DNA of 30,986 nt from a virus, in the IMG/VR virus record IMGVR_UViG_3300021964_012072, positions 1-30,986 of that record; one strand, 5' to 3'. The position numbers and the translations under genes were made by a program. A model generated the notes under the pieces. That model had not been told where the DNA came from, searched no databases, and saw only the letters and a list, made by a program, of their open reading frames with translations. Shown one piece after another: positions 1 through 30,986 of the stretch (its first letter is position 1; every line of letters begins with the position of its first letter).

Positions 1-101
1 AATTTAAAATTAATTTCTTTCCAATAGCTATAGTCGATATCTTTATTTAATGAATTTTTTATCTGTTCTACTGGGCCTAAGATTATTACTGCTACTTTCA
101 T
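1..101 (-). CDS. Partial CDS, 5' end only, unknown product
   Basis: An open frame begins with ATG at 99-101 and runs out of the window at base 1, giving about 33 residues that start MKVAVIILGPVEQ. Its start overlaps the stop of the upstream gene as ATGA, a 4-nt overlap typical of translational coupling. The N-terminus is hydrophobic and beta-strand-like (VAVIIL), which would suit the first strand of a Rossmann-like or glycosyltransferase fold. That is only an impression from a short fragment. No function can be assigned. Confidence 0.6.
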   Translation of the reverse strand, partial: MKVAVIILGPVEQIKNSLNKDIDYSYWKEINFK

Positions 102-754
102 TCTATATTATCAGTTAAAACTTTTATAAATCTTACTGTATTTTTAGTTAATTTTTCTTGCTTACCTGACGGATTAATTACAGTATTTTCTGTAAGTAGT
201 GTACGAACTACTTTTATAAAAAATTTATGGAATATAGGAGTATTTTTAAGAGATGAGTTTATTCTATAAAATAAATTTCTATAAATATCATCTCCAATTA
301 CTCCGTGCATGCCGCTCCATAGAACAGTAGTATTACCGTATTTCTTGTCTAATTTAGATTCTAAATGTAATTTTTCTGTATCTTCATATTCTGGATGCAT
401 TCCACCTCTCCAGTATAAATGAGTAGTAGCAACTTGTGTCTGACGTATAAAGCTTGAAAGTAGTAAAGCTGCTAGTCTTTCTTCAGAATTATTAGAACAG
501 TCTACATAACTTTCACATAGTGCGGTAATCCATCTAGCATTAAACTCTTTTGCTATTTCTTTATAATTTCTTTTTACATAGTTAGAAATATCGTTTTCAA
601 AATTAAAAGTAGAGGTAAGTTCTCTATCCCATACTTGAGTTGTAGGAGAATTAGGGCCAAAATTTCTAGTGTAAGCTATATAAGGGTATAGATAGTAGAG
701 GTGTTTATTTGTAGGATCTTTAGGATCTATAGCTTCAAGTTTAGTATTAGACAT
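98..754 (-). CDS. Unrecognised phage protein downstream of tail tube
   Basis: About 218 residues beginning MSNTKLEAIDPKDP. The frame is open further upstream to a TTG at 773-775, but I prefer the ATG at 752-754: the TTG lies against the T-tract of the terminator at 774-797 and inside a promoter-like AT motif (765-772). The protein is rich in aromatic residues in its N-terminal third (LYYLYPYIAY) and contains a WRGGMHPEYED stretch and a basic C-terminal half. I see no signal peptide or membrane segment. In T4-like phages the genes after the tail tube are usually head or tail assembly genes, so a virion assembly role is possible but unproven. Its stop overlaps the next start by 4 nt. Confidence 0.7.
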   Translation of the reverse strand: MSNTKLEAIDPKDPTNKHLYYLYPYIAYTRNFGPNSPTTQVWDRELTSTFNFENDISNYVKRNYKEIAKEFNARWITALCESYVDCSNNSEERLAALLLSSFIRQTQVATTHLYWRGGMHPEYEDTEKLHLESKLDKKYGNTTVLWSGMHGVIGDDIYRNLFYRINSSLKNTPIFHKFFIKVVRTLLTENTVINPSGKQEKLTKNTVRFIKVLTDNIE

Positions 755-764
755 AACTTTTTTA

Positions 765-772
765 TATAAATA
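765..772 (-). promoter_or_regulatory. TATTTATA promoter-like motif
   Basis: On the minus strand TATTTATA sits just after the tail tube terminator and about 10 nt before the ATG at 754. The same octamer occurs upstream of the tail tube and twice upstream of the sheath. Its position right after a terminator fits a restart of transcription, but the window is AT-rich and the motif is short. Confidence 0.3.
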
Positions 773-773
773 C

Positions 774-797
774 AAAAAAACCCGGGAATACCGGGTT
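774..797 (-). terminator. Rho-independent terminator after tail tube gene
   Basis: On the minus strand AACCCGG, loop TATTC, CCGGGTT forms a perfect 7-bp stem with a GC-rich core. It is followed by a run of seven T (complement of 774-780). It lies 23 nt past the tail tube stop and is the only clear intrinsic terminator in the window. It should end the sheath-tube transcript, and perhaps the read-through transcript from the long operon upstream. Confidence 0.85.
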
Positions 798-819
798 CTT
801 TAAAAATGAGGTGGCTATT

Positions 820-1305
820 TTAGAAGTTTAGTACACAGTAGTCCATTGCAACTGTAATAGTAAGCTCAACTGGTTCCGAAGAAGACCAGTCAAAAGAACC
901 TTGTGACATATTTGTTATAAAAGCACCTTTAATTACCCATTCAGAAACTACGTCCCCTACTGGTCCTAGTACGTTAAGTGTTAAGTCTTTTTTGTATAGG
1001 TCAGAGTATCCAGATCTTCCGGTTACTGATTCGTAAGAAATACGTGCCCAATCCATTACCGCTTGAGCACCAGATGGTGTTACAGGGTCATACATTGTTA
1101 AGTCCATATCTCCCCATTCTCTTTTTCCTCTTATTTTTCTGTACGTATTGATGTGATCAAGTTTAATTGACTCATCAGTAAAGTTTGGAGCAGTTACGTT
1201 CTTTACCATGAACGATGGAATACCATCAGCGTAAAGTACAAATCTATTTTGTACCTTTGGCTCGAATGCTCTAAACATTATTTCATTTGGGTCTAATGTT
1301 GCCAT
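820..1305 (-). CDS. Phage tail tube protein (T4 gp19-like)
   Basis: This 161-residue protein is the major tail tube subunit, which polymerises into the inner tube of a contractile tail and is the conduit for DNA. Length and pattern match the T4 gp19/tube family: an N-terminal NRFVLYADGIPSFMV strand pair, a central HINTYRKIRGKREWGDMDLTMYDP segment (split here as HINTYRK and GDMDLTMYDP), and a C-terminal TNMSQGSFDWSSSEPVELT region typical of the tube beta-barrel. It follows the sheath gene after 39 nt, in the canonical sheath-then-tube order. It has its own upstream TATTTATAATA motif and a terminator downstream, as expected for a highly expressed late gene. No Shine-Dalgarno sequence is evident. 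Confidence 0.95.
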   Translation of the reverse strand: MATLDPNEIMFRAFEPKVQNRFVLYADGIPSFMVKNVTAPNFTDESIKLDHINTYRKIRGKREWGDMDLTMYDPVTPSGAQAVMDWARISYESVTGRSGYSDLYKKDLTLNVLGPVGDVVSEWVIKGAFITNMSQGSFDWSSSEPVELTITVAMDYCVLNF

Positions 1306-1320
1306 GTGTTATTATTGCTT

Positions 1321-1332
1321 TATTATAAATAT
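1321..1332 (-). promoter_or_regulatory. Promoter-like 12-mer upstream of tail tube
   Basis: Minus-strand ATATTTATAATA, ending 15 nt before the tail tube ATG. The identical 12-mer occurs upstream of the sheath (3091-3102). It contains a perfect TATAAT hexamer (1322-1327). I see no -35 box at normal spacing; a TTGACG occurs further up, 22 nt from the hexamer. A late-gene promoter read by a phage-specific factor is the likely meaning. Confidence 0.45.
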
Positions 1333-1344
1333 CTAATTAAAAAA

Positions 1345-3066
1345 TTATGCGTCAAATGTTGCGCCTGTTGGTTCTACTACGAAATCAAGAACAATAAATT
1401 CAGCTGTTTTAGATGGTTGTATAAATATTTGACCAACTAATTGGTTTCTATCTACTACATCTGCTGTATTATTCGTATCATCCATTACAACTCTATAGCT
1501 AAATAATCCTTGTTGTTGTACTACTGAGTCTAAGTAAGGATTAACTGCAGCTAAGAATCTGTTTCTAGTTGCGATAGTATTTTGTTCGAATACTAGATTT
1601 TTAGCTTGATCACCTAAGAATTTTTTAAGTTCGATTAACAAACGTCTAACATTTACTCTATCTAAAGCTGATGCTTTAGTTTGTAAAGTCTTCTGTCCGA
1701 ATACTGATATACCTGTTCCTGGGAAAGAAGCTATTGGATTTACTTTACCACTGTATAGTGAATCTCTATTTGCTCTAGTTAATTTTTTTCTTGTCTGTAT
1801 TACTCCAACTAATCCTCCTCTTACTAATCCAGCAGGTGCGAACCAAGGTGCTGAACTATTATCTGTAAATGCATATACTCCTGGTATTACAGTAGAAGCC
1901 GGTACCCATACGTTTCTTCCTGTAGCTGACTGAACTTGTAACCAAGGCCAGTATGAAGCTGCGTAAGAGCTATTGTGTCCTGTAGCTTGTGAAGTTACGT
2001 TAGCAATTGTAAGTTCTGAGTATCCTACTAAATCAATAGCTGCTATACAATCTCCTCTAGTCTCTGCTAAAGAAACTAAACTATCTACAGTTGTTCCATG
2101 TGAAGCATCTATTAACCCAGGTGCTGAAATAATATTGAATAAAAATTCATCTTTATTTCCTAATAAAGAAATAATATTTGTATAATCTCCTGCTACTAAA
2201 CCTTGAGTATTAGCTGCTATATTTCCAAATGATGTTTGAGTACTCTGTACTACATTTCCTGTGGCACCGTGGAATCCTCCTGAAGCTGCAGCTGGTAAAG
2301 AGCCACTTGCTGATGCTACTCTTATATTTCCGTCATTTCCTAAGTAGTCGAATGTTTTAGATGTAACTGAAGCTACATAAACATAATTCGATTTATTTAC
2401 ATAGTCACCTGATTGAATAAGGTCACCGCTGCTTAGAGTTTGAAATTGATCTCCTATTTTTGCTGCAATATAATTTGGAGCATTTGGATCTAATGATAAA
2501 TCGTTAAAAGTTTCTAATACAACTTTTCCATTTGTATTGTCATCTCCTCTTCTAATAGTTAAAGAAAAAGTTCCTTTTGCATTATCCTTATTACTTATTT
2601 CCCATCTTATGTTATCTGCAGAACCTGAAACTAAAGAGCCATCAGAATTCTGTGTACCTGCGTCTAAGGATCCAGTTGTGTTGTTATATATTGAGCCTTT
2701 ACCTATTGTTTTTAGTTGAAAAGGTTCAGTCGATCCTGAGGAAGGAAGTATTTTAGAATTAGAAGCATTAGCCCAGCCTGATGCTGTTGCTACTACTCTA
2801 GATACTAATAAGCTTTCACCTCCTTGATCAAAATAGCTTTTTGCAGCTATTGAAGTAAGAAACTCGCCGCTTGTCGATGCACTTTCAAAAGTAACACCAA
2901 ATTTTCTGCTATATTCGTTGTATGAAGTTACTAACGTTGGAACTTCTACAGGTCCTTTTACTGTAGGTCCGATAATTGCTGCCCCGACTGCTGTAGGTGC
3001 GGGTTGAATAAAAGAGATGTCGTTTTCTCTTGAAAATACACCAGGGGAGATAATTGTTTCTGCCAT
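1345..3066 (-). CDS. Phage contractile tail sheath protein (gp18-like)
   Basis: This 573-residue protein is the sheath subunit whose contraction drives the tail tube through the host envelope. The N-terminus (ISPGVFSRENDIS, then GAAIIGPTVKGP and a YNEYSRKFG segment) is characteristic of sheath proteins. So is the C-terminal core: NPIASFPGTGISVFGQKTLQ, then SALDRVNVRRLLIELKKFL, VFEQNT, and DRNQLVGQIFIQPSKTAEFI. The middle (about residues 110-300) is a Ser/Gly/Asn-rich insertion region, variable in sheath families and exposed on the virion. It stands in a 105-nt gap after the 99-aa gene and has its own promoter-like motif, marking a separate structural unit downstream of the glycan island. Confidence 0.97.
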   Translation of the reverse strand: MAETIISPGVFSRENDISFIQPAPTAVGAAIIGPTVKGPVEVPTLVTSYNEYSRKFGVTFESASTSGEFLTSIAAKSYFDQGGESLLVSRVVATASGWANASNSKILPSSGSTEPFQLKTIGKGSIYNNTTGSLDAGTQNSDGSLVSGSADNIRWEISNKDNAKGTFSLTIRRGDDNTNGKVVLETFNDLSLDPNAPNYIAAKIGDQFQTLSSGDLIQSGDYVNKSNYVYVASVTSKTFDYLGNDGNIRVASASGSLPAAASGGFHGATGNVVQSTQTSFGNIAANTQGLVAGDYTNIISLLGNKDEFLFNIISAPGLIDASHGTTVDSLVSLAETRGDCIAAIDLVGYSELTIANVTSQATGHNSSYAASYWPWLQVQSATGRNVWVPASTVIPGVYAFTDNSSAPWFAPAGLVRGGLVGVIQTRKKLTRANRDSLYSGKVNPIASFPGTGISVFGQKTLQTKASALDRVNVRRLLIELKKFLGDQAKNLVFEQNTIATRNRFLAAVNPYLDSVVQQQGLFSYRVVMDDTNNTADVVDRNQLVGQIFIQPSKTAEFIVLDFVVEPTGATFDA

Positions 3067-3090
3067 GTTAGGTTAAGTTTGTTAAATTTC

Positions 3091-3102
3091 TATTATAAAT
3101 AT
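3091..3102 (-). promoter_or_regulatory. Promoter-like 12-mer upstream of tail sheath
   Basis: Minus-strand ATATTTATAATA, identical to the element before the tail tube, ending 24 nt before the sheath ATG. It contains a TATAAT hexamer (3092-3097) with no convincing -35 box. It lies in the only sizeable intergenic gap of the window (3067-3171), where a promoter separating the glycan island from the tail genes would be expected. Confidence 0.45.
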
Positions 3103-3109
3103 AGGGAAA

Positions 3110-3162
3110 ATATCGAAAACCTTCTTTACGATATGTTATCTACCTACATATATAAATATGTA
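3110..3162 (-). promoter_or_regulatory. AT-rich inverted repeats in the pre-sheath gap
   Basis: Two small inverted repeats occupy the gap upstream of the sheath. TACATAT/ATATGTA (3145-3162, 4-nt loop) spans a further TATTTATA octamer (3151-3158). ATATCG/CGATAT (3110-3134, 13-nt loop) lies closer to the gene. Neither is followed by a T-tract, so they are not intrinsic terminators. They could be operator sites or RNA processing hairpins, or chance in AT-rich DNA. Confidence 0.25.
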
Positions 3163-3171
3163 CAAACTACG

Positions 3172-3471
3172 TTAACCTTTAAAAGGAATAAAAACTTGAT
3201 TGTCGATATCTACTGTGCCTTCCCCGTACTTATTAGTTAAAGTTTTAGATAATTGACGTTCAGATTCAAGATTACTTTCAAATACAGTATTATTTTTTCT
3301 TTTTCTGATATCTAAGCTGGCTTCTAGCTGTCCGATAGATGCAAATTCGTTTACGACTATTTGTTTAGAGGTATTTAAATCAGTAATTAATTTAATCTCT
3401 GTTGGAGTCAAAGGAATAGTCTCAATTTGAGGTTTCTTTGCTTTAGATTTTAATTCTTTTATTGTTGCCAT
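3172..3471 (-). CDS. Unrecognised 99-aa phage protein
   Basis: A small charged protein with no membrane segment. The N-terminus is Lys-rich (ATIKELKSKAKKP). The middle is predicted helical with alternating charge (LNTSKQIVVNEFASIGQLEASLDIRKRK, shown here as two parts: LNTSKQIVV and SIGQLEASLDIRKRK). The C-terminus reads NKYGEGTVDIDNQVFIPFKG. It looks like the small coiled-coil proteins often found beside phage structural genes, but I cannot name a family. Its start overlaps the preceding glycosyltransferase-like gene by 13 nt, so it is translated at the end of the glycan operon and immediately precedes the tail sheath unit. Confidence 0.7.
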   Translation of the reverse strand: MATIKELKSKAKKPQIETIPLTPTEIKLITDLNTSKQIVVNEFASIGQLEASLDIRKRKNNTVFESNLESERQLSKTLTNKYGEGTVDIDNQVFIPFKG

Positions 3472-4109
3472 GGTTTACTATCTGGTATTAACAGGTCTGT
3501 ATCCTGTATTAGTTTTATATTACAATTATTTATCCATTCTTTCCAAAATATACTCCCTTCACAATTATTACCGTATTCTCTTCTTACGTCTAGATCAGTT
3601 GAGTACATTCTATGTACAAAGCTTTCTTCTAAGATATGAAATATTTTACTAAAAGCCAACGGGTAGCCTGAAAATAATCTTTCATCCATAGTTTTATAGT
3701 GAATAGAGCCATATACACACTCTTCTTTTTTGGTGCCTTCTAAAAGAGGTCTAGACTGTAGGTAAGCTTTATTAAAATAATGTTCTAAGTTACCTTGATA
3801 CTTTATACCCCCAATCAAATTAGGTTTAAATTTAATTATTTTATCGTAAATAAAAATATTATCTATCATATTTACGGCTTTGTATGTAGAATAAAAATAA
3901 GAATGTCTTTTAGAATCAAATAATGGCTCTTTTACTTCTACAAATAAATTTCTACAGTATTTTTTATAGCGATTTAATTTTTTTACCCACCTGGGGTTAT
4001 CATCAATATTCCAAGTATAACAGTATATATCAGTATTACTATCTAAGAACGGTATAATATTATCTGACAGATGTGTTACTAAACCTGATATAATAATTGC
4101 TTTATTCAT
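3459..4109 (-). CDS. Putative glycosyltransferase, 'TWN' family
   Basis: A 216-residue protein whose first strand (AIIISGL) is followed by YCYTWN at residues 30-34 and a helix-strand unit ending YDKIIKFKPNLI. Two proteins in this window (7421-8224 and 17180-17959) share this order: hydrophobic strand with SGQ or FGQ, then a TWN motif, then YD.VI..R or K.D/N. I take it as a divergent third paralogue that has lost the GQxR element. Such proteins recur in capsule and O-antigen clusters and are thought to be GT-A-like transferases, but activity is inferred. It overlaps both neighbours (8 and 13 nt), so it is part of the continuous operon. No transmembrane segment is seen. Confidence 0.5.
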   Translation of the reverse strand: MNKAIIISGLVTHLSDNIIPFLDSNTDIYCYTWNIDDNPRWVKKLNRYKKYCRNLFVEVKEPLFDSKRHSYFYSTYKAVNMIDNIFIYDKIIKFKPNLIGGIKYQGNLEHYFNKAYLQSRPLLEGTKKEECVYGSIHYKTMDERLFSGYPLAFSKIFHILEESFVHRMYSTDLDVRREYGNNCEGSIFWKEWINNCNIKLIQDTDLLIPDSKPWQQ

Positions 4110-4542
4110 ACTCTCCTACGTAGTCACTACATACTCCTCTAGTTAAGTCAACTGGTGTGTTATTAGTGCTTTCCGGCATTACTAGTATACCGTTATCTAA
4201 TGAATTTATACTCCAAATAAAACCCTTAGAAGTTAATGTAGCATAATCATTTTCATGCCAAAAATAATTTAACTTATAACCTCCTTTATCTATTTCAACT
4301 AACTTAACTAAAGCTTCTTTATTTTTACAATGTATCCACATTTTATTATACCAGTTTTTTAACAGTTCATAAGGAAACTGGTACTGAGGTTCGTCATGTC
4401 CTAAAACGAATTTACTGTCTATATAGTGAATATCTACTTCTACATCAAAACCTGCCCGTAATGCTTCATATACGTAAGCCGGGTTATTTTCTCTGTCAGG
4501 ATTAGGTCCTGTAATATTACCTCTATGAGAAATTAAAATCAT
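4102..4542 (-). CDS. Short GDPD/PI-PLC-like phosphodiesterase
   Basis: This 146-residue protein starts with the hallmark of glycerophosphodiester phosphodiesterases: HRGN (H6-N9), then E18-N19, EALRAGFDVEVDIHY (E35 and D37 as metal ligands), and GHD with the second catalytic histidine H49. A later HENDYATLTSKGFIWSI segment fits the TIM-barrel strand with aromatic residues. It is much shorter than usual GDPDs (about 240 residues or more), so it is a minimal barrel or a specialised variant. Its catalytic residues look intact. In a glycan cluster such an enzyme could act on phosphodiester-linked substituents or on a polymer. It overlaps the HisC-like gene by 20 nt and the next gene by 8 nt. Confidence 0.7.
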   Translation of the reverse strand: MILISHRGNITGPNPDRENNPAYVYEALRAGFDVEVDIHYIDSKFVLGHDEPQYQFPYELLKNWYNKMWIHCKNKEALVKLVEIDKGGYKLNYFWHENDYATLTSKGFIWSINSLDNGILVMPESTNNTPVDLTRGVCSDYVGEYE

Positions 4543-5545
4543 GATTCTTTATAATAGGTTCATAATTTAATTTTATCCACATACCTTCTTCACCGGGTAG
4601 TAAATTAGTCCTATGGTGTATTCTTTGTAGTTCTAAAAGTTCAGATAAATCTTTACCATTCTGGTTTTGTTTTATAAAAACCCAACTACATTCTGTATCT
4701 CTTATCTCTACTCCTTGTTCAATTAACTTTTCAACAAATTTTTTCTTTCCTTCACTTATATCTTTAAAGTAGTTAAGAAAAAAAGTATGGTGTTTAATTA
4801 TAAAATCTATATACCTTGCTCCTAGTGAATTAATAGGGTACATAAGTCTTAGCTTACTATAATAGCTACTAATATTATTTTTACTTGATATTAAAACTCC
4901 TACTCTAAGTCCTGCTGCTCCATATGCTTTAGAAAATGTTCTAAGTACAGTAAGGTTTTCATATTCATTAATTAATTCTATACTAGATTTTAAATTAGTT
5001 AATTCTATATAAGCTTCATCTACTATTAAATGTACTCCTGTATCTAAAATTTTTCTAATATTATCTACACTTTGAGTATCTCCTATAGGTGAATTAGGAT
5101 TAGCAAGTATGACAAACTGTGTATCTTTGTCTATTAATTCAATAATAGAATCTACATTTAAGTTTAAGTTTGTATAAACAGCTTTTTTAACCTGTGTTTC
5201 ACTTATATCAGCATAAACATTATACATAGGAAAACAGTAATCTGAGGTTACTATGTTTTTACAGCATACATCGAATGTATCGAAAATAGTTTTTATACCA
5301 AAATCACTACCGTGAGTAAGCATAATATTTTCTGATTCTACTCCGTACATATTAGCTACTTTAACTTTTAAAGGGGCTATATCGGGGTAATGAAAAATAT
5401 CTTCTTGCTCTATAGATGATAAAAAATTATCAAATACTTCATCAGGTAGATAAGTATTTCTTTCATTTTGACCTAAGTAAATACGGTATTTTTTTCTATC
5501 TGTATTTTTTTGATACCTTTCAACTTTCTTTAAAAAACCTTTCAT
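4523..5545 (-). CDS. HisC-like PLP-dependent aminotransferase/decarboxylase
   Basis: A 340-residue fold-type I PLP enzyme of the class I/II (histidinol-phosphate aminotransferase-like) family. Visible motifs are ANPNSP (148-153), the DEAY pair that holds the pyridine ring (D176, Y179), the PLP lysine in TFSKAYGAAGLRVG (K206), and the phosphate-binding R214. The HisC C-terminal arginine region is altered to WIKLNY, so the substrate may not be histidinol phosphate. HisC-like enzymes in capsule clusters, for example Campylobacter Cj1436/Cj1437, make ethanolamine phosphate or serinol phosphate for attachment to glycans. With a nucleotidyltransferase, HAD proteins and a GDPD-like gene nearby, a similar role is plausible. 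Start ATG at 5543-5545 lies 9 nt past the SGNH gene, with A-rich DNA and no Shine-Dalgarno sequence. Confidence 0.85.
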   Translation of the reverse strand: MKGFLKKVERYQKNTDRKKYRIYLGQNERNTYLPDEVFDNFLSSIEQEDIFHYPDIAPLKVKVANMYGVESENIMLTHGSDFGIKTIFDTFDVCCKNIVTSDYCFPMYNVYADISETQVKKAVYTNLNLNVDSIIELIDKDTQFVILANPNSPIGDTQSVDNIRKILDTGVHLIVDEAYIELTNLKSSIELINEYENLTVLRTFSKAYGAAGLRVGVLISSKNNISSYYSKLRLMYPINSLGARYIDFIIKHHTFFLNYFKDISEGKKKFVEKLIEQGVEIRDTECSWVFIKQNQNGKDLSELLELQRIHHRTNLLPGEEGMWIKLNYEPIIKNHDFNFS

Positions 5546-5554
5546 ATTTTAAAA

Positions 5555-6505
5555 TTATAATACTTCTTTTGTTCGTAGTGCACGTTTTACATCTCTTTTT
5601 ATATTCAGAGTAGATGCTAAGTGTTTAGCAAAGTAACTATTACCTAATTCAGAAAAATGATAGTCTCCTTCTAGCCCGTAATCTCTATGTAAAGTAGGTA
5701 CATCTTTAGCTAATAATTTTGGTGTTCCTATAGATTGCTTTATAATTGTTGACATTCCTTCAGTACCTATAATATTTAACTCTTCATATAAGTCTGCCAT
5801 AGTTAGTGGCCCTTGTATTGCCTTTTCCCAACCTACCCTATGGTACTGACTGTATATCTCTTCATAAATTTTAATTTCCTGGAGTGTTAATTTAGGTAGG
5901 GTGAACCACGGTTTAGCGAATATTCGAAACTCTGCTCCGTTTTTTTCAAATACTTTCTGTAAAAAAAGTAACTGGTAAAAGTACTCAATCATAAAAAAAT
6001 TTTCATCGTACAAATGGAAAAGATAGTCTTTTTGCATTCTATTAAGACCGCTTTCTTCTGGGTAGTTGTTAGTACAAAAATGGTGTTGTGTTTCAAAGGC
6101 CATACGGCCATTATCGTATCTTATCAGTAGTTCGTCCCTATAGTTATATTGTAGCTGTACTATAACTAAATGATTAGTTAAGTCAGGTGTATTATAGAAG
6201 TAGTTCTGCAATGATCTTATTGTAGTAGTAGTACCAAGTCCTCCGTAACCTAAGTTAACTATATTTCCAATATTAATATAGTCTCTTAAATATGCCATCC
6301 AGGTTAGATTGTTAGTTATAAATTCTGCTGTACAATCTGTGTTAAATTTATTTTTAATTTTATCATTAGCCCACTCAAATACCCAATTAGGATCATTCCA
6401 GGTATCTCTAGGCCGATTTTGGTACTTAGTGAAAGCACACCCTTGAGTATGAGAACAGCCTGCTGCTACTAAAGTGTAACACTTATTAAAATCTATTTTA
6501 TTCAT
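5555..6505 (-). CDS. SGNH/GDSL-type hydrolase
   Basis: A 316-residue SGNH-fold protein. Block I is AAGCSHTQG with nucleophile candidate S18. Block II is NLGYGGLGT (residues 84-92). The C-terminal block is GDYHFSELGN, with H283 as catalytic base and D281 as the acid. The spacing is D-x-H rather than the textbook D-x-x-H, as in two other SGNH domains here. Family members are carbohydrate esterases or O-acyltransferase partners. In this setting deacetylation, acylation or trimming of a glycan substituent is the likely job. There is no signal peptide, so it acts in the cytoplasm. It overlaps the radical SAM gene by 8 nt. Confidence 0.8.
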   Translation of the reverse strand: MNKIDFNKCYTLVAAGCSHTQGCAFTKYQNRPRDTWNDPNWVFEWANDKIKNKFNTDCTAEFITNNLTWMAYLRDYINIGNIVNLGYGGLGTTTTIRSLQNYFYNTPDLTNHLVIVQLQYNYRDELLIRYDNGRMAFETQHHFCTNNYPEESGLNRMQKDYLFHLYDENFFMIEYFYQLLFLQKVFEKNGAEFRIFAKPWFTLPKLTLQEIKIYEEIYSQYHRVGWEKAIQGPLTMADLYEELNIIGTEGMSTIIKQSIGTPKLLAKDVPTLHRDYGLEGDYHFSELGNSYFAKHLASTLNIKRDVKRALRTKEVL

Positions 6506-7424
6506 GTTTAATTAACTTTAGCATTGGTGCGAGTTCTTTATATGAACAAGTAGCACAGTGACTTGTAGGTTTATTAGTGGCACATCCTTGTTGTACTGCT
6601 TGGAAATCTTTAGAGTTTCTTATTTCTTCTACAGTATTTTCAAATAAGTTACCAAACGGCTTAGCACCTGTGTTAAGACAACACATTTTTACATGCCCTT
6701 CTACTGTAGTATAAATTCCTTCTTTTACCCAGAAACAATCAGGAAAATCCCATTCATCTTTTCCTTTTAAATTATCTTTCCAGTTTTCTTTTAAATACTT
6801 TATTTCTTTTTGAGTATATCCTCCAGGCATATTTTTATCTTCACTCCATTCTTGTGCAATATTTAATCTAAGCTCTTCCAAACCATAAACATTTACTATT
6901 TCATCTTGAATAGTTTGAATATCGTAAACATTATCTGGGTTTACAACATAATTACAAGTAACTCTGCATCCATGTCTTTCCATAGGCTTAAAGTGTTCTA
7001 AAAAAGACATAAGTTTATCCCATTTAGCAGGTGCTCTATCTCTTTCGTATGAATCTTTATATCCATCAATACTAAAATAAAGAAGGTCTATATATTTCAT
7101 ACTTTCATTAAACTTTCTACCCATTTTAGTATCAGGTCTGATAGGATATTGACAGTTGGTAGCTACTATTAAAAAAGCATCTGGGAAATATTCTTTAAAA
7201 GTTTTACATATTTCATCAAACTGAGGGTGCAGCATAGGTTCTCCCATACCCATAAGTTTAGCCTCTTCAATTGGATGATGTTTAATATTTTCAAGCATTT
7301 GTCGAAACTTAGGTAAAGGCATATGCTGTAAAGCACCTATAACTTCTTTTCTATTGCAAAAAGAACAGTCTAGATTACAGTAATTAGTAGTCTCTAAATA
7401 AGCGTACGTTATTGGTTTATTCAT
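6498..7424 (-). CDS. Radical SAM/SPASM enzyme
   Basis: A 308-residue radical SAM protein. The [4Fe-4S] motif is C16-NLD-C20-SF-C23 very near the N-terminus, followed by GMGEP (59-63) in the SAM-binding position. The C-terminus carries a SPASM-type cysteine set (C230, C248, C249, C281, C290, C293) with the typical KMCCLNTG and HCATCSY surroundings, predicting at least one auxiliary cluster. SPASM enzymes modify peptides or oxidise and deoxygenate sugar-like and other small substrates. No RiPP-like precursor peptide is apparent beside it, so a glycan or nucleotide-sugar substrate, or a virion protein, is more likely. It overlaps both neighbours by 4-8 nt. Confidence 0.9.
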   Translation of the reverse strand: MNKPITYAYLETTNYCNLDCSFCNRKEVIGALQHMPLPKFRQMLENIKHHPIEEAKLMGMGEPMLHPQFDEICKTFKEYFPDAFLIVATNCQYPIRPDTKMGRKFNESMKYIDLLYFSIDGYKDSYERDRAPAKWDKLMSFLEHFKPMERHGCRVTCNYVVNPDNVYDIQTIQDEIVNVYGLEELRLNIAQEWSEDKNMPGGYTQKEIKYLKENWKDNLKGKDEWDFPDCFWVKEGIYTTVEGHVKMCCLNTGAKPFGNLFENTVEEIRNSKDFQAVQQGCATNKPTSHCATCSYKELAPMLKLIKHE

Positions 7425-8224
7425 ACTATTTTTCCTTTAAATCCAGGCAGGGTAGCTTTATTTTCTTTTTTTAATTGATTTTTATGCATAGCTAACTGAT
7501 GTGTTAAGTTTTCTGATGAAGCATATTGTTCAAAAACTTTATGATCTAAAACCGGTCTCATCAGAAATAATTCTATATAAGTATTCTTTATATTAAAATT
7601 AAAAAACTTAAAGAAGTAAATATGATTCCAGTGACCTCCTTCTCTATATGTTATATTTAATTTTTTATAATGCTTATGAATCCAGAAAAAGTTATACATT
7701 AATGAATGTAAATCTGCTGCTAGTGAATTTTCTATAAACATATAATCTTGATTCAACCTATATGCAGGGAAAGATCCTCTGCTATTTTTTTCTTCTGATA
7801 GTATAAACTCATCTAAAGTATATACACATGGTAAAGTTTCGTTTTTAAAATTTATTTCTGATAAGCTTTCATAAAATCTTTTTTTTGCTATTACTAAATC
7901 TACTCTTTTTACTATAACATAGTCGTAAGTAAACTGTTCTTCAACTTCTACTTTTCTTTTTAATTGTATAGAGTTTGATATAGAAAATGCCATTTTAGGA
8001 GTATTTCCTGTCACTCCTTCTTTTTCTATTATAGATTGATCTAAAAATAACTTATCTTTGAAGTTTAAATTAAGTAAGCTAGTATCAAAATCATTCCAAG
8101 TTGCTATAAATATATCAACTAAGTAACTATCATTATCACAAAGATACTCATAGTACTCTTTTAACTTATCTACGAACCGGACTTGGCCGAAAAGACATAT
8201 CGCTATTCTTTTTTTACTTTCCAT
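7421..8224 (-). CDS. Putative glycosyltransferase, 'FGQxR...TWN' family
   Basis: This 267-residue protein opens with RIAICLFGQVRF (FGQ then R16) and has ATWN at 41-44. It then has a conserved helix-strand unit: SISNSIQLKRKVE, then YDYVIVKRVDLVI. The same order is found in the protein at 17180-17959 (LSGQLR, HTWN, SIMLKREYE, YDLVIKSRPDIVF), so the two are clear paralogues about 9 kb apart. Such proteins occur in surface polysaccharide clusters and are considered GT-A-like transferases; no classical DxD is evident. It overlaps the nucleotidyltransferase gene by 11 nt, which suggests the activated product of that enzyme could be its donor. Confidence 0.6.
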   Translation of the reverse strand: MESKKRIAICLFGQVRFVDKLKEYYEYLCDNDSYLVDIFIATWNDFDTSLLNLNFKDKLFLDQSIIEKEGVTGNTPKMAFSISNSIQLKRKVEVEEQFTYDYVIVKRVDLVIAKKRFYESLSEINFKNETLPCVYTLDEFILSEEKNSRGSFPAYRLNQDYMFIENSLAADLHSLMYNFFWIHKHYKKLNITYREGGHWNHIYFFKFFNFNIKNTYIELFLMRPVLDHKVFEQYASSENLTHQLAMHKNQLKKENKATLPGFKGKIV

Positions 8225-8942
8225 TTAAATATTTCTCTAAGTATTCTGGTGTTCCTAGTTCGTATACCTTATCTACTTGAGTTATAATATACTGCTTACC
8301 GTCTTTTATACCGTAGTTATAGACAGGAGCAACATAAAATTCATTATTAACTCTATCATTAGCTGCAATCATTTCTTCAGCATACTTTACGTAATCAGAA
8401 CCTTTACTCCAAAAATAATATCCAGCAGTAGCATCGTTAGATATAACTTGTTTTTCTGCTACTTCTGTTACAAACCCTTCTTTATTGGATTTAGCGTATG
8501 ACCAATCTGTACTATCTCCCCAAAAGCATGGTATACCTCCATCATATTTTTTTATTTTTTCAAAAGTATCTTCAACATTATAATCAATCATCTGATCAGT
8601 ATTAAATGAAAGCATTGGAGTATCATTGTTAACATACTCCTTAGCTAAAAGTAAAGTACAAGCAGCTCCTTCTGTAGTACCGTCAATTTTAACTATCTCA
8701 ATATTATTATGCCCTATTATTTCGTTAAAAATACTAAAATTATACTTTTCGTAATCAGATTTTTGACATAGTATGATAGTTTTAAATTCTGAGTTGAATT
8801 CAAAGTTAAGATTTTCTATTACTCTTTGAATCATAGGTTTTCCGTTTACGTCTATAAACGGTTTTGAATCTGTATATCCTTGTTCTGTAAATCTCGAACC
8901 TTTCCCTGCCATGGGTATAACTATGTTAAAAAATTGCTTCAT
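8214..8942 (-). CDS. Sugar-phosphate-type nucleotidyltransferase
   Basis: A 242-residue protein of the NTP_transferase (GlmU/RmlA-like) family. It carries the NTP-binding loop IPMAGKGSRF (residues 9-18), the catalytic lysine region DSKPF (K27), VNGKPMI (33-38), EGAACTLLLA (91-100), and the metal-binding NTD (114-116). It joins an NTP with a sugar-1-phosphate or another phosphorylated small molecule to yield an NDP-activated donor. The short length without a left-handed beta-helix resembles stand-alone capsule cytidylyl/uridylyltransferases. The nucleotide and substrate cannot be read from sequence. It sits beside a putative transferase and an unusual ParB-like protein and overlaps each by 11-17 nt. 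Confidence 0.88.
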   Translation of the reverse strand: MKQFFNIVIPMAGKGSRFTEQGYTDSKPFIDVNGKPMIQRVIENLNFEFNSEFKTIILCQKSDYEKYNFSIFNEIIGHNNIEIVKIDGTTEGAACTLLLAKEYVNNDTPMLSFNTDQMIDYNVEDTFEKIKKYDGGIPCFWGDSTDWSYAKSNKEGFVTEVAEKQVISNDATAGYYFWSKGSDYVKYAEEMIAANDRVNNEFYVAPVYNYGIKDGKQYIITQVDKVYELGTPEYLEKYLNGK

Positions 8943-9648
8943 TTCTTTTTCTATATTCTATTGTTTTTTTATTTATATCTAATACTATATCTAAATATTT
9001 TCCTTCGAACCAATATGGTTTTGCTCCTCTGTAAATAAATTTACTAATAAATTCAGTTTCAGTTTCTTCGGTAACTGGGAATAAAGTAGGAACATTATGA
9101 CCTGCTTTAGCACAAAAGAACTGTTTATGAGTGTGTTGTTCTCCATGCGCTTTACTAGAAGCCAGTACCGGAAATACAGTACCGAATTTTTTAAAAGAAG
9201 AATAACATTCATACGAAACTGTTATATATTCGTTATATACGTCCCATGGAGTATCAGAGTCAATATGCTCTTTTGCTTTTTTCAGAGTTTCATAATCCGG
9301 CAAATTAGTAGTTATATTATCTTGTATATGCCAATCTGTTTGATAATTTGCTACTAAATTTTTATCTATACATGCAAATATAAAGTATTCAGGTTTATCA
9401 AAAAAATTAGGATTATGGTAGTAAGCTTGTTTATAAATTAAATCTAAAAAACTTCCATCATGATCTGTCCAATGCTTAAGTCTCTTTAATCCTCCTCGAT
9501 ATTGTTCCGGGTAGTCTTTAATATTTATATTTCTGACAAATTCAACTTGCTTCTCTACTCTCTTTACTATTTCATCTATAGGAAGAAGTGTAAGAGGTTG
9601 TATACCGTCGAAACCGTCACCAAAAAAAGTTGTATTTTGATTAACCAT
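8926..9648 (-). CDS. Unrecognised protein, possible divergent ParB/Srx-like domain
   Basis: A 240-residue protein that I do not recognise as a whole. A segment at residues 157-190 (TVFPVLASS, then HTHKQF at 172-177, then GHNVPTLF) aligns by eye with the ParB-like cores of the proteins at 9944-11032 (YPVIVS, DGSHR) and 12759-13619 (YPILYN, RGTHR, GFDVPIFL). If the alignment is right, GSHR has become HTHK. The N-terminal half has a helical segment (PIDEIVKRVEKQVEFV) and many aromatic residues. No signal peptide or membrane helix. It is coupled by 1-nt and 17-nt overlaps between a small HAD protein and the nucleotidyltransferase, so it likely acts in the same small-molecule pathway. Confidence 0.5.
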   Translation of the reverse strand: MVNQNTTFFGDGFDGIQPLTLLPIDEIVKRVEKQVEFVRNINIKDYPEQYRGGLKRLKHWTDHDGSFLDLIYKQAYYHNPNFFDKPEYFIFACIDKNLVANYQTDWHIQDNITTNLPDYETLKKAKEHIDSDTPWDVYNEYITVSYECYSSFKKFGTVFPVLASSKAHGEQHTHKQFFCAKAGHNVPTLFPVTEETETEFISKFIYRGAKPYWFEGKYLDIVLDINKKTIEYRKRNEAIF

Positions 9649-9947
9649 TATTTAAAAAACTCGTCAGGATGTACTGATCTATCATCTATAAATATATCTC
9701 CGTCAAAGGGTTTGAAATAAAGTTCATGATATTTTACTCCCCAAGCATCTAACTGTGCTCTAGTGATCGGTCCATAGTATTCTTCTCCTCTTCCGCTTTT
9801 ATTTCCTCTAGCAGTATAGAATATAATTATATGCCCATCGTCATACAGTTGATTAATTTTCTTTATTCTATCAGTCCAGGGTTGACGGCTTATAACTGGT
9901 CCTTCTTCTTTGCAAATTGTATTGTCTATGTCTATAATATATTTCAT
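9648..9947 (-). CDS. Small HAD-family phosphatase
   Basis: A 99-residue minimal HAD-fold hydrolase without a cap domain. Motif I is IDIDNTIC with nucleophile D6 and acid/base D8. Motif II threonine is T45 in FYTARG. Motif III is probably K79 in YFKPFDG, and motif IV is the acidic pair in FIDDRS (D88, D89). All four motifs are present, so it should be an active phosphatase. Small HADs of this kind accompany capsule biosynthesis genes, where they release phosphate from sugar or polyol phosphates. It overlaps the ParB-like gene upstream by 4 nt and the next gene by 1 nt. Confidence 0.85.
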   Translation of the reverse strand: MKYIIDIDNTICKEEGPVISRQPWTDRIKKINQLYDDGHIIIFYTARGNKSGRGEEYYGPITRAQLDAWGVKYHELYFKPFDGDIFIDDRSVHPDEFFK

Positions 9948-11032
9948 AATTCAAATTTAAAATCATAACCTCTGTACTTATTAGCTTTTTTCATATAGTT
10001 TGCAAAACTTAATGCCTTATCTGGGTTTTCATTAAAATGATAAAAGGTATTAGGAGGTTCTGAGCCGTTTCCTAGCTCTGGGAGATACTTAATATAGTCT
10101 TTAAGGTTTTCAGATGTCATTAAAGTTCCATATATAAAGTTTCTATTTCTAGCTATATCTAAAACTAAATGTCTATGTCTAAACCATGCTGGAGTTATAT
10201 AATGGATAGGTTCTTTTGAGCTAAAATGATCGACCTCTTGTAAATTAAGTAAAAGCGGAAGGTCTTTCTTTGCTATGGGCGCTACTGATAAACGGTGGGA
10301 ACCGTCTAGTAAGGTGTTATTCTTATCACTTACAATTACCGGATAACCGTAACCGTACTTAGTAACAGAATATAGCATATCAGGAAACATATCCGCTCTC
10401 CACCTGTACCTTGGTAGTTTTTGATTAGTGCTAGCTCCTAATAAATTAGGTTTAGGCTTATCTCTACCGTAAGGATTTATTTTTTCACGATTTTTTATAT
10501 CATTTTTTTGAAAAGCACTTATTATGTTTTTATAACTATTACAATTTACCTTACTAAAGACTTTATAAAATGTTTCTAGATGTGGGTTTCCTACATTAGT
10601 TGATAAATGGTTCTTTAAAAATAAATGAGGAAGTTTAATGTAAATATAGTGGCTAGGATATTTTAACTCTCTTATAAAATCTTCTCTATGTAAAGGTATT
10701 CTATGAATCTTACTATCACTATAATCTTTCCCGAATACAAAATTACCTTTATTTCTGTTAAACTCAATAAAGTCTTTAATTAAAATATTCCAAGTTAAAG
10801 TTTTCCATTTAAGACCAAACCTAAAAGTACTTGGGTCGTTTCTGTGTTGAGAGGTAACAGTTATAGGAGAAGTAACTAATGGATCTTGTAAGCTTTCTGC
10901 GCAAACCAGTCTTTCTTCATAGAAATCGAAAAATTTAATAATTTGGTAAAGCGAGTAGTGCTTAAATAGTTCTAATTCTGGTAGACCTTTGTCTATAAAG
11001 TGGTTTTCTTGTTGTATTTTATAAGTTTCCAT
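9944..11032 (-). CDS. ParB/Srx-like domain protein
   Basis: A 362-residue protein with a ParB/sulfiredoxin-like core at about 215-265: YGYGYPVIVSDKN (226-238), then LLDGSHRLS (241-249) and a KKDLPLLLN strand. The D-G-S-H-R signature is the nucleotide-binding box of this superfamily. The rest is unassigned: about 200 N-terminal residues with WNILIKDFIEF, and a C-terminal region rich in His, Tyr and Asn. There is no helix-turn-helix or ParA partner, so a partition role is unlikely. Some proteins with this fold (SbnI, SerK) are small-molecule kinases that phosphorylate serine, and a kinase role would suit the surrounding phospho-metabolite enzymes. That is inference. It overlaps the CMP-sugar synthetase fusion by 14 nt. 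Confidence 0.6.
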   Translation of the reverse strand: METYKIQQENHFIDKGLPELELFKHYSLYQIIKFFDFYEERLVCAESLQDPLVTSPITVTSQHRNDPSTFRFGLKWKTLTWNILIKDFIEFNRNKGNFVFGKDYSDSKIHRIPLHREDFIRELKYPSHYIYIKLPHLFLKNHLSTNVGNPHLETFYKVFSKVNCNSYKNIISAFQKNDIKNREKINPYGRDKPKPNLLGASTNQKLPRYRWRADMFPDMLYSVTKYGYGYPVIVSDKNNTLLDGSHRLSVAPIAKKDLPLLLNLQEVDHFSSKEPIHYITPAWFRHRHLVLDIARNRNFIYGTLMTSENLKDYIKYLPELGNGSEPPNTFYHFNENPDKALSFANYMKKANKYRGYDFKFEL

Positions 11033-12077
11033 ATACGTATTCTATTGTATTTTCCCAATTTTCAAATCTGTATCCTTTATCATCTATATATACTTTAGCG
11101 TTTGGCTTGCCCCAAACAATATCGTTTACATATTGCTTTATACCGTGTTTTTCTAGCCATTCCCAAGTACCTTGTATACCGTCTTTACCGTTAACAGAAG
11201 GTCTCTCAGGATGTCCTTTGAACGTATATAGTATTATTATATACTTTTCAGAAAGCTTCTTTATAGCATCGATTGCTCCATCTACTGGTTCATCATATAC
11301 AGTGCCATCGTAGTAGCCTTTTGAGTTTTTATGTATTACTCCGTCAAAATCAATAGCTAGTGTGTTTTTAAGTATTTTATCTTGCAACTTACCCCACGAC
11401 TCTACAGTATGACGATTTCTATCTTTATAGACTAACTTTACTAGTTTAAAATCTAACTCAGTATCTACATCTATTAATTCTTCTTCAGGCCAATCTACTA
11501 TATATGTGTAAGGCTCTTTTATTAAGTTAGGAAATAACTCCCAATTATCCAACATATATTTCTTTTTAAACATTACTAAAGAATGAGTAGCTTCTAGTAC
11601 ACCAGGACCGCCTGTTGTTGATAATCTATCGTTTGGTTTAAAGTTTAATGGTAAACTATCGTCGTTCCAATACCAATTTTTCGTCTTTTTGACTGTTATA
11701 GCACTTTCATGAGGAGATGATTTATACCAATCTATAACTTTCTGTATTTTATCTATATCTAAAAAAGGCTGGCAAGCATTTACATTAATAATATAATCTG
11801 ATTTTACATTTTTTAAATGTCTATACATTATAGAGTGATGAGCATTGCCAGGTGCTACTGAGTCATACTCTCTTTTTAATGTATTTATTTTATTATCTGC
11901 TTTATCTATCAATTCTTGATCAAAAGCTGCTAAGTAAACTTCTTCTATATTTTTTAACTTACTAACTTTATCGATAGCTATATCAATCATAGTTGTACCT
12001 CCAATATCTCTTAAATGTTTATTAGGGCAACGAGTACTATCCTTTCTGGCATGTATTATAACTGCTATTGTTTTCAT
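11019..12077 (-). CDS. CMP-sugar synthetase (NeuA/KdsB-like)-HAD fusion
   Basis: A 352-residue two-domain protein. Residues 1-220 form a CMP-sialate/CMP-Kdo synthetase-like cytidylyltransferase: ARKDSTRCPNKHL (10-22, the CTP loop with an R/K pair), GGTTMIDIAI, NVNACQPF (98-105), and IDVDTELDFKLV at the domain end (202-213). Residues 238-345 are a HAD phosphatase: motif I LAIDFDGVIH (D243, D245), motif II YTFKG (T285), motif III GKPNAKVY (K324), and motif IV IDDKG (D332, D333). A plausible role is to make an activated acidic sugar, with the HAD domain acting on its phosphorylated precursor. No NeuB/KdsA-like synthase is in the window, so the precursor must come from elsewhere. It lies 2 nt from the sulfotransferase gene. 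Confidence 0.85.
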   Translation of the reverse strand: MKTIAVIIHARKDSTRCPNKHLRDIGGTTMIDIAIDKVSKLKNIEEVYLAAFDQELIDKADNKINTLKREYDSVAPGNAHHSIMYRHLKNVKSDYIINVNACQPFLDIDKIQKVIDWYKSSPHESAITVKKTKNWYWNDDSLPLNFKPNDRLSTTGGPGVLEATHSLVMFKKKYMLDNWELFPNLIKEPYTYIVDWPEEELIDVDTELDFKLVKLVYKDRNRHTVESWGKLQDKILKNTLAIDFDGVIHKNSKGYYDGTVYDEPVDGAIDAIKKLSEKYIIILYTFKGHPERPSVNGKDGIQGTWEWLEKHGIKQYVNDIVWGKPNAKVYIDDKGYRFENWENTIEYVYGNL

Positions 12078-12079
12078 AA

Positions 12080-12766
12080 TTATTTAAAACTGTAATTAAA
12101 CATTTCTATATCCTCATTAAGTATATTTTGTAGAGAATTTATATCTTTATCAGTCATAACATCATAGTATTTTACGTCTAGTTTATTAGATCTATTTAAA
12201 TGCTGAAGTTTAGTTTGAGGTAATCCTATTTTTTTGCAAATAAAATCGAAATCTTGCTGAAGATTTTCGAACCTACCAATAAAGTCTATATAGGGTAATC
12301 TATCTATATTCCCGCTAAAATGGCCTTTTAAGAAATTAACTTGAGATGCTAAGTGAATATTTTCTCCCATATAATCAAAAAGATTAAAAAATGGTTTACC
12401 GGTTGTTAATGGATCTACATCATTAAATCTTAATTTATTTAAGAATTTTTTTGAGTTCTCTATTTTTTCTTGAGGGTAGTAATAATCAACCCATAAGTCT
12501 TCTAAATTATCTATAGCATAACTTAAAGGATGTTTATTTAAAAACTCTCTAAATTTATACAGAGAATAAAACCTATCCCAAGGATTACGTACAAAAGTAA
12601 ATACAAAATAGTCTTTAAATAAATCTTCATCAAATTTATCATAATGTATCTTAAATCCTTCATATCTAGAATCGACGTCTAATAGATTGTAGAGAGTTTG
12701 TCCAATAGTTACTCCACCAGTTTTAGGTGTATGTAGAAATATAAATTTTTTCTTGTGATTAATCAT
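12080..12766 (-). CDS. PAPS-dependent sulfotransferase (Sulfotransfer_2-like)
   Basis: A 228-residue sulfotransferase. The 5'-phosphosulfate loop is FLHTPKTGGVT (10-20, with K15), and the 3'-phosphate site is FTFVRNPWDRFYSLYKF (56-72, with R60 and S68). IGRFENLQQDFDFIC near residue 180-195 is the conserved C-terminal helix entry. This is the carbohydrate sulfotransferase type, which moves sulfate from PAPS to a hydroxyl or amine of a glycan. The protein has no N-terminal membrane anchor, unlike Golgi homologues, so it is cytosolic. Neighbouring genes suggest the acceptor is a sugar made by this island. PAPS would come from the host. It overlaps the upstream gene by 8 nt. Confidence 0.9.
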   Translation of the reverse strand: MINHKKKFIFLHTPKTGGVTIGQTLYNLLDVDSRYEGFKIHYDKFDEDLFKDYFVFTFVRNPWDRFYSLYKFREFLNKHPLSYAIDNLEDLWVDYYYPQEKIENSKKFLNKLRFNDVDPLTTGKPFFNLFDYMGENIHLASQVNFLKGHFSGNIDRLPYIDFIGRFENLQQDFDFICKKIGLPQTKLQHLNRSNKLDVKYYDVMTDKDINSLQNILNEDIEMFNYSFK

Positions 12767-13619
12767 CTATTATCAGCTTTTCATTACCCGAGAAAAATTC
12801 AAGGCTTTTTTTACTTAGGTCTATTTTAAAATTTACATCAGGTACACAGAACATGTCAGCCATAGTAACTTTCCAAGAATTTTGATCTGTGCCTAGATTT
12901 GGTTTACGTAAAAAGATAGGTACATCAAAACCTAATAATGCATGAATAATAGCTCTATGAGTACCTCTTCCAAAAATACCGTGTGATTGATTATAAAGGA
13001 TAGGGTAAATAAGCCCTTTATCTTTTATACTTATTAACTGAGTAATGTCAAGGTCAGCTCTCCATGCTATCTCTTCTCTATTTTCAAAAAAATCTTTTAT
13101 TTTATGAGCCTCTGGATATTTAGAATCGTAATAATCAGCTAATTCTAATATTTCTCTTATATTTAAATTTTTACTAATAGTTTCTAAAGCAAATTGTTTA
13201 AAAATATCTATATTAGGATTAGAATGTACTTTATCTTGATACTTAACGAGTAATTTACTAGGTATTTCTAAGTAAATAAAATGAGTCCATGTTTCATTTA
13301 AACCGGACATATCCATTGATATGACATCTGCTTTTGCAAATGCTTCTTTTGAAAAATGATTAGCCTGTTTACCGTTAATAGTATACTGACTTACATCATT
13401 TACTGAAAAATATGCAGGAGGGTGTCCGCTCCAGAACCCGTTTTCTTCTATATTGTGCTTTTCTTTAAATAAAGGTTCTTCATTAGGTCCTCCTCTTTTC
13501 TCATACCCCTCTTTTTCTAGTAGTTTATGATTTTTTAAATATAAATCTATAACTTCTTCTCCTTTAATAATATCAAAGCTCTTTAAGTTGTTAAATGTAT
13601 CAAAATAAAACTTTTTCAT
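12759..13619 (-). CDS. ParB/Srx-like domain protein
   Basis: A 286-residue protein whose C-terminal half contains WRADLDITQLISIKDKGLIYPI (given in two parts: WRADLDITQL at 186-195, and KGLIYPILYN at 201-210), then GRGTHRAI (217-224) and FDVPIFLRKP. This is the strand-helix-strand and GxHR box of ParB/sulfiredoxin-like domains. The same WRAD word occurs in the protein at 9944-11032 (RWRADMFPD), so the two are probably related, and both sit inside the sugar cluster. The N-terminal 180 residues are unassigned. No DNA-binding domain is visible. A nucleotide-dependent small-molecule kinase is my preferred guess; a nuclease or regulator cannot be excluded. Confidence 0.55.
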   Translation of the reverse strand: MKKFYFDTFNNLKSFDIIKGEEVIDLYLKNHKLLEKEGYEKRGGPNEEPLFKEKHNIEENGFWSGHPPAYFSVNDVSQYTINGKQANHFSKEAFAKADVISMDMSGLNETWTHFIYLEIPSKLLVKYQDKVHSNPNIDIFKQFALETISKNLNIREILELADYYDSKYPEAHKIKDFFENREEIAWRADLDITQLISIKDKGLIYPILYNQSHGIFGRGTHRAIIHALLGFDVPIFLRKPNLGTDQNSWKVTMADMFCVPDVNFKIDLSKKSLEFFSGNEKLIIDD

Positions 13620-13626
13620 ATAACTG

Positions 13627-14487
13627 TTACCTAGTTTTTTTATAATGTTTATAAAGAGTTTCTGCGAAAAGTTTATGCCCTTTCGTAGAAGGGTGTTTAG
13701 GTCCGTAACTATTTGCTAGAACGTACTCTTCTAGTTCAAATAAATCTCTATCTTCATACTGTTCGAGATAACTGTAAATATTATAGTAATTATATCCCCA
13801 GTAGTGTTTGTATATGTCTATAAAATCTCTCTTGTCATATGTAGAGCTGTTGAAAGTAGGTTCAAAAGCATCCATTAGTATATAATCAACTCCAATATAT
13901 TCAAAAAACTGCTGTAATAATGCAATCATATTAAAATTAAAGAAATCTAAATACCTATAATCAAACATTTCAGTAATAAAGAATTTTTTATAGTTGTTTA
14001 AAAAATAACCTATATCAGTATTTTCCGGGGTTACGGGTAAACCTAGTAGGTCATTAGTACTTACTGTTTCTTTAAATTGATTATAAGTTCTTTCTTCTTT
14101 TAAAGGTAGGTATATATCACTTATATTCCATGATAGACCTTTCCATTGTCTTTGTTTAAGAGTAGGAAAAAAAGGAAAATCATCTCTTGTAGTAGAAGTA
14201 AAAGATACTAATACTAAGTCTCCTTTTTCAAAAAACCCGTCAGCAAAATACTGAAATATATTTGTTATTATAGTTTTGTTACAACAACCGGGTTCTCCTT
14301 TATTTACCCATTCTACTTTTAACTTATCAGCAAAATAACGTGTAAAACTATGAGAAGTAGTAAACTCGTGAAATAAAGTTGATGCTAATTTACTATTATC
14401 TTTATTTGCTTCTTTAATTTGATTTTCTTTTATCCAGTCGGTACCTATTCCTGAGGTAAAACTATCGCCAAATGATATAACCTTCAT
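13627..14487 (-). CDS. SGNH/GDSL-type hydrolase, altered catalytic Asp site
   Basis: A 286-residue SGNH-fold protein. Block I is the clear GDSFTSG at residues 7-13 (nucleophile S9). Block II is probably NKGEPGC, and block V is GPKHPSTKGH with H265 and H271. The position three residues before the catalytic His is Gly262 and the nearest residues are Pro and Lys. The usual catalytic Asp is therefore absent, leaving a Ser-His dyad or a remote acid. Cytoplasmic, with no signal peptide. It lies 1 nt after an exostosin-like gene and 7 nt before a ParB-like gene, so it is an integral member of the operon. Esterase or acyltransferase activity on a sugar is probable. Confidence 0.8.
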   Translation of the reverse strand: MKVISFGDSFTSGIGTDWIKENQIKEANKDNSKLASTLFHEFTTSHSFTRYFADKLKVEWVNKGEPGCCNKTIITNIFQYFADGFFEKGDLVLVSFTSTTRDDFPFFPTLKQRQWKGLSWNISDIYLPLKEERTYNQFKETVSTNDLLGLPVTPENTDIGYFLNNYKKFFITEMFDYRYLDFFNFNMIALLQQFFEYIGVDYILMDAFEPTFNSSTYDKRDFIDIYKHYWGYNYYNIYSYLEQYEDRDLFELEEYVLANSYGPKHPSTKGHKLFAETLYKHYKKTR

Positions 14488-14488
14488 A

Positions 14489-15355
14489 TTATATAATGTT
14501 TTTTGAAACGTAATTGTCGAATTTTAATAAATCGTAATTACTCCAGTCCGTATTCTTATATACAGAGGGTAATTTACTCAAATCTAAATCGGACCATTTT
14601 TTTAATAAATATAATGGAAAATCTTTTGCAAAATGGGCACTATAGTTAGAATCAATCAAAATTGGGATTACTTTTAAATACAAGCATTCCCATAATCTAT
14701 GAGTATCTAGGCCATTACCACTAGGACATAAACAAAATTTATGTTTCTGTAAATCTTGTAAATACTCTTTATAGTCTAAAGAACTATTAATCGTTAAGTT
14801 AAGATTATTTGCTGCTTCTTTACACGATACTCTATACTCAGGCCTCATTCCTCCTTCTACTGTAAAGTTATAGTAGATTTCTTCTGTTTTATCTACTTTT
14901 TCATTTACTACCTCACAGAATGTTTCTAAGTTACCATGTCCCCACCTGCTATTAGCTATACCAATAGGTAGTGGAAATACTTTACGGTGATTAATATTTA
15001 AATTTTGGGTAAATATTCTATCTATGTTAGGTACTTGATTAAGTATACTTAAATTACTGTAATTAAAATCTTGATCTGAATTATGGAGTATTAGAGAAAA
15101 AGAATGTTCGAATGTCTGGAGTTTTATATAAAATTGAGAATCTAATAATTTCTTTTTAGTTAAGTTTAAAAGTGAGCTGTTAGCATAGATAAATTTTGGT
15201 TTAGCATATCTAAATAACTCTGGGTTAAAATTGTCAATATCGTAATTATTATGTATGTTGGCAGATTCAAATTCTTTATGTTCAGCTTTACTAAAAGAAA
15301 TATCAGCTAAGTCTTGAAATTTTTCTCCAGTAATAATGTCTTCCGGTGTTATCAT
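14489..15355 (-). CDS. Exostosin-like (GT47-type) glycosyltransferase
   Basis: A 288-residue protein with a C-terminal half resembling the exostosin GT-B nucleotide-sugar-binding domain: HKFCLCPSGNGLDTHRLWE (205-223), then KVIPILID (228-235) and FPLYLLKKWSDL (246-257). The pattern C-P-S-G-x-G-x-D-x-x-R-x-W-E followed by a V-P-I strand is diagnostic for this group. The N-terminal half contains a PLPIGIANSRWGHG segment (128-141) also typical of phage and capsule members. A donor sugar cannot be predicted. It lies between two SGNH genes, 9 nt and 1 nt away. Start ATG at 15353-15355. Confidence 0.75.
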   Translation of the reverse strand: MITPEDIITGEKFQDLADISFSKAEHKEFESANIHNNYDIDNFNPELFRYAKPKFIYANSSLLNLTKKKLLDSQFYIKLQTFEHSFSLILHNSDQDFNYSNLSILNQVPNIDRIFTQNLNINHRKVFPLPIGIANSRWGHGNLETFCEVVNEKVDKTEEIYYNFTVEGGMRPEYRVSCKEAANNLNLTINSSLDYKEYLQDLQKHKFCLCPSGNGLDTHRLWECLYLKVIPILIDSNYSAHFAKDFPLYLLKKWSDLDLSKLPSVYKNTDWSNYDLLKFDNYVSKNII

Positions 15356-15364
15356 ATCTAGTTT

Positions 15365-16249
15365 TTAAATTATAGGTTTACCTAATAGTTCTTTCATAAA
15401 AATATTTTTTAAGTTACTATGAAAAATATTAGAGTAGTGACCATCTCTTGCAGGTACCATATTAATTTCATCTTTATTTTCTCTCATAGCTCTACGAATA
15501 TTATGTTTATTCAATTCTGTAAAAGATCGATAGTATAGTTTAGCTCCTGTGTTTTCTGTAAATGCTTTTATTGCTAAAGTAGTTTTATACGAATTAATGA
15601 GAGCATTATGATTACTTCCTATTAGATAACTAATTATTAATTCATTCTTACCGGTCAAAATTGCGTCGTCAGTCCAATAATGATTCATCATATTTGGCAT
15701 AGTATGAAAAATAGTATCTTCTTGATGTCTCTCGTTGAGAAACAGTTTAAACAGAGAATTGTCTTTTATGATACGTTCATACCTATTTGGTGGAGGTACT
15801 AGTAGAAATACTCTTTTAAATTTTAAGCCAAATTTATGTGCTGCTACTAAGTATCTAAAGCATGTATCAATACTATAACCTCCAGTTCCTAAATTGAAGC
15901 CACGAACTCCTAACTCAGCAGATAATAAACTTGGCCAGCTACATTCTAATGGTAAACCTACACCTTCCGTAAAACTGCATCCTAAGTATATATCTCCTTT
16001 CATTCCAGGTTCAAAATCAAACTCAGATCTAAATCCTAAATTATTATAATTGTAATTTATAGAACGGTTTTTCCAGTAATTAAATTTCTCTGGATGTGTT
16101 TTCTCAGATCCAAGATGTGAGTTTTCATCATCAGAACCAGACCAAAATTTTCTATCATTAGGTGTATACCTACCGTTAAAACCTAACCAGTAAGCTAACT
16201 CTATTTCACTAATGCCTTGTTTTCTAAAATTTTTATTAAATAAACTCAT
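15365..16249 (-). CDS. SGNH/GDSL-type hydrolase with N-terminal extension
   Basis: A 294-residue protein whose SGNH core begins after about 80 residues. Block I is GCSFTEGVGL (90-99, nucleophile S92), block II is NLGTGGYS (119-126), and the catalytic block is ARDGHYSN (267-274, D269 and H271). The N-terminal NLGFRSEFDF segment just before the core is seen in a phage and bacterial SGNH subgroup. VFLLVPPPNRYER follows the third core strand. All three catalytic elements are present, so it is probably an active esterase or acyl hydrolase on a carbohydrate. It overlaps the MurG-like glycosyltransferase gene by 14 nt. Confidence 0.8.
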   Translation of the reverse strand: MSLFNKNFRKQGISEIELAYWLGFNGRYTPNDRKFWSGSDDENSHLGSEKTHPEKFNYWKNRSINYNYNNLGFRSEFDFEPGMKGDIYLGCSFTEGVGLPLECSWPSLLSAELGVRGFNLGTGGYSIDTCFRYLVAAHKFGLKFKRVFLLVPPPNRYERIIKDNSLFKLFLNERHQEDTIFHTMPNMMNHYWTDDAILTGKNELIISYLIGSNHNALINSYKTTLAIKAFTENTGAKLYYRSFTELNKHNIRRAMRENKDEINMVPARDGHYSNIFHSNLKNIFMKELLGKPII

Positions 16250-17180
16250 ACTTACTTATAAAATTAGCTATATTTTTATAGCCGTTCTTCTCTATATTAG
16301 TATCAAAACTAATATTTCCTTCTTTTAGGTAATTAAATTTAACTATATCCACAGGTTCGTCTACATTAAACTTTAATCCTATTTTAAAATTTTCTACTGT
16401 ATCCGCAAGTTCTATAATTTCTTGTGAATCTCTTTCACTGTATAATGCGACTAAAGGTATGTGATTTTCAACACAATGAGTTATAGTACCAACTCCTGGT
16501 CTAGCTATCATTAAAGTATTTTCAGTAATATCAAAATTATTACTTAATTTTACTTTATATGCTCTTTTTAACTCATCGATAAAATTATAGTATTCTGGTA
16601 GATATTTTAAACTCGAAAAATTTACTAAATTATGCGTTATATTGTTAGACGTAGAAAAAGGAAGTTCCTTACAACCAAATCCAAACTGTACCTTATTTTT
16701 ATAATCTTTTACAGTCTGTGTTTCAACATATTTATTAGTTATAATAATAGGGTTATGTTTAGCTAATAGAGCACTATCTGAATTAGTTAAATCATTAGTG
16801 CCTAAATAACTCTCAAAAACATCCTTCCATAAAAATGAACCCATAATAATAACATCGTTCCTATATTCTAATAACCCAACTAAATTATCACTTACAACTA
16901 TATCAAAATTATTTACTGTTTTACTAAAATTCTCTAAACTATAAAAATAATTTTTTATAACAGTTTTACTATTTCCTGAGATAACTTTTTCCCATTTAAT
17001 ATTTTCTCTATGAGAAACTATATATTCAACATCATTAAGGCTGTCAAACTTATTAAACTGTTCTACAGAACAAAATATAGAAATATCAAACTTATGCTTT
17101 AAAAGGTTAACTACTTCTAAGACTCTTTTAAAATGTCCGAATCCATTAGTACAGCAATAAAATCCTATAGTTTTTTTCAT
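16236..17180 (-). CDS. GT-B glycosyltransferase, MurG/GT28-like
   Basis: A 314-residue GT-B protein. The N-terminal loop NGFGHFKRV (12-20) corresponds to the acceptor-side glycine loop of MurG-type enzymes, and VVSDN (95-99) is a conserved strand. The C-terminal donor-binding signature is ARPGVGTITHC (226-236), followed by IPLVALYSERDSQE (241-254), where Glu249 or Glu253 would hold the donor sugar ring. Such enzymes use UDP- or other NDP-sugars. Unlike MurG it has no evident hydrophobic membrane-contact patch, so the acceptor may be soluble. It overlaps the genes on both sides (1 and 14 nt). Confidence 0.82.
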   Translation of the reverse strand: MKKTIGFYCCTNGFGHFKRVLEVVNLLKHKFDISIFCSVEQFNKFDSLNDVEYIVSHRENIKWEKVISGNSKTVIKNYFYSLENFSKTVNNFDIVVSDNLVGLLEYRNDVIIMGSFLWKDVFESYLGTNDLTNSDSALLAKHNPIIITNKYVETQTVKDYKNKVQFGFGCKELPFSTSNNITHNLVNFSSLKYLPEYYNFIDELKRAYKVKLSNNFDITENTLMIARPGVGTITHCVENHIPLVALYSERDSQEIIELADTVENFKIGLKFNVDEPVDIVKFNYLKEGNISFDTNIEKNGYKNIANFISKYEFI

Positions 17181-17959
17181 TATCTATACCAGTTCATAAA
17201 GTAATCATCTACTCTTTTAAAGTCTTCTGCGTTAAACATATCTACATCTGTTGGGCAGCCTTCTTTAAGAAGAGTTTCTTTAAAGCCTAAATTACCGACT
17301 TTAGGAAAAATACCAAAGTCTTTAAAGTATTCGTTCATCAAGACTCCTGGTCCCATAGGATGCACATTATCTTCTTCTATGTTTATTTTATGCATTCTAT
17401 AATGAAATAAATTTATTAGTTTATCCATAGTTCTGCTATTAGCTAAAAATAAACAATCGTTAAAGTTCATCATATTAAATTCTGATGGCATTAATCCTCC
17501 ATGAGTAGAGTATAAAGTACCGTCATCATACGTCATAGGGCTAACATACATAAGAGGGTTAAATACAATATCTGGTCTAGATTTTATAACTAGATCATAA
17601 GTAAAGTTATTTTGTAACTCGTATTCTCTTTTTAACATAATAGAATTTGCAAAACTATAGAATAAAGCTCCCCAATGTTCGCTATGTTGAAACTCTGTAA
17701 TGTGTTTAGAATCAAAAATAGCTTTTTTTAATTCAAATGATTCTACAAATTCATCAAATTCTTCTTTATCTACTTTTCTTTCAGAATAAGGATCAGAAAG
17801 TTTAGGTCTATCTTGACTTATATTCCAAGTATGAGCAAAATAATCAACAGAGAATTTACTACCATTTAATCCTTGTTGGTTTCCAAAGAACCATTTCTGG
17901 TTGCTCCATCCTAATCTCCAGTTTCTAAGTTGCCCTGATAAGCATACTGCTACTCTCAT
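17180..17959 (-). CDS. Putative glycosyltransferase, 'SGQLR...TWN' family
   Basis: A 259-residue protein opening with VAVCLSGQLRNW (G9, R12), then DYFAHTWN (39-46), SIMLKREYE (106-114) and YDLVIKSRPDIVF (121-133). It is the best conserved of three paralogues in the window. The order of a strand with GQ-x-R, TWN, and an R-x-D/P-D segment resembles a GT-A nucleotide-binding half with the RPD unit in the usual DxD position. I infer a glycosyltransferase acting on a surface-type glycan. Coupled by 1-4 nt overlaps to a MurG-like enzyme and a small unknown protein. Confidence 0.65.
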   Translation of the reverse strand: MRVAVCLSGQLRNWRLGWSNQKWFFGNQQGLNGSKFSVDYFAHTWNISQDRPKLSDPYSERKVDKEEFDEFVESFELKKAIFDSKHITEFQHSEHWGALFYSFANSIMLKREYELQNNFTYDLVIKSRPDIVFNPLMYVSPMTYDDGTLYSTHGGLMPSEFNMMNFNDCLFLANSRTMDKLINLFHYRMHKINIEEDNVHPMGPGVLMNEYFKDFGIFPKVGNLGFKETLLKEGCPTDVDMFNAEDFKRVDDYFMNWYR

Positions 17960-18357
17960 AATAACGATCCTGTTCTTAAGTTAAATAATTTTATTCTATG
18001 TTTATGTAAATAACCGTAGTCACATTTACTGTCTAATATAAAAGGTAAAGTCCATGAGCTACATACTGCTGTACTTAAATCAACTCTACATTCTTTATCT
18101 ACACCTGAATGAAATACTTCTGTACAGTGTACTTTATTTTGAGTAGTATCTAAGTGTGATAGTCTCTTAAAATCGATATCAGTATCTTTTGTAATAATAA
18201 TATGATTACTAAACAATCTATGAGTATCTACTTCTTGTTTTTTAATATTCAATAAAGTATATTCGTCTAATTTAAACTGAACGAATTTATACGGGGTTTC
18301 TATTTCTTTACCTGTACCGTTAATGATAGTACAGTAGTTATTATATATACTATTCAC
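17956..18357 (-). CDS. Unrecognised 133-aa protein
   Basis: A small protein with no recognisable family. The start is GTG at 18355-18357, inside an 8-nt overlap with the stop of the SGNH-glycosyltransferase fusion; no other Met codon in the frame could serve. It contains four Cys and five His residues in its middle and C-terminal parts (including HCTEVFH, then AVCSSW, SKCDY, YLHKHR), which could bind metal, though no standard zinc motif is formed. It ends abruptly with a Leu-rich NLRTGSLL. Its place between two transferases suggests an accessory role. Confidence 0.55.
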   Translation of the reverse strand: MNSIYNNYCTIINGTGKEIETPYKFVQFKLDEYTLLNIKKQEVDTHRLFSNHIIITKDTDIDFKRLSHLDTTQNKVHCTEVFHSGVDKECRVDLSTAVCSSWTLPFILDSKCDYGYLHKHRIKLFNLRTGSLL

Positions 18358-20494
18358 CTGTAATTCTTTTAGTTAAGATATTAATGCTATCGTAATTTTT
18401 TATTAAATCACTATTATGCTGTAATGTGTCTTTCATATCAATATACATTTCTAATAGTTCTTCATTTGATTTGCGGCATAGCTCTTCAACAATAAGTAGT
18501 ATTTTTGTAAGTCTACCCCAACCGAATTCTTCTTCATCATAAGATTCATCCCACCATTTACTAAATGTTTTAAAACCAAGCTCTTTTAAATTTTTAAGAT
18601 GTCTTACAGGTCCAAACTGAATAACAGGATGACCGCAATAAATTGGGTTATATGTAGAACTATGAATATGGCATGCATTTTCTACAAAAGGAAAAGCACA
18701 CATAACAGTGCTAATTAAAGTATTTTTGTAATGAACTGGGTTAAAAGGTAGGTCAGCGTCAAACTTTCCTACTCCTATACCAGGAGGTCCGTGATTATCT
18801 TTATCAGTCTCGTCTATATCAAAAGGTATCTTAGCTATAAGAGAATCTATATTATCTTGACCAGTAAGATCTGGAAACCAGTCAAATAAGTCATAATCTT
18901 TATTATAGTTATTAAAGCTAATTTTGAATCTATTATAGAGATTTAATCTATTAATGAAAAGCATAAAGATATTTCTTTCAGGTCTACAGGTACGATTAAC
19001 TTTAAGAAAAGATTTAATCTTGTTTATGTTCTCTTTTTTATACTCTATTTCTTTATCAATATTTACTTCTTCTGGTAAGTGTCCTAAGCTAATTAATCTC
19101 TTAACATCGTATATATTCCAAGGAAAAGAGATTACGTTTATTTTTTCTTCTTTGTAAGATTTATCAGCTAACCATTTAGTATGTGTTTCTTCAGCTATTA
19201 AATTACTAGTAACATAAGTAATATAATTCGGATTAATATCTAAACTATGTAAAGATTTATACAAACTTTCGTAAAATTCTTCTGCTTTGTCTCCTTCTAA
19301 ACTATTGTCTAAAATTAATCTGCAGTTATTATTACGTAATGCAGATAGTACATAGTCTGGAAGTAAATTTAAATGTTTAGCAGCTAGCCAGTTGTGATGA
19401 TGTAATGTAACAAAGTAATAAAACTTAGTGTCCGGTATAATGTTATCAGGAGATATTTTAGTAAAGTCTAATACGTGAGGTAAATCAGATTGAGAAAATA
19501 ATGGTCTACAAATTCTTTCGCCTCTAGCATCTTCTTCATTTATTTCTGGAATATCTTTATATATTTCTAATAACTCAGGATCTGGGGCGTGTAAACTTGC
19601 TTGGTTAAACTTATCCATTACAAAGTAGTTCTGTTTCTGCCCTAACGATTTTGAAATATTGTCAGCTATAAATGTTGCCCATTTATTATGTCCAACTTCT
19701 GTAGGATGGTAATCTAAAAATTCAGTATTGTAAATTTTTTCTAGTTCAACAATATAATTTTTAAAACTAGTAGTAATGTAATTAGTTTTAAATATAGAAT
19801 TAAACTCTTCTACGTTTTCTTTTAAATCAATATTATTTAACCAGCTTTGATTTTGTGAATGTCTATTAAAATAACGGTTAATAAATCCATATAAACTCGG
19901 ACTATTTCTTAAATTATGAATACCTTCAGATTTATCTAATACTGTAGACTTATCTTCATAAAATGCATTAAAAAAGGTAAACTTTATATTTTTACTTTTA
20001 AGATATCCTGCTAAAAGATTATTTTGATTGATAAATCTAGTAATATACTCTTCTTCGTTCCAGTACTTTGTAGTGTATATTTTATAAAATACATCGATAT
20101 CAGGATCTTCATCTTTATAGTGATCTAATTCAGCAGGATAAAGTATATCCCAAGAACCCCTTTCTTTAGTCTTATAAAAAAAGTCTTTTCTTTCAGGAGA
20201 CGTCCATCCTATAACAACGTATATTTGTTCAGGAGTATATTCCTTTAAAAGTTTAGGTATATCATTTAAGGTTCTTCTTATGATTCCATCGTTAGATGAA
20301 CCAGCTGAACTATTATTTAAAACACTTATGCCAAGTTGTTTAGCGGCCATATGAGGCCATACTCTTGGTAACCTGTAAGCATCGTTATCTGGGTGATTAA
20401 CATGCCAAGGTTGGTCTTTAAAACGTATAGGGTCTACTATATCTCCAGCAGTCCAACTATCTCCATTAGCGTAAAGTATTTTTACATCATCCAT
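18350..20494 (-). CDS. SGNH hydrolase-glycosyltransferase fusion
   Basis: A 714-residue protein, the largest non-structural gene here. Residues 1-285 are an SGNH domain: GDSWTAGD (11-18, nucleophile S13), block II NSSAGSSNDG (61-70), and DYHPTEVGH (261-269, D261 and H263). Residues about 355-714 form a second domain. The core ACHIHSSTYNPIYCGHPVIQ (607-626) is followed by FGPVRHLKNLKELGFKTFS and a WWDESYD end (648-653). That pattern, of an Ile-His-Ser-Ser strand, G-HP-VI and GFKTF...DESYD, resembles GT10-type and related phage glycosyltransferases. One polypeptide would thus transfer a sugar and edit or acylate it. No membrane segment. It overlaps both neighbours (8 and 13 nt). Confidence 0.75.
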   Translation of the reverse strand: MDDVKILYANGDSWTAGDIVDPIRFKDQPWHVNHPDNDAYRLPRVWPHMAAKQLGISVLNNSSAGSSNDGIIRRTLNDIPKLLKEYTPEQIYVVIGWTSPERKDFFYKTKERGSWDILYPAELDHYKDEDPDIDVFYKIYTTKYWNEEEYITRFINQNNLLAGYLKSKNIKFTFFNAFYEDKSTVLDKSEGIHNLRNSPSLYGFINRYFNRHSQNQSWLNNIDLKENVEEFNSIFKTNYITTSFKNYIVELEKIYNTEFLDYHPTEVGHNKWATFIADNISKSLGQKQNYFVMDKFNQASLHAPDPELLEIYKDIPEINEEDARGERICRPLFSQSDLPHVLDFTKISPDNIIPDTKFYYFVTLHHHNWLAAKHLNLLPDYVLSALRNNNCRLILDNSLEGDKAEEFYESLYKSLHSLDINPNYITYVTSNLIAEETHTKWLADKSYKEEKINVISFPWNIYDVKRLISLGHLPEEVNIDKEIEYKKENINKIKSFLKVNRTCRPERNIFMLFINRLNLYNRFKISFNNYNKDYDLFDWFPDLTGQDNIDSLIAKIPFDIDETDKDNHGPPGIGVGKFDADLPFNPVHYKNTLISTVMCAFPFVENACHIHSSTYNPIYCGHPVIQFGPVRHLKNLKELGFKTFSKWWDESYDEEEFGWGRLTKILLIVEELCRKSNEELLEMYIDMKDTLQHNSDLIKNYDSINILTKRITGE

Positions 20495-21201
20495 TCTTTT
20501 CTAAATATTATAGGGTGATTACCATTTTCGGATAAATCCATAATTCTGTAAGGAGTAGTGTCTTTAAAGTCACCTGTATATATAGGAATATTTTCAGGGT
20601 TCTTAGCTATAGGAAGAAATTTATCGAAGTCGGAAAAGAATAATTTACAGTATTCATCATCAAGGTAACTTTCTTGTAGATGTAGAATATCTATATCTCC
20701 TATAAAAACATGGTTATGATCTTCTACTATCCTATTAGCTGCACCTATCCATAGCATACTAAAGCTATAGTCACATAAATTAGAACAGTCTCCTTCTTTT
20801 ATATCTCCTTTATATTCTGCTATAAACTTATTATCTCTTCTCTTAAGTATAAACTCAATAGGTTTATTATAATCTTCTTCTGAGATAATAAATTGTATTT
20901 GTTTTATCTCCATTCCATCTAAATTCTTAACCCAGTACTCAAAAGATACTGATCTATAGCTATCTCCTTCATGAGTAGTATGTGCTTCTACCATAACTCC
21001 CATATGGTGTCCGTTTTTACCTACTACACACCCTACATACCTGTTATGTTCATCATATCTACTTTCCATAGTCCCCCAATCAGGAGTAAATCTAACTAAT
21101 ATAGTACTATCTTTTGTCAAAAAATCTTTTGAAAGATTATTAATCAGTTCGTTCTTATTAGCTACTTCGAAAACGTAGGATTCTTTTTCGTTAAATTTCA
21201 T
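20482..21201 (-). CDS. Stand-alone LamG/ConA-like lectin protein
   Basis: A 239-residue, mainly beta protein with a concanavalin A-like fold by pattern. It has a central VVGKNGHHMGVMVEAH stretch, then FSMLWIGAANR followed by VFIGDIDILHLQESYLDDE, which is the usual LamG ending (IG..., F-x-G-x-I-D, helix). The extreme C-terminus has DLSENGNHPI, the DLSGNGNH-type tail also found at the end of the LamG insert in the protein at 24043-25470. It has no enzyme motif, so it may bind the glycan being built or position another enzyme. It directly follows the radical SAM gene (4-nt overlap) and two LamG-bearing glycosyltransferases. Confidence 0.6.
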   Translation of the reverse strand: MKFNEKESYVFEVANKNELINNLSKDFLTKDSTILVRFTPDWGTMESRYDEHNRYVGCVVGKNGHHMGVMVEAHTTHEGDSYRSVSFEYWVKNLDGMEIKQIQFIISEEDYNKPIEFILKRRDNKFIAEYKGDIKEGDCSNLCDYSFSMLWIGAANRIVEDHNHVFIGDIDILHLQESYLDDEYCKLFFSDFDKFLPIAKNPENIPIYTGDFKDTTPYRIMDLSENGNHPIIFRKEWMM

Positions 21202-22640
21202 CTATTAAGTTTTAATGTATAGTCATAAAAATCTGCTAGTTCTGGGAATGTTTTTTTAAAGTCTGTTCCTCTTCTTTCGTCATGTGCTTTGAAAAATCTA
21301 CCAAAGTTTTTTCGTTGATTAAGTAATCTTTTTTCATCTTTGATTGCTAGCATCCAATCATAAGATCTAATAATTTTTTGAATCTCTACATCAGAATAAC
21401 CTATATACTGGTAATCGAATCTCGGCATACCTAAAAAGTCAGCATGTTGTGCACATTTTTTTATCTCTTTAGCCCATTTAGATGGTAGTACTTGTAGAGT
21501 TTGATGAGATGGATGACGAAGATAAGAAGAGTCTAAGAAGACTGGTGATTGCCAATATCTATCGTTTGAATGGTATTCTTTTTTAAGATCATATACACCG
21601 TTAATAAGTTTTTTATAAGAAGGAGCTGATAAAGCATTAAATGTTGACATTATAGTAATGTTAACTCTTGGGCATTTTGATAATACCTTGTGCATATTAT
21701 CCCAAAATTTATTAAATACTAAACCGTTTCTAATATATTCTGCTTGCTCACCCCATCCATCTACAGAAGTAAAAATAATAAACTCATTTACTCTATCTTC
21801 ATCAGTTATTTTATTAATTTTATCTATAAATTTATCAACTAAATTATCAGGAATACCTAAGTTAGAGTTTATAGCTAAATTTAGTTTCTTATTAGGATTA
21901 GGTTCTTCTAGTATATAGTCTAATACTTTCCAGGTATCTTTAGAGAGCAACGGTTCTCCACCTGTTATCCTGAATGTATGTAGGTCTCTATACAGTTCAG
22001 GCCACCATTCCCAAAATGCTTCTACATAAGGGTTATGTTCAGTATGATGAATAGGCATTTTACCGGCTGCTTTTAAGTATTCTACATCATTAAACTTTTC
22101 GTCAGTTGGGTAAGCTCCGTACTTATTAGCTTCTGCTGCCCATTTAGAAGAGAAAGAAGGTCCACAGTAAGAACATGCAAAGTTACATTGATTAGAAAAA
22201 GCTACTTCTACATATTTAGGGTTAAAATCAGCTCTCCAATCTCCTTCAACTATTTCTTTAAAATGAGGTTTAGACCAGCTTTCATTAGACTTAAAGACTC
22301 TATCTGAGAATCTGTTAGAATTATCTTCTACGTTCCAGCAGTAATCACATTCAGCAGGTCTTTTACCTTCTAACATCTCTTTCCTCTTCTGCTTTTTGAA
22401 TCTCGTGTTATGTAATGCTGAAGGGTTCCTTTTAAGTTCTCTTAATGGAATTTTATGAGTAGAAGGGTGGTGACAAGAGTGAGTTTCTCCCATCTGTAAG
22501 TGAATGGTTACTTGAGTCCATTTAGCTAAACACATACCGCATCCGATACTATCTAAACTTTTTTTAGTGTTTACGTAGTCTGGATTATCAAATGTATTAT
22601 CTGATTTTACTACTTTAATTACTTCTTGTTTTTCACTCAT
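21198..22640 (-). CDS. Twitch-type radical SAM protein
   Basis: A 480-residue radical SAM protein. The cluster-binding motif is C152-NFA-C156-SY-C159, with ITGGEPL (224-230) downstream. About 145 residues precede the core and hold an unusual cysteine set (C34, C37, C56, C98, C101), including CGMC and CDYC pairs that could ligate an auxiliary iron-sulfur cluster. The extra cysteines are thus N-terminal instead of C-terminal. Members of this twitch-type group are common in viruses and uncultured marine bacteria, and their substrates are unknown. It overlaps the LamG-GT7 and LamG genes by 4 nt each, pointing to a common substrate. Confidence 0.85.
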   Translation of the reverse strand: MSEKQEVIKVVKSDNTFDNPDYVNTKKSLDSIGCGMCLAKWTQVTIHLQMGETHSCHHPSTHKIPLRELKRNPSALHNTRFKKQKRKEMLEGKRPAECDYCWNVEDNSNRFSDRVFKSNESWSKPHFKEIVEGDWRADFNPKYVEVAFSNQCNFACSYCGPSFSSKWAAEANKYGAYPTDEKFNDVEYLKAAGKMPIHHTEHNPYVEAFWEWWPELYRDLHTFRITGGEPLLSKDTWKVLDYILEEPNPNKKLNLAINSNLGIPDNLVDKFIDKINKITDEDRVNEFIIFTSVDGWGEQAEYIRNGLVFNKFWDNMHKVLSKCPRVNITIMSTFNALSAPSYKKLINGVYDLKKEYHSNDRYWQSPVFLDSSYLRHPSHQTLQVLPSKWAKEIKKCAQHADFLGMPRFDYQYIGYSDVEIQKIIRSYDWMLAIKDEKRLLNQRKNFGRFFKAHDERRGTDFKKTFPELADFYDYTLKLNR

Positions 22641-24046
22641 AACTTTATGTTAAGCATTTTAGCCCATGGTGTAAGTTTTTCTTCACTTACTAATTCATAC
22701 TTGACTTGTGCAATACCATCTTGCTTATAATCTATTTTGTCCTGTTGCATTTGTAATACATATCTTCTTTCATTAGCAGCAGTAGTTTCTCCTTTTGCCC
22801 ACTTACCGTTAACCAGTCCTTCGTCTTTATGATGCAAACATCTCATACGTCCGTCTTTTCTATGTGGTATGATAGAGTTTGGAACTCTTATATCTTCTTC
22901 TACAAAGTCTATATTTTTAAGTTTATGGTTAGTAGTAGGATTATTAAAATCTAAATCTATAACTAAATCCTCTGAAGGTAAATTATTATGTAAGTTTTTT
23001 ACCTCATCTGGAGATAAGCATCTTTTCCATGCAAATACTTTTGCTATATCACCTTTTAAATGCTTGAGAGGACTACCGTCTTTTTGGGATGGAGTAGAAC
23101 CTAAATAGATAGGTTTGTTACCGTAAGGTTTTAATTTACCGTTAAACTTTAAAGGTGAAGGACTACCGTGTCCTGCTTTAGAATCTACTTCTGAACCGTT
23201 TAAATAAAAGTGAGTAAGTTTATTATCTGCATCTATTGTTACTGTAACCCAGCTCCACTGTCCATCATACCTTTTTAACCACATATAGTTATGAGCACTA
23301 AATATATTCCAGAACGTAAATGATAAAGCTCTTGAATTATTGAATGATAAACCATAATCATAACCTGGTATCCTTAAGATAGGGTATTCAACGTATTCGT
23401 TCTTTTTATCTCCTATTAGAAAGATTTTTTTCTCTTTAGGTTTCTGAAATACTCTACATAAAACTGATATCGTATGAGATTCAGTGGTTAATCCTCTGGT
23501 ATCTTTAGTAAGTGGAATTTCAATAGATGTATCTACACCGTTAAATTTAGCATACTTCTGTGTAAAAGCTTTGGCATCTAGAAAGGTATCATTAGTAAAT
23601 CCTTCTTTATGACATCTCCAAAACAAATCATCATCTTCCATACCCCAATCCCAGTAGTTATTAGAATATCCGTTAGTAGCTTCTACTTGCTCTTTTGAGA
23701 ATATAACTGCTCCACCAAAATATTCGTGATATTTAAGCTTATATTCCATTTGAGATATTTTAGTAGCTATATGAATAGGGTATTTATCTGGAAATGAATA
23801 ATCAGCTCCTTCTTCTGGGATCATATCTATATCATGCCAAACTATATAATCACAGCCTTCTTCGAAAGCATGTTTAGCAGCTATATTTTTTGTTGCTCCT
23901 CTGTTAAATAATTTATCGTCGATTTGATGACAGAAATACATTTGAAAATCTATACCCTGTTGTTTTAAGTACTTACCTACTTTAGGTACAAACTCATTCA
24001 AGTGTAATTCTCTATCTCTATATGGTACACAAACTCCTAGTTTCAT
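22637..24046 (-). CDS. GT7 galactosyltransferase-like enzyme with internal LamG domain
   Basis: A 469-residue protein. Residues 1-160 match the N-terminal part of beta-1,4-galactosyltransferase (GT7): CVPYRDR (6-12), FNRG (47-50), the DxD equivalent HDID (71-74), FGG (110-112), and NGYSNNYWDWGMEDDD (125-140). About residues 165-385 are a LamG/ConA-like domain, starting AKFNGVDTSIEIP and ending LKGDIAKVFAWKRCLS. Residues 388-469 return to GT7: GRMRCLHH, AANERRY and DGIAQVKYELVSEE match the C-terminal strand region of the GT7 fold. The lectin domain therefore seems to be nested inside the catalytic fold. The donor is likely a UDP-sugar with Mn2+. It overlaps its paralogue by 4 nt. Confidence 0.85.
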   Translation of the reverse strand: MKLGVCVPYRDRELHLNEFVPKVGKYLKQQGIDFQMYFCHQIDDKLFNRGATKNIAAKHAFEEGCDYIVWHDIDMIPEEGADYSFPDKYPIHIATKISQMEYKLKYHEYFGGAVIFSKEQVEATNGYSNNYWDWGMEDDDLFWRCHKEGFTNDTFLDAKAFTQKYAKFNGVDTSIEIPLTKDTRGLTTESHTISVLCRVFQKPKEKKIFLIGDKKNEYVEYPILRIPGYDYGLSFNNSRALSFTFWNIFSAHNYMWLKRYDGQWSWVTVTIDADNKLTHFYLNGSEVDSKAGHGSPSPLKFNGKLKPYGNKPIYLGSTPSQKDGSPLKHLKGDIAKVFAWKRCLSPDEVKNLHNNLPSEDLVIDLDFNNPTTNHKLKNIDFVEEDIRVPNSIIPHRKDGRMRCLHHKDEGLVNGKWAKGETTAANERRYVLQMQQDKIDYKQDGIAQVKYELVSEEKLTPWAKMLNIKL

Positions 24047-25470
24047 ATTCCTACTGTAAAATGATATACGTTATTAACATTACTTTCTCCATGAACTACA
24101 TAATCTAAAGTGTTAAGACCTTCTTGTCTATACGTTCTGTTACCTGTTGTCACTTCGTTTGTAAACCTTAACTGGTTCCATCTAGTTAACTGGTCTTTCC
24201 ATCTACCTCCTAAGTATCCTCCAGGTTTATGATCTAATAGTTTAAAGGTACATTTACGTCTGAAAGGTATGGCAACTTTTGAAAAGTTATTAAATTCAGT
24301 ATCTGTTATTTCAGCCTTAATAATTTTACCGTTATTACTATTATCTGTTAAATCTACTAATTTATACCTTTTTATAAACTTAGGATCATAGTACGTAATA
24401 AGACTATCACAAGATTTATAGTTACCAAAATTAGTAGTTAATCCTAAACTTTGATTTTTAGTTAATGCTGTTACTTCAGCTTTATTTAAACTCTTATTAA
24501 ATATAGCAAACGTATCTATCTCTCCTTTAAAGTAACTAATTTCTCGATTAGCATCTTCTACTCTACTACTACAGCCAATATAAGCAGTTTTATACTTACC
24601 ATAACTATAAAGAGATTCTTCGATAACTTTTTTACCTATTAGTTTACCATTAACATAACAAGCAAGAGTTTTTTTAGCTTTATTCCAAGTTACTATAAGC
24701 TTATTATGCTGAGGTTCACATATTTCAGATACTATACTTTGTATGTTACCTCTACGATCGAATATTTCGATATTATACCTCTTAAAAGAATCGTAATAAA
24801 TACTAAATTCATAACCAGGTACGCTAAATAAAGGATAAATATCTACTGGTTTGCTATGATCTAAAGTTAAATTAGGTATCTTATGTGAGATTAAAATAGA
24901 AAAACTTCTATTGTAGTTAATTATATTATCACTTTCTATATATGCATCAATACCGTTAAATTTTAATGATGCTGTAGAAGATACGTAACTAGGTTTATTG
25001 TATGTATCTACTTCAATATTGGCTTGTATAAGTCTATTGAAGAGATCATCGTCTTCGAACCCCCAGCCCCAGTAATCATTAGAGTAACCATTAATCTTTT
25101 CAAAATCACTCAAAGGAAATAATGTTACTCCCCCGAAATACTTTTCAAAGTGCATATCTATAGTTTTACTATTAGATAAAAAATTATAGGCTAAATGTAA
25201 AGGTTTTTCACTAAATGAATAATCTACATCATAAGGAAGCATATCTACATCGTGAAAACAAACATAATCGCATCCAAGCTCTTTTGCTTTTACAGCTCCA
25301 ATATTGAGAAGTTTACCTCTGTTGAAAGAGGTAGCATCATCTTGTTCTATAACTAAAAGCTTGTAATCTATATCTTCATCTTTAAAGTATTCAGCTACTG
25401 CACTTTTAAAATGAACTAACTGTCTATACCTATTTCTATAGGGTACAATAATTCCAAGAATATGAGACAT
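24043..25470 (-). CDS. GT7 galactosyltransferase-like enzyme with internal LamG domain
   Basis: A 475-residue paralogue of the next gene. GT7 motifs: VPYRNR (9-14), FNRG (49-52), HDVD (73-76), FGG (112-114), and NGYSNDYWGWGFEDDD (127-142), nearly the same as in animal beta4-galactosyltransferases. A LamG-like domain occupies about 168-395, from LKFNGIDAYIE through TWNKAKKTLACYVNGK and YFKGEIDTFAIF to a DLTDNSNNGK tail. The GT7 C-terminal piece then resumes at 398-475, with LLDHKPGGYLGGRW and EGLNTLDYVVHGES, equivalent to the DGLNSLxY region. It is cytosolic, without the membrane anchor of Golgi homologues. Sequence divergence from its partner in the LamG part suggests different ligands. It overlaps the 72-aa gene by 1 nt. 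Confidence 0.87.
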   Translation of the reverse strand: MSHILGIIVPYRNRYRQLVHFKSAVAEYFKDEDIDYKLLVIEQDDATSFNRGKLLNIGAVKAKELGCDYVCFHDVDMLPYDVDYSFSEKPLHLAYNFLSNSKTIDMHFEKYFGGVTLFPLSDFEKINGYSNDYWGWGFEDDDLFNRLIQANIEVDTYNKPSYVSSTASLKFNGIDAYIESDNIINYNRSFSILISHKIPNLTLDHSKPVDIYPLFSVPGYEFSIYYDSFKRYNIEIFDRRGNIQSIVSEICEPQHNKLIVTWNKAKKTLACYVNGKLIGKKVIEESLYSYGKYKTAYIGCSSRVEDANREISYFKGEIDTFAIFNKSLNKAEVTALTKNQSLGLTTNFGNYKSCDSLITYYDPKFIKRYKLVDLTDNSNNGKIIKAEITDTEFNNFSKVAIPFRRKCTFKLLDHKPGGYLGGRWKDQLTRWNQLRFTNEVTTGNRTYRQEGLNTLDYVVHGESNVNNVYHFTVGI

Positions 25471-25688
25471 TATTCATCGATATTATCGTTTTGAGACTCT
25501 AACCACTTTGCTAAGTAAAACTGGATTCTTTCACTCCATTCGTCTTTATCAATATCTTCGAACCATAAAGTTAGGGCATCAATAGATACTGCTATTTTTT
25601 CTAATGCTTTTACTTTTCTTTCATCTAGTAGAAGCTTTTCTTGAGCAAGAATTTCAGTTTCAGGTTTAGGTGTAATTTTTTTTGCCAT
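25470..25688 (-). CDS. Unrecognised 72-aa acidic helical protein
   Basis: A small, charged protein with a Lys/Pro-rich start (AKKITPKPE) followed by helices (LAQEKLLLDERKVKALEKI, then LTLWFEDI and ERIQFYLAKWLESQ). It has no Cys, no membrane segment and no known motif. It could be a helical accessory or adaptor protein. Start ATG at 25686-25688 is 4 nt after the preceding glycosyltransferase stop, and its stop overlaps the GT7-LamG start by 1 nt, so expression is likely coupled to it. Confidence 0.6.
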   Translation of the reverse strand: MAKKITPKPETEILAQEKLLLDERKVKALEKIAVSIDALTLWFEDIDKDEWSERIQFYLAKWLESQNDNIDE

Positions 25689-25692
25689 TTTT

Positions 25693-26529
25693 CTAAATTT
25701 TAACTATTTTATCAATTAACTCATTCCAGTATGAGTAGTCATTATATACAATATATGAATTATTTTTTAATTTTTCAACTAAATATTCAAGATTATGTAT
25801 GTCTATTTTCCAGTCACTTCTTGCTATAGATCTATACATTCTACTATATTCTTCGTGATAACTATATTTCTGTTTAGTTTCTGATACATCTAACAATCTT
25901 TCTAAAACAGATGAATCCCATTTAAAGTGATGAACTTGAGTAAAACACTCTTCTATAGGCATTCTTTTAGGATGACTTCTACCCCAGCTGTTAGTATCAC
26001 CGAACTTTGCATAATGCTGTCCAGGTGTTACTTCTTGATAGCCTTTCATTAAAGTAACTTTATTAGGACAAGCGCCAGACATAGGATATCTAAAAAATCC
26101 TGCTAAAGGAAAAGCCTTGATAATATCCGTATCTCTCTCAACTTTAGGAAAACTGCCTTCAGTACCTATTCTATCAATAAACCCTCCGGTAACAAAGTCA
26201 TATCCATTATTATCACAGTGTTTAATGATATCTTCTAATTTGTCTGGGTATACTTGTAGTTCATCGTCATCAGATACTATCCACCAGTCTTTTGGTTTCT
26301 TAGACTTTACTGTATTGTATATATGAGTAACTCTTTCCCAGTTATACTTTTTATCTGTTACAACCCAAAAAGGTTTTATTCCTAACTCTTCGATTTCTTC
26401 TAATATACCGTCATCATCATTTTGTCTATAAACGACTACATAAGTTTTATCTACCTTATCTTCATAGTGTTTTAACATATGAGGTAAGATATGAGTATTA
26501 CTACCCACTACTGTAACTAAATTAGGCAC
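25693..26529 (-). CDS. GT-A glycosyltransferase (GT2/GT92-like)
   Basis: A 278-residue transferase. The start is GTG at 26527-26529, inside a 13-nt overlap with the SGNH gene; no upstream ATG fits. The donor-binding motif is DWWIVSDDDELQVYP (81-95), with the DDD triad in the DxD position. It is followed by GGFIDRIGTEG, SGACPNKVTLMKG, and QVHHFKWDSSVLERL, where the His pair after a beta strand is the usual third metal ligand region. This order (DDDE...F/Y, N-K-V, H-x-K-W) is that of stand-alone transferases in the Glyco_tranf_2_4/GT92-like group. Donor and acceptor are unknown. Confidence 0.8.
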   Translation of the reverse strand: MPNLVTVVGSNTHILPHMLKHYEDKVDKTYVVVYRQNDDDGILEEIEELGIKPFWVVTDKKYNWERVTHIYNTVKSKKPKDWWIVSDDDELQVYPDKLEDIIKHCDNNGYDFVTGGFIDRIGTEGSFPKVERDTDIIKAFPLAGFFRYPMSGACPNKVTLMKGYQEVTPGQHYAKFGDTNSWGRSHPKRMPIEECFTQVHHFKWDSSVLERLLDVSETKQKYSYHEEYSRMYRSIARSDWKIDIHNLEYLVEKLKNNSYIVYNDYSYWNELIDKIVKI

Positions 26530-27170
26530 GGTTTTACAAAATCTTTTAAGTTAATTTTATTTAAAATATAATTAGCAAACTGCTTGTGACCATTCCAACT
26601 AAAGTGATCTGGATCAGTTATTATATTATTAGTATGTTCTCTTATACTTTCAAAATTGTTTTCTTTTTCCCATACTTTATAATCCCATATAAAAGTATAA
26701 ATTTTTTTATTAAACATTTCCATAGAAAGATTTTTAAATAGATTAAAATAGTATTCATTCCATCTTTTTTGATAAGGCTCAATAAAATAGTTTCTAAAGT
26801 CAGTTATTGTACTTTTCTTTTCCTGATCAAAAGGTGTATCGTGTTCTACCTCTGGTCCATTTGTAGAAGTAATAATAGGATAATCTAAAGAAGGTACTAA
26901 AAGTCCATAAGGATAAGTTGTACCTAAGATTATATAATCTCCTTTTTTAAAGTTTTTAATATTATTAATGTATACTCCTAAACTGTACGGATTTGAGCCG
27001 GCTATTTTTCCTAAGTTATTTTCTACCATATTAAGCTCTTCTGATACTATTTGTGTCCATATTTTTCCGTGAGCTCTTTTTGTGTACTCGTAATATTCAA
27101 AATTACGACCCGGTCGGCAACCGTAACCGTAAGTAAAACTATCTCCTATAAACCAGATTTTATTAGGCAC
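26517..27170 (-). CDS. Short SGNH/GDSL-type hydrolase
   Basis: A 217-residue SGNH protein, the shortest of the five SGNH domains here and the most canonical. Block I is FIGDSFTYGYG (8-18, nucleophile S11). The catalytic block is DPDHFSWNGH, with D186 and H189 spaced D-x-x-H as in textbook members. The start is GTG at 27168-27170, in an 8-nt overlap with the methyltransferase gene. It is an esterase or deacylase candidate and has no signal peptide. The start region shares the 10-mer CGTGCCTAAT with the next gene's start. Confidence 0.8.
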   Translation of the reverse strand: MPNKIWFIGDSFTYGYGCRPGRNFEYYEYTKRAHGKIWTQIVSEELNMVENNLGKIAGSNPYSLGVYINNIKNFKKGDYIILGTTYPYGLLVPSLDYPIITSTNGPEVEHDTPFDQEKKSTITDFRNYFIEPYQKRWNEYYFNLFKNLSMEMFNKKIYTFIWDYKVWEKENNFESIREHTNNIITDPDHFSWNGHKQFANYILNKINLKDFVKPCLI

Positions 27171-27921
27171 GCTGTAATAAAGTTAATCCTGTAGAAGCTG
27201 GTTTTCTTGGAGCTATACCGGTATTAAAAAAATTAAACTGTTTCCATTCAGGTCCTATCTCTTTTATAAATTTTGGAGGACCATCAAAAAATTCATAATA
27301 TTCTTTTTCATCTTCAGTAATAATAAGTTCTTTCTGATATTTTTCATCTGTATCATGAATCGATATCATACCTTTAGGTTTTAAAAGAGTAGAATATAAT
27401 TCAAAATCTTGTTTTACATCTTCATATGAATGTCCAGCATCTATATGCAAAAAGTCTATTTTTATATCTTTTTTTACAAAATAATTATAAAAAGCATTTT
27501 TTGTAGTATCTTTTATAAATCTAGGACTAAATTGATACCTAAAAAAACTATCATCATCAGCATAGTCTACTTTACCTCCTACTCCATTTACTGCATCTAC
27601 TAAATAAGTCTCTCCTATATCACCGTGGTTATAATCTTTATCTCCTTCAAATATACCTTGATCATGTAGATCTAATCTAGCTTGAGTCATTATACGAGGA
27701 ATAAATCCCCCGCCTGAGCCTAGACATACACATGTTTTATATCTCATTAGCTGAATAATAGAGTAAATTAAAAGTCCGTCTCCTAAATGATAGTTAGTTG
27801 CTCCATGAGTCCAAGTATAAGGTACTACATTGAGTTCAGTTCTCTTAACTCCATTCTCAATAACTTCTTCTGGATTATGAGTAATAAAGTGGTTTACAAA
27901 TATTTTATCTAGTATGCTCAT
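27163..27921 (-). CDS. SAM-dependent methyltransferase (Methyltransf_24-like)
   Basis: A 252-residue class I methyltransferase. The SAM-binding glycine loop is CVCLGSGGGFIP (64-75). The characteristic IDFLHIDAGHSYEDVKQDFE region (155-174) carries the D-x-G-H-x-Y-E signature of the Methyltransf_24 group. It is followed by LLKPKGMISIHD (179-190), where the aspartate closes the active site. Enzymes of this group methylate hydroxyls on sugars, lipids or small molecules and occur in O-antigen clusters. Its start overlaps the preceding stop by 1 nt. Confidence 0.85.
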   Translation of the reverse strand: MSILDKIFVNHFITHNPEEVIENGVKRTELNVVPYTWTHGATNYHLGDGLLIYSIIQLMRYKTCVCLGSGGGFIPRIMTQARLDLHDQGIFEGDKDYNHGDIGETYLVDAVNGVGGKVDYADDDSFFRYQFSPRFIKDTTKNAFYNYFVKKDIKIDFLHIDAGHSYEDVKQDFELYSTLLKPKGMISIHDTDEKYQKELIITEDEKEYYEFFDGPPKFIKEIGPEWKQFNFFNTGIAPRKPASTGLTLLQRA

Positions 27922-28793
27922 TACTTAAGTGGTATGCTTGTTAGATCTAAGTTAGGAAAATTAATGCAATTATACAAATGAGACATTTCTCTTTCGTAAT
28001 TTTGATCTGCTTTATTATCTTTTATCCACCCTTTTAACGGTCCGTAATGCTTAAAGTATACTTCTGATTCATATATCGACCATACTCCTTTGTCATGATC
28101 TTCTCCCCATTCCCATTTTTTGCAGTCCCACGTTGTAGATATAATACTTCTATGTTCTATATTCTCTTTTACAAATAAATGCTTTAAAAGTAATTGTTCT
28201 GCAAATATTAGATACTGTGAGTGGGGTACTCCCATAGTAGAAAACTCTTCCATCATCTTTAAACTTTCGTTAGCGTACCTTCTAGTAAAGTCAGAATTAG
28301 GTAGATTTAAAAAACCTACATTTACAGATTCTGTTTTCCATCTAGTTTTATATGAAAGTTCTCTTACTTTTGGATCTATTGCAGTTGGATAATACCCTTT
28401 TCCTTTTTCAAAATTACATACATAATGAATATCTAAATCTAAAAAATCTTTTATTCGTCTATAAACATGTGTATCGTTATCCATTATAATTGTAGGATAA
28501 TCTATATTCGATAAAACTTCTAATTTAGAAGCTGCCCAAAATACATCTTTATTAATATTTCTATTAGATTTAGGTAAAAGCAGAACTCTATCAAAAAAGT
28601 CTAAAACTTTTAATCTATCTAAAGTATCTATAGTTAAATTATCGCCATTAAGTATACATGTATCTTCTGGATGATTTTTTTTCCATAAATGTACTGAAGC
28701 TAGTAGTAGAAGAATGTTTAGTTTACTATCTACATAGTAATCATTAGAATTTTTATTCTTCTTAATATTTTCTAAAACCCAATTTACAATCAA
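27921..28793 (-). CDS. Putative glycosyltransferase, DUF6734-like
   Basis: A 290-residue protein. The frame opens with TTG at 28791-28793, preceded by AAGG at short spacing; no ATG is available near the conserved N-terminus, so the start is uncertain. Seen motifs are FWAASKLEVL (85-94), IIMDNDTHVY (102-111, a D-x-D-like triad), ESVNVGFLNLP (155-165), a YLIFAEQLLL helix and KHYGPLKGW near the end. This order resembles the uncharacterised DUF6734 family, which looks like a GT-A transferase. It is the first gene of the glycan island, 17 nt after the InlB-like virion-type gene. Confidence 0.55.
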   Translation of the reverse strand: MIVNWVLENIKKNKNSNDYYVDSKLNILLLLASVHLWKKNHPEDTCILNGDNLTIDTLDRLKVLDFFDRVLLLPKSNRNINKDVFWAASKLEVLSNIDYPTIIMDNDTHVYRRIKDFLDLDIHYVCNFEKGKGYYPTAIDPKVRELSYKTRWKTESVNVGFLNLPNSDFTRRYANESLKMMEEFSTMGVPHSQYLIFAEQLLLKHLFVKENIEHRSIISTTWDCKKWEWGEDHDKGVWSIYESEVYFKHYGPLKGWIKDNKADQNYEREMSHLYNCINFPNLDLTSIPLK

Positions 28794-28810
28794 AACCTTT
28801 TTTTTTAATT

Positions 28811-29284
28811 TTATCCTCCGCTATCAGTTGGATCAATATGTGTCGAACTAAAGTGTGCGTAAAAAACAGTTACACCTGTATGATCAGTTTCTGTTAAAGA
28901 TAACGTTGCATTTGTACTTAATTGAGTACCACCTCCATCTGCTGCATCTCTCCATGAATCAAAAGTATAAGGGTAAACAGCTGTTGCGACTAAAGATAAA
29001 GAGTAATCATCAATTAATATATTCTTAACAGTAAACGATGTAGTATTAGCAACCGTATACGGAGCACTAAGTGCGACTCCTCCTCCAGTACCAGCTATTA
29101 CTTGTCCATAGAATATAGCTGAGTTAGGTGCTATTTCTGAGACTTGAAAAGGTGCTGCGTTAGCTGGATCAAATTCACTTAAGGAGCTTGATAAAGATGT
29201 GTTAGCTTGAGCTGATACGTTGTTAGCCCAAGTGTTAAAAGTTCCTAATGAAATATCGTTTGCTCCGTAGGTAAATACTGCCAT
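28811..29284 (-). CDS. Putative virion protein with InlB B-repeat-like C-terminus
   Basis: A 157-residue, Ser/Thr/Ala-rich protein, by composition a beta-structural virion or fibre-associated component. Residues about 98-146 (AVYPYTFDSWRDAADGGG, then STNATLSLT and VTVFYAHF) resemble the divergent InlB B-repeat, whose usual pattern is GYxFxxW...G...T...A.F. This small beta domain is common in surface adhesins and some phage fibres. The first 90 residues include NTSLSSSLSE. It lies 1 nt after the 183-aa gene and before the glycan genes. Its many exposed hydroxyl residues make it one possible acceptor for glycosylation, which is only inference. Confidence 0.6.
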   Translation of the reverse strand: MAVFTYGANDISLGTFNTWANNVSAQANTSLSSSLSEFDPANAAPFQVSEIAPNSAIFYGQVIAGTGGGVALSAPYTVANTTSFTVKNILIDDYSLSLVATAVYPYTFDSWRDAADGGGTQLSTNATLSLTETDHTGVTVFYAHFSSTHIDPTDSGG

Positions 29285-29285
29285 C

Positions 29286-29837
29286 TTACTTTACTGTAAT
29301 AATTTTATTTTCTGGTAGATTCGAAATTAAGTTCAATTTCAACTTAGAATAGCAAAACTCCATAATATTAGTTAATAGAGAAGTATCGATTACTTCTAAC
29401 AATTCTATTTTAGTTCCTATTTTTTTTCTTTCTTCTCTAACCACTTTTCTATATTTAGTTATCTCATCTCCATTTTCATCGAAGCTTACATAAGGTACTT
29501 CTTGTTCTGTTGATACGACTCCATACTCTGGTGTCTCTACTTCCTTTGCAACTGTTAGCGGTACTTTAAAATGGTGAGGGAACATAATCTCTATACCGTC
29601 ACTATTATCATCTTTAAAGTAAAGCACTCTTTCCTGTATCAATCCCACTGCACTCCTCTTTGGCTCGTTTATCGAAGTTCTATTATACCTTATTGCATGA
29701 TCTCTGTCCTGCCAGTAGGTAACCTGAAACTTCACAAAACTTGTAACTTTGTTGAATGAAAAACTTTCTACTCGTGCATACACTTCGTGAGAAGGTCCTT
29801 CACTTGTTTCCAAGTCAACATCTAAAATAAAACCCAT
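29286..29837 (-). CDS. Unrecognised phage protein next to tail fibre
   Basis: A 183-residue protein with no family that I recognise. Its N-terminal half looks beta-rich (SFSFNKVTSFVKFQVTYWQ), and its middle is charged and helical with many Glu/Lys (KYRKVVREERKKIG). The C-terminus is helical (LLTNIMEFCYSKLKL). It starts 15 nt after the tail fibre stop and runs 1 nt into the next gene, so it is likely made with the fibre. A fibre-attachment, baseplate or chaperone role is possible. Confidence 0.65.
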   Translation of the reverse strand: MGFILDVDLETSEGPSHEVYARVESFSFNKVTSFVKFQVTYWQDRDHAIRYNRTSINEPKRSAVGLIQERVLYFKDDNSDGIEIMFPHHFKVPLTVAKEVETPEYGVVSTEQEVPYVSFDENGDEITKYRKVVREERKKIGTKIELLEVIDTSLLTNIMEFCYSKLKLNLISNLPENKIITVK

Positions 29838-29852
29838 TTTTAAAAACTTTTA

Positions 29853-30986
29853 TTATTTATTTTCTAGCTCTTTTACTTTAGCAGAAAGCTCTTTAACTGC
29901 TTGTATTAATACTGCTGTTAATTTATCATATTTAACAGCTTTATATCCATTATCTCTATTTTCAACTAATTCAGGTATTACTTCTTCTACGTCCTGTGCT
30001 ATTACTCCTATGTCATGTCCTGAATATACACTTTGTTTATCGTTCCAGTCAAAAGATACTCCTCTTAGTTTTTCAACTTTATCTAAAGCATTGCTAATTT
30101 CAGCAACATTATCTTTTAATCTTTCATCTGAAGAAGCATAAGCTACAACATCTCCTCCTGCAAATACATCTCCTTGTATACCTACACCTCCAGTTACTTT
30201 AACAGCTCCTGTTGTTTTACTGGTTGATGCTGTATTATTAGATACTGTTACTGCTGCTGAGAATGTTTTAGCTCCACTAAATGTTTGAGCACCACTCAAG
30301 TGAGCTGTATTAGATGATAAGTATGCATCTGCTATTGCAGTACCGTTCCATGTACCAGTAGTAATAGTCCCTACATCGGTAATTAATAATCCATTAATAT
30401 CTGCTTGAGTCTGATCGGCAGTTGCTCCAGTTTCAATACCGTCTAGCTTTGTTTTATCTCCATTTGCAAAAGCACCTTCCGATGGTTTTACTTGTAATGT
30501 AGAAATTGTTACGCCTTTGATACCTACAAGGTCAGTTACTTCCGTATCCATTAAAGCTCCTGCTGCTGTTACATTAGTTGAATCAGTTACATCTGCATTA
30601 GCTTCTATTCCATTTAGTTTTGTATGATCTGCGTCTGTAAATACATTTGAATCAGTAGCCGCTTCTACGGCTGCTCTTATTTCAGCATCAGTTTGATCTG
30701 CTGTTGCAGAAGATTCGATACCATTTAATTTAGTATGATCTGCGTCTGTAAATACGTTTGAGTCTGTTGCTGCTTCAACTGCTGCTCTAATTTCTGCATT
30801 TGATTGATCTGCTGTTGCTCCTGATTCTATACCGTCTAATTTAGTTCCGTCTGATGCTACGTCTCTTCCATCTACTGTTCCTGTTAGGGTAATGTTACCT
30901 GCTGCATGAACATCGTCTGAGAAGTTAAATCTTGAGTTTCCGTTATCCCAAGTAATAGATTCGTTAGCACCACTAATAAATAATCC
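29853..30986 (-). CDS. Tail fibre/spike protein, 3' part, with Peptidase_S74 chaperone
   Basis: The frame stays open to the window edge, so this is the C-terminal 377 residues of a longer fibre; a Met codon at 30549-30551 is internal. It contains tandem 37-residue repeats of the ADHTKLNGIE...GATADQ type, then Thr/Ser/Ala-rich beta-strand repeats (SGAQTFSGAKTFSAAVT). The last 92 residues form a Peptidase_S74 intramolecular chaperone. The S74 site is SDERLK with the cleavage serine encoded at 30129-30131. GHDIGVIAQDVEEVIPELV follows, and the C-terminus is a short coiled coil. Such chaperones trimerise the fibre and then cut themselves off. This is the likely receptor-binding protein or its stalk. 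Confidence 0.92.
   Translation of the reverse strand, partial: GLFISGANESITWDNGNSRFNFSDDVHAAGNITLTGTVDGRDVASDGTKLDGIESGATADQSNAEIRAAVEAATDSNVFTDADHTKLNGIESSATADQTDAEIRAAVEAATDSNVFTDADHTKLNGIEANADVTDSTNVTAAGALMDTEVTDLVGIKGVTISTLQVKPSEGAFANGDKTKLDGIETGATADQTQADINGLLITDVGTITTGTWNGTAIADAYLSSNTAHLSGAQTFSGAKTFSAAVTVSNNTASTSKTTGAVKVTGGVGIQGDVFAGGDVVAYASSDERLKDNVAEISNALDKVEKLRGVSFDWNDKQSVYSGHDIGVIAQDVEEVIPELVENRDNGYKAVKYDKLTAVLIQAVKELSAKVKELENK
30606..30827 (-). repeat. Two 111-bp tandem units in the tail fibre gene
   Basis: Two full 111-bp copies (30606-30716 and 30717-30827), in frame, each encoding 37 residues around EIRAAVEAATDSNVFTDADH and a following KLNGIE. A partial third copy begins at 30828, and a further degenerate KLDGIETGATADQ occurs downstream near 30435. 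The DNA copies differ at many third positions while the protein stays alike, so the repeat is old and kept by selection. It would form the elongated shaft of the fibre. Confidence 0.85.

Follow-up and report, generated by a model that had tools for sequence, protein, structure and literature searches.

How can a GT7 glycosyltransferase accommodate a lectin-like domain, and what would such an enzyme do in a virus? The question is raised by two adjacent genes in the window (the whole stretch of DNA analysed, a virus record of 30,986 bases, read as one strand). Both genes are on the minus strand: P1 (22637-24046, 469 aa) and P2 (24043-25470, 475 aa) overlap by 4 bases, and a first-pass annotation of the sequence had read them as GT7 enzymes with a LamG domain inside the catalytic fold. 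The positions of the two ORFs proved exact, and Pfam supports both parts of the assignment. Glyco_transf_7N (curated cut-off of 27) matches P1 with E 1e-15 (58 bits) and P2 with E 2.6e-17 (63 bits), and Glyco_transf_7C (curated cut-off of 23) matches them with E 2.6e-19 (69 bits) and E 1.3e-21 (76 bits), respectively, all within residues 1-160. The Laminin_G_3 matches (cut-off of 27.6) come after, at residues 182-350 in P1 (E 7.4e-13, 49.3 bits) and 218-333 in P2 (E 2.5e-10, 41.1 bits). The best solved relatives of the two proteins are B4GALT7 and B4GALT1 (phmmer against the PDB, E about 1e-26 to 1e-27), NCBIfam holds no model matching either of them, and PHROGs gave only marginal matches.

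Both proteins divide into the same three parts. The N-terminal GT7 catalytic part of P1 (residues 1-153; 23588..24046, minus strand) matches PF13733, PF02709 and the solved B4GALT7 and B4GALT1 (E 1e-26), and contains the motifs VPYR, FNRG, DID, EYFGG and YWDWGMEDDD, with motif conservation in 102/102 P1 proteins; its counterpart in P2 (residues 1-156; 25003..25470, minus strand) matches the same two Pfam families and, best in the PDB, B4GALT1 (E 2.6e-27). The inserted LamG/ConA-like jelly-roll covers residues 154-392 of P1 (22871..23587, minus strand) and 157-401 of P2 (24268..25002, minus strand). The C-terminal GT7 segment follows at residues 393-469 of P1 (22637..22870, minus strand), with the motif DGIAQVKY, and 402-475 of P2 (24043..24267, minus strand), with LLDH and EGLNTLDY. 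The first-pass annotation had thus rightly placed a LamG-like domain in mid-protein, with limits (~165-395) that needed adjustment, and had correctly reported DGIAQVKY in P1 but misread the motif of P2 as DGLNTLDY.

The C-terminal segment is where a nested domain can be told from an appended one. In six insert-free bacterial GT7s (from Parachlamydiaceae, Planctomycetota, Sneathiellales, Caenispirillum and Proteobacteria), the EDDD helix runs directly into a segment with a conserved Arg, Gly, Leu-x-His and DGL, and in the alignment P1 and P2 carry this same stretch after ~240 extra residues. Profiles of the C-terminal ~78 residues, compared by hhalign with the C-termini of the insert-free bacterial proteins, gave probabilities of 97.4% (P1) and 97.9% (P2), and in hmmsearch with both C-terminal profiles the six true proteins all outscored all of 1,200 shuffled decoys. 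Profile and structure comparisons were needed here because single-sequence search is too weak at this end: an HMMER search of the PDB, made after deleting the LamG in silico, gave only a second domain of -1.7 bits at the C-terminus and no significant extension. The AlphaFold2 models (pLDDT 91.6 and pTM 0.86 for P1; 93.4 and 0.89 for P2) align end to end with bovine B4GALT1 (1tvy), the LamG being excluded as a separate lobe: residues 1..469 of P1 with 180..398 (212 residues, Z 27.3, rmsd 2.0) and residues 1..475 of P2 with 178..398 (215 residues, Z 26.9, rmsd 2.4). The models thus show a GT7 fold that is completed by the C-terminal segment, and a middle part that is ConA-like, so neither of the outcomes that the first-pass annotation had named as refuting it occurred. 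Sequence, insert-free relatives and the two structure models all bear out the claim that the lectin is nested, and the C-terminal homology together with the models rules out that it is appended. We consider it well supported that P1 and P2 have a complete predicted GT7 fold interrupted by a LamG/ConA-like domain of ~240 residues.

The point of insertion can be located by alignment with GT7s of bacteria and other viruses that lack the insert (mostly of 194-255 aa). In B4GALT1 numbering, the acceptor helix with its short strand ends at about residue 336, and the insert comes between this end and the strand toward Met344/His347. The site corresponds to the tip of a beta-hairpin and precedes by a few residues the metal-ligand His and the long mobile acceptor-site loop. 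Judging from the strand of ~8 residues, about 25 Angstrom would separate the root of the LamG lobe from the metal. P1, P2 and the vertebrate and insect B4GALT1/B4GALT7 (CAZy GT7) share the GT-A fold throughout the catalytic domain (Z mostly 24-27, 27-35% identity over the aligned part), along with the DxD, W(D/G)WG-EDDD, Tyr289 and His347. Unlike these enzymes, P1 and P2 have neither a transmembrane nor a stem region, carry the jelly-roll in the hairpin before His347, and have a replacement of the metal ligand Met344 (Leu, Cys and others in the aligned proteins). The nearest insert-free relatives by sequence are bacterial and viral GT7s (e.g., L140 of Parachlamydiaceae and the viral L163), which have the compact catalytic domain complete with its C-terminal segment, but as a rule keep to the length range given above, lack LamG and were not seen as a tandem pair.

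Most residues of the active site are preserved. The equivalents of the DxD, Arg228, Trp314, Glu317, Asp318, Asp319 and His347 of B4GALT1 (the last being His406 in the C-terminal segment of P1) are intact in all 102 P1 proteins. In P2, the DxD and Asp318 are found in 117/117 proteins, His347 in 116, Trp314 in 114 and Glu317 in 105. Since the catalytic residues are retained, P1 and P2 are predicted to be active GT7 enzymes, a point against this being the replaced metal ligand Met344. Tyr289 is the residue that selects UDP-Gal in B4GALT1, and its replacement permits the use of UDP-GalNAc. Its equivalent is present in all 219 P1 and P2 proteins, a retention that hints at a preference for UDP-Gal and suggests this as the likeliest donor.

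What, then, would the pair do? The explanation we favour, to which we give as a whole a probability of about 0.5 and within which we infer activity, donor, LamG ligand, acceptor and target, is that of a coupled pair of active GT7s whose LamG lobe holds the acceptor and whose target is a phage glycoconjugate. P1 and P2 would be metal-dependent, inverting transferases, probably using UDP-galactose. The jelly-roll, inserted in the hairpin that links the acceptor helix to the metal-His strand, would bind the acceptor glycoconjugate away from the active site and hold the chain or decorated protein for sugar addition, and the two paralogues, P2 and P1, would add residues in turn within a conserved row of genes. 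The target would be a glycoconjugate built by this row beside the tail-fibre gene, i.e., the fibre or another virion protein. The role of the lobe is modelled on the appended lectin domains of the ppGalNAc-transferases. In these enzymes (GT27, C-terminal ricin-type lectin) and in plant GT31 galactosyltransferases (N-terminal galectin domain), an own lectin domain guides the choice of acceptor, which makes them a working analogy, although in both the lectin is at one end of the protein, has another fold and belongs with another glycosyltransferase family.

The structure and conservation of the lobe bear on this role. The inserts of P1 and P2 match the LamG of PAPP-A, 4dqa and pentraxins (CRP, SAP, PTX3) with Z 17-22 (17-21 for P1; for residues 165-401 of P2, 22 to the PAPP-A LamG), and 4dqa, a putative carbohydrate-binding protein, is a near-best match (Z 21.8 for P2 and 19.6). 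Those jelly-rolls are free-standing or appended, whereas the one of P1 and P2 is tied at both ends into another fold. The insert is less conserved than the catalytic part, with median identities of 48 vs 81% in P1 and 31 vs 58% in P2, and a mean top-residue frequency in P1 of 0.59 vs 0.84 in the N-terminal part. About 50 positions of the P1 insert are nonetheless at least 90% conserved, many of them polar or aromatic (including H191, D230, N236-N237-S238-R239, W246, Y254, W256, K258-R259-Y260, W264, W266, N283 and D288), and thus suggest that the P1 lobe has a real ligand. The P2 insert retains few residues beyond the structural ones. We rejected this asymmetry as evidence that the two lobes differ in role, since conservation across P2 as a whole is lower by about the same proportion. 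The fast evolution of the insert and the sparse conservation in P2 are also compatible with a scaffold whose role is weak or variable, which calls for caution regarding the explanation we favour. The earlier suggestion of a carbohydrate sensor for the growing chain or the acceptor is a reasonable one, with the proviso that LamG/pentraxin folds bind proteins too.

This proviso leads to a serious rival, in which the lobe would be a protein-protein module that joins P1 to P2, to neighbouring enzymes or to the fibre, and binds no sugar. Several proteins of the PAPP-A LamG/pentraxin type, which provide the closest solved folds, act through protein contacts and oligomers, and nearly every contig has P1 and P2 as a coupled pair. 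Yet LamG/ConA-like domains are also common binders of carbohydrates, 4dqa scores near the best, and the inserts of P1 and P2 are only 19% identical, which fits different ligands. We regard such a structural or complex-forming lobe as possible but rather unlikely.

The genes surrounding the pair are also conserved. The order [183 aa]-[157 aa]-DUF6734-Methyltransf_24-GT2-P2-P1-radical SAM is constant in nearly all of 53 loci, as far as the flanks extend. All these genes are on the minus strand in the window. Downstream of P1 lies a twitch-domain radical SAM protein (21198..22640; NCBIfam NF033640, 353.8 bits for a cut-off of 170), which overlaps P1 by 4 bases and has a homologue in 51/53 loci, normally directly downstream of P1. 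The upstream neighbour of P2 encodes a GT2-type glycosyltransferase (25693..26529; Glyco_tranf_2_4, E 4.4e-7; 50/53 loci), and farther upstream lie a Methyltransf_24-type methyltransferase (27163..27921; Pfam E 1.1e-10; 47/53 loci), a DUF6734 protein (27921..28793; Pfam E 2.2e-8; 41 of 53 loci) and two small ORFs of 157 and 183 aa (28811..29837; homologues in 38 and 35 loci) with no family match in Pfam, NCBIfam or PHROG. The 157-aa protein (28811-29284) is rich in Ser, Thr and Asn and is regularly found between the fibre and the sugar genes; it might be a virion protein. Past the radical SAM gene, the window also encodes a free-standing LamG-like protein without a catalytic part (20482..21201, minus strand), which has no Pfam match and has homologues in 9/53 loci, some of them matching the profile of the insert. 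Such a protein occurs downstream of the radical SAM gene in L006 (7833-8555), L046 (7769-8476) and others.

At the other end, the row abuts a tail-fibre gene (29853..30986, minus strand), which continues past the end of the record. Its C-terminal part matches PHROG tail families (E 1e-45 and weaker) and ends in a Peptidase_S74 intramolecular chaperone (PF13884, E 1.8e-19). Among the 21 contigs having an S74 match, 20 have this fibre end on the same strand, 2.5-5.7 kb upstream (mostly ~4.1 kb). The probability of this arrangement is ~1e-25 under uniform placement, a calculation that ignores the shared ancestry of related, and hence not independent, contigs; the proximity to the fibre is therefore conserved synteny and not chance. 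The transferase genes thus lie next to a candidate for the modified structural gene, the S74 fibre, as in a virion-glycosylation module. The regularity with which the row follows the fibre gene makes the fibre, or a small virion protein encoded nearby, our preferred target. This proximity fits glycosylation of the fibre without proving that the fibre is the substrate.

Elsewhere in the window, a T4-like tail tube and sheath (820-3066) are followed by a long stretch of genes on the minus strand, many of which relate to sugars. Situated between the tail genes and the transferases, those at 4523-12077 include aminotransferase, radical SAM/SPASM, nucleotidyltransferase and cytidylyltransferase genes, and probably constitute a nucleotide-sugar pathway. 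A Sulfotransfer_2 sulfotransferase (12080-12766) and a protein weakly similar to exostosin GT47 and RXYLT1 (14489-15355) belong to the same sugar cluster and resemble, though in a phage, the glycan enzymes of animals. Judged by its tail sheath, the virus is closest among cultured phages to Flavobacterium phage immuto (66.6%), which suggests that Flavobacteriia are the first hosts to consider; the annotated genes adjoining the sheath of immuto include no such sugar cluster.

The main rival concerning the target is that the pair modifies a surface glycan of the host (lipopolysaccharide, capsule or S-layer) during infection, e.g., blocking superinfection, and not the virion. Phage-encoded transferases that alter the O-antigen of the host are well known and provide a precedent, and the nucleotidyl- and cytidylyltransferase, aminotransferase, sulfotransferase and GT47-like genes would fit a whole glycan pathway. 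Set against this are the position of the row directly after the tail-fibre gene, on the same strand, and the conserved neighbours, among which neither a membrane anchor nor an enzyme of lipid carriers was recognised. We regard modification of the host surface as likewise possible but rather unlikely, and retain a phage glycoconjugate as the target in the explanation we favour.

How widespread is the architecture? A database search returned 238 distinct nested ORFs, in which >150 residues separate GT7N from GT7C, with a common insertion point and nearly all in IMG/VR contigs, together with 26 insert-free viral GT7 ORFs, mostly of 194-230 aa. The nested ORFs mostly occur as a translationally coupled tandem pair: in 54 of 90 pairs the start of P1 lies 4 bases within P2, and in a further 20 it lies 1 base within it. 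Such pairs are carried by many uncultured viruses of aquatic origin. In a tree of the GT7 core, inserted and uninserted forms separate with three label changes, and a single origin of the insertion is not rejected (p-AU 0.43), so the tree is compatible with one LamG insertion event. Neither P1, P2 nor an insert-free viral GT7 had a match in cultured phages (tblastn, 50,697 phage records); the tail sheath, searched as a control, matched 2,604 of the same records. Three nested loci (L137-L139) are in contigs of bacterial MAGs, with the same kind of gene row and no viral hallmark among the scanned ORFs, and may be of either viral or cellular provenance. The short contigs L236, L238 and L239 (Pelagibacterales and Flavobacteriales MAGs) carry the nested pair and part of the row, again with no viral hallmark among the scanned ORFs, and could be either misbinned virus or a cellular copy. 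In L043 (4992-6402), the P1 homologue is split by a frame change into ORFs of 396 aa and 100 aa, by gene breakage or sequencing error, and in L207 (2344-3636) and L217 (2332-3645) a viral GT2 domain is fused to an insert-free GT7 in one protein.

Some viruses encode a third LamG-nested GT7 upstream of P2 (L047:1772-3226, L191:239-1942, L159:1016-2578, L200:1216-2676 and L165:1179-2660; also L221, L222, L231, L232 and L235), and its insert is homologous to those of P1 and P2 along 205-250 columns. In several of them Glu317/Asp318 are lost (e.g., HW or EY for ED), which suggests a third paralogue that is non-catalytic in these viruses. One could extend this to P1 and P2 themselves, as former enzymes turned into virion- or fibre-associated lectins that bind through both GT7 and LamG, for which the His/Trp found in place of Glu317/Asp318 in the third paralogue gives some ground, but the catalytic residues of P1 and P2 are nearly invariant across 219 ORFs and we judge this very improbable. 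An assembly chimera or a chance juxtaposition of domains has a negligible probability, given one architecture with one insertion point in 238 distinct ORFs from independent contigs, and was rejected.

GT7 and LamG are each well known, and a GT7 with a nested LamG is, as far as searched, a new combination that we did not find as a described family. The best 50 matches in the BFVD library of viral structures included no entry apparently covering both domains, and a keyword search of the literature (open-access papers, exact words) found no description of such a family; like the search of the cultured-phage collection, they leave uncontradicted the first-pass view that the arrangement is undescribed. 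The GT7 enzymes known so far are mainly those of animals, in which surface loops or a separate partner (alpha-lactalbumin) determine the acceptor. In P1 and P2, a lectin-like domain is fixed in the catalytic fold, near in sequence to the acceptor-site loop. We tentatively put forward, as a reading somewhat less probable than the explanation we favour, a widespread viral GT7 family in which the inserted lectin lobe would read the chain or the fibre, and two (sometimes three) proteins would cooperate in a self-contained fibre-glycosylation machine of aquatic phages. If LamG reads the acceptor, nature would have designed here a glycosyltransferase of programmed specificity, ready for use as a tool in glycan synthesis, and the tight link with the tail fibre makes the sugar-coating of receptor-binding fibres by aquatic phages directly testable.
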